From: Desertimonas flava
GTDB taxonomy: Bacteria; Actinomycetota; Acidimicrobiia; Acidimicrobiales; Ilumatobacteraceae
Length of the DNA: 64,000 nucleotides
Assembly: GCF_003426815.1 (NCBI RefSeq)
Contig: NZ_QKYK01000003.1
Span: forward strand, 124,001-188,000
Reading direction: 5' to 3'
Shown: piece after piece, positions 1-64,000 of the stretch
Layout of the letters: every line of letters starts with the position of its first letter
Numbering within the stretch: position 1 is the stretch's first letter
Made by a program: the position numbers and the translations under genes
The notes under the pieces: model-generated
Databases searched by the model: none
Told to the model about the DNA's origin: nothing
Seen by the model: only the letters and a program-made list of their open reading frames with translations

Positions 1-60
1 AAGCGCGCTGCCGCCTCGGCAGCACGACGGCGGAAGGACGCTGTCCGTTCCGCGCTCTGA
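1..60 (+). CDS. C-terminal tail of a truncated basic protein
   Basis: The first frame is open from the window edge to a TGA at 58-60 and encodes an Ala/Arg/Lys-rich tail (KRAAASAARRRKDAVRSAL). Only the end is visible, so no function can be given. A strong hairpin follows at 75-98, which supports a real gene end here. It could still be a chance open stretch. Confidence 0.4.
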   Translation, partial: KRAAASAARRRKDAVRSAL

Positions 61-74
61 CCCGACGCGCCCAC

Positions 75-98
75 GGGGCCCGCCGTCCGGCGGGCCCC
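75..98 (+). terminator. Perfect GC hairpin after the first gene
   Basis: A 10-bp perfect stem GGGGCCCGCC/GGCGGGCCCC with a 4-nt loop GTCC lies between the TGA at 60 and the next ATG. There is no T-run, as is common in high-GC actinobacteria. It likely ends the upstream transcript. It sits only 3 nt before the ATG at 102, which favours the later DksA start at 120. Confidence 0.6.
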
Positions 99-101
99 AC
101 C

Positions 102-449
102 ATGACCACGAGGGACATCATGAACCGCACACGACGGGGAGCGACGACGACTCCCCGACCGACACTCCTCAGCGAAGCCGACCGCGACGAGATCCGAGCC
201 AAGCTACGCGCCGACGCCACGCTCTACGCGAAGCGCCTCGCCGAACTCGAGAGCGACGACATCAACCAACAGGACCACTCGACGGTGCGCTCACTCCGAG
301 CGACGCTCACCGAGGTCCAAGAGGCGCTGATCCGGACCGATTCGGCGAGATACGGCTACTGCACGCAGTGTGGTCGGTGGATCGCCGTGGCCCGACTGTT
401 GGCCCTGCCGCACACCCGGCACTGCATCGAGTGCGCCGCGACCAGCTGA
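102..449 (+). CDS. DksA/TraR-family C4 zinc-finger protein
   Basis: A 115-residue protein with an N-terminal helical region (about 25-80, coiled-coil-like, rich in R/E/L) and a C-terminal C4 zinc finger: CTQC near residues 87-90 and CIEC near 108-111, the DksA/TraR spacing. Family members bind the RNA polymerase secondary channel or act as small transcription regulators. The ATG at 102 lies 3 nt after a terminator-like hairpin. ATG 120, preceded by GAGGG at 110-114, is the better-supported start. The family call is firm, the cellular target is not known. Confidence 0.85.
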   Translation: MTTRDIMNRTRRGATTTPRPTLLSEADRDEIRAKLRADATLYAKRLAELESDDINQQDHSTVRSLRATLTEVQEALIRTDSARYGYCTQCGRWIAVARLLALPHTRHCIECAATS

Positions 450-570
450 ACCCCGACCCGTGGCTTGCCGCGGTCCGGTCCGCCCACGGTCGCCGCCGAC
501 CCGCTGCGCTCAGGGGTGCTACCGTCGGCTGCGGAATCTGGTTGATGGGTGCCAGATCGGTGGGAGGGAA

Positions 571-1332
571 GTGGACTGTCAGCTGCCGGCGACCGGCCTC
601 AACGGCCTCGCCACACTGGTCATCGCAATCGGACTGGTCGTCGCCGGCGCGGCGATCGCGCTCACCGCCCGGCGACATCTCGATCGCACGGCCGCGGTCG
701 TGCTCGCCGCCCTCGCCGTCTCGATCGGAGTCATCCCGTTCGCTGACGCCGCCGCCTCGACGGGCTGCCCGCCCGGGGCCACGGTTCCACCGACGACAGC
801 CGGTCCCGCCGGTGGCTCCAGCGTGCCGGCGCCGACGACGGCCGAACCACCGCGCAGCACCGGGCCGGCCACGACGTCCGCAGCGACGACCGTCCCTCCC
901 ACCTCCGTGCCGACCACAACCATCGGCGCCACGACGTCGACCAGCACCACGTCCACCACCAGCTCCACGTCCACCAGCACCACGTCGACCAGCACCACGT
1001 CGACCAGCACCACGTCGACCAGCACGTCGACGACGATCGCACCCCGACCGCCGATCGCCCGGCCCGACGAGGTCACGGTCGCCCTGGGCGGCCAACAGGA
1101 TGTGTACTACTTCGCCAACGACGATCTGTTCGGTCTCGCGGTCGCGTTCGGCACGAGGTGGGAGATCGGCAGCTGCAGCGGGAGGGTGCTCGCCGAGCCC
1201 AACGTGGTCCAGGACGGGTTCGCGACGTTGCACGGGCAGGTGCTCGGCGACTGCGTCATGAACTACACGGTGGCCACGTCGGCGGGTTCGGCGTCGAGCA
1301 CCATCACGATCCACGTCGTTCCCCTGCCCTAG
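571..1332 (+). CDS. Membrane/surface protein with Thr/Ser-rich stalk and N-terminal LPATG-like segment
   Basis: Start chosen at GTG 571, behind a strong GGGAGGGA at 562-569. Residues 5-9 read LPATG, followed by a hydrophobic stretch and two arginines: the order of a sortase signal, but at the N-terminus. A second hydrophobic segment (about 42-60) leads to a Pro/Thr linker, a Ser/Thr low-complexity stalk (about 115-155) and a C-terminal domain of about 90 residues that contains two cysteines and looks beta-rich. Probably exported or membrane anchored. Function not recognised. No obvious operon partner. Confidence 0.75.
   Translation: MDCQLPATGLNGLATLVIAIGLVVAGAAIALTARRHLDRTAAVVLAALAVSIGVIPFADAAASTGCPPGATVPPTTAGPAGGSSVPAPTTAEPPRSTGPATTSAATTVPPTSVPTTTIGATTSTSTTSTTSSTSTSTTSTSTTSTSTTSTSTSTTIAPRPPIARPDEVTVALGGQQDVYYFANDDLFGLAVAFGTRWEIGSCSGRVLAEPNVVQDGFATLHGQVLGDCVMNYTVATSAGSASSTITIHVVPLP
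935..1034 (+). repeat. Tandem 15-bp repeats encoding the Ser/Thr stalk
   Basis: Imperfect tandem copies of accagcaccacgtcg, in frame, encode the (S/T)-rich stalk of the surface protein. Copy number could vary by slippage. The units abut without spacers and are coding, so this is not a CRISPR array. Confidence 0.8.
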
Positions 1333-1550
1333 CCGCCCTGCGTGGGTTCGTCGCGCAACTGCGTGACGCATGTCACATATGCGCTGGTGGCAGTAATTTG
1401 CGAGCGCGCGCTATGTTCCTTCACGCCCTGCGGCGACTTCGAGCGGAACTGACAGCGGACGTCAGTGCGGAGTCACGGAGGACGACCCGGCGGGAAGGGA
1501 ACTCTCCGCCGATTCCGGGCGGCTTTCTGCCGTTCCGGTCAACCTGACGA

Positions 1551-2750
1551 ATGGCGGACACCATGGCGGACCTTCTGGAGTCGCGCGCGCCCCAACGGGC
1601 CTCGCGACCTCTTCACCTCGACGACGAACCGGACACGCAGCCGGACGCGCAGCGGCTCGACGAGCCGATCGACCAATCGGTCGACGAGACGGCACCGACT
1701 CCTCGGTTCGCGTTCGTCATCGCCACGCTCAATGGCGCCCGCACCGTCGGGCCGACGGTGACGACATGCGCCCGCCAGGCCGACACGTACGTCGTGTCGG
1801 ACGGCTCCACCGACGACACGGTCGGCGTCGCCTTGGCGGCGGGCGCCACGCAAGCTGTGCAGCTCGACGAGAACGTGGGTAAGCCAGCGGCCATTCACAC
1901 GGTGGTCGACCGACTCGACCTGCTCGAGCGCTACGACCTCATCTGCATCGTCGACGACGACACGATCGTCGACGACGACTTCGTCGCCGTGACGGCCGCG
2001 CAGTTCGCCCCTGACGTTGCGGTCGTCTGCGCCAAGACCCGCTCGGACTGGGCCCACGCGCAGCGCTGGAACCCCGTCGTTGCCGGACGCGCCTTCGCCT
2101 ACTGGAAGTACCAGGCCTTCGTGCGACGTGGCCAGTCGGCCCTCGGGGTCATGAACTGCATCTCCGGCTCGAACTCCGTGTACCGCACCGGGTTCCTGCG
2201 CGAAGTGCTGCGGCCCGACACGCCGTATGTGGTCGACGACACCTACTGGGTGCTCGAGGCGCACCGGCGTCGACTCGGCCGGGTCGTCTACTGCCCCCAC
2301 ACCTCGGCGCGCATCCAGGAGCCGACGACGGTTCGTTCCTGGTACAAGCAGAACCTGCGGTGGCTGTGGGGGACGTTCCAGGGCGTGATCGGCCACAGGG
2401 TCGGGCGGCGGTGGTCGCGGTTCGACCTCGCGTACCTCGGCATGATGCTCGACTGGCTCATCTACGTGCTCTTCTCCCCCGTGGTCCTCACTGCCATCAT
2501 CGTGCTCAACCGCCACGATGCCGATCGTCTCAAGCACATCGCGCTCGTGTACGCCGCCGGGTACGCCCTCTGGTCCACATTCGGGGCCATCGCGCTCCGC
2601 AAGTGGCGCCTCGTCCTGCTGTGGCCGGCACTGATCGCGCTCGACTGGATCAGCCGGGTCAACTTCGCCCACGCGGCGATCAAGGCGATTCGCCGGCCCA
2701 CGGCCGAGTGCCGCTGGGAATCCCCGGCCCGCTACGCCACGGCAGCCTGA
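1551..2750 (+). CDS. Family 2 membrane glycosyltransferase
   Basis: A 399-residue processive-type GT2. The GT-A domain begins near residue 50 (FVIATLNG) and has SDGSTDD near 83, a DDD metal-binding motif near 134, a VDDTYW acceptor-side motif near 225 and QNLRW near 267, the equivalent of QxxRW in cellulose/hyaluronan synthase-like enzymes. Three or four hydrophobic segments follow (about 295-375). It should transfer sugars from nucleotide donors to a lipid or polysaccharide at the cytoplasmic membrane. The substrate cannot be read from sequence. ATG 1563 is an alternative start. No clear ribosome binding site is seen. Confidence 0.88.
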   Translation: MADTMADLLESRAPQRASRPLHLDDEPDTQPDAQRLDEPIDQSVDETAPTPRFAFVIATLNGARTVGPTVTTCARQADTYVVSDGSTDDTVGVALAAGATQAVQLDENVGKPAAIHTVVDRLDLLERYDLICIVDDDTIVDDDFVAVTAAQFAPDVAVVCAKTRSDWAHAQRWNPVVAGRAFAYWKYQAFVRRGQSALGVMNCISGSNSVYRTGFLREVLRPDTPYVVDDTYWVLEAHRRRLGRVVYCPHTSARIQEPTTVRSWYKQNLRWLWGTFQGVIGHRVGRRWSRFDLAYLGMMLDWLIYVLFSPVVLTAIIVLNRHDADRLKHIALVYAAGYALWSTFGAIALRKWRLVLLWPALIALDWISRVNFAHAAIKAIRRPTAECRWESPARYATAA

Positions 2751-2863
2751 CCGGCTCCCACCACCGCTGGCCGGCCTGACCGCGCCCGGCCGCGCCCCGA
2801 CGCGCCCACGCGCGCCCTCTTCGCTCGTCCGCAACCAACTCGTTCACACGAAAGGAGCCAATC

Positions 2864-3097
2864 ATGGCTACCCCACTCACCTCCGACGTCGCTGCCGCAT
2901 CCGGTGCATCATCGAGCGCCGCCAGCGGATTCGTCGGTGGCGGCATCGGCGAGACCGCGCTGGCGGCCACGGGCTTCGGCCCGGGCACGATCGTCATCGC
3001 CCTCATCGGCGGCGTGCTCACACTCGTCGGCGCGATCACGCATCGCCTCGGCCGGCGGCCAGCGGGCTACTGCCCGCCGGCGCCTTCCGCAAACTGA
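2864..3097 (+). CDS. Small Gly/Ala-rich membrane protein with LAATG-TM-RR tail
   Basis: 77 residues, start at ATG 2864 after a clear GAAAGGAGCC. An Ala/Ser/Gly-rich N-terminus precedes LAATG (about 33-37), one transmembrane segment (about 42-60) and HRLGRR. The order resembles a degenerate sortase signal, like that of the protein at 571, but the proline is missing and a further 15 residues follow. Function unknown. It is monocistronic and convergent with the sigma factor gene. Confidence 0.7.
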   Translation: MATPLTSDVAAASGASSSAASGFVGGGIGETALAATGFGPGTIVIALIGGVLTLVGAITHRLGRRPAGYCPPAPSAN

Positions 3098-3112
3098 GCG
3101 GAGGACCGAGCC

Positions 3113-4051
3113 TCAGCGGGCTCGGGTGGCGTTCCAGGCGGCGAGCTTGGTCGGATTGCGCACGATCCACAGGTGAGTGATCCGGCCGTTGGCTGCAGCG
3201 ATGGAGATGACTGCAAGCGTCCGATGCCCGTCGGAGGCCTCGATCCCGCTCGTGCCATTGACCGTTGCCGGGCGGACGATAGGGCCGGGCTGGCGGCGCG
3301 GCACGTCGACCAAGAGACGGGCGACGTCCACCGCGCCGTGGATGGCTTCGATCGGCGCGCTGACGAGTCCTCCCCCGTCGGTCACAGCGACGACGTCAGG
3401 GTCGAGCAGCGCGGCGAGCCCGTCCAGGTCTGCCTTGTCCCATGCCTCCTTGAGGGCCGCGACGATCGCTGCATCAACGCTGGTCTCGGTCCGCGCCACG
3501 GCCGACCCGGCGATCCGGCGACGGGCGGCGGTGGCGAGTTGCCGGCAGGCGGCGGGTGACCGTCCGACGATCGCGGCGATCTCGACGAACGTGTGGCGAA
3601 ACACGTCGTGGAGGACGAACGCCACCCGTTCAGCTGGCGTGAGTGTTTCGAGCACGACGAGCAGCGCGGTGGAGACGGACTCGTCGAGCGTGACCCGATC
3701 AGCCGGATCGGCCGGATCCGCCCCGGTTCCAGCGCCGTGGTCGCTGCGCCATCGTGGCCTGGCGGGGACCGGTTCTGGGAGCCACTCGCCGAGGTAGTGC
3801 TCTCGGCGCCGCGGCGCGGAGCGGAGCACGTCGAGACAGATCCTGCTCGTGACCTGCACCAGCCAGGCGGTCACCGATTCGACGGATGCTCGTTGGTCGG
3901 GTGTGAGTCGATACCAGCGCACGTACGCGTCCTGCACGGCGTCTTCGGCGTCGGCGAGGGAGCCGAGCATCCGATACGCGACGTTGATCAGGACGCGACG
4001 GTCTTCGTCAGGTTCCGTGGGAGTCATCGGGCAATCACAGTTGTCGGACAT
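3113..4051 (-). CDS. ECF41-type RNA polymerase sigma factor with SnoaL-like C-terminal domain
   Basis: About 312 residues. The N-terminal half has sigma region 2 (AYRMLGSLADAEDAVQDAYVRW) and region 4 (LTPAERVAFVLHDVF...VEIAAIVGRS). The C-terminal third is a SnoaL/NTF2-like domain containing the DGGG motif typical of ECF41 factors, where it tunes activity in place of an anti-sigma factor. Start set at 4051 (MSDNCDC). ATG 4027 is possible and neither has a good ribosome binding site. The gene faces a monooxygenase-DoxX pair across a symmetric promoter region, the usual ECF41 arrangement. Confidence 0.88.
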   Translation of the reverse strand: MSDNCDCPMTPTEPDEDRRVLINVAYRMLGSLADAEDAVQDAYVRWYRLTPDQRASVESVTAWLVQVTSRICLDVLRSAPRRREHYLGEWLPEPVPARPRWRSDHGAGTGADPADPADRVTLDESVSTALLVVLETLTPAERVAFVLHDVFRHTFVEIAAIVGRSPAACRQLATAARRRIAGSAVARTETSVDAAIVAALKEAWDKADLDGLAALLDPDVVAVTDGGGLVSAPIEAIHGAVDVARLLVDVPRRQPGPIVRPATVNGTSGIEASDGHRTLAVISIAAANGRITHLWIVRNPTKLAAWNATRAR

Positions 4052-4101
4052 CGAGCAGGACGGAGAGCCACACGGCGCGGCACTCCAGCGTTGGCGAGTA
4101 T

Positions 4102-4168
4102 GACGACGCAGCATCTCGATGTGTGAGGTCGGCAGCATCGGCCTCACACATCGGGCGTCTGTTTCGTC
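4102..4168. promoter_or_regulatory. Symmetric divergent promoter region, ECF41-like
   Basis: A perfect 11-bp inverted repeat, GATGTGTGAGG (4118-4128) and CCTCACACATC (4142-4152). Each arm contains CTCACA followed, after exactly 16 nt, by CGTC: plus strand 4143-4148 and 4165-4168; minus strand 4127-4122 and 4105-4102. ECF41 promoters are described as TGTCACA-like at -35 and CGTC at -10. Two mirror-image promoters would drive the sigma gene and the monooxygenase operon. Confidence 0.65.
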
Positions 4169-4233
4169 GGGATTGATCGCCAGGGCACCGACGCCCTGGC
4201 GACTGCTCATGTTGCTCGTTCCTTGGAGGACTC

Positions 4234-4545
4234 ATGCCCGACTCGCCCGTCACGTTCGTCAACGTCTTCGACGTCGAGCCCGCCGATCAGTCCGCACTCG
4301 TCGACCTGCTCACCGAAGCAATCGATGAGGTGATCCGCCAGCGGCCCGGTTTCGTCGGAGCGCGCGTGCTGGCCTCCGACGACGGCCGCACCGTCATCAA
4401 CGAGGCCACCTGGACCGATGCCGCCGCGGTCGCCGCCACCCAAGCCGACCCTGCCGCGGCTGGATATGCCGCACGCACCGCGGCGCTGGCGACGCCACGG
4501 CCGGGCCTGTACCGGGTGCACAGCACGGCGCCGCGTCAGCGATGA
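4234..4545 (+). CDS. Antibiotic biosynthesis monooxygenase (ABM) family protein
   Basis: A 103-residue single-domain ABM-fold protein (VTFVNVFDVEPADQSALVDL at the start, a PGF turn near 38). These small dimeric ferredoxin-like proteins oxidise quinols or related aromatics, some degrade haem, and many have unknown substrates. GGAGG at 4222-4226 supports ATG 4234. The stop overlaps the start of the DoxX-like gene, so the two are cotranscribed. Divergent from the ECF41 gene, whose regulon often holds oxidoreductases of this kind. Confidence 0.82.
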   Translation: MPDSPVTFVNVFDVEPADQSALVDLLTEAIDEVIRQRPGFVGARVLASDDGRTVINEATWTDAAAVAATQADPAAAGYAARTAALATPRPGLYRVHSTAPRQR

Positions 4546-4886
4546 TCAGAACCCTCGTCACCGTCGCCGCGATCGTCGCCAACGCCGCCATCGCATTCGC
4601 CGATTTCGCGGCCGCGCCCTTCGTGCTCGCCAACTCCAGCGACGTCGGTGTCCCACGCCGGTGGCTTCCGTCCCTCGGCGCGCTCAAGCTCGCTGGCGCC
4701 GCCGGACTCCTCGTCGGAATGACGGGCGCCGACCCGATCGGGCTCGCCGCCTCGGTCGGGCTGACCGCCTTCTTCACCGGCGCCCTGGTCGCCCACGTCC
4801 GCGCTGCGGTGTTCCACAACATCGCGTTCCCGGCGGCGTACCTCGCCCTCGCCGCCGCCACCCTCGTAGTCAACGTGACCTCGTAG
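4542..4886 (+). CDS. DoxX-like membrane protein
   Basis: 114 residues with four hydrophobic segments (about 4-28, 42-62, 66-86, 92-112) and the charged loop VPRRWLPSLGALKL between helices 1 and 2, as in the DoxX-like family. Members are small integral membrane proteins linked to redox or detoxification functions. The ATG overlaps the preceding stop (ATGA), so translation is coupled. Likely part of the ECF41 regulon. Confidence 0.8.
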   Translation: MIRTLVTVAAIVANAAIAFADFAAAPFVLANSSDVGVPRRWLPSLGALKLAGAAGLLVGMTGADPIGLAASVGLTAFFTGALVAHVRAAVFHNIAFPAAYLALAAATLVVNVTS

Positions 4887-5027
4887 CCAGCCGGCGGGGC
4901 CCCTGGCGATTCAGGAGCACGCCGCCCGCCACCATTCGGCACTGCTCGTGCTACGGAGCGGACCCGACGGTGCTGTTGCCTTCACAGGTGCTCATCTCCT
5001 TGGTCAGCTCTCACCGAAAACGACGGC

Positions 5028-5049
5028 GGGGCGGTCCGTAGACCGCCCC
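5028..5049 (-). terminator. Terminator downstream of the tRNA-Lys fragment
   Basis: A perfect 9-bp stem GGGGCGGTC/GACCGCCCC around CGTA. Read on the minus strand it lies just 3' of the tRNA-Lys fragment and is followed by TTTT at 5020-5017, so it is the natural tRNA terminator left in the chromosome. It may also stop plus-strand transcripts from the DoxX gene. The rest of 4887-5064 shows nothing recognisable. Confidence 0.65.
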
Positions 5050-5064
5050 TGACCTGGTGCTTTG

Positions 5065-5111
5065 TGGTGCGCCCCCTGGGAGTCGAACCCAGAACCAACG
5101 GATTAAGAGTC
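5065..5111 (-). other. Attachment site: 3' fragment of tRNA-Lys (CTT)
   Basis: On the minus strand this reads as anticodon loop CTCTTAA, variable region, T arm (CTGGG, TTCGACT, CCCAG), acceptor strand GGGGCGC, discriminator A and encoded CCA. The 5' half is missing: the bases before the loop do not pair with TCCGT, and no D arm or 5' acceptor strand exists. A broken 3' half beside an integrase marks the crossover. The intact tRNA should lie at the far end of the element. Confidence 0.8.
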
Positions 5112-5118
5112 TCGATTT

Positions 5119-5162
5119 GGGGTCACTTTTGACCCTGCCCAGGTCACGCATACTCACGCATA
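5119..5162. repeat. Hairpin and direct repeats beside the attachment core
   Basis: GGGTCA (5120-5125) and TGACCC (5130-5135) form a perfect inverted repeat with loop CTTT. TCACGCATA then occurs twice (5144-5152 and 5154-5162), 10 bp apart. Position between core and integrase suits arm-type integrase or excisionase sites. This is inference from location. Confidence 0.45.
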
Positions 5163-5188
5163 ATCCCACGTCGCTCCGAGCATACGGG

Positions 5189-5217
5189 TTGACTACCTGC
5201 GGTGTCGCTTCTACGGT
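5189..5217 (+). promoter_or_regulatory. Integrase promoter
   Basis: TTGACT (5189-5194), a 17-bp spacer and TACGGT (5212-5217). It matches the -35 and spacing of the dyad promoters at 38557, 57438 and 59899, though the CTAC-N-GTAG arms are degraded. The transcript would begin near 5225, leaving a short leader containing three direct repeats. Confidence 0.55.
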
Positions 5218-5219
5218 GC

Positions 5220-5250
5220 GTAGTGACAGCGTAGTGACACGGTAGTGACA
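5220..5250 (+). repeat. Three GTAGTGACA repeats at 11-bp intervals before the integrase
   Basis: GTAGTGACA starts at 5220, 5231 and 5242. The 11-bp period places the copies on nearly the same face of the helix. They lie from just before the expected transcription start into the integrase leader, so they fit a cooperative repressor or excisionase site better than a promoter. Confidence 0.6.
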
Positions 5251-5263
5251 GACGGAGGGGTTG

Positions 5264-6487
5264 GTGAGCGACGAGGACAGGCGCCGTCGGGTGCGTTCGA
5301 ACGGCGAGGGCGCGGTCCGCGAGGACAAGCGGAACAAGCGGTGGGTCGGGTCGATCACGCTCGGTTGGGAACCGACCGCTGAGATTGACGATGCCGGCGA
5401 CGAGGTGATGAAGCAACGCCGCAAATGGGTGAGCGGGAAGACCAAGCGCGAGGTGCTCGACAAGCTCGACGAGCTTCGCCGCGACATCAGCCGCGGCGCC
5501 GACCTCAGCCGGGCCGACATGACCGTCGCGGCCTACCTGAACGACTGGCTCGAGCGCGTGCTGCCCGGATCGGTGGCCGACGCGACCGAGGCGCAGTACC
5601 GGGACGTCGTGCACCGGCTGCTGATCCCGCGGATCGGTGAGTGCAAGCTGTCGAAGCTATCGGCCCGCGACGTGTCGGGCATGTTGCTCGACATGGCCAA
5701 GCCGACCGAGACACGGCCCAGCGGATATTCGGCGAACAGCCGGCGCCTCGCCCGGTCGATTCTGCGGCGCGCGTTGAGGCTCGCCCAGGCCGAAGGGCTC
5801 GTCACGCAGAATGTCGCCGCGCTCGCCAACCCTGTGAAGGCCGACCAGATCGACGGCCGAGCGATGACACCCGATCAGGCCAAGCGCTTCTTGGCGTCGA
5901 TCCGTGGACACGCCGACGAGGCCGCGTTCGTGCTCATGTTGACGTGCGGGCTCCGGGTGTCGGAACTGCTCGGCCTCGCCTGGGACTGCATCGAGCTCGA
6001 CGGCGACGCCCCTCGACTGATGGTGCGCCGAGGGTTGAAGCGCATCAAGGGCAAGGGGTTGGTGCTGTCCGACGTGAAGACGAAGAAGTCGAAGCGGGTA
6101 GTGCACCTGATTCCCACCGCGGTGACGGCGCTACGCGCACACAAGGCTCGTCTCGCCGCCGCGAAGCTCGCACGGGGGTCGTCGTGGCCCGACCTGTGCT
6201 ACGGGATCGACTTGGTGTTCCGCTCCCCCGTCGGCACGCCGATGGATCCGAAGAGGTACTCCGTTTCGCTGTCGGACGCGACGAAGGCCGCCGGGCTCGA
6301 TCATTGGAATCCACACGCGCTCCGCCATTCGGCGGCGTCGCTTCTGATCGACCAGGGCCTCCCGCTCGAGATCGTGTCGGAGATGCTGGGGCACTCGTCG
6401 ATCACGATCACGAAGGACGTGTACGGCCACCTCTACGACAGGGCCCGCAGTCAGGCCGCGGCGGCCATGCAAAGGGCGCTCGGCTGA
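5264..6487 (+). CDS. int: Tyrosine-family phage integrase
   Basis: 407 residues from GTG 5264, placed 3 nt after GGAGGGG; TTG 5261 abuts that site and is less likely. An N-terminal arm-binding region (about 10-75) precedes the SAM-like core-binding domain (about 85-180) and the catalytic domain with R231 (GLRVSELL), H351 and R354 (HALRH), H377 (LGHSS) and Y387 (YGHLY): the complete R-H-R-H-Y set. It should recombine attP with the tRNA-Lys attB. The adjacent broken tRNA and the arm-like repeats support this. Expected to be active: no truncation or missing catalytic residue is seen. Confidence 0.95.
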   Translation: MSDEDRRRRVRSNGEGAVREDKRNKRWVGSITLGWEPTAEIDDAGDEVMKQRRKWVSGKTKREVLDKLDELRRDISRGADLSRADMTVAAYLNDWLERVLPGSVADATEAQYRDVVHRLLIPRIGECKLSKLSARDVSGMLLDMAKPTETRPSGYSANSRRLARSILRRALRLAQAEGLVTQNVAALANPVKADQIDGRAMTPDQAKRFLASIRGHADEAAFVLMLTCGLRVSELLGLAWDCIELDGDAPRLMVRRGLKRIKGKGLVLSDVKTKKSKRVVHLIPTAVTALRAHKARLAAAKLARGSSWPDLCYGIDLVFRSPVGTPMDPKRYSVSLSDATKAAGLDHWNPHALRHSAASLLIDQGLPLEIVSEMLGHSSITITKDVYGHLYDRARSQAAAAMQRALG

Positions 6488-6584
6488 AAAACTGACGCGG
6501 TCTCTGTGACAATCCCGCGCGAATTTTCGAGCAGAACTCCATTGGTTGTGCGCGCAGCTAACGTCCCCGCTGACTAAGTGGGCC

Positions 6585-6635
6585 GCGTAGTCGTGGTGGA
6601 CTCGGGTGTGGTAATCCCTGGCGTAGTTGGGGTGG
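6585..6635 (+). repeat. Imperfect direct repeat in the integrase-downstream gap
   Basis: GCGTAGTCGTGGTGG (6585-6599) and GCGTAGTTGGGGTGG (6621-6635) recur 36 bp apart within the 207-nt stretch 6488-6694. The stretch has no convincing gene. It may hold a promoter or structured leader for the next small gene. Nothing else is recognisable there. Confidence 0.35.
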
Positions 6636-6694
6636 CGGGTACTCCGTCCTCGAGGCCGGGCGAGCGACCGGCTGGAGGAGCAGGGAGTTAGACC

Positions 6695-6913
6695 ATGAAG
6701 ACGAGGGTGGTGGAAACGCCCGTAGTCGCGTTCGGTGAAGCGGGCGACACTGCGACGCAACTCAGCCACCGACTCGACGGCCTGGACGATCAGATCCAGG
6801 GCCTGCGGCTCGACCTACTCGGCTTTCTGGAAGATCTCTCGGCAAGCCGAGCTCGCCTCGGGGTGGTCAACCCCGTCGCCGACGCCCTGTTGGCGCTGGC
6901 TTGGACTCGGTGA
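6695..6913 (+). CDS. Small helical hypothetical protein
   Basis: 72 residues, with a predicted amphipathic helical middle (QLSHRLDGLDDQIQGLRLDLLG). AGGGAG lies 8 nt before the ATG. The 3' end overlaps the XRE repressor gene by 47 nt on the other strand, an unusual convergence that lowers confidence. Not recognised. Confidence 0.4.
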   Translation: MKTRVVETPVVAFGEAGDTATQLSHRLDGLDDQIQGLRLDLLGFLEDLSASRARLGVVNPVADALLALAWTR

Positions 6914-7253
6914 GCGGCGGCATCGTCGCCGTAGACGTGATGACACTGCGCAGCTCACCGATCAACGATCGCAAGTCGGCGATGTCGCGGGCCATCTCAT
7001 CGACCCGTCGGTTCAGCCCGTCGAGCGACGTCGGTTCCGGCGCGTCCTTGTGGACCAGCGACCAGACCTCTTCGATCTCGAGGCCCAGGTAGTCGGCGAT
7101 GACGGCGAACCTGTCGTCGTCGGGCCGGTTGTGGCCGGTCTCCCAGCGGGCGTAGCTCGCTTGGTGGATGCCGAAGCGTTCCGCTGTGTCGATCTGTCGT
7201 TCCTTGCGGCGCAGGCGTTCACGGCGCAGGCGCTCTCCGAGTTCGGTCGTCAT
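6867..7253 (-). CDS. XRE-family transcriptional repressor (lysogeny candidate)
   Basis: 128 residues. The N-terminal HTH (about 5-65) runs RLRRERLRRKERQIDTAERF, then QASYARWETG as recognition helix and turn, the Cro/C1 pattern. A C-terminal helical part (about 75-105, DEMARDIADLRSLIGELRS) probably dimerises. Start ATG 7253 has GGAGA about 7 nt upstream. It is divergent from an HTH gene across a short promoter region with a perfect palindrome, the usual immunity-region layout. It probably keeps the element silent, though this is inferred from position. Confidence 0.85.
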   Translation of the reverse strand: MTTELGERLRRERLRRKERQIDTAERFGIHQASYARWETGHNRPDDDRFAVIADYLGLEIEEVWSLVHKDAPEPTSLDGLNRRVDEMARDIADLRSLIGELRSVITSTATMPPLTESKPAPTGRRRRG

Positions 7254-7343
7254 TCCAGGTCTCCGTTCTGGTCGTGCTGCGGCGGAAGCGCTGGTTTCGG
7301 TTGGGCGATGTGCGGAAATGTGGCCCGATGGGTCAGATGAGTC

Positions 7344-7371
7344 CTGACTGTGGTGCGAGCATAGCTATGCT
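7344..7371 (+). promoter_or_regulatory. Promoter and 14-bp palindromic operator of the immunity region
   Basis: CTGACT (7344-7349), 16 bp, TATGCT (7366-7371), then 8 nt to ATG 7380, so the mRNA is probably leaderless. The palindrome AGCATAGCTATGCT (7358-7371) covers the -10 and is the best candidate site for the divergent XRE repressor. A shorter repeat GTCAG/CTGAC (7332-7336/7344-7348) overlaps the -35. Confidence 0.55.
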
Positions 7372-7379
7372 TGGCGAGT

Positions 7380-7628
7380 ATGACGACTGCCGCCGAGACC
7401 ACTTCCTGGCCCGCCGAGGCTGACAATCCCGACGATCTCATCACGTTGGCGGAAGCTGCTCGGGTGATCGGGATCCACGAGAACACTGCGTTGAAGCTGG
7501 CCCACTCGGGCGATTTACCTGGGCTGCTGAACCCGCCGCGGCTCGGCAAGAAGTGGTGCATCTCGCGCCGTTTGATCCTTCTGTGGAAGACCACGCCGCT
7601 CACTGTAGACACCCGTGACCATGCGTGA
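7380..7628 (+). CDS. Excisionase/MerR-like HTH protein
   Basis: 82 residues from ATG 7380. The core (LITLAEAARVIGIHENTALKLAHSGDLPG...KKWCISRRLIL) is the winged HTH of the HTH_17/excisionase type. Position opposite the repressor suggests an excisionase or Cro-like switch protein. There is no ribosome binding site. A -10 exactly 8 nt upstream implies a leaderless transcript. TTG 7371 could extend it by three residues. Confidence 0.75.
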   Translation: MTTAAETTSWPAEADNPDDLITLAEAARVIGIHENTALKLAHSGDLPGLLNPPRLGKKWCISRRLILLWKTTPLTVDTRDHA

Positions 7629-7673
7629 CGCGCATTTGGCTCATGTAGTCACGCTGAGTCACAGGGTTACCGG

Positions 7674-8123
7674 GTGAAACGTTCGCCGCTGCAACGGAAG
7701 GTCGCGCTGCCGCGCAGTAGCCGTCCGCTGACCCGCTCGGCGCCGATGCGTCGAACCGCCCCCCGCACACGTGACGCTCGACCTCGCCGCCGGTCCCGTC
7801 CGACCGTCGACGAGCTGGCATTCAGGGCCGCTGTCATCCGCCGCTCCGGCGGCGTGTGGGAGAACGGCCAGGTCGTCCACGCGGGACGCTGTGAGATCCG
7901 CACGCCCAAGTGTCAGGGGCGGTCGTGGATCGCCCACCACCGCAAGCTTCGCTCGAGGCAGGGACTGCACGATCCTTGCAACGGCCTCGCGACCTGCCAT
8001 ATGTGTCATGAGTATGTTCATGCGCACACCGCCGAGGCGACCGAGCACGGCGCCATCGTGCCGTCATGGGCTGACCCAGCCGAGACCGATGTCACCCCGT
8101 GGCGAGACGATCTCCGCTCATGA
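7674..8123 (+). CDS. HNH-family endonuclease-like protein
   Basis: 149 residues from GTG. A basic N-terminus (about 1-45) is followed by an HNH-like module: AHHRKLRS near 90, then CNGLATCHMCHEYVH near 103-117, with His, Asn and His in the expected order and two CxxC cysteines that may bind zinc. Phage HNH proteins nick DNA during packaging, replication or homing. Here the gene starts the early operon rather than adjoining terminase, so a packaging role is less likely. Its stop overlaps the start of the next gene. Confidence 0.75.
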   Translation: MKRSPLQRKVALPRSSRPLTRSAPMRRTAPRTRDARPRRRSRPTVDELAFRAAVIRRSGGVWENGQVVHAGRCEIRTPKCQGRSWIAHHRKLRSRQGLHDPCNGLATCHMCHEYVHAHTAEATEHGAIVPSWADPAETDVTPWRDDLRS

Positions 8124-8260
8124 ACCCCACCAACCCACGCCCCGAACCGCCCCGTGGAGTCAAGGCCGCCTCAACGGCCTTCGCCATCGTGGGCGTCGTG
8201 TGCGTCTCAGCGACGGTGCTCGCCATCACCGCTCGACTCGTCCTCTGGCTGCTCCGGTAG
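8120..8260 (+). CDS. 46-residue single-pass membrane protein
   Basis: ATG 8120 overlaps the HNH stop (ATGA). A proline-rich start is followed by one hydrophobic segment (about 20-42) ending in LLWLLR-type residues. Function unknown. The coupled start and the membrane segment support a real gene. Confidence 0.55.
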   Translation: MNPTNPRPEPPRGVKAASTAFAIVGVVCVSATVLAITARLVLWLLR

Positions 8261-8323
8261 CCGCTCCGCCAATTCAGAAATCCTCGACGCCGGCCGGCGG
8301 CGAGGGCCGAGAAAGGAACCGCC

Positions 8324-8734
8324 ATGTCCGACCAGACCGGCGTCGACGAATCCGCCGACGACGCCCACGACGAGGAACCGTCCGCGTTCATCCGATGGCT
8401 GCGCCAGTACGACGACGGGCAACTCGTCGAAGAGCTCGACGACGCGTTCAAGCAGCTGGTGATCGAGGTTCACGGCACCGGCAAGAGCGGCAAGCTCACG
8501 CTCGAAGTCCCCGTCGGCCCGAAGGGTCGCACGATCATCACGTCCGGCGACGTGAAGGTGAAGCACCCGCCGACCGAGAAGATCCACGAGTTCTTCTTCC
8601 CCGATGCCGAAGGCGTCCTGCACCGCGACGAGCCGAACCAGTTGAAGCTCGACCTCAAGACCGTCGGCACCGTTCCGGGGAGCCTGCGCGTCGTCAACAC
8701 CGAGACCGGAGAGATGAAGGAGGTCGCACGATGA
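8324..8734 (+). CDS. Conserved-type phage hypothetical protein
   Basis: 136 residues, acidic N-terminus, then a compact beta-rich region (IEVHGTGKSGKLTLEVPVGP ... TIITSGDVKVKHP). GAGAAAGGAACC gives a good ribosome binding site. The TGA overlaps the DUF2303 gene start, so the two are coupled. Not recognised beyond its usual company with DUF2303 in actinophages, which I infer from general knowledge. Confidence 0.75.
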   Translation: MSDQTGVDESADDAHDEEPSAFIRWLRQYDDGQLVEELDDAFKQLVIEVHGTGKSGKLTLEVPVGPKGRTIITSGDVKVKHPPTEKIHEFFFPDAEGVLHRDEPNQLKLDLKTVGTVPGSLRVVNTETGEMKEVAR

Positions 8735-9618
8735 GCGACGCATTGAACAGCGAGTCCGTCTACCGCTCCGAGTCGCAGGCCGGAATCCAGGCCGCCGCGA
8801 TCGCCAAGGCGCTCGACCCCGTGCGATGGAGCCCAGGCGATCTGGCCACGGTGTCGGGTCCGAAGGAATGGTCGACTCACCTCGTCGACCTCGAGTCCCA
8901 ACTGGCTGCGCCGCGGCGGGCCCGCGGGACTGTGCAGGTGCACTCGGCCGACTCGTTCGTCGCGGTGTGCGGCCGTCTCGTTGACGAAGAGGGCCCCGAC
9001 GCGGTGGGGCTGTACGCCGACGAGACTGCCAACAAGCTGGTGGCGGTGCTGAACGACGACATCGCCAGCGCACCCGGTTGGCGCGACCACCGGGTCGAGC
9101 TCGTCCTGCGTCACACGCCGGAGTGGGAGCACTGGCATCGCAACCAGGGGCTCAAGTCGCAGCAGGACTTCGCCGAGACGATCGAGGCCGGCCTGACCGA
9201 GATCCACGAGCCGGCCGCCGCGACGATGCTGACGATCGCCGAGACGTTCGAAGCGAAGGTCGACGTCAACTTCGCCCAGGGCGCCGACATGGGCCGTGGC
9301 CGGCGTCAGCTGACCTTCAACGAGAAGGTGACCGCCAAGGCCGGCGAGGGAGGTGCGCTGGAAATCCCCGAGAAGATGGTGCTCGGCCTCCGACCGTTCA
9401 TCGGCGGTGACGCGTACAAGGTGGAGGCGAAGATCAAGTTCCGTCTCCGCGAGGGCAAGCTGGCAATCGGCTACGTGCTCGACCGGCCGCACGAGACGTT
9501 GCGCGACGCGTTCCTCAACGACACGCAGAAGGTCGCCGCAGCGCTCCAGGTTGCGCTGCTGCAGGGCGTTGCCCCCGGGGCCGTCACGCCCCATGCCACA
9601 GCCACGGCGATCCGCTAG
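8731..9618 (+). CDS. DUF2303 family protein (YfdQ-like)
   Basis: 295 residues, start ATG 8731 with AAGGAGG at 8717-8723. The sequence (VHSADSFVAVCGRLVD, TPEWEHWHRNQGL, QQDFAETIEAGLTEI) has the pattern of DUF2303, a prophage family of unknown function present in E. coli as YfdQ. Members usually sit in early operons near recombination or replication genes, as here beside a VRR nuclease. No catalytic motif can be assigned. Confidence 0.82.
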   Translation: MSDALNSESVYRSESQAGIQAAAIAKALDPVRWSPGDLATVSGPKEWSTHLVDLESQLAAPRRARGTVQVHSADSFVAVCGRLVDEEGPDAVGLYADETANKLVAVLNDDIASAPGWRDHRVELVLRHTPEWEHWHRNQGLKSQQDFAETIEAGLTEIHEPAAATMLTIAETFEAKVDVNFAQGADMGRGRRQLTFNEKVTAKAGEGGALEIPEKMVLGLRPFIGGDAYKVEAKIKFRLREGKLAIGYVLDRPHETLRDAFLNDTQKVAAALQVALLQGVAPGAVTPHATATAIR

Positions 9619-9958
9619 CGGCACGTTCACAGCCGCCGAGTACCGGCGTCTCGTCACCGAGTCCTCGTTCCAGGAGAAGGTGGTGCAGACGGCCGAGCTC
9701 GGCGGCTGGTGGGTGTGGCACGACAACGACAGCCGCCGCAACCGCGGCGGCCTACCCGACCTGATTCTGATCCGCCCGCCGCGGGTCATCTTCGCCGAGC
9801 TCAAGAAGCACGACGGCCGCGTCCGTAGCGCGCAACAGAAGGTGCTCGGCCTCCTTGCTGACTGCCCTGACGTCGAGTCGTACCTGTGGCGACCCGACGA
9901 TTTCGAGGCGATCGAACAGACCTTGGCCCGACGAGGATCCGCCTCTCGTCGACGCTGA
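9593..9958 (+). CDS. VRR-NUC domain nuclease
   Basis: 121 residues from ATG 9593, overlapping the DUF2303 end by 26 nt. The core has an N-terminal E (SSFQEKVVQTAELGGWWVW), GGLPDLILIRPP supplying the D, then VIFAELKKHDGRVRSAQQKV supplying ExK: the PD-(D/E)xK signature of VRR-NUC nucleases. These act in DNA repair, recombination or Holliday junction cleavage in phages. Length matches stand-alone phage members. Confidence 0.88.
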   Translation: MPQPRRSASGTFTAAEYRRLVTESSFQEKVVQTAELGGWWVWHDNDSRRNRGGLPDLILIRPPRVIFAELKKHDGRVRSAQQKVLGLLADCPDVESYLWRPDDFEAIEQTLARRGSASRRR

Positions 9959-9994
9959 TTCCGCATGGCGGCAGACAGACCCGGGGAGGGTCCG

Positions 9995-10210
9995 ATGCCA
10001 TTTGAGACCGAGATGAGCGTCCCGCTGGCGCTCATCACCGATGACCACCTGTCGTTCGAAGCACGTGGGTTGTTCTGCTGGCTGCAGGCGACGCCGGACG
10101 CGATCAGGCTGCCGCTGACCGACATCGCAGCCCACGGGAACACGACCGTCGAGAACGTGGAGTTTGCTCTCGACGAGCTCGCCGCATACGGGTACCTGCC
10201 CAAACGATGA
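9995..10210 (+). CDS. Small winged-helix-like protein
   Basis: 71 residues from ATG 9995, behind GGGGAGGG (9983-9990); ATG 9965 would add ten residues. The pattern (SVPLALITDDHLSFEARGLF, then LPLTDIAAHG and VEFALDELAAYGYL) resembles the winged helix of phage replication-initiator proteins, as does the gene that follows with an overlapping start. Probably DNA binding. No specific role is known. Confidence 0.65.
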   Translation: MPFETEMSVPLALITDDHLSFEARGLFCWLQATPDAIRLPLTDIAAHGNTTVENVEFALDELAAYGYLPKR

Positions 10211-11073
10211 GCGTCCAGTGGATCAGCTGGGTGTTCGGCGACCGACGAAACCCCGGCCTGAACAAGCCGACCGGCGGCCGGCGGCTCGTGCTGCTCTCGC
10301 TGGCGAATCATGCCAACGACGAGGGGTGGTGCTTCCCGTCGATCGCCACGATCTCGCGCGAGGCCGGCCTGTCCGAGCGTCGCTGCCATGACGCGATCCG
10401 CTGGCTCCTGGCCGAGGGCTACATCGACCGGACGATCAACGGCGCCCCGAAGGAGATGGTCGGCCAGTACCGGTCGAACCTGTATCTGCTGAACGCTGAT
10501 GCCGAGGCAGGCGTGGACTCTCCGTCCATGGCTGAATCGTCGGGGGTGGACGAATCGTCCCAGGACGCTTTGGCGCTCAGGGGTGGACGTTCTGACACGC
10601 CAGGGGTGGACGAATCGTCCGAGCAGGGGTGGACGGAACGTCCACAAGAACCATCACCTGAACCGTCAGGTGAACCGTCTCCAGAACCGATGGTCGCCGC
10701 CGAGGCGGCGAGCGAAGAGCAGCCGACGGCGAACCAGGTGACGAAGAGAGTCGTGGACGACTACTGGGAGTTCGTCCGCAAGGAGACCGGCAAGGTGCCC
10801 GTCGGGATCACGCACGTCGCGTTGCAGAACGTTGTGCGCCCGTTCATCGAAGCGGGCTACGGCGTTGCCGAGGTGAAGCGGGCAATGGCTGCTGTCCGTG
10901 AGCGCGGCCAGACGTTCACCCGTCAGATCGTCGAACAGCACCTCGATGGCCGTGCCAGCCAGCCCAAGGCGAACCGGACCACAACGGTCACCGACGTCGC
11001 GCGCGGCGCTCAGGACGCCGCCGCACGCTACGAAGCCGAAGAGATGACCGCATGTCACCGTCACAGCGCATGA
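10207..11073 (+). CDS. Replication-initiator-like winged-helix protein
   Basis: 288 residues. The N-terminal domain (about 1-95) contains RRLVLLSLANHANDEGWCFP and SIATISREAGLSERRCHDAI, the winged helix of phage O/DnaD-type replisome organisers. A disordered acidic linker (about 98-175) carries repeated GVDESS units. The C-terminal helical part (about 178-260, VTKRVVDDYWEFVRKETG) may bind the helicase loader. The linker DNA holds five GGGGTGGACG repeats, much as the lambda O gene contains the origin. A G39P-like loader lies 5 kb downstream. Initiator function is inferred from the fold and this context. Confidence 0.72.
   Translation: MSVQWISWVFGDRRNPGLNKPTGGRRLVLLSLANHANDEGWCFPSIATISREAGLSERRCHDAIRWLLAEGYIDRTINGAPKEMVGQYRSNLYLLNADAEAGVDSPSMAESSGVDESSQDALALRGGRSDTPGVDESSEQGWTERPQEPSPEPSGEPSPEPMVAAEAASEEQPTANQVTKRVVDDYWEFVRKETGKVPVGITHVALQNVVRPFIEAGYGVAEVKRAMAAVRERGQTFTRQIVEQHLDGRASQPKANRTTTVTDVARGAQDAAARYEAEEMTACHRHSA
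10511..10643 (+). repeat. Five iteron-like repeats inside the initiator gene (candidate origin)
   Basis: Degenerate copies of GGGGTGGACGAATCGTCC start at 10511, 10543, 10580, 10603 and 10626; the last three are spaced 23 bp. The GGACG-N3-CGTCC core is itself palindromic. Two copies (10543 and 10603) are identical. They may be origin iterons bound by the protein they encode, or merely a repetitive protein linker. Confidence 0.55.
10655..10672 (+). repeat. Inverted repeat next to the iterons
   Basis: CACCTGA (10655-10661) and TCAGGTG (10666-10672) form a perfect 7-bp stem with loop ACCG, 12 bp after the last iteron and inside the initiator gene. It could be part of an origin. No AT-rich stretch is evident. 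Confidence 0.4.
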
Positions 11074-11831
11074 TGAAACCCGTGACACATTCCGCCGACA
11101 TCCAAGTGCTCGAAGGACGCCACGTCGTCATCCACGAAGACGGCTCCAGGACGTTCGGCGTCGAGGATGCAACGAAGTTCCCGGTCGGCTCGTGGACGAA
11201 CCTGTACGTGCCGACGGACCGGCTCGACGAGGTCCGTGTGATGCTCGACGCCATCGGTACCGGCGCCGGGCGGATCGTGCTCGAACGCCACCGTCAGAGC
11301 GACGGCGAGGGCTACCACGCAGCGATCGACGACACGTACGTCGAACAGGAACTGCAGCAGGCAGCGATCGCCTACATCGCTGCGTGCGACGATCACCAGG
11401 GCGACACCGCCAGGGACTTCTGGCCGCAGTCATGGCTGGAGGCAGCGTTCAAGCCGGCGAGCCAGGAGCGCAACCTCGAACGCGCCGGCGCGCTGGTCGC
11501 CGCCGAGCTCGATCGGCTCGACCGCAAGCACGCCCGGCTCGAAGGTCCGTCGGTCGCAGCCGACGCTCCGCCCTCCCCCGTCGACGACGGCCTGCCACGA
11601 ATCGAAGCGCCGCGAGGGCCGATCAGCTACGACCCCGTCGAGATCGCACGCCGCACGTTCGAACGGACCCGTGACGGCTACGTCGACGCGATCCGCCGGA
11701 TCGACGAGATCGCCAACTCCGAACCCGTCCAGATGACGGAAGCGGCCCATCTGCTCGAGCGGGCCTCCGAGCAGCTGCGCAGCCAGCTGGCCGACGTGCT
11801 GCTCGCCGACGTTCTCGGAGACGATGACTGA
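11052..11831 (+). CDS. Phage hypothetical protein, helical
   Basis: 259 residues, overlapping the initiator gene by 22 nt; ATG 11070 is an alternative start. The N-terminal half (EGRHVVIHEDGSRTFGVEDA...) seems mixed, the middle (QQAAIAYIAACDDHQGDTAR and AGALVAAELDRLDRK) helical, and the C-terminus helical. Not recognised. Encoded in the replication operon. Confidence 0.7.
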   Translation: MSPSQRMMKPVTHSADIQVLEGRHVVIHEDGSRTFGVEDATKFPVGSWTNLYVPTDRLDEVRVMLDAIGTGAGRIVLERHRQSDGEGYHAAIDDTYVEQELQQAAIAYIAACDDHQGDTARDFWPQSWLEAAFKPASQERNLERAGALVAAELDRLDRKHARLEGPSVAADAPPSPVDDGLPRIEAPRGPISYDPVEIARRTFERTRDGYVDAIRRIDEIANSEPVQMTEAAHLLERASEQLRSQLADVLLADVLGDDD

Positions 11832-12040
11832 TGCAGTCATGTGACCTGCAACCGGGCGACGTCATCGAGTGGCGCTCGCAGCACTGGCCCGACGCCAGCC
11901 GAGCCGAGATCGAGGTCCGCAAGACCGACGACTCGGGCTGGTGGCTCGTCGACGGCACCGGGATCTCCGACGCCGTCTTCGACCGCGACGGTTCCGGCTG
12001 GACGCTCGCCCGCCGGCCCAAGGCGGCCGCCGATGTCTGA
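11831..12040 (+). CDS. Small hypothetical protein
   Basis: 69 residues, start by TGATG overlap with the previous stop. Beta-rich look (LQPGDVIEWRSQHW ... GWWLVDGTGISDAVF), SH3-like in style. Function unknown. Confidence 0.62.
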   Translation: MQSCDLQPGDVIEWRSQHWPDASRAEIEVRKTDDSGWWLVDGTGISDAVFDRDGSGWTLARRPKAAADV

Positions 12041-12311
12041 CCGCGTGATCTGGAAGTACGAGATCCCCGTGGACGGGCTGACCCTCGAGCTCGCCCACCC
12101 GAGGATCGTGCACGTCGACCACGACCCGACCGGCATGGAGCCTGACCTACTGCCGTTCGTCTGGATCGAGCACGGCCGGCCGGGACCGCTCGAGCAGGTC
12201 GAGATCCGATTCGTCGGCACCGGCCAGCCGGTCCCTGATGCGCCGTTCCGGCACGTCGGCACCGCGATCTGCGGGCAGCTGGTCTGGCACGTCTACGCGA
12301 GGGTCACATGA
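12033..12311 (+). CDS. DUF7352-like phage protein
   Basis: 92 residues from ATG 12033, overlapping both neighbours. The pattern VIWKYEIPV, a beta region, VEIRFVGTGQPVPD, FRHVGTAICGQLVWHVYA is that of the small DUF7352 family found in many actinophages. Function unknown; probably one compact beta domain. Confidence 0.72.
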   Translation: MSDRVIWKYEIPVDGLTLELAHPRIVHVDHDPTGMEPDLLPFVWIEHGRPGPLEQVEIRFVGTGQPVPDAPFRHVGTAICGQLVWHVYARVT

Positions 12312-12769
12312 CTTCCAACCAGGGCAGCCCCGACGACCCGCCGGTCGACGTGGATGAGGCCGCCGCCCGCCACCTGCCCGGCACCGGGCGTCAGGTGCTC
12401 CGGCACGGCGGCGATGGACCCGCAGGCCAAGACTGCGGCGTCTCCGTCGGCGAGAGGATGCCCATCCAGGAGGGTGACCGGGGCGGTGCCGGCCCGGTCG
12501 CCGCAGTCTTCGGACGGTTCCGCGGTGGAATGGGCGCACGCGGGATCGCCGCCGCTCTCAACGAGGTCGTCGGAGCGATGTTCGACGACGCCGCCGCCGA
12601 GGTCGCGCAGCACGCCCGTCGGGCGACGCCGGCGCACACTGGGAGCCTCGCCCAGTCGATCCGCCCCCGCCAGTACGGTAAGCACGCCACCGGCGGCCAC
12701 ATCGGCCCGCCCACCGATCTCGCGCGCCGGTTCCCGGACGCGATCGAGACCACGGAGGCCGACTCATGA
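12308..12769 (+). CDS. Phage hypothetical protein
   Basis: 153 residues with ATGA overlap. The N-terminal 75 residues are Gly/Pro/Asp-rich; the C-terminal part (GIAAALNEVVGAMFDDAAAEVAQHARRATP) is helical. Not recognised. Confidence 0.6.
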   Translation: MTSNQGSPDDPPVDVDEAAARHLPGTGRQVLRHGGDGPAGQDCGVSVGERMPIQEGDRGGAGPVAAVFGRFRGGMGARGIAAALNEVVGAMFDDAAAEVAQHARRATPAHTGSLAQSIRPRQYGKHATGGHIGPPTDLARRFPDAIETTEADS

Positions 12770-13041
12770 TCCGCCGCTTCCGACGCAAGTGGGTTGCGTG
12801 GCGCGGCTACAAGCAGCTGGTCCGGCTCGGATGGGAACCCGAGCGGGCCATGCTGCTGGCCAAGATCGCCGCCGGCCTCGACATCCCCGTGAAGCTGCTT
12901 GGCCCGCCCGGCATCAGCACTCACTGGTCGCAGGTCTTCCCGCCGTTCCCGAGCACGTACCCGTGGATCGAGGAAGGAACGACGCGTGGTCGTCCGTCGC
13001 CGTTCCTCGCCGCAGCGACCGACGACGAGCCGCAGCCATGA
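12766..13041 (+). CDS. Small basic hypothetical protein
   Basis: 91 residues with ATGA overlap. Basic aromatic N-terminus (MIRRFRRKWVAWRGYKQLV) then a helical segment. Function unknown; coupled to its neighbours by overlapping start and stop codons. Confidence 0.6.
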   Translation: MIRRFRRKWVAWRGYKQLVRLGWEPERAMLLAKIAAGLDIPVKLLGPPGISTHWSQVFPPFPSTYPWIEEGTTRGRPSPFLAAATDDEPQP

Positions 13042-13286
13042 AGATCTTCCGCACGGCCACGAACCAACATCGCTGCGAACCACCACCGGTAGCGCAAGAC
13101 GGCGACATAGGCGAGTGCGACTGCGGCCGGTTCTGGATCGCCGTCACCCACAACCCACCGCCCTGGCATCGCGGCCAGTGGCCGGCCCGCCGCGGCTGGT
13201 TCGCAGGCCAGATGATCGGCTGGGAACCACTCGGCTGGCGCCGAGCACGACGACTCATCCGCAAGCTCTCCGAGCAGCCGTCATGA
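13038..13286 (+). CDS. Small Cys/Trp-rich protein, possible zinc ribbon
   Basis: 82 residues from ATG 13038. Contains HRCEPPP and GECDCGRFWIAV, a half zinc-ribbon pattern, followed by a Trp/Arg-rich C-terminus. Function unknown. ATGA coupling on both sides. Confidence 0.6.
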   Translation: MKIFRTATNQHRCEPPPVAQDGDIGECDCGRFWIAVTHNPPPWHRGQWPARRGWFAGQMIGWEPLGWRRARRLIRKLSEQPS

Positions 13287-14173
13287 ACCAGGTGTGGTCG
13301 TGGCTGCTGACCGTCGTCGGCGTCACCGGTCTGATCTTCGCCGGCCGGCGCCTGTGGTGGGCGTGGCTCATCGGGCTCGGTGCTCAGGGCCTGTGGCTGG
13401 CCTACGCCATTGCGACGCGCCAGTGGGGCGTCATCGTGTCGGCTGCCGCGTACGGCGCCACGTACACGGTCAACGCCCGCCGCTGGTGGCGTGAACGCCA
13501 AGCGCCGGCGAGCGAAGAGGAACAGCTGATCGCCCAGTGGCTCGCCGTCAAGGACCGGGCGCCAATCGTCATGCCGCCCAACGTCACGTCGTACAGCGAG
13601 CGCGGCCCGAACGACCGCGTCTCGCAGAGCGCCGGCGGCTATCGGCCTCGCCAGCACTCCGGTCCGCTCCCGAAGCCGCGTGACCTGGGCCCGGCTGATC
13701 GTCTCTTCGTCGACGACCACGCCCGCCAACGCGTTCTCGTCCGCCAGCTGCTCGCTTACGCCCACGAGCACGATGGGCCCGAGCCGCCGGCGTGGTGCAT
13801 CTGCCGCTCCCACTGGAGCGAGGCCGGCGAGCACTCCACCGGGTGCGAGGCCCGCTACGACGCCGGCGTCGAGCTCATCGAACGCGCCGTCGCTGCCTAC
13901 CGCTACCTCAACGACGCATCTGGGCCCAACTGGCGGTTCGTGCCCGACTGGTGCATCTGCCGCTCCCAGTACGAACGCACCGGCGCCCACGTCGACGACT
14001 GCCTCGCCAAGTTCAAAGCCGACGTCGCGCAGGTCCGCCGATCGACCGATCCGCAAGCGCGCAAGGTCCACGACACCCACTTCGAGAACCCGCCCGCCGA
14101 GTGCCGCGTCTGCGCCGCAGCGCAGCCCGATCTCGACGTCCCCGACTTCGTCCGCCCGAAGGAGACCCCGTGA
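13283..14173 (+). CDS. Membrane protein with repeated WCICRS cysteine motifs
   Basis: 296 residues. Two hydrophobic segments lie at the N-terminus (about 5-20 and 25-65), followed by a long soluble part with two related modules, WCICRSHWSEAGEHSTGC (about 172-189) and WCICRSQYERTGAHVDDC (about 220-237), and a last CRVC. The duplication suggests two small metal-binding units. Membrane topology would place them on one side. Not recognised. Confidence 0.65.
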   Translation: MNQVWSWLLTVVGVTGLIFAGRRLWWAWLIGLGAQGLWLAYAIATRQWGVIVSAAAYGATYTVNARRWWRERQAPASEEEQLIAQWLAVKDRAPIVMPPNVTSYSERGPNDRVSQSAGGYRPRQHSGPLPKPRDLGPADRLFVDDHARQRVLVRQLLAYAHEHDGPEPPAWCICRSHWSEAGEHSTGCEARYDAGVELIERAVAAYRYLNDASGPNWRFVPDWCICRSQYERTGAHVDDCLAKFKADVAQVRRSTDPQARKVHDTHFENPPAECRVCAAAQPDLDVPDFVRPKETP

Positions 14174-15096
14174 CCCAGCCCGTCCTCGCCCCGACCACCC
14201 CGCTCGTGATTCACCACGATGACTGCCCCGATGGCTTCGGGGCAGCGTGGTGGCTCGCCAAGTTCCTGAACCAGCGCCGCGTGCAGCCCGACGTCGAGAA
14301 GCACGCCGCCAACTACGGCGATCCGCTGCCGAACGTGGACGGCCGCGACGTGTGGGTCGTCGACTTCTCGTACCCGCCTGAGCAGATGCGCGAGCTCGGA
14401 GAGCGCGCTGCCGGTGTCGTCGTGCTCGACCACCACAAGAAGGCGCTCGAGCAGGACTGGTCCGACACGGGCTTCCAGCTGTTCGAGCGGCCGAGCGACC
14501 TCGGATGGGGGCCGCCGGGGGTCGCCCGTCGGGTCGCCGTGCTCAACATGGACCGTTCCGGCATCGGCCTGGTGCTCGCCTACATCGATCACCTCAACGG
14601 CCATCCGACGCCGTTCCCGACGTTCCTGCTCAACCTCGAGGACCGCGACCTGTGGCGATTCAGGATGCCCGGCACGCCCGAGGTGTTCGCGACCGTCACG
14701 TCGTACCCGTACGCCGATGAACTGTGGGACGACTTCGAAGCCCGCACGGTCACCGACCTGGTCGTGGAAGGGATGCCGATCGTCCGTTACCGGCAGCAGC
14801 TGATCGCCGAGTGCGTCGGCAACGCCTACCAGACCTACATCGACGGCCACTTCGTGTGGATCGCGTCGTGCCCGTACTCGGTCGGCTCCGACGTCGCCCA
14901 AGTGCTCGCCGAGCGCGAGCCCGACCTGTTCGGCGTCTACTTCATCGTCGGCCCGTCGACTCAGGTGAAGGTCGGACTGCGGTCGGTCGAGTCGGGCATG
15001 GACGTCAACGAGATCGCCAAACGTCACGGCGGCGGCGGCCACGCCCACGCCGCGGCGTTCCGCACCACGACCGACGCCTGGTTCGCCGCGTTCTGA
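14170..15096 (+). CDS. DHH-family phosphoesterase
   Basis: 308 residues from GTG (GTGA overlap, AGGAG upstream). The DHH domain has HHDDCPDGFG (15-24), VVDFSYPP, VVVLDHHKKA near 85 and a RDLWR segment; the DHHA1 end has GGGGHAHAAAF near 290. These residues bind manganese and hydrolyse short oligonucleotides, cyclic dinucleotides or pyrophosphate-like bonds. In a phage operon it may recycle nanoRNA or counter cyclic-dinucleotide signalling. The substrate cannot be told from sequence. Confidence 0.86.
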   Translation: MTQPVLAPTTPLVIHHDDCPDGFGAAWWLAKFLNQRRVQPDVEKHAANYGDPLPNVDGRDVWVVDFSYPPEQMRELGERAAGVVVLDHHKKALEQDWSDTGFQLFERPSDLGWGPPGVARRVAVLNMDRSGIGLVLAYIDHLNGHPTPFPTFLLNLEDRDLWRFRMPGTPEVFATVTSYPYADELWDDFEARTVTDLVVEGMPIVRYRQQLIAECVGNAYQTYIDGHFVWIASCPYSVGSDVAQVLAEREPDLFGVYFIVGPSTQVKVGLRSVESGMDVNEIAKRHGGGGHAHAAAFRTTTDAWFAAF

Positions 15097-15452
15097 TGAG
15101 CGAGATCGTCGGACACACGATCCGAGTCACCCGGCTCGACACCGACGGTCAGCCGGTCGGTGAGCCGATCGAGACGATCGGATTCACCGGTGTGCGCGTC
15201 GTGCGCGACCTGCCCACCGGCGACGGACGGTGCCCGATGATGCCGGATCGGGCCGAGCCGGCGCGGCACACGATCACGATCGACTTCGCCTTCGGCCGCG
15301 GCCGCGCCGGACGGCGCGCCAGCAACCAAATGGCCCGCTTCCTGTGGGGCCCCGACTGGGACCGGAGCGTCGCGGCGTGGCGACGGCACCAAGCGTTCGT
15401 CTCCCGCACGTGGCGCCAGACCCGGAGCCGCACCCGCCGACGCCGGCGTTGA
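15096..15452 (+). CDS. Small basic hypothetical protein
   Basis: 118 residues, TGATG overlap with the DHH gene. A beta-like N-terminus (IVGHTIRVTRLDTDG) is followed by an Arg-rich C-terminal tail that suggests nucleic acid contact. Not recognised. Confidence 0.6.
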   Translation: MSEIVGHTIRVTRLDTDGQPVGEPIETIGFTGVRVVRDLPTGDGRCPMMPDRAEPARHTITIDFAFGRGRAGRRASNQMARFLWGPDWDRSVAAWRRHQAFVSRTWRQTRSRTRRRRR

Positions 15453-15480
15453 TGCCACCCCAACAGCGGACGATGAAGTA

Positions 15481-16308
15481 GTGACCACCTTCGAGCCTCC
15501 GACCACGCTGTCGCCGTCGCGGATCAAGAGCTTCCTCACCTGCCCGCTGCAGTTTCGATTCGAGTACGTCGAGAAGCTGCCCGGCACCGTCAACCGCGCC
15601 GCCGTGCTCGGCTCGACCGTGCACCTCGGGCTGGAGTACCTGTTCGAACGGCACCCCGCCGGCGAACGCGACCGGGCGGCCGCCGTCGCCTGCATCGCCG
15701 ACGCCGTCGCCGAGTTCCGCGATGACGCCGAGTACCAGACGCTCGCCCTCGACGACAAGGAGGTCGTCAAGTTCGGCAAGGAAGCCCAATCGCTCGCGTC
15801 GAAGTACCTCGACATGGAGAACCCGAACGCCGTCGCAGTGATCGCGAATGAACTGTGGGTCGAGCACGACATCGGCGGGGTCACGCTGCGCGGCAAGATC
15901 GACCGGCTCGACGAGCACGGCGACATGACCGTCGGCATCGTCGACTACAAGACCGGCCGGCCGCCGTCGCAACGATTCGAACAGGACGCCATGTTCGGCG
16001 TCTGGTGCTACGCCCTGCTCGTCTTGGTCACCCGCGAAGAGATGCCGTCCCGGGCCCGTCTGATGTACCTGTCATCGAGGGAGACGATCGACGTCACCCC
16101 GACACCGCAATCGCTGCGCGGCGTCCGAGGCAAGGTGCTCGCCGTCCACCAGGCGATCAGCCGGTCCTGCGAACGAGGCGACTTCCGACCGGCACCGACA
16201 CAGAAGATCTGCGACCGCTGCCGCTACCGGCCCTTCTGCCCCGCCTACGGAGGCGAACCGGACGACGCCGCGGCCGCTCTCGCGGACGCCGGGCTGGTGC
16301 CGGCATGA
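15481..16308 (+). CDS. RecB/Cas4-like PD-(D/E)XK nuclease with Fe-S cysteines
   Basis: 275 residues from GTG 15481. SRIKSFLTCPLQFRFEYVEKL at the start supplies one cysteine; GSTVHLGLEYLF holds the first His; VTLRGKIDRLDE and IVDYKTGRPP supply the D and the DxK; ICDRCRYRPFCPAYGG near 240-255 completes four cysteines typical of AddB/Cas4 Fe-S nucleases. It probably resects or trims DNA in phage recombination. No Cas genes or CRISPR arrays lie nearby, so adaptation is not implied. Confidence 0.9.
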   Translation: MTTFEPPTTLSPSRIKSFLTCPLQFRFEYVEKLPGTVNRAAVLGSTVHLGLEYLFERHPAGERDRAAAVACIADAVAEFRDDAEYQTLALDDKEVVKFGKEAQSLASKYLDMENPNAVAVIANELWVEHDIGGVTLRGKIDRLDEHGDMTVGIVDYKTGRPPSQRFEQDAMFGVWCYALLVLVTREEMPSRARLMYLSSRETIDVTPTPQSLRGVRGKVLAVHQAISRSCERGDFRPAPTQKICDRCRYRPFCPAYGGEPDDAAAALADAGLVPA

Positions 16309-17006
16309 AGAAGTCCGACGTCGCCAAGCTGATCGGCATCGTCAAGGGGCTCTGGCCGAACTGGACCGCAGCGCCGATCACCCGCGAGCAGTGGGACGAC
16401 ACGGTGTCGACGTGGATGCTCATGCTCGAGGACGTCGACGCCGCCTCCGCCGCCGCAGCCGTGCAGATCCTGTCCGCCGAGGGCCGGGAGTGGCCGCCGC
16501 CGGTCGGCCGCATCCGCCGCCGCTCGATCGAAGCTGCCGCCCACGCGGCCGGTACCGCGCCGCCGACGCCGGATGAGGCGTGGGCCGAGGTTCGCGAAGC
16601 GATGCGTGATGACACGACCGACTGGTCGCACCCTGCCGTCAAGGAAGCGGTCGACACGATCGGCTGGTGGGACCTGCGCCACTCGACGAACGTCGACACG
16701 GTGCGGGCCCACTTTGTCAAGTTCTACGCAACCGCCGCTGACCGGGCGTGGGCGCCGATGCTGACCCCACCGAACGCCCGAGCCACGCTCGACGCCATCG
16801 CCCTCACCGCCGCCGAACAGCGCACCGCGCTCCCCCGCCCAGCCCCAGTGCCGGCAGCCGAGCTCGCCGACCCGGGCGTCCCGGTCGATGACGGCCTGGC
16901 GATCATGCGCCGAGCCCGCGACGAGGCACGCACCCGCGAACGGGAGCCCCGAGCCGGCGACGGTCTGGTCGGTATCGGCGACGCACTCGGCCGCCTGACC
17001 AGCTGA
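16305..17006 (+). CDS. Helicase-loader-like protein (G39P type)
   Basis: 233 residues, ATGA overlap with the nuclease. The N-terminal 75 residues (SDVAKLIGIVKGLWPNWTAA, TREQWDDTVSTWMLMLEDVD, REWPPPVGRIRRRSIEA) match the helical G39P/replicative helicase loader or inhibitor pattern. The rest (WAEVREAMR...HPAVKEAVDTIGWWDLRHSTN, VDTVRAHFVKFYA) is like phage loader C-termini. It should recruit the host DnaB helicase with the initiator at 10207. No phage DnaB is visible in the window. Confidence 0.72.
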   Translation: MKKSDVAKLIGIVKGLWPNWTAAPITREQWDDTVSTWMLMLEDVDAASAAAAVQILSAEGREWPPPVGRIRRRSIEAAAHAAGTAPPTPDEAWAEVREAMRDDTTDWSHPAVKEAVDTIGWWDLRHSTNVDTVRAHFVKFYATAADRAWAPMLTPPNARATLDAIALTAAEQRTALPRPAPVPAAELADPGVPVDDGLAIMRRARDEARTREREPRAGDGLVGIGDALGRLTS

Positions 17007-17032
17007 CACGCCCGCGCGTCTACGATCCGCCG

Positions 17033-17737
17033 ATGGCGTTCGGGCGTAAACGGCGGAGGATCGGTGAACTCACCGTCCTGCTGGAGCGGGCGCAGGGACT
17101 TCGCATCAGCCAGGCCGTCGCCCTCGAAGCGATGGCGGACGCGCTCACGAGGCCGGGCCACATGACTAAGGCCGCCGCGGCCGAGCAGCTTCGGGCGCTC
17201 GCCGGGGCGTGGCGCGCGGTCAGTGACGTGCAGGTCGCCGCCGTTCGGGGTGGGGCGATCCAGGCCGTCGCCACGACCGGCATCGTCGTGACCCTGCTTG
17301 CCGAGACGATCGGCGGAGCCGTCAGCGGTGTCAGTGAAGCCGTGTCCTCGCACGTCGTTGAGGCGTTTCAGCAAGATGCAGCCCTGCTGCTCACGCTCGA
17401 CGCCAACATCGCCGGCATCGCAGACGGCATTCTCCTGATGCCCGACGACCCGCCCGACGCCGTTCAGGATGCAGCCGAGATGGTCGAGTCGATCGGCCGC
17501 GCCGCGGCAGTGGAGGTCGGCGACGATCTCGAATCGGAAAGTACGCGTGCCGGCTATCTGTTTCAGCGGTTCCGGCATCCGATGGGATTCAACGATCCGC
17601 ACGAGTTGTTCGAGCTCGGCAATGAGCTACTCAGTGTGCTCGGCCCTGGGATGGTTGAGAGAACGGATCAGCACCGCTTTCCGCTGGCTGCCGCTCTCGA
17701 AGCCCTCGATAGAGCGATGTCACGGGCGACTCGCTGA
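17033..17737 (+). CDS. Hypothetical protein with central hydrophobic helix
   Basis: 234 residues. Basic N-terminus, helical throughout, with a Gly/Val/Ala hydrophobic region at about 75-110 (AIQAVATTGIVVTLLAETIG) that may be a membrane segment. The next gene has its own promoter. Not recognised. Codon use looks normal for the element. Confidence 0.68.
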   Translation: MAFGRKRRRIGELTVLLERAQGLRISQAVALEAMADALTRPGHMTKAAAAEQLRALAGAWRAVSDVQVAAVRGGAIQAVATTGIVVTLLAETIGGAVSGVSEAVSSHVVEAFQQDAALLLTLDANIAGIADGILLMPDDPPDAVQDAAEMVESIGRAAAVEVGDDLESESTRAGYLFQRFRHPMGFNDPHELFELGNELLSVLGPGMVERTDQHRFPLAAALEALDRAMSRATR

Positions 17738-17779
17738 GTATCGCTTCGCCACGCTCGTGACGCATTATGATGCATCCCG

Positions 17780-18337
17780 ATGAGTGGTGATGGTCGTGTG
17801 CTGCAGCAGGAGTTCGAGATGGTCGACGTCGGCGCTCTCGAACTGCATCCCCGCAATCCGAACCAGGGCGACTTCGGCGCCATCCATGAGTCGGTGGCGA
17901 CGAACGGGTTTTGGGGTGCCCTGGTCGTGCAGAAGTCGACGAACCGGGTGCTCGTCGGCAACCACCGGCTCGCCGTGTCCCGCGAGCTCGGCATCACCGA
18001 GGTGCCGGTGCTGTGGGTCGACGTCGACGACGAACAGGCGCTGCGGGTACTCACGGCCGACAACCGCACCGCCCGGCTCGGTTCCGACAACATCGAGGTG
18101 CTGACCGAGGTGCTGATGAGCCTGGCGTCATCGGACCTCGGCCTGGCGGGCACCGGCTTCGACGGTGACGATCTCGACGCCATGTTGAACGACATGGCAG
18201 AGAACGAACCGACCGCAGAGCCCGAGCCGAAGGAACCGGTGCTGCAGGTGGTAATCGCGTGCGAGTCGAAAGAGCACCAGCGCGCCGTGCTCGCCAAGGT
18301 GGAGGAACTGGGCTATGAAGCCAAAGCCAAGGGGTGA
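17780..18337 (+). CDS. ParB-like N-terminal domain protein (GNHR variant)
   Basis: 185 residues. ParB-like core: VDVGALELHPRNPNQGDFGA, then VQKSTNRVLVGNHRLAVSRELG and VPVLWVDVDDEQALR. The usual GERR nucleotide-binding motif is replaced by GNHR, and there is no HTH centromere-binding domain, so it is not a plain partition protein. Such ParB-like proteins in phages neighbour methyltransferases and may act as nucleases or modification accessories. The leader is nearly absent: TATGAT (17766-17771) lies 8 nt before ATG 17780. Confidence 0.8.
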   Translation: MSGDGRVLQQEFEMVDVGALELHPRNPNQGDFGAIHESVATNGFWGALVVQKSTNRVLVGNHRLAVSRELGITEVPVLWVDVDDEQALRVLTADNRTARLGSDNIEVLTEVLMSLASSDLGLAGTGFDGDDLDAMLNDMAENEPTAEPEPKEPVLQVVIACESKEHQRAVLAKVEELGYEAKAKG

Positions 18338-18500
18338 CGCCGCCGCCGGCAAGGCGCAAATCATCACCCACGTCGAACCCGACCTGCGTGACGCTGTGCA
18401 CCGTTGGGCCGAGTCCGAGGACCGCACCGTGTCGGCGCAGGTCCGTAAGACGTTGCGCGACAACGTGCCCGTCCGGTTTCTCGACGCACCACCTGGATAA
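18315..18500 (+). CDS. Arc/ribbon-helix-helix-like small protein
   Basis: 61 residues, starting within the end of the ParB-like gene (22-nt overlap). The sequence AQIITHVEPDLRDAVHRWAESEDRTVSAQVRKTL fits an Arc/MetJ ribbon-helix-helix: a short strand then two helices. Possibly a regulator of the operon. The dyad-type promoter P6 starts right at its stop codon. Confidence 0.65.
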   Translation: MKPKPRGDAAAGKAQIITHVEPDLRDAVHRWAESEDRTVSAQVRKTLRDNVPVRFLDAPPG

Positions 18501-18522
18501 CTGTCGCCGCATCAGCTACACT
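18494..18522 (+). promoter_or_regulatory. Dyad-type promoter P6 (before parB)
   Basis: TGGATA, 17 bp beginning ACTGTCGCC, then TACACT (18517-18522). The spacer and -10 correspond position by position to the CTACTGTAG...CTACAGTAG promoters, and the sequence is close to P7 at 24767. Weaker arms than the consensus. Confidence 0.5.
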
Positions 18523-18530
18523 TACTAGTA

Positions 18531-18549
18531 GGGACCAGGGAAGGGTCCC
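18531..18549 (+). promoter_or_regulatory. Leader hairpin H1 (loop AGGGAAG)
   Basis: Stem GGGACC/GGTCCC, loop AGGGAAG, then GAAAGGAACC at 18555-18564 and ATG 18570. First of twelve such leader hairpins in the element, with the invariant loop but its own stem. Confidence 0.75.
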
Positions 18550-18569
18550 CGCCAGAAAGGAACCAGCTG

Positions 18570-19406
18570 ATGCCGACCGCAACCGACATGCGGATCGTCG
18601 ACCTGCCCGTCGACCAGATCTCACCCGAGTGCAACGACCGCACGAAGTTCGACGAGACCGCGATCGTCGCGCTCGCCGAGTCGATCGCCCGCAACGGGCT
18701 CGCCCAACCGATCACCGTCCGCCCCCGCCCCGACAGCGACGGCTACTGGCTGGTCGCCGGTGAACGCCGCTGGCGGGCCCACCGGCACCTCGGCGCGTCA
18801 ACGATCAAGGCCATCGTCCGTGACCTCGACGACCGCCGGGCCCAAGACGTCATGCTCGTCGAGAACATGGCCCGTCAGGATCTGAACCCGATCGAAGAGG
18901 CGACCGCGTACCGCAAGCGACTCGACGCCGGACTCGACATCGACGAGCTCGCCAAGATCGCCGGCGTGTCGGTCGCCCGGATCCGCTGGCGAGTCGGGCT
19001 GCTCGAGCTCACCCCAGAAATCCAGAAGCTCGTCGCGTCCGGCGACTTCGGTCCCGGCTACGCGGGGTCGATGCCCGGTCTCGACCCGCAACGGCAGCAG
19101 CTGGCGTTGCGGGCCTGCATGGAGAAGAACCTGACGGTGCAGGGCATGGAACTGCTGTGCGCGCAGCTGCTCGCCGAGCAGAACCAGGGCAGCATGTTCG
19201 ACGCCGATTCGTTCATGCAGCTGGACGAGGTGGTCGCCAAGTCGCAGCGCGAGAACGTGAAGCTGTCGTCGATGGAACTGACCGCGCTCGCCGGCCGGGT
19301 GCTCGACGCCGTCCTCGATCACGTGCCGCTTGAGGCGCTGTCCCACGACGCCAAAGCCGACCTGGACCAGCTGCAGCGGGTCGTCGCCTTCCGGCTCAAG
19401 AAGTGA
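18570..19406 (+). CDS. parB: ParB/Spo0J-family protein
   Basis: 278 residues. N-terminal ParB domain with VDLPVDQISPECNDR, LAESIARNGLAQPITVRP and the CTP-binding GERRWRAHR near 70-78; the ENMARQDLNPIEEA motif near 105 follows; then an HTH (LAKIAGVSVARIRWRVG) near 125-145 and a helical C-terminus. This is the complete ParB plan, unlike the two partial relatives at 17780 and 21659. It may serve partition of an episomal stage or act in transcription. No parA or parS cluster was recognised. Confidence 0.88.
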   Translation: MPTATDMRIVDLPVDQISPECNDRTKFDETAIVALAESIARNGLAQPITVRPRPDSDGYWLVAGERRWRAHRHLGASTIKAIVRDLDDRRAQDVMLVENMARQDLNPIEEATAYRKRLDAGLDIDELAKIAGVSVARIRWRVGLLELTPEIQKLVASGDFGPGYAGSMPGLDPQRQQLALRACMEKNLTVQGMELLCAQLLAEQNQGSMFDADSFMQLDEVVAKSQRENVKLSSMELTALAGRVLDAVLDHVPLEALSHDAKADLDQLQRVVAFRLKK

Positions 19407-19446
19407 CAGAACTACGATCCGTCGCCGTGAACAGGGGTAGGGACCA

Positions 19447-19746
19447 ATGAACACGCCAACGCCGCCGCCGCCACCGATGCCGCCGAGACAGCCCGGCTAC
19501 GCCACACCACCGGCCACCTCAGGCGGCCAGCCGGTGTGCCCGTACTGCGGAGCGCACGGCACGCTGCGCAGTCAGCAGAAGCAACTCACCACGAAGAAGC
19601 GCGTCAAGTTCGGCGTGATGTGGGTGGTGCTCACCGTCTGCACCGGCGGGATCGCATTCCTGATCTGGCTGATGATGCCACGGCGCAACGAGGTCATCGG
19701 CGTCGACCGATGGACCGAATGCACCGCCTGCAAGTCGACTCTCTGA
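19447..19746 (+). CDS. Proline-rich zinc-ribbon membrane protein
   Basis: 99 residues. A proline-rich N-terminus (1-30) precedes CPYCGAHGT, then a basic stretch, one transmembrane helix (about 55-77) and a C-terminal CTAC, completing a C4 zinc ribbon split by the helix. Host-type phage superinfection or envelope proteins can look like this, but no function is assigned. Confidence 0.65.
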   Translation: MNTPTPPPPPMPPRQPGYATPPATSGGQPVCPYCGAHGTLRSQQKQLTTKKRVKFGVMWVVLTVCTGGIAFLIWLMMPRRNEVIGVDRWTECTACKSTL

Positions 19747-19791
19747 CGACCGCGACCGGCCCGCTCGGTCGACGCGCCGCCACGGCTGATC

Positions 19792-20937
19792 TCAAGAAGT
19801 GAGCACGGCCGTCACCTGGTCGACGACGTAGTCGACGTCGTCGTTCGACATGGCGGCGTGGCATGGGATCGCCAGGTGGCGGGCGCTGTACTCGGTGGCG
19901 CCGGGGATGGCGTCGCCGTAGAAGTCGCGGAAGTGGCTGAACTCGTGAAGCGGGATGAAGTACACCGACGATCCGACCCCGGCCGCGGCCAGCTGCTCGA
20001 GGTACTGGTTGCGGCGGGCCGGGTCGACGAACAGCGGGTACACGTACCGTGACCATGCCCGACCGGGCAGCCGTGGCAGCAGGTCGACGCCGTCGAGTTG
20101 GCCCAACGCGACGTCGTAGCGGCCGCTGATCCAGCAGCGTCGGGACTGGGCGGCCCACGCGCGCCGTAGTTGAGCGACGCCGATCGCGGCGTGAACGTCG
20201 GACATGTTCGACTTCAAGCCGGGTCGGATGATGTCGTACCGCCACGTCGGGCCCCCGGACGCGTGGCGGGTCCACACGTCGCGGGACATGCCGTGCAGCC
20301 GCCAGCGGACAGCTTCGTCGAGCAGATCGTCAGGCCCCGTCAGCGCGCCGCCCTCGGCAGTCGTCAACGTCTTGGTGGCTTGGAAGCTGAACGCCGTCAG
20401 CCGGCGTACACCGATCGGGCCGGAAGGGTCGCCGATCGTGCGGCCGTCGACCGAGGCGGGCAGGGCGTGGGCGGCGTCCTCGACGATCGCGACGTCACGG
20501 CCGGCGCAGAGAGCGTCGATCGCGGTCATGTCGGCCGGCATCCCGTTGAGGTGCACCGGGATGACCGCCCGAACGTCGTTGCCGTTCATCATCCGTTCGA
20601 GCAGGTCGACGTCGATCAGCCCGGTGGCCGGGTCGACGTCGCAGAGCCATGGCCGGCCGCCGGCTCGTTCGATGGCGTGCATGGTGCCGGGGAAGCCCAT
20701 CGCCGAGGTGAGGACGATGCCGCCGTCGACGTCCACGGAGCGCAGGGCGAGCTCGATCGCGTCGGTGCACGACGAGAACAGTTCGACTCGGGGCGCTTCG
20801 ACGAACCTGGCGAGGTCGGCGGCGAACTCGGCGCACTTCGGGCCGGTGGTGATCCACCCGGAGCGCAGCACGCTGGTGACCTCGGTGATTTCGTCGTCGG
20901 TGATCTGAGGCTGGGACAGGCCGACTCGTCGCATCAT
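19792..20937 (-). CDS. DegT/DnrJ/EryC1-family sugar aminotransferase
   Basis: 381 residues, PLP fold type I. Signature pieces: SGWITTGPKCAEFA at the start, EDAAHALPAS with D154 to hold the pyridine nitrogen, and SFQATKTLTTAEGGAL with catalytic K189. Family members transfer an amino group to 4- or 3-keto nucleotide sugars, converting the product of a 4,6-dehydratase such as that at 25492 into an amino sugar. It stands alone on the minus strand in a plus-strand operon, with its own promoter (TATCGT 6 nt before the ATG). Together this reads as an acquired sugar pathway. Confidence 0.9.
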   Translation of the reverse strand: MMRRVGLSQPQITDDEITEVTSVLRSGWITTGPKCAEFAADLARFVEAPRVELFSSCTDAIELALRSVDVDGGIVLTSAMGFPGTMHAIERAGGRPWLCDVDPATGLIDVDLLERMMNGNDVRAVIPVHLNGMPADMTAIDALCAGRDVAIVEDAAHALPASVDGRTIGDPSGPIGVRRLTAFSFQATKTLTTAEGGALTGPDDLLDEAVRWRLHGMSRDVWTRHASGGPTWRYDIIRPGLKSNMSDVHAAIGVAQLRRAWAAQSRRCWISGRYDVALGQLDGVDLLPRLPGRAWSRYVYPLFVDPARRNQYLEQLAAAGVGSSVYFIPLHEFSHFRDFYGDAIPGATEYSARHLAIPCHAAMSNDDVDYVVDQVTAVLTS

Positions 20938-20997
20938 GCTCGCACGATACTGCTAACGCATGATGATGCACGACGAGTCGGCTAGGGTGAGCGGCCG
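20937..20997. promoter_or_regulatory. Divergent leaderless promoters, aminotransferase/methyltransferase
   Basis: On the minus strand TATCGT lies 6 nt before ATG 20937. On the plus strand TAGGGT (20983-20988) lies 8 nt before GTG 20997. The shared middle carries GCATGATGATGCA, a sequence that recurs near other starts. Neither gene has a clear ribosome binding site, so leaderless transcription is likely. Confidence 0.5.
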
Positions 20998-21656
20998 TGG
21001 ATGACTACTGGGCGGAGCACTTCGGCGCCTACCACGGTGGCGACGACCGGCTCGACGCATCGTCGGACTCGTTCTGGTGGGGCTACGCCACGACGGTGCT
21101 CACCGAGGCCGGCCCGCTCGCCGGCCGCACCGTCCTCGACGCCGGGTTCGGCTCCGGTGCCATGCTGCACCTCGCCGCCGCGGCCGGCGCAACCTGCACC
21201 GGCATCGACCTCGAGTCGGCAGTCGCCGCCTTCGACGACAGCCACCCGTCGATCGACGTCGAGATCGGCGACCTTCGCGACACGGCCGGCTGGACCGTCG
21301 ACCGGGCCGACGTCGTCTGGTGCGTCGAGTCGATCCACTTCGTCGACGACCCCGTCGAAACCGCCTACTCCCTGTGGGCCCGGGTCGCCGCCGGTGGCCG
21401 GCTCGTCGTCACGTTCGCCGACTCTCGCTCGCCGTTGATCGAAAAGGTGCGCCTCGACCACGGAGGCCGCTACCACGGTGTCCACCCCGGAGCCCTCGAC
21501 GCGCTCGGCCGCAACCTGCCCGCCTGCGCCCGCTTCGAGATCCGCGACCTCCGCATCGACGCCGACCAGATCGTCCGCCCGTTCCGCATCGGGCCGCACG
21601 ACCCGACCGCGCGGCCGCCGCACCGGCTGCTGTTCACCGCACTGAAAGGAGCCTGA
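20997..21656 (+). CDS. Class I SAM-dependent methyltransferase
   Basis: 219 residues from GTG. Motif I VLDAGFGSGAMLHLA near 44-58, an acidic end of strand 2 (TGIDLE near 70) and VVWCVESIHFVDD near 105 form the Rossmann methyltransferase core. The acceptor is unknown. It is cotranscribed with a ParB-like protein, a second methyltransferase, a FemAB-like transferase and a glycosyltransferase, suggesting methylation of a sugar or a modified base. Confidence 0.8.
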   Translation: MDDYWAEHFGAYHGGDDRLDASSDSFWWGYATTVLTEAGPLAGRTVLDAGFGSGAMLHLAAAAGATCTGIDLESAVAAFDDSHPSIDVEIGDLRDTAGWTVDRADVVWCVESIHFVDDPVETAYSLWARVAAGGRLVVTFADSRSPLIEKVRLDHGGRYHGVHPGALDALGRNLPACARFEIRDLRIDADQIVRPFRIGPHDPTARPPHRLLFTALKGA

Positions 21657-21658
21657 CG

Positions 21659-22297
21659 ATGGCAGGCCAAGGCCCGATGAAGGTCGTCCAGGTGAAAGTC
21701 GGCGACCTCGTCCCCGACCCGAACAACGCACGCCGCGGGTCGGTGTCCGAGATCATGAAGTCGCTCGAAGAGTTCGGCCAGCACCGGCCGATCGTGGCCC
21801 GCCGCGACTCGAAGGTCGTAGTCATCGGCAACCACATGCTCGAAGCCGCCAAGGCGCTCGGCTGGGACAAGATCGCCGTCACTTACGTCGACGACGACGA
21901 CGAGACCGCGATCCGCCGTGGCCTTGCCGACAACCTGGCGTCGGACCGCTCGAAGTGGGATGACGCCCAGCTGGCCTCACTGCTGTCCGAGCTCGACGAC
22001 GCCGCATCGGTGCCCGGTGTAACCGACAAGATGCTCGACAACCTGCTCGCCGAAGTGACGACCGACGAGCCGACCGAACCGCTCCTTCCGATCACCCCGC
22101 GCCCGGCTGAGGGCTACAGCTACGTCGTCATCATGTCCCGCAACGACATCGACAAGGTGTGGCTGGAGACGGTGATGGGGATCCGCAAGGAACGGTCGTG
22201 GAAGTCGAAGAAGTCCGGCGTGTCCCGAGTGGTGACCGTCGACCAGTTCAAGCAGGCGTTGAACACCGCGATCGCACGCGGCGAGCCGTTCCACTGA
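21659..22297 (+). CDS. ParB-like protein (GNHM variant)
   Basis: 212 residues from ATG 21659 after GAAAGGAGCC. The ParB-like core (VGDLVPDPNNARRGS, VVVIGNHMLEAAKALGW, VTYVDDDDETAIRR) resembles the protein at 17780 and lacks the GERR motif. The C-terminal part (YVVIMSRNDIDKVWLETVMG) is unlike partition proteins. Located between two methyltransferases, a neighbourhood reported for phage base-modification loci; that association is the main hint to function. Confidence 0.8.
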   Translation: MAGQGPMKVVQVKVGDLVPDPNNARRGSVSEIMKSLEEFGQHRPIVARRDSKVVVIGNHMLEAAKALGWDKIAVTYVDDDDETAIRRGLADNLASDRSKWDDAQLASLLSELDDAASVPGVTDKMLDNLLAEVTTDEPTEPLLPITPRPAEGYSYVVIMSRNDIDKVWLETVMGIRKERSWKSKKSGVSRVVTVDQFKQALNTAIARGEPFH

Positions 22298-22308
22298 CAG
22301 GAGCCCCG

Positions 22309-23022
22309 ATGAACTTCGTCCCGCACGACCGACACCAGCTGGCCGCCTACTGGCAGAGGTACTTCGCCGACACGTTCCGCCACGACTGGACGATCGAGAC
22401 CGCTCCCCCACTGATGGGTCAGCATTTCGGGTTGGCGATCGCCGCGGCGGGCCCGGCCGTGTTCGACGGCCGGGTCCTCGACGCCGCGTGCGGACATGGC
22501 CGCCTCGGCCTCGCCTGCGCCGGCCTTGGCGCCCAGGTGCTCGCCGTCGACGGCAACCCCAGTCTGATGAGTCAGCTGCACGACCGCCACGTCCAGCGCG
22601 GCTCGAGCGAGCGTTACGTCGATGGGATCGCGTTCCAGGCGGTCGACCTGCATGGCCGCTGGGAGGTCGGCGACCCGTTCGACGTCGTGTTCGTCATGGA
22701 AGCCCTGCAGTGCTTGCCGCTGTCGGCGACACTCGGCGAAGCGTGGTCGCACGTCGCCGAGGGCGGCCGGCTCGTCTTCACGGTGCCGTGGGCGGCCAAC
22801 CCGATCATCGAGGCCGCGCACCGAGAGCACCGTGGCATGTTCCAAGTGACCGGCCGCCACGAGCTCGTCTCCGCGATCCGGCAACGCTGCGACGGCCACA
22901 GCCTCTGGCACGCCCAAGCCCTGCACCTCGCCGACGACCAGCGCTACGGCGCCTACGCCCTCGACCGGCTCGCCGACTTCGACGACCCGCCCTACCGGGT
23001 GCTCGTCACCGTCACCAGATGA
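22309..23022 (+). CDS. Class I SAM-dependent methyltransferase
   Basis: 237 residues. VLDAACGHGRLGLACAGLG (about 57-75) is motif I, VLAVDGNPSL the acidic strand-2 loop, and DVVFVMEALQCLPLS the post-II region. Different from the methyltransferase at 20997 (little similarity outside the core). GGAGCCCC gives the ribosome site. The stop overlaps the FemAB-like gene, so their products may act on the same substrate. Acceptor unknown. Confidence 0.8.
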   Translation: MNFVPHDRHQLAAYWQRYFADTFRHDWTIETAPPLMGQHFGLAIAAAGPAVFDGRVLDAACGHGRLGLACAGLGAQVLAVDGNPSLMSQLHDRHVQRGSSERYVDGIAFQAVDLHGRWEVGDPFDVVFVMEALQCLPLSATLGEAWSHVAEGGRLVFTVPWAANPIIEAAHREHRGMFQVTGRHELVSAIRQRCDGHSLWHAQALHLADDQRYGAYALDRLADFDDPPYRVLVTVTR

Positions 23023-23984
23023 TCGCCGACTGGCCGGACTTCACCCGCCGGTACGGGCCGTACTGGCATCAGGACTGGGCGACGATGTGGACCGACCGCG
23101 ACGCCACCGTCGTCGGCGACATCGCCACCGCAGCGATGCCCGCGCTGCTCCACCCCGTCCCGGACCAGCCCGGCCGGATCCATGTCTCGCCGCCGTCGGG
23201 TGAGGTCGGCGTCTTCTCCCACAGCCCGATCGGCATCGAAGCGCTGTGCCGCTGGCTCGCCGCCGCCGGTGTCGTGTCGGCGTTCCTGCCGTTCGACCCC
23301 CGCAGCCCGGTAGCGCCGACGGTGCCACGGCTCGATGACGCCTGGGACGCCACCGTGCGGCCGGTGCCTCCGTCGATCGTCGTCGACCTCGAACGTTGGG
23401 ACCGCGCGGCAATGTCGGCGAACCATCGTCGCAACCTCGCCGCTGCCGAGCGTGCGGGTGTGGCGTGGCAGCACATCACCGACGACGGGCCCCACGACGA
23501 CGTCGCCAGGTTCGTCGACCTCTACCGGCAGACGGCGCGCCGCAACCGGTTCGCCGCCCGCCACGACCTGACCGCCGACCAGGTGCTGCGCCTGCTCGCC
23601 GCCGACAGCCTGCAACCGCGGCTGTACGGGGCGTGGCACGACGGCCGCCTCGTCGCCGGCGTCACGACGCTGCTCGTCGGCGAGATCGCCACGTTCCACT
23701 GGTCCGCGACCGCCGACGACTACGCCCGTTCGCCGCTCGCCCCGTCGAAGGCTGCCCTGTACTGGGCGCTCGAGGACGCCAAGCTGCGCGGTGCCCGATT
23801 CATGCTGCTCGGCGGCGGGATGACCGCCGGTGACGACCTCGAACAGTTCAAGCGACGCTTCGGCGCGCACCTGCCGGTCGTGCCGCAGTTCGCGCTCGAG
23901 ATCGTGTTCGACCGCAAAGCCCACCGTGCCGCGTGCGCGGCGCGGCCCGTGAAGGAAGGCTGGTTCCCGTCGTGGCAGTACTGA
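23019..23984 (+). CDS. FemAB/BioF2-like acyl- or aminoacyltransferase (GNAT superfamily)
   Basis: 321 residues, ATGA overlap with the methyltransferase. The C-terminal half has NHRRNLAAAERAGV near 132, the QTARRNRFAARHDL segment, LLVGEIATFHWSATADDY near 230 and FMLLGGGMTAGDDLEQFKRRFGA near 270, the FemAB/Acetyltransf_6 pattern. The family moves amino acids from tRNA, or acyl groups from CoA, onto amino groups of sugars or peptides. Placed before a glycosyltransferase it may decorate an amino sugar. Donor and acceptor are unknown. Confidence 0.8.
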   Translation: MIADWPDFTRRYGPYWHQDWATMWTDRDATVVGDIATAAMPALLHPVPDQPGRIHVSPPSGEVGVFSHSPIGIEALCRWLAAAGVVSAFLPFDPRSPVAPTVPRLDDAWDATVRPVPPSIVVDLERWDRAAMSANHRRNLAAAERAGVAWQHITDDGPHDDVARFVDLYRQTARRNRFAARHDLTADQVLRLLAADSLQPRLYGAWHDGRLVAGVTTLLVGEIATFHWSATADDYARSPLAPSKAALYWALEDAKLRGARFMLLGGGMTAGDDLEQFKRRFGAHLPVVPQFALEIVFDRKAHRAACAARPVKEGWFPSWQY

Positions 23985-24766
23985 CGCCGCTACTCCCGCT
24001 CGACGACTCGCCCGAAGAGCCGTTCACGATCGTCGTGCCGTCCAAGGGACGACCGAACAAGCTGCTCGTCAAGAAGATGCTGCCCGCCGGGTCGTTCAAG
24101 GTGCTCGTCGAACCGGGCGAGGCAGGCGCCTACCGGGAGGCGAACCCGGACTGCGAGATCGTCGAGCACCCGAAGGAGGCGTGGCCGTACTCCCGCAAGG
24201 TGCAGTGGGCGTATGAGACGTTCGGGTCGATCGTGTCGATCGACGACGACATGGAACGCTGCTGGCACTACGAGCACGGCCTGGGCGACCCCGAATGCAC
24301 GCTGTCGAAGGAAGACACCGTCCGGTGGATCTCCCGAACGATGTGGGAGGCCCGCCAGGCCGGCGCGCACCTCGTCGGGTTCTTCGCCTCCGACATCCGC
24401 AACTATGACGCGCAGAACCCGTTCAAGCTGGTCGGCTGGATGCCCGCCTCCGCGATGGGGATCCTGTCGGGCTCGAAGCTGCACATGCATTCCGACATCG
24501 TCTGTTCGGCCGACTACTGGATTTGCCTGCTGAACATGTACGAGCACCGGTACATGTGGGTCGACAACCGGATCGTCCCGGGCTTCGTCGAGGGCAAGAC
24601 GTTCAAGACGGAGGGTGGCATTTCGTCGTCGCGGACGATCGAAGCGGAAAAGCATGATTTCGAACTGCTGGAACGTTACTTCGGCAACGTCGTCCGCAAG
24701 AAGCAGGGGACGGTGCGGGCGAAGGTGAAGCACATCTGGCAGAAGCAGATCTATCCGCCGTTCTAG
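23972..24766 (+). CDS. TET-associated-type glycosyltransferase (TAGT-like)
   Basis: 264 residues from GTG 23972 (13-nt overlap with the previous gene). GT-A fold start FTIVVPSKGRPNKLLVKKML (18-37), then FKVLVEPGEAGAYREANP, and IVSIDDDMERCW with the metal-binding DDD at 91-93. This order resembles the glycosyltransferases described beside TET/JBP dioxygenases in phages, thought to glucosylate oxidised pyrimidines in DNA. No TET/JBP-like dioxygenase is recognised here, so the acceptor could be another modified base, a protein or a small molecule. Confidence 0.75.
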   Translation: MAVLTPLLPLDDSPEEPFTIVVPSKGRPNKLLVKKMLPAGSFKVLVEPGEAGAYREANPDCEIVEHPKEAWPYSRKVQWAYETFGSIVSIDDDMERCWHYEHGLGDPECTLSKEDTVRWISRTMWEARQAGAHLVGFFASDIRNYDAQNPFKLVGWMPASAMGILSGSKLHMHSDIVCSADYWICLLNMYEHRYMWVDNRIVPGFVEGKTFKTEGGISSSRTIEAEKHDFELLERYFGNVVRKKQGTVRAKVKHIWQKQIYPPF

Positions 24767-24795
24767 CCGGCTACTGTCGCACCGTCAGCTACACT
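24767..24795 (+). promoter_or_regulatory. Dyad-type promoter P7
   Basis: CCGGCT, a 17-bp spacer beginning ACTGTCGCA, then TACACT (24790-24795). Near twin of P6 (both have TCAGCTACACTTA and AGTAGGGACCA). It would transcribe the gene at 24839 after a leader of about 35 nt. Confidence 0.45.
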
Positions 24796-24838
24796 TAAGG
24801 AGTAGGGACCAATCGCCTACGGGATAGAAAGGCTGACT

Positions 24839-25510
24839 GTGGGATTCAACTTCATGGGACAAAAGACGCTGCGGGGCTTCGCGCTCGGCGAAGTCGTGTC
24901 GGCGCTGCAGAAGGCGGTGAGACGTGGCGATGTAGCCCAGTCAGTGGCGTGGTGTGCCGAGCTCGACCAGTCCGGGTTCGGGAACTACGCGTGGAAGCGG
25001 CTGCTGATCATCATGTCCGAAGACATCGGCCCGGCGTGGCCCGAGGGACCGGCTGTCATCGCCGCGTTGCGGCGCAGCTGGGACGAGTACATTGAGGGCG
25101 CCAAGGGCCGCAAGGGCGGGTCGGAGCGGATCTTCATCACGCACGCCGCGATCCTGCTGGCGAGGGCGCCGAAGAGTCGGATCGTCGATGAAGCGATTTG
25201 GGCGACCTACGGGCGGCCCGAGCCGATGTTCGGGGAGATCCCCGACGAGGCGCTCGGCGTGTTCACGCAGCGCGGCCGGTCGATGGGTCGCAAGCTCGGC
25301 ACCCCCGAAGGCGACCGGTTCTGGTACGACGTGGAATCGGTGCTCGTCAACGAGGTCGAGTTCGACAACCCGTTCCACGACCGGTATCTGATCGGCGAGC
25401 AGGCGGCATTCGACCAACAGGGCGCGTCATCGGGCGGCTCGAGGACCGAGGCCGCAGGCTCGGCGCGTGCGGCAGCGAAGAGTGACGACGCTCAGCTGTT
25501 CGACGCGTAG
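24839..25510 (+). CDS. RarA/MgsA C-terminal-domain-like protein
   Basis: 223 residues from GTG 24839, with GAAAGG 6 nt upstream; ATG 24854 is possible. The sequence ALQKAVRRGDVAQSVAWCAE, KRLLIIMSEDIGPAWPEG and ITHAAILLARAPKSRIVDEA mirrors the helical C-terminal part of RarA/WRNIP1 AAA+ clamp-loader relatives (GDVDAALYWLARM ... RRLVRIASEDIG ... APKSN), but the ATPase domain is missing. It may work on or with the phage DnaN clamp at 30234. Overlaps the minus-strand CapD gene by 19 nt. Confidence 0.65.
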   Translation: MGFNFMGQKTLRGFALGEVVSALQKAVRRGDVAQSVAWCAELDQSGFGNYAWKRLLIIMSEDIGPAWPEGPAVIAALRRSWDEYIEGAKGRKGGSERIFITHAAILLARAPKSRIVDEAIWATYGRPEPMFGEIPDEALGVFTQRGRSMGRKLGTPEGDRFWYDVESVLVNEVEFDNPFHDRYLIGEQAAFDQQGASSGGSRTEAAGSARAAAKSDDAQLFDA

Positions 25511-26493
25511 GCGGCCGAGGTGGCGCCCGCGAGGATCCGTTGGATCTCGCGGGCGCGGCCGGCCTGCGACACCGCGGGCACGCGTACGTGGGTGATCGAC
25601 GGGTTCGGGCCCGGCTCGGCGGTCTCGTTCGGGCCGACCAGGAGCTCGGAGAGACGCTCGCCGGGTCGTAGCCCGGTGATGGCGATGTCGATGCCGCCGC
25701 CGGCCTCGGCGATCAGCAGGGTGGCGACGTCGTGGATCTTGACGGGGTCGCCCATGTCGAGGATGCAGGTGTCGCCAGAACGGCCGATGCCGCCCGCGGT
25801 GAGGACGAGAGCGACGGCCTCCGACAGCGTCATGAAGTAGCGGTCGACGTCGGGGTGGGTGACGGTGACGGGGCCGCCGTGGGCGATCTGGCGGCGGAAC
25901 ACCTCGGTGATCGAGCCGCCCGAGCCGAGCACGTTGCCGAACCGCGTGGACAGCCAGCGGCCCTGCTGGCCGAGAGCGGCAGCTGCGACGATGCGTTCGG
26001 TGAGCCGCTTGGTGCGGCCCATGACGCCGATCGGGTCGGCGGCCTTGTCGGTCGAGATGTTGACGAACGTGTCGACGCCGACGCGTCGGGAGGCTTCGAC
26101 GACGTTGATCGTGCCGTGCACGTTCGTCTTGATCGCCTCGATCGGGTGCGCTTCTCCGAGCACGACGTCTTTCATCGCGGCGGCGTGAAACACGACGTCG
26201 GGCCGGATCGCGGCGAACAGCTGGTCGAGACGGCCCGGGTCGCGGATGTCGGAGAGGACGAGTTCGGGGCGGACGAGGTTGCAGGCCGGGTCGAGCCGGT
26301 AGAGGGTGCGGCAGAGGTGCTCGTCGTCGCGGTCAAGCATGAACGGCAGCCGGCCGGTGCGTTCGGCGATCTGGACGCACAGTTCGCCGCCGATCGAGCC
26401 GCCGGCGCCGGTGACGAGGATGCGCTTTCCGTTGAGCCATCCGGTGTCGATCGGAGAGGCATCCCGGTGTCGTCCCAACTCGTCGCAACGCAT
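25492..26493 (-). CDS. CapD/PseB-type nucleotide-sugar 4,6-dehydratase
   Basis: 333 residues, extended SDR. NAD-binding GAGGSIG at 29-35, AAMK at 105-108 and STDK at 147-150, where most SDRs have YxxxK; this is the signature of soluble UDP-GlcNAc 4,6-dehydratases (PseB/FlaA1/CapD core). The membrane part of full-length CapD is absent, giving the short PseB-like length. Its 4-keto-6-deoxy product is the natural substrate for the aminotransferase at 19792. Monocistronic on the minus strand with a leaderless-type start (TATCAT 8 nt upstream). Confidence 0.9.
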   Translation of the reverse strand: MRCDELGRHRDASPIDTGWLNGKRILVTGAGGSIGGELCVQIAERTGRLPFMLDRDDEHLCRTLYRLDPACNLVRPELVLSDIRDPGRLDQLFAAIRPDVVFHAAAMKDVVLGEAHPIEAIKTNVHGTINVVEASRRVGVDTFVNISTDKAADPIGVMGRTKRLTERIVAAAALGQQGRWLSTRFGNVLGSGGSITEVFRRQIAHGGPVTVTHPDVDRYFMTLSEAVALVLTAGGIGRSGDTCILDMGDPVKIHDVATLLIAEAGGGIDIAITGLRPGERLSELLVGPNETAEPGPNPSITHVRVPAVSQAGRAREIQRILAGATSAAYASNS

Positions 26494-26533
26494 GACGCAT
26501 CATGATACTTGTTGCACATCTATGCTGGGGGTG
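26493..26533. promoter_or_regulatory. Divergent leaderless promoters, dehydratase/PIG-L
   Basis: Minus strand: TATCAT 8 nt before ATG 26493. Plus strand: TATGCT (26521-26526) 6 nt before GTG 26533. The two starts are 39 bp apart and the promoters interleave around GCATCATGATAC, so expression in the two directions is probably mutually exclusive or jointly controlled. Confidence 0.5.
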
Positions 26534-27183
26534 TGGAACTCCCCGACCGGATCCTGGTAGTCGCGCCACACGCCGACGATGAAGTGATCGGCTGCGGCGG
26601 TCTGCTGCACCGGGCGGCCCGCGACGGCGCTGAGACGACCGTGGTCGTGGTCGCCACCGACGACGAGGAACGCACCGTCGAGCTCAAAGAGGCCTGTCGG
26701 GTGCTTGGCGTCGCCAACGTCGAGGTGCTGTTCGGCCCGATGCCGTTCATCGACGACCTCGACGACAGCCGCATCGTCTCCGCGATCGACGACGCGCTCG
26801 CCCGCCACGCTCCACGGCTGGTGCTCGTCCCGTCGCAGGCCGGCTACCACCAAGAGCACCGACGGGTCGCCGGTCTCGCCGTCTCAGCGACCCGGCCGGG
26901 CGGCGGCCGCACGTTTGGCCACGCGCCGCAGTCGGTCTGGTACTACGAGGCGCCCGCCGACGTGTCGTCGCCGACCGGAGCCTGGTCGCCGACCTTGTAC
27001 GTCACGCTCGACGACGTTGATGTCGCCGCGAAGTGCGACGCGATGCTCGCCCACGCCTCCCAGGTGCGGCCGTACCCGTCGGAACGGTCCACGGAGGCGC
27101 TCCGGTCGCTGGCCGTGCTGCGTGGCTGCCAAGTCGGCGCCGCCTTCGCCGAGGCGTACGCCCCGCGGCGCCAGGTGTTCTGA
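26533..27183 (+). CDS. PIG-L-family N-acetylglucosamine deacetylase
   Basis: 216 residues from GTG 26533. PHADDE at 12-17 and HQEHRRVAG near 107 provide the zinc-binding His/Asp/His set of PIG-L/MshB deacetylases, which remove acetyl from GlcNAc-containing lipids, thiols or nucleotide sugars. It overlaps the WbqC-like gene (TGATG). With the dehydratase, aminotransferase and glycosyltransferase nearby it suggests a free-amino sugar intermediate. Upstream in-frame TTG codons exist but the TATGCT -10 favours 26533. Confidence 0.88.
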   Translation: MELPDRILVVAPHADDEVIGCGGLLHRAARDGAETTVVVVATDDEERTVELKEACRVLGVANVEVLFGPMPFIDDLDDSRIVSAIDDALARHAPRLVLVPSQAGYHQEHRRVAGLAVSATRPGGGRTFGHAPQSVWYYEAPADVSSPTGAWSPTLYVTLDDVDVAAKCDAMLAHASQVRPYPSERSTEALRSLAVLRGCQVGAAFAEAYAPRRQVF

Positions 27184-27860
27184 TGCGCCTCGCAGCTCAC
27201 CAGCCGCTGTTCTGGCCGCCGATGTACCTGATGCAGCGGTGGCTGCACGTCGACACGCTGGTGTGGCTCGGCTCGGTGCAATTCACCCGCAAGTCCCGCG
27301 ACGAGCACGGCCGCAACCGGCCGACCGGCCAGAACCGCATCGTGCTCGGCGACGCAGCCGGCAACGACGTCGACGTGACCGTCCCGGTCGGGGCGTCACG
27401 CCAGCCGATCGACGACACGCCGCTCGGCGACTGGGCCGACTCGTTCATCTCGACGGTTTGCCACCTGTATCCCGAGACGCCCGAACGCGACGTCGTCTGC
27501 CATGCGGCCGCCGAGCTCGAAGGCGAACCGCTCGGCAGCGTGAACCGGGCGACATGGTCGCTGACGATCGGCCTGCTCGACGTCAAGGCGCCTCACGTCG
27601 TCGACGACACCAGCCTGCCGCCGGTCGACGACCGGGTCGACCGGCTCGTCACGTACTGCCGTCAGCTGGGCGCGACCACCTATGTCGCAGGCAAGCCCGC
27701 CATCAACGCCTATCTGGACGCCAACGCGTTCGCCGCTGCCGGCGTCACTCTCACCCCCCAGGATTGGACGCCTCCGCACGGCGTTCAGGCGGGCCGGTCA
27801 GTGCTCGACTCGATCCTGCGCCGCGGCGTCGACCGCACACGGAAGGCGTTGGGATGGTGA
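27183..27860 (+). CDS. WbqC-like family protein
   Basis: 225 residues. MRLAAHQPLFWPPMYLMQRW, the VWLGSVQFTRKSRDEHGRNR region and RLVTYCRQLGATTYVAGKPA follow the WbqC family, found in O-antigen and other surface-sugar clusters and thought to act as a sugar-modifying amino- or acyl-transferase; the reaction is not firmly known. TGATG coupling to the PIG-L gene implies sequential steps on the same compound. It overlaps the terminase small-subunit-like gene by 7 nt. Confidence 0.8.
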   Translation: MRLAAHQPLFWPPMYLMQRWLHVDTLVWLGSVQFTRKSRDEHGRNRPTGQNRIVLGDAAGNDVDVTVPVGASRQPIDDTPLGDWADSFISTVCHLYPETPERDVVCHAAAELEGEPLGSVNRATWSLTIGLLDVKAPHVVDDTSLPPVDDRVDRLVTYCRQLGATTYVAGKPAINAYLDANAFAAAGVTLTPQDWTPPHGVQAGRSVLDSILRRGVDRTRKALGW

Positions 27861-28564
27861 CCACCAAACGGCTCCGTCGCAAGTCGCCCGTCGTCGCCAA
27901 CCCGGCACCCGTCGGCACCCGGGTCGTCACCACGCCGCAGGGCAAGCGCGGCCGCCCGGCGCTGATCCTCGAAGGCTGGAACGAATCGAGCGGCGGCTGG
28001 TCGGAAGGGTCGCCGGCGCACCGGGTGATCACCGCAGTGCGCACCGGCGCGTTCTTGAACGCGGCGGCCGAGTACGCCCGCCTGAACAAGTCGACAGTGA
28101 CGAACTGGCTGGCACGAGGCCGCGAGCACCGCCCCGACGTCGACTACGACCGCACCGACATCGACGTCGAGCACCGGCCGTACGTCGACTTCCTCGAAGC
28201 GGTCCGCAACGCCGATGGCAGCTACGAGGTCGAACTCACCGGCCTCACGTTGAAGGCCGCGCGCGAGGACCCGAAGTTCGCGTTGCAGGTGCTGTCGCGT
28301 CGCTACCCGCACTGGCGCGAGTCGTCCAAGCTTGAGCTCGCCTCCGGGCCCGCCGAGGAAGAGACCGCCGATCCGCTCGAGCAGATGGCCGAGCACCCGG
28401 CGATGATCGCCCAGCTGGCCAAGCTGTCCCACGACCTCGAAGACCTGAGCGTCGACCCCGAGCTCGTCGCCGGCAGCGACGAGACCCGCCGCCCCTCGGT
28501 GGGCGGTCCGACCGGTGACGTCCCCGACAGCTACGCCGACACCGTCGGCGGTGGTGATGAGTGA
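27854..28564 (+). CDS. Terminase small-subunit-like protein
   Basis: 236 residues. An HTH near 55-85 (VITAVRTGAFLNAAAEYARL, NKSTVTNWLARGREH), then FLEAVRNADGSYEVELTGLT and VLSRRYPHWRE, the style of phage terminase small subunits that bind pac/cos DNA. The acidic C-terminus ends at the large subunit gene with an overlapping start. Identification rests on the HTH and position. Confidence 0.72.
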   Translation: MVTTKRLRRKSPVVANPAPVGTRVVTTPQGKRGRPALILEGWNESSGGWSEGSPAHRVITAVRTGAFLNAAAEYARLNKSTVTNWLARGREHRPDVDYDRTDIDVEHRPYVDFLEAVRNADGSYEVELTGLTLKAAREDPKFALQVLSRRYPHWRESSKLELASGPAEEETADPLEQMAEHPAMIAQLAKLSHDLEDLSVDPELVAGSDETRRPSVGGPTGDVPDSYADTVGGGDE

Positions 28565-30126
28565 CCGCCGCCGTCCTCGACCGAACTAGCCAGCGGATCG
28601 CCAAGCGGGCCTGGCTCGCCACGCCAGACACGTTCGGCCGGCGGCTGTCGCACGGCACGCTCGTCGCGCCGTCGCATCTGCGGCTGCTGTCGTGGCTGCT
28701 GTACCTGTCGTCGATCGGCTACGTCAGGCGGCTGACCATCGCGATGCCGCCCGGCCACGCCAAGTCGACGGCGACGTCGCGTTGGTTTCCGGGCTGGGAC
28801 CTCGAACTGCGGCCCAAGCACAAGATCATCCTGGCGTCGTACGAATCGACGCTCGCGGTCGAGCACGGCAAGGCCGTCCGCGAGATGCTGATGGAGAACG
28901 CCGACAAGCTGCACGTCCGGTTGAAGGCCGACTCCCAGGCCGCCGACCGGTGGGTGACGATGGCCGGCGGCGGTCTGCGCACCGCCGGCGCCGGCGGTTC
29001 GATCACCGGCCGCCGCGCCGACATCTTCATCGTCGACGACCCGTTCAAGGGGTTCGACGACTCGCATTCGCCGACGCAGCGCGGCGCGGTGTGGAACTGG
29101 TATCGGTCCGTCGCCCGCACCCGTCTGCTGCCGGGCGGCTCGATCATCATCGTGCAGACCCGCTGGCATCCCGAAGACCTGATCGGCATGGTGTCCGAAC
29201 AGCCGAACTGGGTGCATCTGCGGCTGCCGGCGATCGCCGAAGAGGACGAGTCGATCGAGACGGTGGTCGGCGCCGAGTTCGTCGCCAAGTGCGCCCGCGA
29301 CGGCGTCCCGCTGCCCGCCTGGCATCGGGCAGAAGGCGAACCGTTGTGGCCGTGGCTGATCGAACCGTCCGACGTCCTGGCCGGCGTCCCGTGGTATTCG
29401 GCCGACGAGATGGCCGAGATCCGCGACGAGGTCGGCGAGTACGTCTGGCAGACCCTGTACCAGCAGAACCCGACCGTCATCGACGGCGACATGTTCAAGC
29501 GCGACAACTGGGTGCGTGTCGACGCCGCGCCGGCTGGCTTGCAGGTCGTGCGCCGCTGGGACATGGCCGCCACCGAAGGCGGCGGCGACGCGACTGCCGG
29601 CGTGTTGATGGGCCGCGCGAAGAACGGCCGCGTGTACATCTTGGACGTCAAGCACGAGCGCTACGGGCCGTCGGGCGTGGAGCGGCTGATCGCCAACACC
29701 GCCGAAGAGGACGCCGAGAAGTACGGCCGCAAGATGCCGATCCTGATCGAGCAGGAAGGCGGCTCGGCCGGCAAGAACGTCGCCGAGCACTACGCCGCGA
29801 CGGTGCTGCCCGGGTTCAACGTCCGCTTCGAAGGGTCGACCGGCGACAAGACGGTCCGCGCGTTGCCGTTGGCCGCCCAGGTCGAATCCGGCAACGTGTA
29901 TCTGGTGCGCCGCGAGGGAGACCGCGGCCCGGAAACACCGGGCTGGTGGTCGAAGCTGATCGACGAGGCCGCCGCGTTCCCGAACGGCGCACACGACGAC
30001 ATCGTCGACGCGGCGTCGCTCGCCTACATGGATCTGCTCCGCCTCGCCAAGACCCGCAAGAAGGCGTCGACCGCTCGGGCGACCGGGTCGATCACAGCGC
30101 AGCCGATGCGCGCCGGCATCCGATAA
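28561..30126 (+). CDS. terL: Phage terminase large subunit
   Basis: 521 residues from GTG. ATPase domain with Walker A PPGHAKST (63-70) and Walker B IFIVDDPFKGF near 155; the motor coupling region RLLPGGSIIIVQTRWHPEDL near 195. The RNase H-like nuclease domain starts at RRWDMAATEGGGD near 325 and ends with NGAHDDIVDAASLAY near 475, giving the expected acidic residues. Complete, so packaging is probably functional. Unusually it is followed by a DNA clamp gene rather than a portal gene. Confidence 0.93.
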   Translation: MTAAVLDRTSQRIAKRAWLATPDTFGRRLSHGTLVAPSHLRLLSWLLYLSSIGYVRRLTIAMPPGHAKSTATSRWFPGWDLELRPKHKIILASYESTLAVEHGKAVREMLMENADKLHVRLKADSQAADRWVTMAGGGLRTAGAGGSITGRRADIFIVDDPFKGFDDSHSPTQRGAVWNWYRSVARTRLLPGGSIIIVQTRWHPEDLIGMVSEQPNWVHLRLPAIAEEDESIETVVGAEFVAKCARDGVPLPAWHRAEGEPLWPWLIEPSDVLAGVPWYSADEMAEIRDEVGEYVWQTLYQQNPTVIDGDMFKRDNWVRVDAAPAGLQVVRRWDMAATEGGGDATAGVLMGRAKNGRVYILDVKHERYGPSGVERLIANTAEEDAEKYGRKMPILIEQEGGSAGKNVAEHYAATVLPGFNVRFEGSTGDKTVRALPLAAQVESGNVYLVRREGDRGPETPGWWSKLIDEAAAFPNGAHDDIVDAASLAYMDLLRLAKTRKKASTARATGSITAQPMRAGIR

Positions 30127-30142
30127 TTCTTCGCCGCCCCTC

Positions 30143-30171
30143 TTGCCTTCTGTAGCCGCTTCGACTACAGT
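30143..30171 (+). promoter_or_regulatory. Dyad promoter P1 (before dnaN)
   Basis: TTGCCT, 17 bp, TACAGT. Left arm TTCTGTAGC is degenerate, right arm CTACAGTAG is perfect and overlaps the -10. The leader of about 55 nt contains hairpin H2. Confidence 0.7.
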
Positions 30172-30192
30172 AGAGGGAGTCAACAAAAACAC

Positions 30193-30218
30193 CCCGTCGG
30201 GAAGGGAAGCCCGACGGG
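30193..30218 (+). promoter_or_regulatory. Leader hairpin H2 (loop AAGGGAAG)
   Basis: A 9-bp stem CCCGTCGGG/CCCGACGGG around AAGGGAAG, then GAAAGGAACC (30222-30231) and ATG 30234. The longest stem of the family. Confidence 0.8.
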
Positions 30219-30233
30219 ACCGAAAGGAACCCC

Positions 30234-31424
30234 ATGACAGCCACCGATACCACTGCCGTCGTCGACGCGCCCGCCGAGACCGGCGAGGTCGCCGACACCA
30301 AGCCGAAGCGCAAGGGACGCGCTGCCGCCCGCAAGCGGCTCGCGTTCACCGCCGACCGTGAGCCGCTGCACAAGGCGCTCGCGGGCGCCGTGCTCGCCAT
30401 CCTGCCCGGCGGCCTCCCCGTCCTCGCCGACGTCAAGCTGACCGTCGCCCGCAACCGCCTGACGATCACCGCCACCGACCTCGCGTTGTCGATCGAGACC
30501 ACAATCCCGGTGAAGGCCGCCAAGGCCGGCACCGTGCTCGTGCCCGGTCGGCTCCTGTTCGAGCTCGTGCGCTCGGCCGGTGACGAGATCCGCATCGCCG
30601 AAGGCGACGGCGAGTGCGACTTCACGTCGGGCGACTTCCAGGCCACGTTGAACACGCACGACGCCGCCGACTTCCCGGTGCCGCCCCCGGTCGACGGCGA
30701 CCCGCTCGAGGTCGACTCCCTGCTGCTGTTCGCCGCCGTCGCCCGCACCGTCAAGGCCGCATCGAACGACCCGGTCCGCCCGATGCTCAACACGCTGTTC
30801 ATCCACAACGTCGACGGCCAGTCCCGCCTCGTCGCCACCGACTCGTACCGGCTGCACGTCACCGACCTCGGCGAGAAGATGACCGCCGGGGACGTCGTCA
30901 TCCCGGCCCGCTTCGCCACCGTGGCGTCGAGGGTGCTGGCCGGCGAGTCCGACAACGTCGCCGTCACGGTCACCGCATCGCACATCGCCATGTCGACGCC
31001 GTCGACGACGGTGATCGCCCGGATCGTCGAGGGCGACTACCCGAACTACGCCGGCCTGTTCCCGGCAACCTCGGACCTGCACGTCACCGTTGATCGTCGA
31101 CCGCTCGCCGCCGCCATCACCCGCATGAGGGCGCTGATCGACGCCGACACCACCGTTGTGCTGACGTTCGAGGCCGAGCAGGTGACCGTGTCGGCGTACG
31201 GCGTCGACGTCGGCAACGCTGCCGAGACGATCCGCTGTCAGAACGGACCCGACGAGGCGATGCGGATCGGGTTCAAGCCCGAGTACCTCCGAGATGCGCT
31301 GGCCGTCCAGGTCGCCGACTCGGTGACGTTCGCGATGCGCGATGCCATCAAGGCCGTCGTCATCGAGGTCGCCGGCAACACGGCGGTCCGCCACCTGCTG
31401 ATGCCGGTGCGAGTCCCGGGATGA
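30234..31424 (+). CDS. dnaN: Phage-encoded DNA polymerase III beta sliding clamp
   Basis: 396 residues. After a 35-residue basic, low-complexity start it shows three clamp domains: KLTVARNRLTITATDLALSI near 65, FPVPPPVDGDPLEVDSLLLF near 150 with RPMLNTLFIHNVDG and LVATDSYRLHVTDLG near 200, and a third domain ending HLLMPVRVPG, the conserved clamp C-terminus. It should tether DNA polymerase and other clamp-binding proteins. Few phages carry a bacterial-type clamp. No phage DNA polymerase is visible here. Driven by promoter P1 through hairpin H2. Confidence 0.92.
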   Translation: MTATDTTAVVDAPAETGEVADTKPKRKGRAAARKRLAFTADREPLHKALAGAVLAILPGGLPVLADVKLTVARNRLTITATDLALSIETTIPVKAAKAGTVLVPGRLLFELVRSAGDEIRIAEGDGECDFTSGDFQATLNTHDAADFPVPPPVDGDPLEVDSLLLFAAVARTVKAASNDPVRPMLNTLFIHNVDGQSRLVATDSYRLHVTDLGEKMTAGDVVIPARFATVASRVLAGESDNVAVTVTASHIAMSTPSTTVIARIVEGDYPNYAGLFPATSDLHVTVDRRPLAAAITRMRALIDADTTVVLTFEAEQVTVSAYGVDVGNAAETIRCQNGPDEAMRIGFKPEYLRDALAVQVADSVTFAMRDAIKAVVIEVAGNTAVRHLLMPVRVPG

Positions 31425-31741
31425 GTGAGGCCGCCTTCGGGGCGGCCACGGCGCCGCAGCTGTTCGACGTCACCGTGTACGTCGAACAGCTGCCGGACCG
31501 GCTGCTGCCGTTCGATCCGCTGCTCGAGGCGTGGGGCGCGCACATGGGTGCGATCGCCGACGCGATGCACGTCGACGTCCGCACGGTGCAACGCTGGCGG
31601 GCCACGGGCCTGTCCTACGACCTGGCCGACGAGCTCGCCGTCCGTGCCGGGTTGCACGCCTTCGACGTGTGGGGCGACCTGTGGTTCGTCGGCACCGACC
31701 TCGAGACCGAGGCGGGCGACGACGCGGCTCTCGCCGCATAA
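31421..31741 (+). CDS. HTH protein, paralogue of the one at 43682
   Basis: 106 residues, ATGA overlap with dnaN. The C-terminal half (MHVDVRTVQRWRATGLSYDL and ADELAVRAGLHAFDVWGDLW) forms an HTH and shares its layout (W.A.GL..D.AD..AVR.G.HP..IW) with the protein at 43682. Probably a DNA-binding regulator. Target unknown. Confidence 0.68.
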   Translation: MSEAAFGAATAPQLFDVTVYVEQLPDRLLPFDPLLEAWGAHMGAIADAMHVDVRTVQRWRATGLSYDLADELAVRAGLHAFDVWGDLWFVGTDLETEAGDDAALAA

Positions 31742-31745
31742 TCTC

Positions 31746-31774
31746 TTGCTTACTGTAGCCGTATGGACTACAGT
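31746..31774 (+). promoter_or_regulatory. Dyad promoter P2
   Basis: TTGCTT, 17 bp, TACAGT, with arms TTACTGTAG and CTACAGTAG. GTG 31782 lies exactly 7 nt after the -10, so the mRNA should be leaderless. Confidence 0.75.
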
Positions 31775-31781
31775 AGATGTT

Positions 31782-31985
31782 GTGACCACATTCCACGAAT
31801 CCACCGTCGCCAACGTCAACGAAGGGGACGTCATCAGGCTCCACTGGGGCAAGCCTTTCCGGGTCAAGGCCATCCGACCCAACGATCTGCGACTCCAAGC
31901 CGTCGTCATCGACAGCCTGGACGGAGACCACTGGCCGGTCAAGACGACCGACACGGTCACCATCGTCCGCCGCTCCTGGGACTGA
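31782..31985 (+). CDS. Small hypothetical protein from a leaderless mRNA
   Basis: 67 residues from GTG 31782, the base where transcription from P2 should begin. Beta-rich look (VNEGDVIRLHWGKPFRVKAI, LQAVVIDSLDGDHWPV). Function unknown. Confidence 0.65.
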   Translation: MTTFHESTVANVNEGDVIRLHWGKPFRVKAIRPNDLRLQAVVIDSLDGDHWPVKTTDTVTIVRRSWD

Positions 31986-32003
31986 CCTCCCGACAACCCA
32001 CTC

Positions 32004-32027
32004 GCTGCCGGAAGGGAAGCCGGCAGC
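32004..32027 (+). promoter_or_regulatory. Leader hairpin H3
   Basis: Stem GCTGCCGG/CCGGCAGC, loop AAGGGAAG, then GAAAGGAACC (32034-32043) and ATG 32050. It lies in a run-on transcript from P2. Confidence 0.78.
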
Positions 32028-32049
32028 CAACCCGAAAGGAACCCACCCG

Positions 32050-32343
32050 ATGACACTCATCGACTCCGGCTACGACCGCTGGCTCACCCACCCGATCGAC
32101 GTCGCCTACGGCAGCAGCGACCGCATCACCGTCCTCGCCGAACACGTCGACGTCACCGACGCCGACTACATCGACTGGCGAGACGAATGGGCGGCCGACA
32201 ACCCGCCGGCCGACGGTGACACCGCCGACGTCGATCAGCGCTGGCAGGACTCGCCCGACTTCGAGCGCTACCTCGAGTGGGCGGAAGAGCAGCAGCGTGA
32301 CGCCGACCTCGACTACTGGGCGGAAGCGAGGTCGGGCCTGTGA
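32050..32343 (+). CDS. Small acidic hypothetical protein
   Basis: 97 residues, Asp/Trp-rich (DYIDWRDEWAADNP, FERYLEWAEEQQRDADLDYW). Acidic DNA mimicry is conceivable but not shown. Start set by hairpin H3 and GAAAGGAACC. Confidence 0.68.
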   Translation: MTLIDSGYDRWLTHPIDVAYGSSDRITVLAEHVDVTDADYIDWRDEWAADNPPADGDTADVDQRWQDSPDFERYLEWAEEQQRDADLDYWAEARSGL

Positions 32344-32627
32344 GCGCCGCATCCGACTACGGCGTGGCGATCGTTGATCGCCTGATCCGGCCGCCGCTCG
32401 ACGCTGGCGATCGCAACGTGTTCGCCGAGGGCGACCCAGCCACCGCCGTCGGCGACGTCATCGCCTACCTACTGCACTGGGCCGAAGCCAACGGCGTCAA
32501 CGAGTCGTCGATCGGCGACGTCCTGGAGCTCGGCCGCAGTCACTGGGAAGCCGAACGTGGCGCCGGCGACGACCTCGCCCAAGGCTACGAGGACCGCTAC
32601 CACGAACTGATCAGCCTGTTGACATGA
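32340..32627 (+). CDS. Small hypothetical protein
   Basis: 95 residues from GTG (GTGA overlap). Helical (VGDVIAYLLHWAEANGVN, DDLAQGYEDRYHELISLL). Not recognised. Confidence 0.62.
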   Translation: MSAASDYGVAIVDRLIRPPLDAGDRNVFAEGDPATAVGDVIAYLLHWAEANGVNESSIGDVLELGRSHWEAERGAGDDLAQGYEDRYHELISLLT

Positions 32628-32713
32628 GCGCACCAAGCGATCGGTTGCAAACGCCGGCGTCGATCGAGCTCGTGCTGCCGCCCGCCGAGGTCGTGAAGGT
32701 CGAAACCTACTGA
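32624..32713 (+). CDS. 29-residue micro-protein in an overlap chain
   Basis: ATG 32624 overlaps the previous stop (ATGA), and its TGA overlaps the next ATG (TGATG). The chain suggests a translated coupling ORF. Function unknown, and the small size keeps confidence low. Confidence 0.4.
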   Translation: MSAPSDRLQTPASIELVLPPAEVVKVETY

Positions 32714-32982
32714 TGCTCGGCCGACGCTCGTACCCGTGCGGCTGCCCGACATCGACCCGGATCGTGAACCAGACGCCGGGCCGGTACCGGCGCGACTGCC
32801 CGGTCTGCAGCGCGAGGTGGGTGCTCGTCCTGTCGGTCGCCCGCCACGCCAGCCAGATCGTGGGCCGAGAAGTGCTCCGCATTGATTGGGAGCCGGCCGG
32901 CCCACCGCAACTATCGATCTCTCCCGCACCCGCGGGGGCGAAACAGCCCGGAGGGAAGCCGGGCAAGAAAGGAACCACATGA
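32713..32982 (+). CDS. Small CxC/CxxC protein
   Basis: 89 residues. YPCGCPTSTR and RDCPVCSARW look like a zinc ribbon. The last 20 codons overlap hairpin H4 and the next ribosome site, so the C-terminus (PGGKPGKKG) is compositionally odd. Confidence 0.6.
   Translation: MLGRRSYPCGCPTSTRIVNQTPGRYRRDCPVCSARWVLVLSVARHASQIVGREVLRIDWEPAGPPQLSISPAPAGAKQPGGKPGKKGTT
32946..32964 (+). promoter_or_regulatory. Leader hairpin H4
   Basis: Stem GCCCGG/CCGGGC, loop AGGGAAG, then GAAAGGAACC (32967-32976) and ATG 32979. This copy is inside the preceding coding sequence. Confidence 0.72.
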
Positions 32983-33185
32983 GGACACGAACTGTCCGGC
33001 TCGACGGCGCCACCAAGCCGATGTGCCTGGTCGCCGTCGACCAAGGCCTCGTCGACCACCTGTCGCTCATCGTCCACCACCTTGGCGGCACGTTCAATGT
33101 CGCCGCGGATGAGATCCCCGAACCATGGCGCGACCTGTACGAGAGCGTGATGGCGTCGGCCATCGTCGAAGAGACGGAGGGCTGA
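32979..33185 (+). CDS. Small hypothetical protein
   Basis: 68 residues from ATG 32979. Sequence of mixed character (PMCLVAVDQGLVDHLSLIVH, EIPEPWRDLYESVMASAI). Not recognised. Translation is supported by hairpin H4 and GAAAGGAACC. Confidence 0.62.
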   Translation: MRTRTVRLDGATKPMCLVAVDQGLVDHLSLIVHHLGGTFNVAADEIPEPWRDLYESVMASAIVEETEG

Positions 33186-33212
33186 CGTGACGAGCCTCGT
33201 CGGGCTGAGTGC

Positions 33213-33234
33213 TGTCACCCCTTCGAGCAAGAAT
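33213..33234 (+). promoter_or_regulatory. Box-type promoter for the structured RNA
   Basis: TGTCACCCC (33213-33221), 7 nt, AAGAAT (33229-33234). Same geometry as the leaderless promoters at 44270, 49581 and 52251, but no start codon follows. Transcription would begin near 33242, at the edge of the structured stretch. Confidence 0.5.
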
Positions 33235-33241
33235 GTCCAAG

Positions 33242-33488
33242 AGCCCTCCACCACCAATCACGGCGGTGACAGACGGTGGGGGCTACGGACGGTGGAGACA
33301 CCGGTCGGGCGCGGAACCCGGCCGGGTCTCTGCCTGCAGTGGGGCGGGACGCCCGCAACGTCCCGCGGCGGAAACCCACTGCTCCCGGAGGTTGGGGTCG
33401 GTTGTCGGCGGCGACTGACCCCAACCTACGGATCATCCACCCATCGACGCCTGGGAAGTGGCGTCGCCCCCTTGAAAGGAACCCTGTG
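33242..33488 (+). ncRNA. Candidate structured RNA or leader
   Basis: The 303 nt between genes (33186-33488) contain no convincing gene but nested perfect stems: CTCCACC/GGTGGAG (33246-33252/33291-33297) enclosing TCAC/GTGA; the palindrome ACCCGGCCGGGT (33316-33327); GCAGTGGG/CCCACTGC (33336-33343/33375-33382) enclosing GGGACG/CGTCCC (33346-33351/33359-33364); GGTTGGGGTC/GACCCCAACC (33390-33399/33417-33426) enclosing GTCG/CGAC; and hairpin H12 just before the ribosome site of 33489. A promoter sits at its left edge. It may be a regulatory leader or a free RNA. No known riboswitch class was recognised. Confidence 0.6.
33445..33466 (+). promoter_or_regulatory. Leader hairpin H12 (variant loop TGGGAAGT)
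   Basis: Stem CGACGCC/GGCGTCG, loop TGGGAAGT, then GAAAGGAACC (33474-33483) and ATG 33489. Same architecture with a changed first loop base. Confidence 0.68.
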
Positions 33489-34370
33489 ATGGCAACCATC
33501 AACCGGTACATCGTCGAGTACGACGACGGCGAATCCGACGAGTGCGACACGTTCGCCGAAGCCGACGCGCTCGCACGGAGGCTCCGCGGCAAGGTCGTCG
33601 AGTACGAGTACGAGTACTCCGACTCGATCGTCGTCGCCGACCACACGGCGACCAGCGACCGCGGCGAGGCCGAGCCGGCAGCGAACCCGCCGGCCGTCTA
33701 CCCCGACGGCACGAAGCTGTGGCGGGCCCCGTTCGACTTCGCCGACGGCACGGCCGGCGAGGTGACGATCACCGAGTCCGACGGTCCCGACCATGCCGTC
33801 GTCGTGCTGGTCGACACCGAGTTCGAACCGGACGGCTCCGACGGCACCCGCGGCCTGCGGGTGTACGTCAACGACGGCGCCGTGTTCGTCGGCGTCGAGC
33901 GGCAACCGCCCGATGGTGAGCCTGCTCCCCCGCCGCCGCACTCGCGGACGTTGACGGTCGCGGACGGCTGGGAGATCGAGGTGACCGACTCGCACTCGGC
34001 GTTCATCCGCTACCGAGGCACCGATCTCGCTGCGCTGTGGGCGCCGGATCGTGACGGCGAAGTGAACCCGGTGCTGGAGGTCGCCCACGAAGCCAGAGTG
34101 TTCGGCGCCGCGAAGCACGGCGACCAGACCGAGTGGTCCGACCAGATGAACCACTCGATCGACCTGGCAGCGCTCGCCGGCAGCGTCGACATCGGCATCG
34201 CCGAACTCGAGGTCCGCCGAGCGCGGCCCGTCGAGATGTGGCGACAGGCCGTCGCCGACGGTGAGACAACCGAGAGTTACGAAGCCTGGCTGCACCCGGC
34301 CGTGTGCGAGGCCCGCGCCACTGCCGTCGTGGCTGCCAAGGCCCGTTGGGGAGACAAGGCGGTCCGGTGA
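33489..34370 (+). CDS. Phage hypothetical protein with DUF-like repeats
   Basis: 293 residues, start fixed by GAAAGGAACC and H12. The N-terminal 55 residues (YIVEYDDGESDECDTFAEAD) look like a small alpha-beta fold; a middle beta region and a Pro-rich linker (about 138-150) follow; the C-terminal half (ADGWEIEVTDSHSAFIRYRG ... AVADGETTESYEAWLHPAV) is mixed. Not recognised. Confidence 0.7.
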   Translation: MATINRYIVEYDDGESDECDTFAEADALARRLRGKVVEYEYEYSDSIVVADHTATSDRGEAEPAANPPAVYPDGTKLWRAPFDFADGTAGEVTITESDGPDHAVVVLVDTEFEPDGSDGTRGLRVYVNDGAVFVGVERQPPDGEPAPPPPHSRTLTVADGWEIEVTDSHSAFIRYRGTDLAALWAPDRDGEVNPVLEVAHEARVFGAAKHGDQTEWSDQMNHSIDLAALAGSVDIGIAELEVRRARPVEMWRQAVADGETTESYEAWLHPAVCEARATAVVAAKARWGDKAVR

Positions 34371-34537
34371 TGGATCCCGTCGTCGTCGCGGTCGTGTGCG
34401 GGTTCTGCCGCAACGCCGAGGAACATCTGCTGGTCGCCGGCCGGGCCCTGACGCGATGCCGGAAGTGTCGGTCGAACAATCTGATCGACCCGGCCACCGG
34501 CGAGTTCGTCGGCCCGCCCCAGGACGGGTTCCTGTGA
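34370..34537 (+). CDS. Small C4 zinc-ribbon protein
   Basis: 55 residues from ATG 34370 (TGATG). CGFCRNAEEHLLVAGRALTR then CRKCRSNN: two CxxC knuckles 20 residues apart. Precedes the helicase gene with an overlap. Function unknown. Confidence 0.68.
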   Translation: MDPVVVAVVCGFCRNAEEHLLVAGRALTRCRKCRSNNLIDPATGEFVGPPQDGFL

Positions 34538-37203
34538 GCGCCACGCTGTTCGACGTTGAGCCCAATGTCATGCGTGTGGTGCATGATGATGTCGTGGACG
34601 CGCGTGCCGAGTTGAAACGGTACCTGCACGCCGCGATCGGTCGGGTCGCGGCGAACTGCGACGGTGCCCGCGAGCAGGACGGGATCGGGTTCGACGGCTC
34701 CGACAGCAAGCCGGGCCGCATGATCGCATCGTGTCCGCCCGAGACGTGGTCCGATCAGATGGCGTCGCAGGCCGGGCTGTGGTGCCGCAAGTACGCCCGC
34801 CAGATCGGCCCCGACGCCAACGGCCTCGCCGACGAGGCGGCCAAGACGTTCGGCACCGTCACGGCGAAGTCGGCTGACGTGAAGGCCATCACCGCCGCCG
34901 AGGGCGGCTTCATCGTCCGGTTCGGCTACAACCCCGACGTCTCCGACGCCTTGCGCGAGATGGTGGTCGGCGCCCGCTGGAACGGCGACAAGCGCGCCTG
35001 GATCGTGCCCCGCCAACAGGGCGTCCGGCTCGAAAGCTTTGCCGCCCGGTACGGGTTCACGCTGTCGAACGCAGCCCACGCCCTGCTGACCGCGTCGCGG
35101 CACATGCAGACCGCCGACGGCAAGGTCGGCTTCGACGGCACCGACGTCACGATCGCGTTCGCCGACGTCCCCGACGCCGCAGTCCGCAAGGCCGTCAAGG
35201 CGTTGCCGGGCTGCCGGTTCGACTCGGTCGCCAAGCTGTGGCGGCTGCCGCCACGCTACGTCCGCACGGTCCGTGACCTCGCCGCACGGTTCGAGTGGGC
35301 GACGACCGGCGACTTCGACGCTCTGCCCGACCTCGACCCTGACGTCGTCGACGTCAAGGTGCGCGCCGACGGCACCACGTTGCTGGTGTCGTTCCCGTAC
35401 GACAAGCAGCTGATCGACATCATGAACCAGGTCGGTGCCCGCTGGGACGGACGCGCCGAGGTGAAGGCGTGGCGGATCCCGGCCGAGGCCGGCTTCGATC
35501 TGCTCTCGGTGCTCGAGCACCAGAAGGTGAAGGTCGCCGACGACGACTCGACCGGCGACCTGTTGGACCAGGCCCGCCAGATGCTGGCCAGGATCACGAA
35601 CTCGCGGGCGCTCGACGCCGACTTCGAGGTGTCCGGCATGGCGTGCGACCTGTATCCGTTCCAGCGGGCCGGCGTGAAGTACGTCGTCGAGGCCGGCGGC
35701 CGCAGCCTGATCGGCGACGAGATGGGCTTGGGCAAGACGCCTCAGGGCCTCGCCGCGCTGCAGGCGATGAACGCGTGGCCCGCCGCGGTGCTGGTGCCGA
35801 ACGTCGTCAAGGTGAACTGGGTGCGCGCCGCGCACAAGTTCTTCCCGCATCTGCGCGTTGTCGCCCTGTACGGCATGTTGAAGCCCGAGTTCGCCCGCCA
35901 GCTGGTCCGCATGATCGAAGTCGGCCAACCCGACGGGCTGCTGGTGCCGTACACGATGTCGCCCGGCGAGGCCCGCTCAATCAAAGTCACCGACCGGGCA
36001 TCGGCGGTCGAGGCGTACACGCTCCTGACGCAGGCCGATCTGATCGTCGTCAACTACGACGTGTTGGGTCCGACCGAGTTGACCGAGAAGGAGACGCTCG
36101 TCGGCAAGCGACCCGATCCGGGTTGGGTGCCGGTGTTGAAGGCGCTGCCTTTGAAGGGCATCGTCGCTGACGAGTCGCACGGTCTGAAAGACCCCAAGAC
36201 GCTGCGGACCCGGGCGTGCATCGAAACGGCCCGGTCGCTGCCCGACGGCGCCGCGAAGATCGGCATGTCCGGCACGCTGGTGTTGAACCGACGTGTCGAG
36301 GTTGCCGCCCAGCTGGACTTCATCGGCATGTTGGACGAGTTCGGCGGCTACACCGCCGTCAAACAGATGCCTGATCTGGCCCGTCGGCTTCGAGCCCGCT
36401 GCATGGTTCGCCGTGACAAGGCCGAGGTGCTGCCCGAGCTCCCGCCCCGTCAGCACGAACCGATCGTGTTGAACCAGTCCGAGCTCGACGCCAAGGTGAT
36501 GGCCGAGTACCGCCACGCCGAGCGCGACCTGCTCGACTTCCTGGCCCGCCGCGCGGCGGAGATGGCCCTCGAGGCCGGGCTGGATCCGACGTCGGCAGCG
36601 ATCGAAGCCCGCATGAAAGCGGCCGGCGCCGAGTTCCTGATCCGCATCGGTGTGCTGCTGCGCTTGGCGTTGCGAGCGAAGAAGAAGGCGGCTCGCCGCT
36701 GGATCGACGAGTTCGCCAAGACCGGCGAGAAGCTGCTGGTGTTCGGTTCGCACCTTGAGCAGCTGGATGAGTTCGCCGCTGAGTTCGGCGCCCCTGAGAT
36801 CAAGGGCGGCGTGTCACCGGAGCGGCGCATGGAGATCGTCGACGACTTCCAGGACCCGAACGGCGCCCAGTTGTGCTTCCTGCAGATCCACGCCGGCGGT
36901 GTCGGCCTGACGATGACGGCAGCGAGCAACGTCCTGTTTTTGGAGCAGGCGTGGTCGCCGATGTTGCACGACCAGGCGATCGACCGCTGCTACGGCCGTC
37001 TCGACGGCGACCCGCACGGCGCGGTCGGCTGGTATCTGGTCGCTGAGGACACGATCGAAGAGTGGGTGTCGCAGCTGCTCGCGGAGAAGCGCATCGAGTG
37101 TGCTGACGCGCTCGACGGTGACGTGACCGACGGCCAGATCGAGTCGACGTCGGTGTACTCCGACCTCGTCGGAATGTTGGTCCGCAAAGCGGTCCAACCA
37201 TGA
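34534..37203 (+). CDS. SNF2-family helicase with N-terminal HARP-like repeats
   Basis: 889 residues from GTG 34534. Three similar 55-residue units near 120-165, 200-245 and 275-325 (GARWNGDKRAWIVP, CRFDSVAKLWRLP, GARWDGRAEVKAWRIP) resemble the HARP domain of SMARCAL1-like annealing helicases. The SF2 core has LYPFQRAGVKYVVEAGG, Walker A DEMGLGKT near 395-402, DESH near 546-549, GMSGTLVLNRR, and motifs V-VI HAGGVGLTMTAASNVLF and DQAIDRCYGRLD near 820. It may remodel forks or reanneal strands in phage replication. The enzyme looks complete. Confidence 0.9.
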   Translation: MSATLFDVEPNVMRVVHDDVVDARAELKRYLHAAIGRVAANCDGAREQDGIGFDGSDSKPGRMIASCPPETWSDQMASQAGLWCRKYARQIGPDANGLADEAAKTFGTVTAKSADVKAITAAEGGFIVRFGYNPDVSDALREMVVGARWNGDKRAWIVPRQQGVRLESFAARYGFTLSNAAHALLTASRHMQTADGKVGFDGTDVTIAFADVPDAAVRKAVKALPGCRFDSVAKLWRLPPRYVRTVRDLAARFEWATTGDFDALPDLDPDVVDVKVRADGTTLLVSFPYDKQLIDIMNQVGARWDGRAEVKAWRIPAEAGFDLLSVLEHQKVKVADDDSTGDLLDQARQMLARITNSRALDADFEVSGMACDLYPFQRAGVKYVVEAGGRSLIGDEMGLGKTPQGLAALQAMNAWPAAVLVPNVVKVNWVRAAHKFFPHLRVVALYGMLKPEFARQLVRMIEVGQPDGLLVPYTMSPGEARSIKVTDRASAVEAYTLLTQADLIVVNYDVLGPTELTEKETLVGKRPDPGWVPVLKALPLKGIVADESHGLKDPKTLRTRACIETARSLPDGAAKIGMSGTLVLNRRVEVAAQLDFIGMLDEFGGYTAVKQMPDLARRLRARCMVRRDKAEVLPELPPRQHEPIVLNQSELDAKVMAEYRHAERDLLDFLARRAAEMALEAGLDPTSAAIEARMKAAGAEFLIRIGVLLRLALRAKKKAARRWIDEFAKTGEKLLVFGSHLEQLDEFAAEFGAPEIKGGVSPERRMEIVDDFQDPNGAQLCFLQIHAGGVGLTMTAASNVLFLEQAWSPMLHDQAIDRCYGRLDGDPHGAVGWYLVAEDTIEEWVSQLLAEKRIECADALDGDVTDGQIESTSVYSDLVGMLVRKAVQP

Positions 37204-37236
37204 CCAGTTGTATGCATGTGGGACATGATGATGTAT

Positions 37237-37455
37237 CATCGGTGTCACTGGGAAGCAGGACAGGGTCCCATCGGACACCGACGCACGGTAGCGCCGATGG
37301 TCCAAGCGCTTCCGCCCGGGCAGTCCGCCGCTCCGGGCGGGAGCGCTGGCTCAGTGCCTCCCTCCCCTACCTGGTCGCCAGAACGTGCCGCCAACAGGCG
37401 CACACGAAGCCTCATCGAAGACCCGCCGGGTCACCAACCAGGAAGGACCAGCCGC
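37237..37455 (+). ncRNA. Candidate structured intergenic RNA
   Basis: The 252 nt between the helicase gene and GTG 37456 hold stem CGGTGTC/GACACCG (37240-37246/37274-37280) enclosing TGGGA/TCCCA, then a 14-bp near-perfect stem at 37306-37319/37333-37346. CATGAT (37224-37229) upstream is a possible -10, followed by the palindrome GATGAT-GT-ATCATC. No good ORF fits. Leader or small RNA; the 3' end is undefined. Confidence 0.45.
37306..37346 (+). terminator. Strong 14-bp hairpin
   Basis: Arms GCGCTTCCGCCCGG and CCGGGCGGGAGCGC pair with one G-T, around a 13-nt loop. It may terminate the helicase operon or be a domain of the structured RNA. There is no T-run. Confidence 0.5.
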
Positions 37456-37674
37456 GTGAAGCACTGGGTAGTGATGGAAGCTCCGATCGGGGCTCGCATG
37501 GTGTGGGCCTGGGGCCTCGTCGGCGACGAGCCCGGGTTCGAGCAGACGTACTTCACCGAGACCGACGGCCACACGCCGGCCAACATCGACGACGCCCCGT
37601 CGAAGCTTGGGGCCGTCCTGTTCGTTGTACCGGCTGCTGCTGGTGGCCTCGAACTTCCGCCTGTCGATGATTGA
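37456..37674 (+). CDS. Small hypothetical protein
   Basis: 72 residues from GTG 37456, behind GGAAGGACC (37441-37449). Starts VKHWVVMEAPIGARMVWAWG; compact and aromatic. Not recognised. A longer frame from 37216 exists but crosses the structured region. Confidence 0.6.
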   Translation: MKHWVVMEAPIGARMVWAWGLVGDEPGFEQTYFTETDGHTPANIDDAPSKLGAVLFVVPAAAGGLELPPVDD

Positions 37675-37798
37675 TCGGCGCCGCCGGCTGAACGAGGCGC
37701 TGGCCACCGCGGTCTGCGCCGGCGCGGCGCTCACCGCGGCGGCGCTGGCCTGGTCGGCGTTATGCGTGGCGGTGTGGGCGACGAGGGTCGCTCTCTGA
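37667..37798 (+). CDS. 43-residue membrane protein
   Basis: ATG 37667 overlaps the previous gene by 8 nt. A basic start (MIDRRRRLNEA) leads to one hydrophobic helix (about 12-38). Its TGA overlaps the next ATG. Function unknown. Confidence 0.5.
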   Translation: MIDRRRRLNEALATAVCAGAALTAAALAWSALCVAVWATRVAL

Positions 37799-37977
37799 TG
37801 GGCCGAACCGAGACGCTCGACCCGCTGTCACAGCAGGTCGAAGAAGCCTTCCGTGCGTTCGCGTTCGGGTCGAGCGACCCGGCCGTGCGCGAGCAGAACC
37901 GGATCCGCTACGAGGGCTTATTGGCCCGCTACCGACGAGAGAAGGGATACGACCGTGACAACGGAGCCCATGCCTGA
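37798..37977 (+). CDS. 59-residue helical hypothetical protein
   Basis: ATG 37798 by TGATG. Helical, charged (SQQVEEAFRAFAFG, EQNRIRYEGLLARYRREKGY). Overlaps the next gene by 23 nt. Not recognised. Confidence 0.55.
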   Translation: MGRTETLDPLSQQVEEAFRAFAFGSSDPAVREQNRIRYEGLLARYRREKGYDRDNGAHA

Positions 37978-38560
37978 CGTGCTCACCAACGGCTTGCTCG
38001 GCGACGTCGCCGACCGGCTGGTCGAGGGCGTCAAGATCCGCAAGAAGCATGACGGCCCGACGATGGCGGTGCGTGCCGTCGACTGGGACCTGACCGACCG
38101 GAACAGCCCGACCGTCACGGTGAGGGGAGCCTTGCTCGACGGCGGACCGGCGTTCGAACGTGACGGAGTCGAGGCCCGTTGGCTGATCCGATCCGACGAG
38201 CACGTGTTCTTCGCCACCGGGCCGCGCCCTCCCGACGCCAATGGCACGCTGACGATCCCCGCCCAACTCGTCACCGACGACACGGCCGACAGCGAGCTCG
38301 TGGACGCGCTCCGCGATCAGATGGGCCGCACCGTCCTCACCGAGCCGGCGCCGCCGCCGATCGTGGCGCCGCCGGCGCCGCGGTTCCCCCCGCGAGGCGA
38401 GTGGCAACGCGTACAGGTGAGGCTGCCGCCCGGCCTGCTCGAGCGGCTCGAGGTGGCCGCCGATGATCGAGTGGTGGGCCGCGACCTCTTGATGGCCCAC
38501 CTGGTCGCCGACGGGCTGACTCGCCTGCATTCTTCCGGGTTTCCGGCCGCCACCCCTTGA
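37955..38560 (+). CDS. Hypothetical protein with C-terminal RHH-like motif
   Basis: 201 residues from GTG 37955 after GAAGGGATAC. The middle is beta-like (MAVRAVDWDLTDRNSPTVTV); a Pro/Ala linker (about 135-150) precedes EWQRVQVRLPPGLLERLEVA, which looks like a ribbon-helix-helix. Possibly a DNA-binding regulator. Its stop codon lies inside the -35 of promoter P3. Confidence 0.62.
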   Translation: MTTEPMPDVLTNGLLGDVADRLVEGVKIRKKHDGPTMAVRAVDWDLTDRNSPTVTVRGALLDGGPAFERDGVEARWLIRSDEHVFFATGPRPPDANGTLTIPAQLVTDDTADSELVDALRDQMGRTVLTEPAPPPIVAPPAPRFPPRGEWQRVQVRLPPGLLERLEVAADDRVVGRDLLMAHLVADGLTRLHSSGFPAATP

Positions 38561-38585
38561 CTACTGTAGCCTGATTCACTACAGT
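38557..38585 (+). promoter_or_regulatory. Dyad promoter P3
   Basis: TTGACT, 17 bp, TACAGT with arms CTACTGTAG and CTACAGTCA. Transcription would start near 38592 and run through hairpin H5 to ATG 38652. Confidence 0.7.
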
Positions 38586-38608
38586 CATAGATGTCAACTA
38601 CATACCAC

Positions 38609-38630
38609 CCACCGGAAGGGAAGCCGGTGG
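38609..38630 (+). promoter_or_regulatory. Leader hairpin H5
   Basis: Stem CCACCGG/CCGGTGG, loop AAGGGAAG, then GAAAGGAACC (38635-38644) and ATG 38652. Confidence 0.78.
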
Positions 38631-38651
38631 TCTCGAAAGGAACCCGCAGCG

Positions 38652-38900
38652 ATGACGCTCCTCTCCACCCCCATCACCTTGGACCCGTTGCCCACGGTCG
38701 AAGACCTCAAGGCCAAGATGCTGGCCGAAGCCACCCAGGGAACGGTCGAAGACCCCGAAGACCAGTGGATGGGCGCCAGCGCCCCCTACGAGATGCCCGC
38801 AGTGCCCGCTCGCCGGGATTGGGAGTCCACCTGCAGCTGCTGCTTCCTCATCAAGAACGCAGCCAACCTGCTCGACAGCGTCTGCAGCGATTGCCGGTGA
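38652..38900 (+). CDS. Small protein with C-terminal zinc knuckles
   Basis: 82 residues. An acidic helical N-terminus precedes a C-terminal STCSCCFLIKNAANLL and SVCSDCR, a likely C4 zinc site. Driven by P3 through H5. Function unknown. Confidence 0.65.
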   Translation: MTLLSTPITLDPLPTVEDLKAKMLAEATQGTVEDPEDQWMGASAPYEMPAVPARRDWESTCSCCFLIKNAANLLDSVCSDCR

Positions 38901-39067
38901 CCCCGATGACCACGACGCTCTTCACCGAGACCGCCTGCGAGCTCTGCCAGGAACGGTTCCGGCCGATCGACGAGATCGCCGAGATGTACGACCCCGACAA
39001 CGACGCCGACGGCTCCCTGATCGTCCACGCCGACTGCGGCCTCAGCCGCGGCTTCGAGATCGCCTGA
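38897..39067 (+). CDS. Small CELC-type zinc protein
   Basis: 56 residues from GTG 38897 (GTGA overlap); ATG 38906 possible. CELCQERFRPIDEIAE then VHADCG: three of four expected zinc ligands. Not recognised. Confidence 0.6.
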   Translation: MTPMTTTLFTETACELCQERFRPIDEIAEMYDPDNDADGSLIVHADCGLSRGFEIA

Positions 39068-39080
39068 TCCCAACCAACCC

Positions 39081-39104
39081 GCTGCCGGAAGGGAAGCCGG
39101 CAGC
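39081..39104 (+). promoter_or_regulatory. Leader hairpin H6
   Basis: Stem GCTGCCGG/CCGGCAGC, identical to H3, loop AAGGGAAG, then GAAAGGAACC (39109-39118) and ATG 39124. Confidence 0.78.
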
Positions 39105-39123
39105 TCACGAAAGGAACCCACCC

Positions 39124-39321
39124 ATGACCCTGACCGATCGCCGCGGCATCAACGCCGCGGCCAACAGGACGACCGTGCTGCTGCCCGGTGGCGTCGCCGG
39201 CACGCTCCTCGGTTGGCAACGCAGAGGCCACCGGGCCCGCGTGCTCGTCGGCGGCCGCCACAAGCTCGTCGAGAAGGCCGACGTCGAACTCGCCCCTCAG
39301 CCGGTCGAGGCCCGGTCGTGA
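39124..39321 (+). CDS. Small basic hypothetical protein
   Basis: 65 residues, SH3-like style (TTVLLPGGVAGTLLGWQRRG, RARVLVGGRHKLVEKADVEL). Function unknown. Start supported by H6. Confidence 0.62.
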   Translation: MTLTDRRGINAAANRTTVLLPGGVAGTLLGWQRRGHRARVLVGGRHKLVEKADVELAPQPVEARS

Positions 39322-39980
39322 GCGACGACATCATCGACGACCTCCACGCCGCCGAGGACCACATCGGCGTCCTCGAGCAGGCCATCGAGGATCTGCTCGC
39401 CGCCGGCACTTTCGAGCCCGGCGCGACCGACCGAGCCCGGTCCCTGCTCGGCTCCTACGAGCGCCCGTCGTGCGACGAGGACTGCGACAACGAGTTCTGC
39501 GGCAGCCCTCGCCACAACACCCAGGTGTGGGACGACGTCGCCGACGTGTGGGTGGACGACGAGCAGACCTGCCCGCACGACCCGGATGGCCAGCATCACT
39601 TCGGCTGCGGCTGCGACTACCAGTCGCCCGACGACGACCCGCCGCCCGGCCTGATCAACTGCGACCGCTGCGGCGAAACGGTGCTCGCGCACCTCGTCGC
39701 CACACACCAACAGCTGCACTGCCACGGCGCGTCCGTCGAGCCCGGCCAGTGCTCGTTCCGGTTCGCCAGCGGCGGGTGCTGCACCGAACCCGCGGGCCAT
39801 GAGCAACAGCCAACACCGAGCGGACATGTCGAACTCATCGCTCCGCTCCGCGTCTGTCGGGACGAGACATGCCCGGAGTGCGGATGGTTCGAGACGTACG
39901 GAGAAGCAGGTTCGGCAGGGTTCGAGGGCGGTCCTGTCGCAGTCGGCTGTTCGAGGTGCGGATGGAGGGAAGCGCTGTGA
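39318..39980 (+). CDS. Cysteine/histidine-rich multi-zinc protein
   Basis: 220 residues from GTG 39318. A helical N-terminus (DIIDDLHAAEDHIGVLEQAI) is followed by many metal-type motifs: CDEDCDNEFC, CPHDPDGQHHFGCGC, CDRCG...H...HCH, CCTEP and two CxxCG pairs near the end. Probably several zinc or iron sites. Role unknown. Confidence 0.65.
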   Translation: MSDDIIDDLHAAEDHIGVLEQAIEDLLAAGTFEPGATDRARSLLGSYERPSCDEDCDNEFCGSPRHNTQVWDDVADVWVDDEQTCPHDPDGQHHFGCGCDYQSPDDDPPPGLINCDRCGETVLAHLVATHQQLHCHGASVEPGQCSFRFASGGCCTEPAGHEQQPTPSGHVELIAPLRVCRDETCPECGWFETYGEAGSAGFEGGPVAVGCSRCGWREAL

Positions 39981-40570
39981 GCGGCCCGTTCACGTTCGAC
40001 CTCTTCGCCGCCCGTTTCGACCTCGAGGCGCTTGGCGTCGACGAGATGCCCACGTGGGACGAGTCGCCGGCCCGGATGATTGAGCAGACCTTCTACGACG
40101 TCGCCGTCGAAGCCGGCCACCTGGCCGGCCCGGACGGCTGGTCGATCCTGCTGTACCCGCTGATCTACGACTCCGACCCCGACGGTCTGCTTGTCACCGT
40201 CGTCCGGCCGAACCCGTTACCCGCGCTGGCGGGCAACCCGAGCGACTGGGACGACTGGCTGCCGAAGGACTCGTCCGCCCGATCATTGTCGGTCGACGAG
40301 ACGATCGACCTGGTGCAACGCCTGGTCGACGAGGCGAACCGGCTCGTCGCCGACAGCGGCCTCGCGAGGGTTGCCGCGGTCATGGACGAGTCCGCGTTCG
40401 ACGGGGACGGCTGGAACGGCGGCGACGTGTGCGGCGATCTCGCCGTCATGCTCACCAAGAGCGGCTACTTCGTCGACTGCGCCGAGCACGGCGAGTACTG
40501 CGGCCTCGTCAAGCCCGGCTGCCCGCTCTGCACCGGCGACCAGGAAGAGGACGAGGACGACGACCGGTGA
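39977..40570 (+). CDS. Hypothetical protein with C-terminal cysteines
   Basis: 197 residues from GTG. Acidic, aromatic; C-terminal DCAEHGEYCGLVKPGCPLCTG may bind a metal; the tail is poly-acidic. Overlaps both neighbours. Not recognised. Confidence 0.62.
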   Translation: MSGPFTFDLFAARFDLEALGVDEMPTWDESPARMIEQTFYDVAVEAGHLAGPDGWSILLYPLIYDSDPDGLLVTVVRPNPLPALAGNPSDWDDWLPKDSSARSLSVDETIDLVQRLVDEANRLVADSGLARVAAVMDESAFDGDGWNGGDVCGDLAVMLTKSGYFVDCAEHGEYCGLVKPGCPLCTGDQEEDEDDDR

Positions 40571-40968
40571 TCTACCGGTTCGACGTCGACTGCCCCGCCT
40601 GTGGTGCCGACCCGGTCCACGTGACCGGATCGGCACCGCTGCCCGCGGCGAACCCGAAGTCGTCGGCGATCGTCCGCTGCCCCGCCTGCGACACCGAATG
40701 GTTCCTCGAACTCACGTTGGCGTCGATGGCCCGCATCGGCCACCGCGAACGCCTCGCCGACCTGCTGCTCGACGAACACATCGCTCGCGCGAACCCCGAA
40801 CCCGAACCCGTCTTCGACGAGACCGCACCGTTCGCACCGCTGGTGCTCGCGGTCCTCGAAGCATCCCCCGACACGAAAGATGACGATGTCCACCACCACC
40901 ACCAAGGCGAAACGCCGCAAGACCGCCGAGCACAGGCCCGCCGTCAGACGACGCCGATTCCGGCATGA
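40567..40968 (+). CDS. Zinc-ribbon hypothetical protein
   Basis: 133 residues from GTG. CPACGADPVHVTG and RCPACDTEWFLEL make a C4 ribbon near 10-42. The last 30 residues overlap the methyltransferase gene in another frame (DDVHHHHQGE...), so the true functional part probably ends near residue 100. Confidence 0.62.
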   Translation: MIYRFDVDCPACGADPVHVTGSAPLPAANPKSSAIVRCPACDTEWFLELTLASMARIGHRERLADLLLDEHIARANPEPEPVFDETAPFAPLVLAVLEASPDTKDDDVHHHHQGETPQDRRAQARRQTTPIPA

Positions 40969-42862
40969 CGAACTGACCGCCGTCGACCTGTTCTCCGGCT
41001 TCGGCGGCCTGACCCGCGGCATCCGCCGGGCCGGCGTGACGACGATCATGGCGGCCAACCACAACCCGTACAAGATCGAGGTGCACGAGGCCAACGAACC
41101 CGAGTGCGAGCACTGGATCGCCGACCTCGTCGACGAGACGTCGGGCGACTACCACTCGGCCGCGGACCTGCCGCCGGCCGACATGCTCGTCGCCGGCATC
41201 TCGTGTGTGCACCACAGCCAGGCGAACGCGAAGAAGGCGTACGCACAGGGCCTGAACCTATTCACGATGGACGACCCGGACTGGGAGGCCCGCGTCACCC
41301 GCTCCGAACGTGACCGGGCCACCGCGGTCTGTGTGCTGCAGTACGCGGAGAAGAACGCACCGCGGGTCATGTTGATCGAATGCACGACCGAACTGACGTC
41401 GTGGGGGCCCGCGCTGCCGAACAAGCCGAAGGTCGGCGACGGCTCGTCGTACCGGTGGTGGCTGAACGAGGTCCACAAGCTCGGCTACCGATCGAAGACG
41501 CTGTACCTGAACTCGCAGTTCTTCGGGGTGCCGCAGTCGCGGGACCGCATCTACATCTGCTTCTGGCGCAGCGAGCTCCCGACCCCCGATCTGGAGCATC
41601 GGCCGCCGTCGTGGTGCTTCCACTGCGACCGTGTCGTCGAGGCGGTGTGGTCGTGGCGCACCAGGATCCCGCCGACCGGCTCGGTCCGCTACGGAAAGCA
41701 GTACGACTACCGATGCCCGTCTTGCAACCACGAGGTGATCCCGCCGATGACGCCGTCGCTCGCGGCGTTGGACCTGACCGACCTCGGAACCCGGATCGGT
41801 GACCGCGACCGGCCGCTCGCCGCGTCGACGATGGCCCGGGCGGAGCGGTGCCGGCAACGGTTCGCTGACTTCCCGGCCGTGCTGATGCCCGCCAAGGCCC
41901 TGCCGCGCGGCTCGGACCGGCACCCCTGGCAGCCGATGGCGACACAGACGTCGCAGCAGGAGACAGCCGTGCTGTCCACCGGCGCCTTGGTGACGGCGGC
42001 AGGGAACACGTTCGAGTGGAACGACCGGTCGATGACCCGGATCCGCCGGTTCGATCAGCCGCTGTGGACCCAACACGCCACCAACGCCGCCGGGCTGCTG
42101 ACCCCGCCCACCGCGATGGCGCTGATGCCCTATCGCAACGGGAATCAGCCAGTGCCGACCGATCAGCCACTGCCGACGCAGGCGTCGCACGAATCGATGG
42201 CGGTCGTCTCGGCGCCGCTGGCGAACCGGACGAACGCCACCCCGACCGACCCGACCGAGCCGATGCCGACGCTCGTTGGCGGCGCCGGCTCCGGTGGCGT
42301 CGGCGTCATCTCGTCAGGCGTCCTGCCGTTCCGTGCGAACACGATCCCGCCGACGCACGGCGAGCCGATGCCGACGTTCACGTCGGAACAGGTGCCCGGC
42401 GTGCTGACCGCCGCCGGCGTCATCAAGAACAACGGCGCGATCGGCGAAGCCCAGTACCGGGCGCGTCCGGTCGACGAGCCGCTCGGCACGGTCGTCGGGT
42501 CCGGCAACAGCAAGGGGCTGCTGTTCTCCGGCTGGTTCAAGCAGAACGGCGGTCCCGCGGACACGGCACCGCACCCGATGTCGGACCCGTGGGGCACGCT
42601 CACCTCGCGCGACACGACCGGTCTGCTGATGGCCGACTGGCGGGCGCAGCTGGCCGACCTGCCGCTCGAGGACTGCTACTTCCGCATGATGTTCGCCCAC
42701 GAGGTCGGCGTCGGCTGCGGCTTCGACGTCGACCATCCGGCGTACGGCGATGGTGGCTTCATCGTGTGGGGCTCGACCCGTGACCAGGTCGACGGGTTCG
42801 GCAACGCGGTTTCGCCGCAGGTCGGTGAGTTCATCGGTGGCCGGTTGAGGGCGATCCTGTGA
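40880..42862 (+). CDS. Divergent C5-cytosine DNA methyltransferase
   Basis: 660 residues. Motif I DLFSGFGG (36-43); motif IV AGISCVHHS with catalytic C109 but Ser in place of the usual Pro; motif VI IEC (E167) in place of ENV; motif VIII VPQSRDRIY near 217; motif X GNAVSPQVGEFIGG at the end. CFHC (246-249) and CPSC (279-282) add a zinc ribbon. The target region (about 310-590) has repeated ExxxT-type units such as DQPLPTQASHES and GEPMPTFTSEQ. It should transfer a one-carbon group to cytosine C5. The altered motifs and the glycosyltransferase at 23972 raise the chance of hypermodification. Confidence 0.88.
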   Translation: MTMSTTTTKAKRRKTAEHRPAVRRRRFRHDELTAVDLFSGFGGLTRGIRRAGVTTIMAANHNPYKIEVHEANEPECEHWIADLVDETSGDYHSAADLPPADMLVAGISCVHHSQANAKKAYAQGLNLFTMDDPDWEARVTRSERDRATAVCVLQYAEKNAPRVMLIECTTELTSWGPALPNKPKVGDGSSYRWWLNEVHKLGYRSKTLYLNSQFFGVPQSRDRIYICFWRSELPTPDLEHRPPSWCFHCDRVVEAVWSWRTRIPPTGSVRYGKQYDYRCPSCNHEVIPPMTPSLAALDLTDLGTRIGDRDRPLAASTMARAERCRQRFADFPAVLMPAKALPRGSDRHPWQPMATQTSQQETAVLSTGALVTAAGNTFEWNDRSMTRIRRFDQPLWTQHATNAAGLLTPPTAMALMPYRNGNQPVPTDQPLPTQASHESMAVVSAPLANRTNATPTDPTEPMPTLVGGAGSGGVGVISSGVLPFRANTIPPTHGEPMPTFTSEQVPGVLTAAGVIKNNGAIGEAQYRARPVDEPLGTVVGSGNSKGLLFSGWFKQNGGPADTAPHPMSDPWGTLTSRDTTGLLMADWRAQLADLPLEDCYFRMMFAHEVGVGCGFDVDHPAYGDGGFIVWGSTRDQVDGFGNAVSPQVGEFIGGRLRAIL

Positions 42863-43170
42863 GCCCGTGCACGCAGTGCGGCCGCGAGTTCGAGCGGCCC
42901 AGTCGACGGGGCCCGGCACCGCAGTACTGCTCGCCGGCGTGCCGCCAGGCCGCTCACCGCGAACGAAAGACGGAGCCGCCGCTGACGCAGTGGCGTCGCC
43001 ACCTGATGGAGCTCGGCGAGTTCATGGAAACGATCCAGGACTCCGTTGCCGGCTACCGCTCCGCCCTCCAACGCCTCCAATACCCGAGCGTCGTGGTCGA
43101 CCAGATGTCGGTCGCCTACCACGCCTTCGTCCTCGACATGGTCGTCAGACAGATGGGAGCAACGAAATGA
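42859..43170 (+). CDS. Zinc-finger small protein
   Basis: 103 residues from GTG. CTQCGREFERPSRRGPAPQYC then CRQAAHRER: a treble-clef-like pattern often seen in actinophages. The rest is helical. Coupled to the methyltransferase by overlap, so possibly its DNA-binding partner, which is only inference. Confidence 0.68.
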   Translation: MSPCTQCGREFERPSRRGPAPQYCSPACRQAAHRERKTEPPLTQWRRHLMELGEFMETIQDSVAGYRSALQRLQYPSVVVDQMSVAYHAFVLDMVVRQMGATK

Positions 43171-43685
43171 GACAGTCCCCGAAAGACGGCGCCCTGATGC
43201 CCGAGCGCGGGTTCTCGAAGGCGTCGAACCGGCAGTCGTCGATGCTGCCCGACGGCGCGACGGGCTGGGTGTCGCACGACGGCCTGCTGGTCCTGTCGAC
43301 GTGCGCAGTGATGGAGCTTCCTGGCCAACCGGACGGCGTCAACGGCCTCACGTGGTTCCTGTCGGTGTCGCGCCTCGATGGCGACACGACCGAGGCCCGC
43401 CGAGCATCAGACGACGAGATGGCCAGGGTCGTCGAGTGCTTCGATCTGCCGGCGTTCGACGAGGACAACCACTTTCCCGGTGTCAGCCGCGGGCTGTTCT
43501 GTCCGATCGACCCGCAGTACCGGGCGGCCTGCGATTGCAAGATCACCGAGACGGTCGTCGTCGAGCCGGACGGCTTCGAGTGGACGAACCCGACCGACGG
43601 CGAATGCCGCGGCTGCAGCTACGAGCACGCCGCGGCCCGGTTCGGCCAGACGTCGCCGTGCCCGATCCACGGGCCCGGCCAGTGA
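43167..43685 (+). CDS. Hypothetical protein with C-terminal cysteines
   Basis: 172 residues from ATG 43167. Mixed fold with LTWFLSVSRLDGDTTEARRA and ARVVECFDLPAFDEDNHFPG; C-terminal ACDCK, ECRGC and CPIHGPG may bind a metal. Not recognised. Confidence 0.65.
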   Translation: MRQSPKDGALMPERGFSKASNRQSSMLPDGATGWVSHDGLLVLSTCAVMELPGQPDGVNGLTWFLSVSRLDGDTTEARRASDDEMARVVECFDLPAFDEDNHFPGVSRGLFCPIDPQYRAACDCKITETVVVEPDGFEWTNPTDGECRGCSYEHAAARFGQTSPCPIHGPGQ

Positions 43686-43978
43686 CCGCCCGACGCGGCC
43701 CGGCACCGCTGTTCCGGCTGCCGTTCGAACCGCTGGCCCGGATCGTCGACGTCCGCTACCGCGGCGTGTGCCGAGAGGGGCAGGGCTGGCAGGAGCTCAC
43801 GCCGGCCACGGTGTTCTGCGAGGCGTTGGACGTGCACCCGCAGAAGTTCGCCCGGTGGAGGGCGAAAGGCTTGACGGTCGACGACGCGGATGACATCGCG
43901 GTGCGGTTGGGGATGCATCCGGCGTCGATCTGGCCCGAGTGGTGGTCGATCCCGATCGACGAGGACGTCGCGGCGTGA
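43682..43978 (+). CDS. HTH protein, paralogue of the one at 31421
   Basis: 98 residues from GTG. VFCEALDVHPQKFARWRAKG and LTVDDADDIAVRLGMHPASIW form the same HTH-like module as the protein at 31421. Possibly a paired regulator. Function unknown. Confidence 0.66.
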   Translation: MTARRGPAPLFRLPFEPLARIVDVRYRGVCREGQGWQELTPATVFCEALDVHPQKFARWRAKGLTVDDADDIAVRLGMHPASIWPEWWSIPIDEDVAA

Positions 43979-43991
43979 CGTCGGCGAACTG

Positions 43992-44013
43992 TGTGACACC
44001 CTGTCGGTACGGT
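43992..44013 (+). promoter_or_regulatory. Box-type leaderless promoter
   Basis: TGTGACACC (43992-44000), 7 nt, TACGGT (44008-44013), 7 nt, GTG 44021. The same box, at the same distance, precedes the gene at 49223. Confidence 0.65.
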
Positions 44014-44020
44014 GGGTTCG

Positions 44021-44260
44021 GTGAGCAGGTCTGGCGAGATGTTGGCGGCGATTCATGCCGGCAAGGTGACCGCCGCGGCCGACGGCTCGTTCCAGATGTG
44101 GAAGACGGCGACGCTGTCATCACCCGTGACCCGGCATGTCGCGCCGCTTGTCGACGCGGGCCTCGTTCTTGTCGCCGGCACGACGGTCGAGTTGACCGAG
44201 GATGGGCGGGCAATCGTCGACGAGGCTCTGGCTCGGCTGGCCGACCGGCTCGACACATAG
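44021..44260 (+). CDS. Small winged-helix-like protein
   Basis: 79 residues from GTG 44021, predicted leaderless. LAAIHAGKVTAAADGSFQMW, then VAPLVDAGLVLVAGTTVELT and a final helix: a winged-helix shape typical of phage regulators. Target unknown. Confidence 0.66.
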   Translation: MSRSGEMLAAIHAGKVTAAADGSFQMWKTATLSSPVTRHVAPLVDAGLVLVAGTTVELTEDGRAIVDEALARLADRLDT

Positions 44261-44269
44261 CGGCGAGGT

Positions 44270-44291
44270 TGTCACCCCCGGCGTTCACAAT
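44270..44291 (+). promoter_or_regulatory. Box-type leaderless promoter
   Basis: TGTCACCCC (44270-44278), 7 nt, CACAAT (44286-44291), 7 nt, ATG 44299. Confidence 0.65.
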
Positions 44292-44298
44292 CAGCGGC

Positions 44299-44598
44299 AT
44301 GAACAACCTCATGAAGTCCACCGCCCTGGCAGCGCTCGCTGTCGGGTCGTTCGTTGCTGTCAACGCCGCCGGCGGCGGTTCGGCGTCGGCTCTCGCGCCG
44401 TGCGCTGACAGCAACGGCTCCGCTCCGGGTGGTTCCGTGTATTTCACGGCCGCTTGGTACCGGTCGGGCGCGCCGGCGCCGTGCACGGTGACTCCGCCGC
44501 AACGGCTCCACATCACGGGGCTGACCGCTGCCGAGTGCGCCACCGCGGGCGGCAGCTATCAGGCGTCGCCGCCGATCTGCTGGGACATCGACCTCTGA
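44299..44598 (+). CDS. Small secreted protein
   Basis: 99 residues with a classical signal peptide (MNNLMKSTALAALAVGSFVA, cleavage near ASA-LA at 29-31). The mature part has four cysteines (APCADS, APCTVT, AECATA, PICWD), suggesting two disulphides. It may be exported during lysogeny. Predicted leaderless mRNA. Function unknown. Confidence 0.7.
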   Translation: MNNLMKSTALAALAVGSFVAVNAAGGGSASALAPCADSNGSAPGGSVYFTAAWYRSGAPAPCTVTPPQRLHITGLTAAECATAGGSYQASPPICWDIDL

Positions 44599-44660
44599 GC
44601 CCGAGGTAGCGCTGGCGGGCGGCTGGCAGCCATCGGGGTCCGAGGCCCCGACGCCCACGA

Positions 44661-44681
44661 CACCGGGAGGGAAGCCCGGTG
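44661..44681 (+). promoter_or_regulatory. Leader hairpin H7
   Basis: Stem CACCGGG/CCCGGTG, loop AGGGAAG, then GAAAGGATCC (44688-44697) and ATG 44701. The ribosome-site block differs from the others by one base. Confidence 0.75.
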
Positions 44682-44700
44682 CATGACGAAAGGATCCACG

Positions 44701-45165
44701 ATGACCCGTACCCGCAATTTCGACGTCGACACGCCCGAGGGCCAGGCGAACGTCGCCCGCGCGATCGGCAAGGCAGTGGCGACCGTGATCGTCGCGATCG
44801 TCTTGGTGATCGTCGGCTGGAAGGTCGTGTCGCCGAAGCTGAACCTGTACCGCAGCAACACCGAGAAGCAGTCGGTGATCGCCGAGCAGGAAGCCATCAG
44901 CCAGGCGGAGGTGTACGCCGCTCAGAAGCGCGTCACCGCGGCGGAGGCCGAGGCCGAGGCGCGCATCATCGAGGCCGAGTCGATCGCCGAGTCGCAGCGC
45001 ATCATCTCTGAGACGTTGACGCCGGAGTATCTGACGTGGCGGTTCTACGAGGTGCTGGCCACGACGGAGAACGAGATCATCTACGTGCCGACCGAGGCGG
45101 GGCTGCCCATCTTGGAGGCCGCACGCAACACGCCGCCTGTCGTCGTGGAGTCCGACAATGGGTGA
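44701..45165 (+). CDS. Prohibitin/SPFH-tail-like membrane protein
   Basis: 154 residues from ATG 44701. One transmembrane helix (about 20-42, AVATVIVAIVLVIVGWKVVS), a long Ala/Glu coiled coil (about 60-105), then SETLTPEYLTWRFYEVLATT and IIYVPTEAGLPILEAARN, which match the C-terminal part of prohibitins. The globular SPFH domain is missing. Such phage proteins may form membrane microdomains or rings. Role unproven. Confidence 0.75.
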   Translation: MTRTRNFDVDTPEGQANVARAIGKAVATVIVAIVLVIVGWKVVSPKLNLYRSNTEKQSVIAEQEAISQAEVYAAQKRVTAAEAEAEARIIEAESIAESQRIISETLTPEYLTWRFYEVLATTENEIIYVPTEAGLPILEAARNTPPVVVESDNG

Positions 45166-45433
45166 CGCCCCGGTTCCGTCTGACTACGTGAAGTCGTTCA
45201 TCGGTCGGACCGTGACGATCGAGTCGAGCCGCAAGGCGCACAACGCGACGGGTCGGATCGACGGGGTCCGGTGGGATGGCTGCTCGATCCGCACGGAGCG
45301 TGGCGATTTCCCCGGCGTGGCGTTCCTGATCAAACCGGAGGACGGCCGCCGCGCGTTCTGGTCGACGGCGTTCCCCGACTACGGCGAACCCGTCGACGCC
45401 AAGGCGAAGGAGTCGGCCGATGTCGGCGGCTGA
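45158..45433 (+). CDS. Small hypothetical protein
   Basis: 91 residues overlapping the previous gene by 8 nt. Beta-like (SFIGRTVTIESSRKAHNATG, SIRTERGDFPGVAFLIKPED). Not recognised. Confidence 0.62.
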   Translation: MGDAPVPSDYVKSFIGRTVTIESSRKAHNATGRIDGVRWDGCSIRTERGDFPGVAFLIKPEDGRRAFWSTAFPDYGEPVDAKAKESADVGG

Positions 45434-45797
45434 GGACTACCCGAACCTGGCGTCGATCGCCGACAACAAGCGCCACGTGAATCCGGCGATCCCGGAGCAG
45501 TGCCGTGACGCGCTCGCCGAGCTCGACAAGCTTCGTGGCGACGTCGCCAATCTGCTCGCCCAAGCCGCGACGGCGGCGAGAACGATCGCCGTCACCCGGT
45601 TCGTCGCCGACCACTGGCGCGAGGCGCTGAACGCTTCGAACAGCAGTCGGCTGTGTGCCCATCCGTTGTGCATGGTGCTCCACGCTCTCGATGGCGAGAC
45701 CGACCCGGTGCAGATGGGCATCGAACACGACGCTCACGCCGCGCTCGCTGCCGTGGTGGCGCGGCCGCCGTGGCCCGCTGAGGCGGTGACCGAGTGA
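45420..45797 (+). CDS. Helical hypothetical protein
   Basis: 125 residues from ATG 45420. Helical (CRDALAELDKLRGDVANLLA, ARTIAVTRFVADHWREAL). Contains LCAHPLC, possibly a metal site. Not recognised. Confidence 0.62.
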   Translation: MSAAEDYPNLASIADNKRHVNPAIPEQCRDALAELDKLRGDVANLLAQAATAARTIAVTRFVADHWREALNASNSSRLCAHPLCMVLHALDGETDPVQMGIEHDAHAALAAVVARPPWPAEAVTE

Positions 45798-45835
45798 ACG
45801 TGGACGGCCAGACGTGGAAGTGGCCGACGCTGTGA
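45794..45835 (+). CDS. 13-residue coupling micro-ORF
   Basis: GTG 45794 overlaps the previous TGA (GTGA) and its own TGA overlaps the next GTG at 45832. It would code VNVDGQTWKWPTL. Probably serves translation re-initiation if real. Confidence 0.3.
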   Translation: MNVDGQTWKWPTL

Positions 45836-46023
45836 GCGGCAAGGCCCGCGACGTGTTCTACGGCCGCCGCGGAGGCCACTGGATCGACGGCGACCTGCCC
45901 GCGCCACCATCACCGTGCGACGTGTGCGGCGGCCCGGTGTACGGCCACACCGGTTCGGGCCTCCCACTCCACCAGGACTGTCGGCCAGCGCCGCCACCAG
46001 ACGCACAAGGAAGCCTTCTATGA
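45832..46023 (+). CDS. Small CxxC protein
   Basis: 63 residues from GTG 45832. CDVCGGPVYGHTGSGLPLHQ then DC: a minimal zinc or HNH-like ribbon. Overlaps the ASCH gene start. Function unknown. Confidence 0.58.
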   Translation: MSGKARDVFYGRRGGHWIDGDLPAPPSPCDVCGGPVYGHTGSGLPLHQDCRPAPPPDAQGSLL

Positions 46024-46841
46024 CCCAACTGACCTGCCTTAGCCTCTGGCAGCCATACGCCACGCTGCTGGTCCTCGACAACCCGGCAACCGGAGACCCG
46101 TTCAAGGAGATCGAGACCCGCCCGATGCCCCCGTGGAAGACGCCCGGCTACCGGACGTTCCCCGGCGCGGCGCCGAAGCCTGGCGACTGGATCGGCATCC
46201 ACGCCACCGCTCGCCACGCCCGCGAACGCGAGCTCGACCAGTTGAACAACGCGGTCGGGGACCTGCCGATCCACTTCTCGACTGAGGACACCCGTGATGG
46301 CCTGATGCTCGCGGTCCGTGACGACGAGGTCGAGACTGCGTTCGAACCCGGAGCGTGGACGTCGGGGAACACGCACGGCTATTGGGCGCCGTACAGCGCC
46401 CTGGTCGGCACGGCTCGCATCGTCGGCGCGGTCCCGATGGTCCGTCCCGGCCAACGGTCGACGCCGGAGCATGTGTCGATCGCCGAGGACGGCGACGGTG
46501 TGACGCTGCTGCGTTGGAAGTTCGACGGCGTGGGCCAGTCCGCCGATCTGGTCGAGTGTGAACCGATCGGCCACGAGTACCCGTTCGGCTGGTACGAGCC
46601 GGGCAGGTGGGCGTGGATCCTCGAGGACGCCAAGTCGGTGCTCGAACGGTGCCCGCGATGCATGGACTCTGGACGGGTGCCGGACGATCGGCCCGAGGCG
46701 CCGCGGGGCCTACACGGCCATCTGCAGGCGTGGATGCCGTGTTCTGTCTGCGAGGGCGCAGGCCGGCTCGCCCGATACCCGACGGTGGCGGGCCGGCAGG
46801 GCTGGTGGCGTCTCGATCTCGACACGCTGGCGGTGGCGTGA
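46020..46841 (+). CDS. ASCH-domain (PUA-like) protein with DnaJ-type zinc motif
   Basis: 273 residues from ATG 46020. LSLWQPYATLLVLDNP then IETRPMPPW and DWIGIHATA are the ASCH/PUA-like core that binds RNA or modified nucleotides. A C-terminal insert has CPRCMDSGR and CSVCEGAGR, a CxxCxxxGx zinc pair as in DnaJ. ASCH proteins in phages can read or demodify bases, which would suit a modified genome; this link is inference. Confidence 0.82.
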   Translation: MTQLTCLSLWQPYATLLVLDNPATGDPFKEIETRPMPPWKTPGYRTFPGAAPKPGDWIGIHATARHARERELDQLNNAVGDLPIHFSTEDTRDGLMLAVRDDEVETAFEPGAWTSGNTHGYWAPYSALVGTARIVGAVPMVRPGQRSTPEHVSIAEDGDGVTLLRWKFDGVGQSADLVECEPIGHEYPFGWYEPGRWAWILEDAKSVLERCPRCMDSGRVPDDRPEAPRGLHGHLQAWMPCSVCEGAGRLARYPTVAGRQGWWRLDLDTLAVA

Positions 46842-47053
46842 TGCCCGGCGAGTTGGAGGCGTTGCGTGACTGGAAGCGCAGCGCGCTCGTGGTGCTTGCC
46901 GAGTGGGAGGCCGTGTTCGATGCTGCGGGCCGGCCGGGCCCGGTGGGACGCTCGAAGGCGGCGAACACGAACGCGGAGGTGCTGCGCCTCCGAGCGGAGA
47001 ACAGCGTGCTGGCCGCTGCGCTCGCAGACCGAGGGGATGGCGACGATGGGTGA
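46841..47053 (+). CDS. Small coiled-coil hypothetical protein
   Basis: 70 residues from ATG 46841 (TGATG). Helical (ELEALRDWKRSALVVLAEWE, NAEVLRLRAENSVLAAAL). Overlaps the DUF4326 gene by 8 nt. Not recognised. Confidence 0.6.
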   Translation: MPGELEALRDWKRSALVVLAEWEAVFDAAGRPGPVGRSKAANTNAEVLRLRAENSVLAAALADRGDGDDG

Positions 47054-47660
47054 GATGCGTTGCCCTCACTGCCGGTCGAGCGATGTGTGGTGCTCCCGGG
47101 AGTGCACCAGCGAGCGGCCGCACATGCACTACTGCAAGACGTGCGGCTACGACGGCACGACCCCGGTCGACCGGCCGCGCCGGATCCGTCTGCGTCGAAC
47201 GAAGGGCTGGCGAAAGCCCGACGGCGCCGTGGTCGTCGCGCGGCCGTCGAGGTGGGGCAACCCGTTCCGTCTCGGCACCCCGCACGGCCTCGTCCGCTAT
47301 GGGCCCCGTCACCTCGAACGGTTCGGGCGGGCATGGGACTACGAGGGCCGGATCAGCGCGGACGGGAACCGGCACGACATGTGGTTCGCTGCGGACGACA
47401 TCGTCGAGACCTATGTCCGCTACGCCACCGCGGCCGAGGCGGTCGAACTGTTCCGCCTGACGCTGACCGCACCCACGCCCGCGATGCTGATGGCCTTCCC
47501 GTCCGGTGGCGGCCACTTGGCCCGCTTCACCGTCGACGACGTCGCCCAGCTGGCCGGCCACGACCTCGCGTGCTGGTGTCCGTTCGACCAGCCCTGCCAC
47601 GCCGACGTCCTGCTCGAGCTCGCCAACCTGGCGACTCCGGTCGAGCAGAATGTGTGCTGA
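47046..47660 (+). CDS. DUF4326 protein with N-terminal zinc ribbon
   Basis: 204 residues. N-terminal CPHCRSSDVWC...YCKTCGYDG ribbon (about 5-36), then the DUF4326 core: RLRRTKGWRKPDGAVVVARP, SRWGNPFRLG and LAGHDLACWCPFDQPCHADV near 180. DUF4326 is common in phages and mobile elements; its reaction is unknown, though the conserved Cys/His look catalytic or metal binding. Confidence 0.8.
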   Translation: MGEMRCPHCRSSDVWCSRECTSERPHMHYCKTCGYDGTTPVDRPRRIRLRRTKGWRKPDGAVVVARPSRWGNPFRLGTPHGLVRYGPRHLERFGRAWDYEGRISADGNRHDMWFAADDIVETYVRYATAAEAVELFRLTLTAPTPAMLMAFPSGGGHLARFTVDDVAQLAGHDLACWCPFDQPCHADVLLELANLATPVEQNVC

Positions 47661-48514
47661 TGGCTCGACTCTTCGACAAGGCCTTGGCATACCGGCCACC
47701 GAGTGGCAACAACCGCAACCTCTTCACCGAACTACAGGAAGGCTTGCAGTGGGCGACACCGTTGGTCTGCGATGACCTTCTCCCGTACGCCCCCGACGAC
47801 ACTGACTTCTCGGCTCTGTCGGGCGTACGCGTGCCCTGGCCGCTCGCATTCGTTGAGTGGCGCAACAATCAGGGGATCGAGCTGGGGGTCACCGCCTTCG
47901 AGGTCGATGCGGACGTCGTGCACGGCGGCCCGCCACCGAATGGCGCGACGCGAACGATCGTGATGCGGGGCATGTCAGCCCGACGGAAGTCTGACCAAGT
48001 GCTGGCGTGGGCGGACGGCATCGACATTGATGTCACTGAGAACGGCGACGTTGTGGACTACAACATCCGGTTTCTCGATCCCGACTTTGAACGCGACCTC
48101 GCTGCCGACCCCGATAGAGCGAAGACGATGATCAGAGATCTGATCGGCATCGCACATCTTGCGGGCTGGTTCCTGATGGCGGCAAACGCCAAGAACATTG
48201 AGATCGAACCGGTGGAGCCGTCAGCTGGCCTGTCTCGGAACTGGCGGCGCAAGACCGGGCAGCCCTTGCACAGCTACAACCGGGTGCTGCTGCCGCACGA
48301 TGCCCGTAGCGGGTCGTCTCGCCGATCGGGCGGCGCGCCGGCTCCGTTGGAGATCGTCAAAGGTCACTTCAAGACCTACGACGATCAACGTCCCCTGTTC
48401 GGGAAGCTGACCGGAACGTGGTGGTGGGCGCCGTTCGCTCGTGGCGACGCATCGGCCGGGGTTCGGGAGCACGACTACGCATTCGGGCCTGAGGCACCAG
48501 ACGGCAACAGCTGA
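47660..48514 (+). CDS. Large phage hypothetical protein
   Basis: 284 residues from ATG 47660 (TGATG). N-terminal NRNLFTELQEGLQWATPLVC, middle beta region, C-terminal HFKTYDDQRPLFGKLTGTWW with WAPFARGD, a motif seen in plasmid and phage proteins of unknown function. Complete and in normal codon use. Not recognised. Confidence 0.68.
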   Translation: MARLFDKALAYRPPSGNNRNLFTELQEGLQWATPLVCDDLLPYAPDDTDFSALSGVRVPWPLAFVEWRNNQGIELGVTAFEVDADVVHGGPPPNGATRTIVMRGMSARRKSDQVLAWADGIDIDVTENGDVVDYNIRFLDPDFERDLAADPDRAKTMIRDLIGIAHLAGWFLMAANAKNIEIEPVEPSAGLSRNWRRKTGQPLHSYNRVLLPHDARSGSSRRSGGAPAPLEIVKGHFKTYDDQRPLFGKLTGTWWWAPFARGDASAGVREHDYAFGPEAPDGNS

Positions 48515-48518
48515 GCTC

Positions 48519-48540
48519 TGTCACCCCGCCGTCGCAAAGT
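48519..48540 (+). promoter_or_regulatory. Box-type promoter before a gene remnant
   Basis: TGTCACCCC (48519-48527), 7 nt, CAAAGT (48535-48540), 7 nt, ATG 48548. Confidence 0.6.
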
Positions 48541-48547
48541 CGATGGC

Positions 48548-48595
48548 ATGAAGCTTCGTGTCCAGGCCGACGTGAACGGCGCCGTGAACCGGTGA
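48548..48595 (+). pseudogene. Truncated copy of the gene at 49610
   Basis: ATG 48548 codes MKLRVQADVNGAVNR then TGA; the intact gene at 49610 begins MTLRVQVDVNGTV. Promoter box, spacing and first 15 codons were kept, the rest is lost. A duplicated gene head, or a leader peptide with retained promoter. Confidence 0.6.
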
Positions 48596-48601
48596 CCGAC
48601 C

Positions 48602-48805
48602 ATGATCGTCGCGCGGCTGTGGGCCGATCACGTCCGGGAGTGTGACCCGATCGCCACGATCGAGATCGCTGAGGCGCCGTTGGAGCTCGTGGTGCCGTCG
48701 GATCTCGGGTTGAACGCTGTGTACACGCTGCGGTCGAAGGTTGTGCCGGATTGGACGGGTCGGACGCCGGCGTCGGCCGACTACGAGTTCGACCACATCG
48801 CCTGA
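48602..48805 (+). CDS. Small beta-rich hypothetical protein
   Basis: 67 residues from ATG 48602, seven bases after the remnant's stop. IVARLWADHVRECDPIATIE, then VVPSDLGLNAVYTLRSKVVP. It may be expressed from the promoter at 48519. Convergent with the minus-strand gene 48812. Function unknown. Confidence 0.55.
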   Translation: MIVARLWADHVRECDPIATIEIAEAPLELVVPSDLGLNAVYTLRSKVVPDWTGRTPASADYEFDHIA

Positions 48806-48811
48806 TCGAGT

Positions 48812-49111
48812 TCAGTGGATCTCGTCATGAAGAACGAATGCGGCGATCGCCGCAGCTAGTAGCAGACCCGCCGTACCGATGGCTGTCCAGTTGTGCGAGG
48901 GGGCCGGATCTCGATCAGCGAGTGCCACCATCGATTGCACGATGACCGCCGCCGGACCGACAGTGAGGTAGGCGAAGGCCAGCCCCCGAACGATGCCTGG
49001 CCTGTCGTTGGGAGTCTTCGCGGCGCGCTGAATGAGCAGAAGTGAGACCGCCAGGAAGACGGCCGAGATGGCAGCGGCGGTTGCCCAAAACTCCGGGTTC
49101 GACTCGGTCAT
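48812..49111 (-). CDS. Small multi-pass membrane protein
   Basis: 99 residues on the minus strand from ATG 49111 (MTESNPEFWATAAAISAVFL). Three hydrophobic segments (about 9-30, 42-62, 75-93). Lone minus-strand gene within a plus-strand operon: a moron-like candidate expressed in lysogeny, such as superinfection exclusion. That role is conjecture. Confidence 0.6.
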   Translation of the reverse strand: MTESNPEFWATAAAISAVFLAVSLLLIQRAAKTPNDRPGIVRGLAFAYLTVGPAAVIVQSMVALADRDPAPSHNWTAIGTAGLLLAAAIAAFVLHDEIH

Positions 49112-49192
49112 CACGCCGGCAGCATTGCAGACCGTGATGTCGGATGAGCACTGGTTCGTCGCCGCGCGATGGGGCGGACGCCGGCTCAGCGC

Positions 49193-49214
49193 TGTGACAC
49201 CCAATCCGTAGAGT
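49193..49214 (+). promoter_or_regulatory. Box-type leaderless promoter
   Basis: TGTGACACC (49193-49201), 7 nt, TAGAGT (49209-49214), 8 nt, ATG 49223. Same box as at 43992. Confidence 0.6.
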
Positions 49215-49222
49215 CCTGGCCC

Positions 49223-49573
49223 ATGAGCGACTCCACCGTCACCGTCCAATCGATCGGCAAGCGCTGGCACTCTGTGTCCGGACCGCTCCGCTCGGCGGAC
49301 GAGATCGGACAACGGATTGTCGAAGCCGCTGTGGACGGCCAGCTGGTCACGATCTGGCTCGCCGACCACCCCTGCCAATTCCGCGACGGCTACCCGATTG
49401 CCGACGTCACCGCGGCATCTCGCACCCCAGGCGGCTTCCGCAGCTACCTTCGGGCCCGCTATGAGACCATCAGGGACTGGGAGGACGACGACCGGCTCGG
49501 CGTCATGCCGGCGTTCGACGACATCGCTGACGACGCAGCCGTAGACATCACTCTCACAGCCCCACTGACCTGA
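49223..49573 (+). CDS. Hypothetical protein from a leaderless mRNA
   Basis: 116 residues from ATG 49223. SVSGPLRSADEIGQRIVEAA, VTIWLADHPCQFRDGYPIAD; compact alpha-beta. Not recognised. It has its own box-type promoter. Confidence 0.63.
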   Translation: MSDSTVTVQSIGKRWHSVSGPLRSADEIGQRIVEAAVDGQLVTIWLADHPCQFRDGYPIADVTAASRTPGGFRSYLRARYETIRDWEDDDRLGVMPAFDDIADDAAVDITLTAPLT

Positions 49574-49580
49574 ACTCGCG

Positions 49581-49602
49581 TGTCACCCCTCGGCCTCATT
49601 GT
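49581..49602 (+). promoter_or_regulatory. Box-type leaderless promoter
   Basis: TGTCACCCC (49581-49589), 7 nt, CATTGT (49597-49602), 7 nt, ATG 49610. Confidence 0.65.
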
Positions 49603-49609
49603 CGAGGGT

Positions 49610-50077
49610 ATGACGCTTCGTGTGCAGGTCGACGTGAACGGCACGGTGTTGGCCGACGTCACGGTGGAGAACGTCGGCTACCCGACCGGTGAGCCAGCCG
49701 ATCTGGACGGTGTGTGGGAGTACCACTGGGCGAACAGCATCAGCCACGCCGCGGGGGCGGTGACGCATCGTCGCAGTGACGGCGCACTCCGCCTGGCCGC
49801 GGCGGCGCTGCTCGAGCAGACCGTCACCCCCGATGTCGGCCGGGTGGGTGCGCAGATCGGGGTGCTGGCGATCACGGGGTCGAACCTGCCCGACGAAGCG
49901 GGCCAAACCGCGGCCGCCGGCCTAATGATGAACCAGCCGCGCGACGTCCTGATCTCGACGATCGCGTTCCTCACCGGTCTGTGCGCCGCACACATCGACG
50001 ACAAGGCAGCACGTGAAGGCATCCCGGTCGACGAGGTGATGCACGAGCTCGGCCGTTACGCCGAGCAGATGACATGA
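49610..50077 (+). CDS. Hypothetical protein, intact version of the remnant at 48548
   Basis: 155 residues from ATG 49610, predicted leaderless. Beta N-terminus (MTLRVQVDVNGTVLADVTVE) and helical rest (DGALRLAAAALLEQTVTPDV, DVLISTIAFLTGLCAAHIDD). ATGA overlap with the next gene. Not recognised. Confidence 0.66.
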   Translation: MTLRVQVDVNGTVLADVTVENVGYPTGEPADLDGVWEYHWANSISHAAGAVTHRRSDGALRLAAAALLEQTVTPDVGRVGAQIGVLAITGSNLPDEAGQTAAAGLMMNQPRDVLISTIAFLTGLCAAHIDDKAAREGIPVDEVMHELGRYAEQMT

Positions 50078-50721
50078 CCCGGATCCCGCATCGTTCGGTC
50101 GCCGAAGCGTTGGAACGTCTCGCCGGCCAGGTGATGATCGCCGATGACGGCCCGCACGTCGCGTTCGTCATCGGTGTGAACATCGGCGATCCGCCATCGC
50201 TGTGGGTGTGTGACCGGCAGGGTGATGTCGTCCCGTTCGACCATGTCCGCAACGCAACGGACCGTCCCGACCCGACCGCCCCGTCGACAGAGACCGGCCG
50301 TGCCGCCCCGTGGACACCAGGTGACCTTGCCGAAGCCTCCGCGCTGGTCCATGACCTGCTGATCGCCTGGCAACACACCAACGACCCCGAGCAGGCGCTC
50401 GATCAGGCCCGCCGCATGTACCGGCGGCGCCGCGACGCCGAGTTCGACCATCAGCTGGCCGTCGACTTGGAACGATCCCGCCTGCCGCACCAATGCTCAC
50501 GCTGCGGACGCCGCTGGGCGACCGAGCTCGACCGTGACCGCCACGAGGCCGCCTGCCGCCAGCCGTGCCGCCACCAGCCCGCCTACCAGTGGATCGCCTA
50601 CGGCCGCCAGCACGCCGTCCGCTGCGTCTGCGGCCACGTCATCCACGCTCCGACCGCTACTGACGCGGGCCGGGCGATGCTCGCCCACGCTCACGCCTGC
50701 CGCCTGGACGACCCGGTTTGA
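50074..50721 (+). CDS. Zinc-finger hypothetical protein
   Basis: 215 residues. A helical middle (DLAEASALVHDLLIAWQHTN) precedes a C2H2/C2HC finger CSRCGRRWATELDRDRHEAA near 150 and a second CRHQPAYQW...RCVCGHVIH near 175-200. Probably nucleic acid binding. Function unknown. Confidence 0.66.
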   Translation: MTRIPHRSVAEALERLAGQVMIADDGPHVAFVIGVNIGDPPSLWVCDRQGDVVPFDHVRNATDRPDPTAPSTETGRAAPWTPGDLAEASALVHDLLIAWQHTNDPEQALDQARRMYRRRRDAEFDHQLAVDLERSRLPHQCSRCGRRWATELDRDRHEAACRQPCRHQPAYQWIAYGRQHAVRCVCGHVIHAPTATDAGRAMLAHAHACRLDDPV

Positions 50722-50743
50722 TCGGCGCGATCCCGGGGGGCCG

Positions 50744-50765
50744 AGTCATGGCGGTCAGGCATGAT
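50744..50765 (+). promoter_or_regulatory. Degenerate box-type leaderless promoter
   Basis: AGTCATGGC at the box position, 7 nt, CATGAT (50760-50765), 7 nt, GTG 50773. Only GTCA of the box is kept. Confidence 0.4.
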
Positions 50766-50772
50766 GATGTGC

Positions 50773-51018
50773 GTGCCTGACGAGACGTATGGACCTGGCG
50801 ACCGGGCGGCGATCGCCCTGCTGACCGAAGGGTTGGCGGGCGGACGCCTGGAGGTGTCAGCACAGCTGCTCGACGAGCTCGACCCGGCCGACATGAGAGA
50901 CGCTGTCGTGTTCCTGGCCGGGTTGGCGTTGGCATGGATGCCGTGGATGGCAGCCCTCGAAGAGATCCCGGTCGACGACTATCTGGCCGGCCTGGCGTTG
51001 CAGGTGGCCGCGCGATGA
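50773..51018 (+). CDS. Small helical hypothetical protein
   Basis: 81 residues from GTG 50773 (ATG codons 50761-50767 are in frame but overlap the -10). LTEGLAGGRLEVSAQLLDEL and a hydrophobic AVVFLAGLALAWMPWMAALE stretch. Overlaps the methyltransferase-like gene. Not recognised. Confidence 0.6.
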   Translation: MPDETYGPGDRAAIALLTEGLAGGRLEVSAQLLDELDPADMRDAVVFLAGLALAWMPWMAALEEIPVDDYLAGLALQVAAR

Positions 51019-51731
51019 CCGTCTACGCCATTGCGAAGGCGAACACGAACGCCGAACTGGTGGAGCAATGCGCCGAGCTCGGCTATCTGCGCCGCGAGTT
51101 CCGGGTGTTGGAGCCGACGTGGCGGAACGGCCGGTTCTGGTCCCGTTGGCAGCCGGACGAGTTGTACGGCTCGGATCTGGTGACCGAGTGTTCGCCGGTC
51201 GGCCGCAGCATCGATGCGCGGCGGTTGCCGTGGCGTGACGGCTGGTTCGACGCCGTCGTCGTGGATGGCCCGTACAAGCTGAACGGCACGTCGACCGGCG
51301 AAGGACCGTCCGCGTCCGATGTGGACTACGGCGTGGACCGGTACAACTCGGTCGCGGGCCGCCACGGTCTGTTGGCCGACATGATGACCGAAGCGCACCG
51401 GGTGCTCGCCCCCGCCGCCCGGGTGCGGGTTGATCGTGGCCGTCACGAGTGGGTGGGCGGCATCCTGCTGTTCAAGTGCCAAGACCAGGTGTGCAACCAG
51501 CAGATCTGGTGGCAGACCGACATCTTCACCCGACACGCCGAGACGCTCGGGCTGGTGAAGGTCGACTCGTTGATGCTCGAGGGCTACAGGGAGCAGCCGC
51601 CACGGACCCGGAAGCACGGTGACTGCCACGGCAGCGGCTGTCTGATGTGTGAGGACGGCAGGGTGCCGTCACGTCAGGAGCACGCCGCCCGCAACTACTC
51701 GACGCTCATGGTGCTGCAGAAGTTGTCGTGA
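51015..51731 (+). CDS. Adenine/cytosine-N-type methyltransferase-like protein (DGPY variant)
   Basis: 238 residues. VVVDGPYKLNGT near 85-95 occupies the place of the DPPY catalytic motif, with Gly for the first Pro; MTEAHRVLAPAARVRVDRGR follows as in N4/N6 amino-methyltransferases. No clear FxGxG motif I was seen, so activity is uncertain. C-terminal CHGSGCLMCEDGR may bind zinc. It could be a degenerate or specialised DNA methyltransferase. Convergent with the minus-strand gene, overlapping by 26 nt. Confidence 0.7.
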   Translation: MTVYAIAKANTNAELVEQCAELGYLRREFRVLEPTWRNGRFWSRWQPDELYGSDLVTECSPVGRSIDARRLPWRDGWFDAVVVDGPYKLNGTSTGEGPSASDVDYGVDRYNSVAGRHGLLADMMTEAHRVLAPAARVRVDRGRHEWVGGILLFKCQDQVCNQQIWWQTDIFTRHAETLGLVKVDSLMLEGYREQPPRTRKHGDCHGSGCLMCEDGRVPSRQEHAARNYSTLMVLQKLS

Positions 51732-52191
51732 CCGGGAGTTCGAGCGCCATGACCGGCTCCAGATAGCCCTCTTCGTTGTAACGGAAGCCAACCGGTTCCG
51801 TTGGGTCGCTGTTCGCACAGACGAGGCGAAAGTCGAGGAACCCAGCGAAGAGTGGGGGGTCGGCGCCGAGAAGCTCCGCAAGGGACTGGTACGGCTCCGG
51901 AAGACTGAACACGGCCGAACCGCCGGCAGGGACCGACGCCGGGTCGCCGAACCGACGACGCGCGCCAGCCTCGTCGGGCCCTTCCACCAGGCAGCCGCGA
52001 GCATCCTCGTCGCCGACATTGAACACGACCAAGGTGCGCCCATCGGTTTCGTCGCGTGCGATGAGTTCGGGTTCTGGTTCGGCAGCGCGGGCGTCCATGA
52101 ACTGAATGACATTCAAGACGATCGACGCCAAGGCGACGCCCGCGAGGACGACCTGCATCAAAGTGTTCGTCCATTCCCGCCCCTCGCTCAC
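51706..52191 (-). CDS. Single-pass membrane protein
   Basis: 161 residues from GTG 52191 on the minus strand, with TAGTCT 7 nt upstream (leaderless type). One transmembrane helix near 9-30 (TLMQVVLAGVALASIVLNVI) then a soluble beta-rich domain (LIARDETDGRTLVVFNVGDE ... GGSAVFSLPEPYQSLAELLG). Lone minus-strand gene, moron-like. Function unknown. Confidence 0.6.
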   Translation of the reverse strand: MSEGREWTNTLMQVVLAGVALASIVLNVIQFMDARAAEPEPELIARDETDGRTLVVFNVGDEDARGCLVEGPDEAGARRRFGDPASVPAGGSAVFSLPEPYQSLAELLGADPPLFAGFLDFRLVCANSDPTEPVGFRYNEEGYLEPVMALELPVTTTSAAP

Positions 52192-52250
52192 CGCCCGGAG
52201 ACTACGAGGCCACGCAGGCGCTCTGCGCAGTGCGTGCCGTCCAACCGTCC

Positions 52251-52272
52251 TGTCACCCCGACGTCGTACCGT
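52251..52272 (+). promoter_or_regulatory. Box-type leaderless promoter
   Basis: TGTCACCCC (52251-52259), 7 nt, TACCGT (52267-52272), 7 nt, ATG 52280. Confidence 0.68.
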
Positions 52273-52279
52273 CGTAGAC

Positions 52280-52585
52280 ATGTCCGATAGTCATGATGAT
52301 GCTTTTGGCGTCATGGTCTCGAACCCCAGCAACGACAGCCTGCTGATCGACCTGCCCGGCGCCATCCCGACCCAGGTCGACGCTCTGTCGGTCATTGCCA
52401 TCCGGCTCGAGGTCGACAACCCGCAAGGCCCGATGGTCGGCGTGTGGACCCGGCACGGCGCCCTGTTCGTCCTCACCCCGGGCGACTCGACGACGGTCGA
52501 GCTGCTGTACGACGAGACCCGAGCGACGATCGACTGGGCCCGCAAGCTGTACGCCGCATCTGATCACGGCCGGGCCGGCCGGTGA
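52280..52585 (+). CDS. Small hypothetical protein
   Basis: 101 residues from ATG 52280, predicted leaderless. Beta-rich (VDALSVIAIRLEVDNPQGPM, VGVWTRHGALFVLTPGDSTT). Overlaps the J-domain gene start. First gene of the operon that includes the BCS1-like ATPase. Confidence 0.65.
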   Translation: MSDSHDDAFGVMVSNPSNDSLLIDLPGAIPTQVDALSVIAIRLEVDNPQGPMVGVWTRHGALFVLTPGDSTTVELLYDETRATIDWARKLYAASDHGRAGR

Positions 52586-53241
52586 AGCTCATCTACCGGC
52601 CGCTCGACGGCGGCTGGACCGACCCCGTCGACCCGTCGCCGCAACGCTCCCGCTTCGAAGCATCGTGGTCGAAGACCGTCGACCTGCTCGACCGCGAAGT
52701 CTGGTACCTGCAGGCCGGCAGCGCCGAGCCTCTCGTCATCGTCCAGCTGGACGTCCCCGACCGAGGCGTCCGCCTCGACGGCGGCCTGCGCGCCGACGTC
52801 CGCGTCGGCTACCACGGCGCCGTCGTCTCGTTCGAATCGAAGTACGGGCCGCTCCGCTACGCCTGCGACCGCTTCGACTCCCCCGGCGGCGGCCAAGCCT
52901 GGAAGCACAACGTCCGCGCGATCGCGCTCGCCCTCGAAGCACTCCGCACCGTCGACCGGTACGGCGTCACTCGCCGAGGCGAGCAGTACACCGGCTTCGC
53001 GCAGCTGGGGTCGGGTCCGTCGACGTCACCGTCGACCGACATGTCCGTCGACGAGGCCGCCCTGTTTGTCGCCCGTGTCGCTGACCTGCCGACGCCGTTC
53101 ACGCTCTCGCACGTCCTGCGTGACCTCGCCCACCTGTACCGGCGCGCGGCCCGCAAGCTGCACCCCGACGTCGGCGGCGACGAGAACGACTTCAAACGCC
53201 TGCAGATCGCCTACGGCGTCCTGTGCGCTGCCCGCGGCTGA
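52582..53241 (+). CDS. J-domain (DnaJ-like) protein
   Basis: 219 residues from GTG. The N-terminal 150 residues (WYLQAGSAEPLVIVQLDVPD and a DNA-like basic loop) are unrecognised. The C-terminal 65 residues end in DLAHLYRRAARKLHPDVGGD, DFKRLQIAYGVLCA: helices II-III of a J-domain with the HPD motif that stimulates Hsp70. J-domains at the C-terminus occur in phage proteins. It may bring host DnaK to the adjacent AAA+ machine or to replication proteins. Confidence 0.82.
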   Translation: MKLIYRPLDGGWTDPVDPSPQRSRFEASWSKTVDLLDREVWYLQAGSAEPLVIVQLDVPDRGVRLDGGLRADVRVGYHGAVVSFESKYGPLRYACDRFDSPGGGQAWKHNVRAIALALEALRTVDRYGVTRRGEQYTGFAQLGSGPSTSPSTDMSVDEAALFVARVADLPTPFTLSHVLRDLAHLYRRAARKLHPDVGGDENDFKRLQIAYGVLCAARG

Positions 53242-53299
53242 CCGCCGTTTCGCCGCTCCGCTGCGGCCGCCTCTCCCCCGCCGAACCCTGGAGACCCCG

Positions 53300-54544
53300 T
53301 TGAGCCATCCGTCCGCCGTCACCTCGTCCAGCCAGACCGCCCTGCCCGTGATCGGGAAGGTGTCCGCCGCAATCTCGACCGCTCGTGCCGTCCAGGAGCT
53401 CGTCAAGGACGTCCATCGCCGCTGGCAGTCCCGTTCCGAGTACGTCTCGTCGATCGACTCGACCGACGACGCCTACCACCTCGTGCTCACCGCGGTGTTG
53501 GATCGGCTCCCGACCGTCGGTCAGCGTGCTGTGGAGATGGTGACCGGCCGTGGTGGCGCCGTGGCCGACCACCCGTCGAGCAGCGGCAGCGATCGCACGG
53601 TCCGCTGGGTGTATGACGGCGCCCGCCAGTCGGTCCTCTCGATCGGCGGGCACCGTATCGAGGTGGCGTTGACGGACGCGGAGACGCAGCAGCGCGGCGA
53701 GGGCTACACGCTGCGGCGCCGCCAGGTCCGGTTCACGTCGTCGTCGATCGCCGCCCGTGACGCCCTGCACGACTGGCTGACGTCGATCGTCGCGACGGCC
53801 CGGGCGCAGCGGCCGGCGTTGCGGATGGCCGGACGTTGGGGTGGCTGGGAGCACCGGGGTGACGTGCCGCAACGCGACCTCGACACCGTCATCTTGGACG
53901 GCGACCAGAAGGAGCAGCTGATCGGCGACCTCGACCGGTTCCTCGCCTCGGAGGCCGACTACGCCCGGCTCGGTGTCCCGTTCCACCGCGGCTACCTGCT
54001 GTACGGGCCGCCTGGGACCGGCAAGACGTCGATGGTGAAGGCGATTGCCGCGCACTTCGCGTTGCCGCTGTTCTATCTGCCGTTGTCCGACATGAGCAGC
54101 GACGTGAACCTGCTCGACCTGGTCGCCGGTGTCCCGCCCCGCTCGATGCTGTTGCTCGAGGACATCGACGTCGCCGCAACGGCTACCGAAGGCACCGATG
54201 GCGACGGCAAGCGGGCGTCGCTGGCCGGTCTACTCAACGCGTTGGACGGCGTGTTCACGCCTCATGGCCTGATCACGGTGATGACGACGAACCACCGTGA
54301 GAAGCTCGACGAGCGGGCGTTGCGGGCGGGCCGAGTCGACATGGAACTGCGGCTCGGGTTGACGTCGATCGACCAGGCGCACGGTCTCTGGCATCTGGCG
54401 TTCCCGGCTGTTCCGCCGCCGCGGGAGGTCGGTGAGCTCGTCGGCCTGCCGCCGGCCGAGGTGGTGGAGGCGTTGCGCCGCAGCCTCGACCACCCCGACG
54501 CCGCGGCGCACGCGCTGCGTGCCCTGGTCGGAGATTCGGCATGA
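53300..54544 (+). CDS. BCS1-like AAA+ ATPase
   Basis: 414 residues from TTG 53300 behind CTGGAGACCCC. The N-terminal 180 residues are a BCS1-like substrate region. LDTVILDGDQKEQLIGDLDR and PFHRGYLLYGPPGTGKTSMV (Walker A about 236-243) match mitochondrial BCS1 closely in pattern; Walker B LLLEDID near 287; sensor TTNHREKLDERALRAGRVDM near 335. BCS1 is a hexameric AAA+ translocase for folded proteins. No transmembrane helix is obvious. Next to a J-domain protein it suggests a phage protein-remodelling module. Confidence 0.88.
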   Translation: MSHPSAVTSSSQTALPVIGKVSAAISTARAVQELVKDVHRRWQSRSEYVSSIDSTDDAYHLVLTAVLDRLPTVGQRAVEMVTGRGGAVADHPSSSGSDRTVRWVYDGARQSVLSIGGHRIEVALTDAETQQRGEGYTLRRRQVRFTSSSIAARDALHDWLTSIVATARAQRPALRMAGRWGGWEHRGDVPQRDLDTVILDGDQKEQLIGDLDRFLASEADYARLGVPFHRGYLLYGPPGTGKTSMVKAIAAHFALPLFYLPLSDMSSDVNLLDLVAGVPPRSMLLLEDIDVAATATEGTDGDGKRASLAGLLNALDGVFTPHGLITVMTTNHREKLDERALRAGRVDMELRLGLTSIDQAHGLWHLAFPAVPPPREVGELVGLPPAEVVEALRRSLDHPDAAAHALRALVGDSA

Positions 54545-54852
54545 CCGAGGATCGGGTGTTGCGCCGCGACGACGGCTCGATGGTCGACCTGACCCCGACT
54601 CAACTCGTCGCGACCCGCATCGACCTGGACGCCGAGCGCGCCGTCGTCGGGATGGCCGATGGCCGCTGGCTGTTCTCCCACGTCTGCGATCGCGGCGACC
54701 GTGGCATTCTGCGCGCCGCGCCAGCGCTGCAGGTGGCGGGCGGCGGGCACCGGATTGTGCACGTCGTCCCGTTGACGATCACGCCGTCGATCCTCTGCGA
54801 CGACTGCGGGACGCACGGCTTCGTCACACGGGCTGAGTGGGTGCCGGCGTGA
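54541..54852 (+). CDS. Small hypothetical protein with CDDCG motif
   Basis: 103 residues, ATGA overlap. Beta-rich (VGMADGRWLFSHVCDRGDRG) with a C-terminal CDDCGTHGF half-ribbon. Not recognised. Confidence 0.63.
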   Translation: MTEDRVLRRDDGSMVDLTPTQLVATRIDLDAERAVVGMADGRWLFSHVCDRGDRGILRAAPALQVAGGGHRIVHVVPLTITPSILCDDCGTHGFVTRAEWVPA

Positions 54853-55025
54853 TGGAGGGGTGCGGCAACTGCCGGTTCGCTCAGCCGACCGTGCATGACG
54901 ACGGCGACGTCGCCCTGGTGTGCCGCCGGTATCCGCCGACCGTGTTCGCGCTCGACGGCGAACCAGCCGCCGGTCAGCCCGATGTCGAGTCGTCCGGCTG
55001 GTGCGGCGAATGGGCCCAGTCGTGA
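54852..55025 (+). CDS. Small CxxCRF...WCGEW protein
   Basis: 57 residues from ATG 54852 (TGATG). CGNCRFAQP, VCRRYPPTVF and WCGEWAQ give four cysteines in the arrangement of small bacterial/phage HiPIP-like or zinc proteins. Related in layout to the protein at 55189. Confidence 0.65.
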   Translation: MEGCGNCRFAQPTVHDDGDVALVCRRYPPTVFALDGEPAAGQPDVESSGWCGEWAQS

Positions 55026-55192
55026 GACGCCGGTGCACGGGGTTGACGGCGATGTGGTGCCCGGTCCACGGCCACTGCCTCTGCCCGCAGGACGGCGACC
55101 AAGGCCTCGGGCCGGGCGACGACGACCGCTGTCCGCTGCACTCCCCCCGCTCGCGTCACCCGCGCCCCACAGTCGTGACGGTCCGAAGATGA
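55022..55192 (+). CDS. Small Cys/His-rich protein
   Basis: 56 residues from GTG. WCPVHGHCLCPQDGD and CPLHSPRSRH form a compact Cys/His set, typical of the short zinc proteins encoded by actinophages. Function unknown. Confidence 0.58.
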   Translation: MRRRCTGLTAMWCPVHGHCLCPQDGDQGLGPGDDDRCPLHSPRSRHPRPTVVTVRR

Positions 55193-55533
55193 GCGCGGTT
55201 TTCCCGCAGGAGGGCCCGCCGAGTACTGGCTCTGCTTGTCCGCAACACGCAGGGTCAGCGGGCCCTGCTGTCCCGCCGGAACATGCAGCGCAATGGCTCG
55301 AAGCTGACTCTACCGCCTCGTCGAAGTACCACCGTCGGCACCCGGTGACCGACGTCGAGTTCGACTACGACCACGTCTGCCAGACCTGCCGGTTCTGGCA
55401 GCCAGGTCGCCGCCTCGGCGACCCGTGCGCTCACAACCGGTCATTCCAGACCCCGCCCGGCCAGGTGCGTGAGTCGTTCCTGGCGTGCCAGCTGTGGCAG
55501 CCCGCCACCGTCCAGAAAGGAGAGACGCCATGA
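55189..55533 (+). CDS. CxxCRFW-type cysteine protein
   Basis: 114 residues. A low-complexity N-terminus (1-50) precedes VCQTCRFWQPGRRLGDPC and ESFLACQLWQPA, four cysteines as in the 54852 protein. A later start (for example GTG at the VTDVEFDYDH segment) is possible. Function unknown. Confidence 0.6.
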   Translation: MSAVFPQEGPPSTGSACPQHAGSAGPAVPPEHAAQWLEADSTASSKYHRRHPVTDVEFDYDHVCQTCRFWQPGRRLGDPCAHNRSFQTPPGQVRESFLACQLWQPATVQKGETP

Positions 55534-56045
55534 GCGATCTCAGCAACGAAGCAACCCCGACCGACCCGATCTTCGAGCACGCCGCCGTCGAGCAGCTGGA
55601 GTCGATCGAGCATGTCTCCCCCGACGTCTTGCCTCCGTCCACGGTGGAGATACCGGCCAACCCGACCGTCAAGGGGCTCGTCGCCTACGTCGCCGACCTC
55701 GAGGCCCGCATCAACGTCACCTTGGGTGCGCTCGCCCAATCCCGCCTGCAGCACGGGATGCTGTACGTCCCGGCAGGTGACGGGACTGACGAGGCCGACG
55801 ACGGGCTGGAGGTCGTGGAGATGCCCGCCGACGAGTTCGACGCCCTCATCGAACGGCTCGACGCCCTCGAGGAATCGGTCCGCAAGCTCAGTGACGCGAC
55901 CCCGCTCGCCGGCGTCACGGTCGACGAGTCCGGCAAGCTGTTCGTCGTCACCCCCGACCAGGAGTCACACGGCCCGTACGCCACCATCGGCGACGCCCAC
56001 CGCGAGGCCGCTCGGCTGGGCGGCCAGGTGAGGCGGATCGCGTGA
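55530..56045 (+). CDS. Acidic coiled-coil hypothetical protein
   Basis: 171 residues from ATG 55530 after AAAGGAGAG. Helical segments (VKGLVAYVADLEARINVTLG, DEFDALIERLDALEESVRKL) around an acidic loop. Overlaps DUF1643. Not recognised. Confidence 0.65.
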   Translation: MSDLSNEATPTDPIFEHAAVEQLESIEHVSPDVLPPSTVEIPANPTVKGLVAYVADLEARINVTLGALAQSRLQHGMLYVPAGDGTDEADDGLEVVEMPADEFDALIERLDALEESVRKLSDATPLAGVTVDESGKLFVVTPDQESHGPYATIGDAHREAARLGGQVRRIA

Positions 56046-56575
56046 ACGAGCCCGGCGACTACCGGTACCTGCTGACGCGGGACTGGCTGACCGGTGACGG
56101 CACGGTGCTGTACGTCATGCTGAACCCGAGCACGGCGGACACGGCGAACGACGACCCGACGATCCGACGCTGCAAGACGTTCGCGCAGGTGCACGGCTTC
56201 GCGCGTCTGGAGGTGGTGAACCTGTTCGCCGCCCGAGCGACGAAACCCGAGCGGCTGCTGTCCCTGGATGATCCGGTCGGGCCGGCCAACGAGCGGTATG
56301 TCGCCGACGCGATGCAACGCGCCGATCTCGTCGTGTTCGCGTGGGGTGCGTGGCTGGCGACCCTGACCGCCAAGAAGCGCCTGCGGCTCGCGCCGACCGA
56401 TGTCGAGGCGATCGCCGCACAGCTGGACGTCACGCCGCACTGTTTGGGGTTGACGTCGTCTGGTCTGCCCAGGCATCCGTTGTATGTGCCGGGCGATCAG
56501 CGGTTCGTCCCGTTCCGGCAGCCAGCGTTCCTGCCGGCCGACGAGCCGCTGGATTTGGGTGTCGAGGTCGGCTGA
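56042..56575 (+). CDS. DUF1643 family protein
   Basis: 177 residues from GTG. YVMLNPSTADTANDDPTIRR near 25-45, VVNLFAARATKP near 60 and VVFAWGAW near 100 are the DUF1643 signature, a family spread among phages and bacteria with unknown activity, probably nucleotide related. Last gene of this plus-strand run; faces a minus-strand pair. Confidence 0.85.
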   Translation: MNEPGDYRYLLTRDWLTGDGTVLYVMLNPSTADTANDDPTIRRCKTFAQVHGFARLEVVNLFAARATKPERLLSLDDPVGPANERYVADAMQRADLVVFAWGAWLATLTAKKRLRLAPTDVEAIAAQLDVTPHCLGLTSSGLPRHPLYVPGDQRFVPFRQPAFLPADEPLDLGVEVG

Positions 56576-56581
56576 CGCGCG

Positions 56582-57016
56582 CTATGGCAGGGTGCAGGTG
56601 CCGGTCGCCGGTGCTTCGATCGTGCAGCTACCGGTCGGGTCATCGGCCGCCGGCGATGGCCCCGTCAGTGCGAGGACTCCGAACACGGCGAGGCTGACGA
56701 GCCCGAGGGCGAAGGCCCCCATCTGAATGCCTGCCTTGCCTGTGACCGAACCCGAATAAATGTCGAGTGCCTCATCAGCTTTGCCGACGACTCCGGTGAG
56801 CGATAGATACGCAGCCACACCGGCCAGGATCGCTAGCGCAAGTAGTAGCCACGAGATCCATAGGAAGAGTTCGTCGAATGGGAACGTGTCGCCGGCGATG
56901 TCCTTGCGGAAGGCGATGGTGAACGACAGGATCGTCGTCGACAGGGTGAGAACCTGCTTGCAGGAGTCAGAGGCGAAGGTGAACGCCAGCTTCTCCCGAT
57001 CGGTCGGCGCGGTCAT
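56582..57016 (-). CDS. Three-helix membrane protein
   Basis: 144 residues. N-terminal EKLAFTFASDSCKQVLTLST then three hydrophobic segments (about 26-36, 48-72, 95-118) and a short cysteine-bearing tail. Second gene of a minus-strand pair (ATGA overlap). It may be a superinfection-exclusion or defence effector, but nothing specific shows this. Confidence 0.65.
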   Translation of the reverse strand: MTAPTDREKLAFTFASDSCKQVLTLSTTILSFTIAFRKDIAGDTFPFDELFLWISWLLLALAILAGVAAYLSLTGVVGKADEALDIYSGSVTGKAGIQMGAFALGLVSLAVFGVLALTGPSPAADDPTGSCTIEAPATGTCTLP

Positions 57017-57339
57017 CAGCAGAACGGCCAGAGCGGGCAGATCTTGCCGAACGCGATGCTGAGAACGTCGTCGCCCAACGGGCGCGTCGCTCGCGTCAGT
57101 CCTATTTCGGCGATGACCCGTTCCAGCCGATCGATGCTCGCCGCCGCCACCGTTTCAGCCAGTTCGAGTTCCTCGTCACGTGACTTCGGACGCGTCTGGT
57201 CGCGGCCGATTGCGTGCTTCACCGAAGGAGCGGAGGCGATTCTCTCGTACAGCTGATCTCGAGCGTCGTCTGTCAGGTCCTCAAACATGCCCGACTCTTC
57301 AAGAGCTCGGATCACGACCCCTTGCTGTTCTCTGTCCAC
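57016..57339 (-). CDS. Helical partner of the membrane protein
   Basis: 107 residues from GTG 57339 with AGGAGG about 9 nt upstream. Helical (ALEESGMFEDLTDDARDQLY, LELAETVAAASIDRLERVIA). Cotranscribed with the membrane protein. Divergent from promoter P4. Not recognised. Confidence 0.62.
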   Translation of the reverse strand: MDREQQGVVIRALEESGMFEDLTDDARDQLYERIASAPSVKHAIGRDQTRPKSRDEELELAETVAAASIDRLERVIAEIGLTRATRPLGDDVLSIAFGKICPLWPFC

Positions 57340-57437
57340 CCCTGGACCTCCTTGTTTCCGGGATCGGCGAACACTACTCGACCCGGGAGATGCCGTTGCC
57401 CGGCCGGTATCCCTCCTGGCACTACTCGCCGCAAACA

Positions 57438-57466
57438 TTGACTACCGTAGCCGTCTCTGCTACAGT
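57438..57466 (+). promoter_or_regulatory. Dyad promoter P4
   Basis: TTGACT, 17 bp, TACAGT with arms CTACCGTAG and CTACAGTAT. GTG 57474 follows after 7 nt. Confidence 0.75.
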
Positions 57467-57473
57467 ATTAAGG

Positions 57474-57716
57474 GTGATCAACCCCACCAACCACTCGGAG
57501 GACTACCAGCACGGCATCGACATCGGCCTCAAGACGCCAGCGCACCTGCTCGACATCACGTTGCAGCGACGCAGCTTCGACGTCGCCACATTGACCGACA
57601 CGATCGCCAGCCAGGAAGGCGCCGGGGTCGAAAGCCACGTGCTCGACACCTACCGCCGGAAGCTGGCACAGAAACGAGGCATCGTCGACGCCATCAACCA
57701 GCGCCTCACCGCCTGA
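57474..57716 (+). CDS. Small hypothetical protein from a leaderless mRNA
   Basis: 80 residues from GTG 57474, where P4 transcription should start. Helical C-terminal half (DTIASQEGAGVESHVLDTYR, LAQKRGIVDAINQRL). Function unknown. Confidence 0.65.
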   Translation: MINPTNHSEDYQHGIDIGLKTPAHLLDITLQRRSFDVATLTDTIASQEGAGVESHVLDTYRRKLAQKRGIVDAINQRLTA

Positions 57717-57730
57717 TCGCCCCTGATCGC

Positions 57731-57747
57731 CGGCGAGGGAAGCGCCG
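57731..57747 (+). promoter_or_regulatory. Orphan leader hairpin H8
   Basis: Stem CGGCG/CGCCG, loop AGGGAAG, then GAAAGGAACC (57753-57762), but no start codon follows before the terminator at 57768. Likely left behind when a gene was lost. Confidence 0.65.
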
Positions 57748-57767
57748 ACGTCGAAAGGAACCCACCA

Positions 57768-57801
57768 GCCGTCCGGGCGGTCCCGCCGCCGCCCGGACGG
57801 C
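57768..57801 (+). terminator. 13-bp perfect terminator hairpin
   Basis: Arms GCCGTCCGGGCGG and CCGCCCGGACGGC around TCCCGCCG. It ends the P4 transcript. No T-run. Confidence 0.7.
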
Positions 57802-57847
57802 CAACCATCCGCCGCGAGGACGCGGCCTTGATAATGTCCGAGACACA

Positions 57848-57869
57848 TGCCGGGAAGGGAAGCCCGGCA
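57848..57869 (+). promoter_or_regulatory. Leader hairpin H9
   Basis: Stem TGCCGGG/CCCGGCA, loop AAGGGAAG, then GAAAGGAACC (57872-57881) and ATG 57884. TAATGT at 57832-57837 is a possible -10. Confidence 0.78.
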
Positions 57870-57883
57870 CCGAAAGGAACCCG

Positions 57884-58285
57884 ATGTCCACCGTCAGCCT
57901 CGATCAGCCCGAACTCGACCTGTACTCGTCGGTCCGAGTCGACGACCCCGCGACCTCTGAGGAAGCCGCCCACTTCGCCGCGCCCCGGGCCGGCACCCAC
58001 CGCCTCCTGGCCCTGCAAGCCCTCGCCGACGCCGGCGAAGGCGGCCTCACCGACTTCGAACTCGAAGCCGCCACGCGCGTCAAGCAGACGTCGATCGGCA
58101 AGCGCCGCAAGGAGCTCGCCGACATGGGCTACGTCGTCCCGCGGCTCGACGAGCACGGCAAGCAACGTCGCCGCCCCGCCCCGTCGGGGACGCCGGCCGG
58201 CGTGTACATGATCACCCCGGGTGGCCGCAACGCGCTCGCCCACGCGCTCGACTCCGGCTCGCTCGACAAGGCGAAGGCGTCATGA
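57884..58285 (+). CDS. Winged-helix (MarR-like) protein
   Basis: 133 residues. After 40 variable residues, THRLLALQALADAGEGGLTD, FELEAATRVKQTSIGKRRKE and LADMGYVVPRLDEHG show a winged helix like phage DnaD/MarR-type domains. Possibly a late regulator. Start fixed by H9. Confidence 0.7.
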   Translation: MSTVSLDQPELDLYSSVRVDDPATSEEAAHFAAPRAGTHRLLALQALADAGEGGLTDFELEAATRVKQTSIGKRRKELADMGYVVPRLDEHGKQRRRPAPSGTPAGVYMITPGGRNALAHALDSGSLDKAKAS

Positions 58286-58527
58286 CTCTCGACCCCGCTC
58301 TCGACTCCGCACGCCGTCGCATCGACTGCCCGCTGGATCGGATCGTTGCCGAGCTCGACGAGATGATCGACCTGTACGGAGAGCACGAAGCGTGCCGGGC
58401 CTGGCGCGAGGCCAGCGCCGAGCGCGCTGCGTCGTGCGAGCTCGCCCACTCGTTCGCCACGGCCGGTGACGCTCCCGACCCCGACCCGACCAGAGTGCAC
58501 GGGTTTCCGAGGCCGGTGCTGTCGTGA
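58282..58527 (+). CDS. Small helical hypothetical protein
   Basis: 81 residues, ATGA overlap. Helical (IDCPLDRIVAELDEMIDLYG, CRAWREASAERAASCELAHS). Not recognised. Confidence 0.62.
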   Translation: MTLDPALDSARRRIDCPLDRIVAELDEMIDLYGEHEACRAWREASAERAASCELAHSFATAGDAPDPDPTRVHGFPRPVLS

Positions 58528-58763
58528 CGCTGGCTGTCTGGCTCCGCCAGTGCACCGGCGACCCGGAGCCGTCGACGATCCCGATCGAGTCTCTCAAGCC
58601 GGGCACCGAGCTCGTAGTCCACGGGCTGTTCGACCGTCTGACCACGATTCGGTACCGGCGTCACGGCCGTTGCGCCGACGGGGGCCGGTGGGTGGCCGGC
58701 ACCAACCGTTGGGGCCTCGTCACCGTCGTGCGAGCGAACGCCGTCGTGTCGGTGCGGCGATGA
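58524..58763 (+). CDS. Small beta-rich hypothetical protein
   Basis: 79 residues from GTG (GTGA). LKPGTELVVHGLFDRLTTIR and WGLVTVVRANAVVSVRR: short beta barrel look. Not recognised. Confidence 0.6.
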   Translation: MTLAVWLRQCTGDPEPSTIPIESLKPGTELVVHGLFDRLTTIRYRRHGRCADGGRWVAGTNRWGLVTVVRANAVVSVRR

Positions 58764-59050
58764 TCGCCGTCCGGCTGCTGCTCGCCTGGAGCACGCTCTC
58801 GGTGATCGTGTTCGCCGGCGGTGGCATCTGGCACCGCCTGGGCCGCAGTCCCGTCGAATACTCGCCACGCATCGTAATGTGTAAGCCGTGTACGTTGCGT
58901 CGCCAGCCACGACAGGGTCGCGGTGATGTTCGCCGACGCCGGAGTGACCATTGCCATCATCAGTTCGATCACCGGCGTTCTGGTCGCCCTGTGCTCGGCG
59001 GCTGGGGTCGTGTACCAAGCGAAGCGGTCGTCCGACGCGAAGGAACGTGA
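58760..59050 (+). CDS. Single-helix membrane protein, doubtful C-terminus
   Basis: 96 residues, ATGA overlap. One transmembrane helix at 3-22 (AVRLLLAWSTLSVIVFAGGG). The last 42 residues overlap the next gene in another frame and look like an unselected read-through. Only the first half is well supported. Confidence 0.45.
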   Translation: MIAVRLLLAWSTLSVIVFAGGGIWHRLGRSPVEYSPRIVMCKPCTLRRQPRQGRGDVRRRRSDHCHHQFDHRRSGRPVLGGWGRVPSEAVVRREGT

Positions 59051-59336
59051 AGCCGACGCCACACGCGCCGCCGCGGCCGCGCAGGAGAAGGCGTCCAACG
59101 TCGAAGTCGCCCAAGGCGTGCTCCGAGAGACGATCGAGTTCCAGAAACGTGAGCTCGCCGAGACCCGCGCCGAGCACGCCCGCGAGATCGAAGCGCTACG
59201 GGCTGAGCTTCGCCAGGTGCGCAGCGCCCAGGACGAATGCAATAGGAACCACCGCGCGTGCATGGCACGCAACGAGACGCTGGAACGCGAGAAGCGAGAC
59301 CTCGAACGGGAACTCGTGACGCTTCGTGGAAGGTAG
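58923..59336 (+). CDS. Membrane-anchored coiled-coil protein
   Basis: 137 residues from GTG 58923. One transmembrane helix (about 7-30, VTIAIISSITGVLVALCSAA), then a charged coiled coil from about 40 to the end with LRETIEFQKRELAETRAEHA. Shape recalls spanin-like or SMC-like accessory proteins. No lysis role is shown. Confidence 0.66.
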   Translation: MMFADAGVTIAIISSITGVLVALCSAAGVVYQAKRSSDAKEREADATRAAAAAQEKASNVEVAQGVLRETIEFQKRELAETRAEHAREIEALRAELRQVRSAQDECNRNHRACMARNETLEREKRDLERELVTLRGR

Positions 59337-59346
59337 GAGGCCAGTG

Positions 59347-59883
59347 ATGGACAAGGACCGGGAAGCTCGAGTCGACCAGGCGTACCGAGTGCTGGACGAG
59401 GCCGCCGAGGATCGGCTGATCACCGGCGAGATCCCGATCGTCGTGGTGAAGCACCCGTGGTGGGTGACGTTGAAAGGCCCGATGTACCTGCTCGGCCTCG
59501 CGATGGTGCTGTTCGCTGTGTCGATCACGACTCTCGCGTTCGCGACGCTGTCACGGACCGACGCGCAACGCGAGCAGGAAGCGATCGACGAATGCAACCG
59601 GCTCTGGTCGCAGCGGATCACGGAGGCGTCGTTCGGAAGTCGGCGCGCGTCGGCTGAATCGGACGTCGCCTTCAACGATGCTCTGCTGGTCGTGCTCGAG
59701 TCGGGCGATCTCGACGCCGTCGACACCACTGGGTTGGTCGAGTCGAACTCGAACACCGAGCAGGCGTTGGAGCGGGACGAGGCGACGATCCGGGATCGTG
59801 ATGCGTGGGTGGCTGCGGGTCAGCCGATGCCGTGTCCGGTGGAGGCACCAGATCGTGACGCCGAGCCGGAGCAGGCAGGCTAA
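59347..59883 (+). CDS. Single-pass membrane protein
   Basis: 178 residues from ATG 59347 after AGGAGGCC. One transmembrane helix (about 37-63, YLLGLAMVLFAVSITTLAFA) flanked by charged soluble parts; the C-terminal half is acidic. Likely pairs with the preceding coiled-coil membrane protein. Function unknown. Confidence 0.66.
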   Translation: MDKDREARVDQAYRVLDEAAEDRLITGEIPIVVVKHPWWVTLKGPMYLLGLAMVLFAVSITTLAFATLSRTDAQREQEAIDECNRLWSQRITEASFGSRRASAESDVAFNDALLVVLESGDLDAVDTTGLVESNSNTEQALERDEATIRDRDAWVAAGQPMPCPVEAPDRDAEPEQAG

Positions 59884-59898
59884 ATCTCGCCGCACACC

Positions 59899-59927
59899 TT
59901 GACTACTGTAGCCCTTCAGACTACAGT
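59899..59927 (+). promoter_or_regulatory. Dyad promoter P5
   Basis: TTGACT, 17 bp, TACAGT with perfect arms CTACTGTAG and CTACAGTAG. GTG 59935 follows after 7 nt. This is the clearest copy. Confidence 0.8.
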
Positions 59928-59934
59928 AGGTGTT

Positions 59935-60195
59935 GTGAACAACACCTATCGAGCCACCGTCTACCCGGCACCGCCAGAGTTGCGCGACCGACCGGGTATG
60001 ACGCTCGCCCGCATCTTCGACAACGCCGCCGACGCCCTCGACTGGGTGTGCTCGAAGATCAGCCACGCCCGCGAGCGAGGCGACATCGAGGAACTCGCCG
60101 ACAACGGCGACATCGACCACAACGGCGTCTGGATCAGCTGCTACCGCAGCCGTGGAGGAAGCATCAAGATCGACGGCTACTCCCAGGTCGCCTGA
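59935..60195 (+). CDS. Small hypothetical protein from a leaderless mRNA
   Basis: 86 residues from GTG 59935. RATVYPAPPELRDRPGMTLA, ALDWVCSKISHARERGDIEE. Compact alpha-beta. Function unknown. Confidence 0.66.
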   Translation: MNNTYRATVYPAPPELRDRPGMTLARIFDNAADALDWVCSKISHARERGDIEELADNGDIDHNGVWISCYRSRGGSIKIDGYSQVA

Positions 60196-60212
60196 ACCAA
60201 CCACCAACCACC

Positions 60213-60236
60213 GCTGCCGGAAGGGAAGCCGACAGC
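60213..60236 (+). promoter_or_regulatory. Leader hairpin H10
   Basis: Stem GCTGCCGG/CCGACAGC (one C-A mismatch; the H3 and H6 stem is perfect), loop AAGGGAAG, then GAAAGGAACC (60242-60251) and ATG 60254. Confidence 0.7.
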
Positions 60237-60253
60237 ACACCGAAAGGAACCCG

Positions 60254-60730
60254 ATGACCACCAGCCTCTACTGGCACGCGCCCGGCACCCGGGCGTTCAT
60301 CCGCACCGCCCATTTCCCGTCGAGCACCTACGTCGGCGCCAGCCAGGCGTTCGCGTCGCTGTACCGGGAGATCGAACTCGACGACACCGACATCATCGCC
60401 GTCTTGGCCGGCGGCACGTTCGTCCGCACCGACACCGACCCGTATGGCAACCGGATGGGCGACACGTACGTCTTCGAAGCACGGTTCTCACCGAACTGCC
60501 AGCACCTGTTCGAACGCGGCCCCGTCCGCAAAGACCCGGTGCCCGAAGGCACCCCAGCGCCCGCGTTGGTGTGGGCGTCCTATTGGCAGCCGTGGCGCTG
60601 GAAGCCGTTCACGCTCGACTGGACCTACCAGCAGGTTCGAGACGCGGGTGCGGTCCCGTTCGGCGCGATGGACTACCACTGGCCGCTCGACGCCGAACAG
60701 CCCGTCTTCCCGGCGAAGGCAGTGCGGTGA
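60254..60730 (+). CDS. Hypothetical protein
   Basis: 158 residues, start fixed by H10. HAPGTRAFIRTAHFPSSTYV, then an aromatic C-terminal half (LVWASYWQPWRWKPFTLDWT). Not recognised. TGATG coupling to the next gene. Confidence 0.65.
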   Translation: MTTSLYWHAPGTRAFIRTAHFPSSTYVGASQAFASLYREIELDDTDIIAVLAGGTFVRTDTDPYGNRMGDTYVFEARFSPNCQHLFERGPVRKDPVPEGTPAPALVWASYWQPWRWKPFTLDWTYQQVRDAGAVPFGAMDYHWPLDAEQPVFPAKAVR

Positions 60731-61191
60731 TGGGCGCGCTCATCGGATTCCTGCGTGCCGCCGACATCGGCGACTGCACCAACGGCGGCACGTCAGGCCG
60801 GCACGTCCGCTGTGTCGTCGTCAACGTGCCCGGCCCGTTCGACCCGTCGCCGGATTCGCCGGCAATGATGCTCGTCCCCGGCGCCTACGGTGCCCCGATC
60901 CTCGTCGACGCCGTCCGCGACGGCAACGGCGGATGGAAGCCCGCTGAATCCGGGCCGGACGGCAAGACGATCGGCCCGATGGCCGGCGGCAATTACGCCG
61001 CGACGCACGGCTCGTGGCGCGACATCGTCGCCGACATGACCGCCACCGCGATGTTCGACCGGAACTACGGCCGCGGCCCCGACCTCGACCTCGAGGGCCT
61101 GCGCCGCCTCGCCCGCGACTGCGCACCGCACGCCGTCGCCGTCCACGACCGATGGGAAACCCCAGCCCAGTACGACCAGCTGTCCCGATGA
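60730..61191 (+). CDS. Hypothetical protein
   Basis: 153 residues from ATG 60730. IGFLRAADIGDCTNGGTSGR, a loop-rich middle, then WRDIVADMTATAMFDRNYGR. Looks like a small enzyme or binding fold. Not recognised. Confidence 0.65.
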   Translation: MGALIGFLRAADIGDCTNGGTSGRHVRCVVVNVPGPFDPSPDSPAMMLVPGAYGAPILVDAVRDGNGGWKPAESGPDGKTIGPMAGGNYAATHGSWRDIVADMTATAMFDRNYGRGPDLDLEGLRRLARDCAPHAVAVHDRWETPAQYDQLSR

Positions 61192-61640
61192 AAGCCTCCC
61201 AGGGCCGTGTCGCCGCCATCGCTACAGTTATCCGCATGGCGAAGGCAGACCCCGTCGGAGCGATCGAAATCGCCCACCGACTCGACGTCACCCCGAAGAC
61301 CGTGCAGACCTGGCGGTTCCGACGCGCCCTGCCGCCGGCCGACTACCAGGTGAACGGGGCCGACGCCTGGGACTGGATGACGATCCTGCGTTGGGCCGGC
61401 CAGACCGGCCGTCTCCGCACCGAAGCCATGGCCGCCGCGTACAAGGCGAAGTTCCGCAAGGACCCGGCCCCGCCGAACGAAGGCGGCGCCGGCACGTGGA
61501 AGACACCGGCGAAACAAGTCGCCGCGCAACGCGCCGCCCGCCGAACCGCGACGAAGCCACCGTCGACGAAGTCCGTCAAGAAGAAGCCCGCCCGCAAGAC
61601 CGCCGCCAAGAAGGCGGCAGCCGCCGGGAAGCCGAACTGA
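61188..61640 (+). CDS. HTH protein with histone-H1-like basic tail
   Basis: 150 residues from ATG 61188 (ATGA), or 134 from ATG 61236, which lies 7 nt after TACAGT and would be leaderless. The HTH (AIEIAHRLDVTPKTVQTWRF) is followed by NGADAWDWMTILRWAGQTGR and a Lys/Ala/Pro tail (KSVKKKPARKTAAKKA) as in histone H1-like bacterial proteins. Probably DNA binding and compacting. Two starts may give two forms. Confidence 0.7.
   Translation: MKASQGRVAAIATVIRMAKADPVGAIEIAHRLDVTPKTVQTWRFRRALPPADYQVNGADAWDWMTILRWAGQTGRLRTEAMAAAYKAKFRKDPAPPNEGGAGTWKTPAKQVAAQRAARRTATKPPSTKSVKKKPARKTAAKKAAAAGKPN
61200..61228 (+). promoter_or_regulatory. Dyad-type promoter P8
   Basis: A 17-bp spacer containing GTGTCGCC and ending in GC, then TACAGT (61223-61228), 7 nt before ATG 61236. 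No recognisable -35. Related to P6 and P7. Confidence 0.45.
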
Positions 61641-61846
61641 TGGGCTCCGACCGCTTCGACTGGGAGACCTACGTCATCGGCGAGGTGATCGACCCCGAGC
61701 TCGAGGAACGCCTCGACAGCATCGCGCTCAAACGTGCCGAGTTCGACCTCGCCCTCGAGCGATTCGACGCCGTCGCCGGGAGCGCCGCTGACGCTCTGAA
61801 CGAGTTCGCCGCCGCCTGGAACGACTGGGGCCCCGTCGTCAACTAG
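61640..61846 (+). CDS. Small acidic helical protein
   Basis: 68 residues from ATG 61640 (TGATG). Helical (IDPELEERLDSIALKRAEFD). Not recognised. Confidence 0.6.
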   Translation: MGSDRFDWETYVIGEVIDPELEERLDSIALKRAEFDLALERFDAVAGSAADALNEFAAAWNDWGPVVN

Positions 61847-61864
61847 CCGCTCTCCGCACATCAC

Positions 61865-61885
61865 GTCGGGGAGGGAAGCCCCGAC
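61865..61885 (+). promoter_or_regulatory. Leader hairpin H11
   Basis: Stem GTCGGGG/CCCCGAC, loop AGGGAAG, then GAAAGGAATCC and ATG 61907. Confidence 0.75.
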
Positions 61886-61906
61886 ACCATCTGAAAGGAA
61901 TCCGAA

Positions 61907-63097
61907 ATGCCAATCCAGCTGAACCCCCGTCTCCTGTCGTGGGCGCCCGACCTCGAAGACTCCGCCCGCGACCAGGCTGTCAACACGTCGAAGCTGCCGT
62001 TCCTCGCGGGCCACGTCGCGTTGATGCCCGACGCCCACTGGGGGATGGGTGCCACCGTCGGCTCCGTCATCCCGACCGAGGGTGCGATCGTGCCGGCTGC
62101 GGTCGGTGTCGACATCGGCTGCGGCATGATCGCCGCGCGCACCGACCTCACCTCGCACGATCTGCCCGACGATCTCGATCGGCTGCACGCCATGATCGGC
62201 GAAGGGATCCCGCACGGTGCCGGCCAGCAGCACGACGACGGTCGCTCCATCCCGCCGACCAACGGCGCGTCGGTCGCTCTCACGCATCGCCTGTTCGACA
62301 AGGCGCAGCATCAGATGGGCACGCTCGGTGGCGGCAACCACTTCGTCGAGGTGTGCTTGGACGAGCTCGACCGGGTGTGGATCGTCCTGCACTCCGGTAG
62401 CCGCGGCGTCGGCAAAGAACTCGCCGAGGTCCACATCGACAAGGCGAAGGGCCTGATGAAGTCGTACTTCATCGACCTGCCCGACCCCGACCTCGCCTAC
62501 CTGGCCGAAGGGACGCCGGAGTTCGCCGACTACATCGGCGACATGCTGTGGGCCCAGCGGTACGCGATGCGGAACCGCGAGCAGATGCTGATGGCCGCGC
62601 ACGAAGCATTCGACGACTTCCTCGGCCGTGGCGTCGTGATCGAGGACGTCATCAACTGCCACCACAACTTCACCGAACGCGAGCACCACCGCGGCCGGAA
62701 CGTGTGGCTGACCCGCAAGGGAGCGATCCGGGCCCGGACGGGTGACCGTGGTGTGATCCCCGGCTCGATGGGCGCGGCTTCGTACATCGTGTCCGGTCTC
62801 GGCAACCCGGCCAGCTACGACTCGTGCTCTCACGGCGCCGGGCGTCGCATGTCGCGGGCGAAGGCGTTCGCGACGTTCACGGCCGACTCGTTGATCGAAG
62901 CGATGGCCGGCAAGGCGTGGAACGGCGCCGGCGAGGCCGCGGACCTGGTCGACGAGCATCCCGGCTCGTACAAGGACATCGACGAGGTGATGGCGAACCA
63001 GGCCGACCTCGTCACCGTCGAGCACACGCTGCACCAGATCCTGAACTTGAAGGGCAAGGACGACCGCAACCGGCGTCGCCGCAAGGGTCGCCGCTGA
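61907..63097 (+). CDS. rtcB: RtcB RNA-splicing ligase
   Basis: 396 residues. MPDAH (40-44), GVDIGCGM near 67-74, GGGNHF near 142, HSGSRG near 164 and SHGAGRRMSR near 308 supply the manganese ligands and the GMP-accepting histidine of RtcB, which seals 2',3'-cyclic phosphate or 3'-phosphate RNA ends to 5'-OH. In phages it can repair host tRNAs cut by anticodon nucleases. The protein is of normal length and complete. Expressed behind hairpin H11. Confidence 0.94.
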   Translation: MPIQLNPRLLSWAPDLEDSARDQAVNTSKLPFLAGHVALMPDAHWGMGATVGSVIPTEGAIVPAAVGVDIGCGMIAARTDLTSHDLPDDLDRLHAMIGEGIPHGAGQQHDDGRSIPPTNGASVALTHRLFDKAQHQMGTLGGGNHFVEVCLDELDRVWIVLHSGSRGVGKELAEVHIDKAKGLMKSYFIDLPDPDLAYLAEGTPEFADYIGDMLWAQRYAMRNREQMLMAAHEAFDDFLGRGVVIEDVINCHHNFTEREHHRGRNVWLTRKGAIRARTGDRGVIPGSMGAASYIVSGLGNPASYDSCSHGAGRRMSRAKAFATFTADSLIEAMAGKAWNGAGEAADLVDEHPGSYKDIDEVMANQADLVTVEHTLHQILNLKGKDDRNRRRRKGRR

Positions 63098-63339
63098 TGT
63101 GCGCAACGATCGCCCTGCCGGATGGCCGGTGGCTGCACTCCCCCAGGGAGCTCGCAGCCGCCGGCCTACCCCTCTCCGACGCCGCTCTCGTCGAGCTCGC
63201 CGACGAGCTCGACGGGATGCCCGTCGAGCCGCTGGACGTGTGCCTATGCCTCGTTGACGTCCCAGCCCTGCTCGGAGGGCACGGCGTCGGCTGGTCCGAC
63301 GACGACGGCCTCTACATGGTTCGGCAGGTGCCGTTGTGA
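63097..63339 (+). CDS. Small hypothetical protein
   Basis: 80 residues, TGATG overlap with rtcB. MCATIALPDGRWLHSPRELA, LSDAALVELADELDGM. Not recognised; may form part of the RNA-repair operon. Confidence 0.62.
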   Translation: MCATIALPDGRWLHSPRELAAAGLPLSDAALVELADELDGMPVEPLDVCLCLVDVPALLGGHGVGWSDDDGLYMVRQVPL

Positions 63340-63626
63340 TCTGCAGCTGCAAGGGTCTCGAACTCTCTGACGGGACGATTGCCACGATCCGCCGCAAGGA
63401 CTGCGTGATTCACGGGCTCGGCCTGCTCGCCGTGCCCGGCGTGAGTAGCGCTCTCGCCGACGTGGCCCGAAAGGTCGGCGAGTCGGTGGGTGCGTCGATC
63501 GGCGCCGCGCTGGCCGCAGCCGGGCTCGCGGTCGTCGAGCCGTACCGGCAAGCGATCGCCGAAGCACACAAGGCCGAAGAGGCCGCCGTCCGCGCGGCCG
63601 TACTGGAAGGAGCCAAACATGAGTGA
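63336..63626 (+). CDS. Small protein with CxC and hydrophobic helix
   Basis: 96 residues from GTG. ICSCKGLELSDGTIATIRRK, then SSALADVARKVGESVGASIG and a helical tail. Not recognised. Confidence 0.6.
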   Translation: MICSCKGLELSDGTIATIRRKDCVIHGLGLLAVPGVSSALADVARKVGESVGASIGAALAAAGLAVVEPYRQAIAEAHKAEEAAVRAAVLEGAKHE

Positions 63627-64000
63627 CGTCCCCGCGGGCTGCTGGCCTGTCGAGTTCCCGATCGTTGCCCGGATCGGCACCCCGACGGTCGACAACCGGC
63701 TGGTGACCGTTCCGCCGATCGTCGACGTGCCTGTTCCGATCCTGCACGGGACCGAGCAGGTCGGTGTCATCACCGCGGTGGCGGCCATGCCCGACGGGCT
63801 CGCCGCGATTCGCTGGTTCACGACCCCGGCCTGGGACGGCCTCGTCCCGTGTCTCGATGCCGAGGGCGGTGAATGGGTGATCGTCGGAGACATGCACGAG
63901 TTGCGCGGCGACTGGCGGCTCGCCGCGGTCACGATGTGTCCTGTAGCAGAGGCGCCGTGGCCCGACCTCGACGTGATCGTCGGCGACCAGGTGCCAGCGT
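63619..64000 (+). CDS. Partial hypothetical protein
   Basis: Open from ATG 63619 (GGAAGGAGCC upstream) to the window edge, 127 codons without stop. Beta-rich (FPIVARIGTPTVDNRLVTVP, GVITAVAAMPDGLAAIRWFT). Not recognised; the C-terminus is outside the window. Confidence 0.62.
   Translation, partial: MSDVPAGCWPVEFPIVARIGTPTVDNRLVTVPPIVDVPVPILHGTEQVGVITAVAAMPDGLAAIRWFTTPAWDGLVPCLDAEGGEWVIVGDMHELRGDWRLAAVTMCPVAEAPWPDLDVIVGDQVPA

Follow-up and report, generated by a model that had tools for sequence, protein, structure and literature searches.

The arrangement described here has its nearest described counterpart in the SAS and ESAS elements of the Cluster K mycobacteriophages, as far as the available parts of the two reports go (PMC3203893, PMC12699233). 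The SAS is a 13-bp repeat, GGGATAGGAGCCC, which lies just upstream of start codons in 11–19 copies per genome, and the ESAS elements are imperfect 17-bp inverted repeats of conserved sequence found upstream of about half of the SAS copies (PMC3203893). The available part of that report argues against RNA pairing of the repeats. The T4 gene 43 operator is a protein-bound hairpin, and its top, including the loop, is conserved between T4 and RB69, according to the accessible text of PMC3014915. Stem-loops in the 5′ UTRs of recA and vacA slow mRNA decay (PMC7509114, in the part available). RNA-based replication origins occur in non-RepA Cluster A mycobacteriophages, and the known cases in the accessible part of PMC7157519 adjoin parABS in integrase-less prophages.

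The DNA analysed is a stretch of 64,000 nucleotides of Desertimonas flava (the window), located at C23:124001-188000 in a 6.2-Mb genome of 73 contigs, together with the next 40 kb rightwards, which gives 104 kb in all. A prophage extends rightwards from about window position 5264; its IMG/VR record is 98,280 bp long, and the ends calculated from the offset of that record are 5264 and about 103,543. The prophage encodes a tyrosine integrase, terminase subunits, a DNA clamp, a helicase, a DNA methyltransferase and RtcB. A tRNA-Trp gene about 90 bp past the called right end (19630-19704 of L133, within the next 40 kb) is a candidate for the prophage attachment site. A cassette within the prophage (19792-27860) encodes a DegT aminotransferase, two methyltransferases, a GNAT-domain protein, a TET-associated-glycosyltransferase-like protein, a sugar-nucleotide epimerase family protein, a PIG-L deacetylase and a WbqC-like protein, and besides this cassette there is a cytosine methyltransferase-like gene at 40880; they might serve DNA hypermodification or the synthesis of surface sugars. 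A search of the genome for TET/JBP gave no match.

A simple gene caller of our own leaves a gap of 303 nt (33186-33488) between prophage genes. The gene that follows it encodes a protein for which PHROGs, Pfam, NCBIfam and PDB sequences gave no match, and the predicted structure of this protein is unusable (mean pLDDT of 42.9). We consider it slightly more likely than not that the RNA predicted to start in this gap is a structured 5′ leader of about 247 nt belonging to that gene, which would influence both the lifetime of the mRNA and its translation. The features on which this reading is built are listed in Table 1.

Table 1. Features of the structured gap and its surroundings in window coordinates; the transcription start and the hairpins are predicted.
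Feature	Position	Strand	Description
-35-like box TGTCACCCC	33213..33221	+	Nine copies in all, each in the same direction, within the prophage or at its edge
-10-like AGAATG	33230..33235	+	ANNRTS fits eight of nine boxes
Predicted transcription start	33242 (range 33241-33243)	+	Predicted from the box-to-ATG spacing at six sibling boxes
Hairpin Ha	33242..33284	+	10 bp with a single bulged base; its first base is the predicted start of the RNA
GGTGACAG	33265..33272	+	Inverted copy of CTGTCACC; arm of an 8-bp inverted repeat
Hairpin Hb	33291..33334	+	18 bp, one bulged A, three G-U pairs
Hairpin Hc	33336..33382	+	8 bp enclosing 8 bp, with an 8-nt one-sided loop
Hairpin Hd	33385..33431	+	21 bp, three G-U pairs, one G.A mismatch
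Hairpin He	33445..33466	+	CGACGCC UGGGAAGU GGCGUCG; member of the GGGAAG-loop family; taken as the H12 of the sequence-only reading
Ribosome-site motif GAAAGGAACCC	33474..33484	+	Start-associated
Downstream gene	33489..34370	+	293 aa

The sequence-only reading had placed a box-type promoter at the start of the structured region, and the box TGTCACCCC is borne out as a recurring motif. Its nine copies in the 104 kb, at 8090, 33213, 44270, 48519, 49581, 52251, 65568 (L132 1568), 102426 and 103563, are all on the + strand with none on the other strand, and the last of them falls just outside the prophage, 20 bp beyond its called end. All nine copies are followed by an A at the ninth base, and eight also by a T four bases further on. 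The pattern TGTCACCCC-N8-ANNRTS, in which the last letter S was loosened to take in 33213 and which the box at 102426 does not fit, has ten matches genome-wide, of which seven fall within the prophage, two lie elsewhere and one is 20 bp outside the right end of the prophage. An ATG follows the box after 19-21 nt in six of the nine cases (the box at 48519 has an additional ATG at 15), and all six matches to TGTCACCCC-N16-21-ATG in the 6.2 Mb of the genome fall within the prophage. Four of the six box-linked ATGs, at 8120, 44299, 49610 and 52280, start predicted genes or extend them in frame; the ATG at 65596 opens a frame of 220 codons and that at 48548 opens 15 codons only. Judged from this spacing, the genes behind the six sibling boxes are apparently leaderless. 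Because of the box-to-ATG distance at these boxes, the transcription start in the gap is predicted to lie within three nucleotides (33241-33243), 247 nt upstream of the ATG of the downstream gene. This length is out of pattern with the six siblings, which counts against a leader. A scan of 30000-38000 for sigma-70-type promoters found none, suggesting that the box is not of the sigma-70 type. No phage-borne sigma factor was found within the prophage span in a search with Sigma70_r4_2 only, in which 150 of 224 candidates were scored, and the PMC literature yielded no published description of the box. A second promoter-like type, with a TTG-containing -35, CTACAGT at -10 and an upstream inverted CTACTGTAG-like half, occurs at about 30150, 31750, 38560, 57445 and 59903 and at about 7640 of L132 in the next 40 kb; it looks like a repressor operator.

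Folding of the gap against dinucleotide-shuffled sequence agrees with the strong structure that had been claimed. The MFE of 33186-33490 is -168.5 kcal/mol compared with a shuffle mean of -135.3 (z of -6.2), and none of 100 shuffles folds as low. With 40 shuffles, the gap itself (33186-33488) has a z of -7.5, the lowest of 72 tests covering 36 gaps of at least 50 nt on two strands, and no z lower than -5.66 was reached by 182 tiles, each 300 nt long and compared with 20 shuffles. The predicted transcript alone, from 33242, has a z of -4.79. Two other gaps are also structured: the gap 37204-37455 after the helicase gene contains a G+C-rich hairpin of about 17 bp (z of -5.7 for an overlapping tile and -2.7 for the whole gap), and the gap 4052-4233, left of the prophage, contains an 18-bp hairpin with a z of -5.8 on the - strand and is flanked by an ECF sigma gene (3113-4051, with a weak SnoaL-like tail) and a divergent gene.

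An open frame of 100 aa (33187-33489, GTG to TGA) spans the gap, overlaps the next ATG and has a purine-rich stretch upstream, as a protein-coding gene would. Its G+C contents at the three codon positions are 0.66/0.66/0.72, compared with means of 0.70/0.51/0.86 (sd 0.04-0.06) for 19 similarly sized genes, and neither Pfam nor NCBIfam gave a match for it. The region is therefore probably non-coding, as the sequence-only reading had it, and a protein-coding gene here is extremely unlikely. In agreement with the statement that no known RNA class was recognised, Rfam 15 covariance models at the gathering threshold gave no match within the window. Three sub-threshold local Rfam matches were judged to be chance. 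A 94-nt tRNA-Arg called by ARAGORN on the - strand (33297-33390) is probably false, since there is no Rfam tRNA match even at an E value of 5. Type III toxin-antitoxin RNAs are tandem repeats before a ToxN-like gene; this class was rejected because the gap has no tandem array, only four short two-copy direct repeats, and the downstream protein matches no family.

The reverse strand folds almost equally well (z of -5.7 and -5.6 for the gap, and -4.74 for the reverse of the transcript) as would be expected of near-perfect palindromes, and so the strand is not given by energy alone. All six non-Watson-Crick pairs of the helices read as G:T on the + strand and none as A:C, which favours an RNA of the + strand, though the count is biased, since the + strand fold that supplied the helices permits G-U; the single G.A mismatch in Hd is strand-neutral. 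These observations bear on the possibility that the gap is a DNA element, consisting of protein-bound palindromes, a replication or packaging site or mobile-element remnants. Palindromes that fold similarly on both strands would suit such an element, as would the nearby genes for the clamp (30234) and the helicase (34534). However, there is no iteron-like array, the only direct repeats being the four short ones, there is no second copy in the genome, the non-Watson-Crick pairs are G:T, and the cumulative G+C skew makes no major turn here, so that a DNA element is quite unlikely. The same neighbourhood, with a possible non-coding RNA near replication genes, recalls the Cluster A prophage RNA origins, which also combine an actinobacteriophage non-coding RNA with replication functions (PMC7157519, in part). 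Unlike those described in the available text, the RNA predicted here has no parABS neighbour, the ParB-like genes being at least 11 kb away, lies in a prophage with an integrase, and leads into a gene. Together with the absence of a major skew turn, this makes an RNA-based replication origin very unlikely.

When folded from 33242, the RNA pairs from its first base onwards and forms five consecutive hairpins, Ha to He, whose main helices have mean pair probabilities of 0.97-1.00. Pairing in this MFE structure thus sets in at the predicted +1, and Ha is also contained in the fold of the whole gap. The stem GCAGTGGG/CCCACTGC (8 bp) encloses the stem GCGGGACG/CGTCCCGC (8 bp), and the 11-bp stem AGGTTGGGGTC/GACCCCAACCT becomes 21 bp long if three G-U pairs and one G.A mismatch are allowed. 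The gap also contains the 7-bp stems CTCCACC/GGTGGAG and CGACGCC/GGCGTCG, the latter taken as H12, and ACCCGGCCGGGT, a 12-base palindrome. Not all of these stems can exist together, because the palindrome and CTCCACC/GGTGGAG exclude better helices, and the outer 8-bp stem of the sequence-only reading, CTGTCACC/GGTGACAG, is unlikely in the RNA because it pairs the promoter box itself. This inverted repeat is perhaps an operator, or a chance occurrence. On read-through transcripts it could form a pseudoknot with Ha, which is impossible in an RNA from the box promoter.

Such alternative pairings are what a cis-acting switch or translational operator that responds to a ligand or to the gene product would use. 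Mutually exclusive stems do exist, since CTCCACC can pair with GGTGGAG or with GGTGGGGG, and in a read-through RNA CTGTCACC can pair with GGTGACAG or with an upstream GTGAC. Against this, a single structure dominates, Rfam has no match, and the ribosome site of the downstream gene is held, and only partly, by a weak 3-bp helix (P of 0.72). A switch is therefore about as improbable as the DNA element.

The last hairpin, He, belongs to a family of the prophage. The + strand of the 104 kb contains the motif GAAAGGA[AT] 18 times and the - strand contains it once, and GGGAAG is present within 45 nt upstream of 17 of the 18 + strand sites and absent at the - strand copy. Family members in the window lie at 18538, 30204, 32014, 32953, 33453, 38618, 39091, 44669, 57737, 57857, 60223 and 61873, and five more GGGAAG-loop hairpins in L132 and L133 (the next 40 kb) bring the total to 17. 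All 17 hairpins share GGGAAG as an invariant core of the loop, and their stems differ in sequence, with uninterrupted lengths of 3-10 bp; the stems at 60223 and 73414 are interrupted after 3 and 4 pairs. Over seven stem positions, 95% of the opposed bases pair (113/119), compared with 55% for shuffled 3′ arms at fixed loop limits and 69% when the shuffled arms, like the real ones, are given their best loop limits, and none of 10,000 shuffles reaches 95% under either scheme. Each of the stem pairs 3 to 7 is represented by two to four Watson-Crick types. Genome-wide, all 16 matches to AGGGAAG-N8-30-GAAAGGA are in the prophage and on the same strand, and He, whose loop is UGGGAAGU and not (A)AGGGAAG, is the 17th copy. 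There is thus good evidence that the 17 hairpins act as RNA hairpins placed before start codons. The GGGAAG hairpin behaves like a start-associated element, being repeated, phage-specific, on the same strand and at a fixed place. The copy at 57737 (hairpin and GAAAGGAACCC, 57717-57883) lacks an immediately following start codon, and a complete copy lies 120 bp further on; a gene may have been lost here, leaving this copy as a scar. In L049, L055 and L122, too, a GGGAAG hairpin precedes an AAAGGA site.

The likeness to SAS/ESAS is that of a short conserved sequence before many starts, nearly all in one orientation and confined to some of the genes (PMC3203893, PMC12699233, in the parts available). 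In contrast to the SAS, the motif here is GAAAGGAACCC and not GGGATAGGAGCCC, by comparison by eye with the consensus given in PMC3203893. In contrast to the ESAS of the available text, the loop core is fixed here and the stems vary yet pair, and nearly every site has its hairpin. The PMC literature, judged by title, contained no related description of a GGGAAG loop.

The promoter, the five hairpins, the ribosome site and the gene are consecutive, with no + strand terminator-like site found in 30000-38000, and so a structured leader is the simpler reading. Points against it, besides its length, are the similar folding of the reverse strand, the negative sigma-70-type scan of 30000-38000, the partial pairing of the ribosome site and the deviating loop of He. 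The RNA had been proposed to be a free-standing non-coding RNA, a view that is not upheld beyond the leader itself because the predicted transcript runs into the GGGAAG hairpin and GAAAGGA. A separately acting RNA would require that the transcript from 33242 be trimmed or stopped after Hd (at about 33432) to act in trans, for instance by sequestering an RNA-binding protein as a decoy. Its own promoter and unusual stability fit this idea, and a cut or stop in the unpaired 13-nt linker between Hd and He would suffice to separate it from the mRNA. The missing terminator-like site and the unbroken passage into an ordinary start-associated hairpin with its ribosome site speak against it, making a separate RNA unlikely.

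If the RNA is a structured leader, a plausible sequence of events is as follows. The phage-specific promoter TGTCACCCC-N8-ANNRTS would start the RNA at about 33242, and the RNA would fold into a hairpin from its first base, three long G+C-rich hairpins and then the GGGAAG hairpin ahead of GAAAGGA. The 5′-terminal hairpin and the array behind it may deny 5′-dependent nucleases a single-stranded end, thereby giving a long-lived message. A hairpin at the very first base protects an mRNA best, as in the ompA type. Since 5′ UTR stem-loops can slow decay, a long-lived message is suggested by analogy with the recA and vacA leaders, which share the 5′ UTR hairpins, here predicted from sequence; unlike those in the available part of PMC7509114, the leader proposed here has more hairpins and a phage-specific promoter. 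The GGGAAG hairpin may keep the ribosome site open, or a phage protein may bind it, much as in the T4 gene 43 operator with its conserved loop, and such a protein would jointly control translation at this site and about 16 others. As in the T4 gene 43 and gene 32 operators (PMC3014915, in part), a structured phage leader would thus lie ahead of the ribosome site. The predicted leader differs from those operators as they appear in that text in having one hairpin type for 17 sites and a much longer array. An extension of this proposal is a two-layer control of the prophage, in which a phage-only promoter class for mostly leaderless genes is combined with a phage-only hairpin code (constant loop core, variable stem) at 17 sites read by a phage RNA-binding protein, and the RNA from 33242, which has both layers and four further hairpins, is the hub linking them, as a protein-sensing or titrating leader or as a released RNA. 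We regard this extension as unlikely.

The phages, plasmids, IMG/VR records (among the matches listed) and GTDB genomes searched revealed no relative of either the leader or the hairpin family. Searches of the region by blastn against phages, with and without flanks, and against plasmids gave nothing usable. Among 100 genomes, its own included, the one other match is of 34 nt (E value of 7.8e-4) in the genome G010; it lies within a stretch that we take to be hydrogenase genes and was judged to be chance. A single-sequence covariance model of 33285-33432, whose alignment consists of two identical rows, found its own genome only among 397 genomes under stricter filters, and within the 104 kb it found itself, its own palindromes on the - strand, or matches with E values of 0.15 or worse. 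Scans for the hairpin and ribosome motif in IMG/VR (among the matches listed; 18 stretches in the second scan) and for the promoter pattern in IMG/VR (44 stretches) gave, besides the prophage's own record, scattered single matches that were judged to be chance, and so were the 46 stretches from a hairpin and ribosome motif scan of the GTDB genomes, none of which is titled as an actinobacterium. The protein of the downstream gene gave nothing usable in tblastn against phages and one weak match (E value of 8.9e-4, 70 residues) among 198 genomes of the order. A search of IMG/VR for close relatives with this protein, the helicase and the clamp returned the identical record only, and the helicase matched only its own among 395 genomes of the class, its own included, at 1e-60. 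Against phages, the helicase matched 56 records and the clamp 69, all below 60% identity, and the highest identities among the 20 matches listed for each are 32% for the helicase and 30% for the clamp.

Structured phage leaders are already known as a kind, and the phage-wide system of hairpins and promoters is the more interesting part of this locus. The leader predicted from 33242 is the most elaborate example seen here. Short phage control elements close to start codons have been described as SAS/ESAS with no known mechanism in the available text, where RNA pairing is argued against, whereas an RNA-level mechanism is testable here because the hairpins covary within one genome. The prophage has no close relative in the collections searched, and its leader appears to expose an unusual, phage-wide control system.
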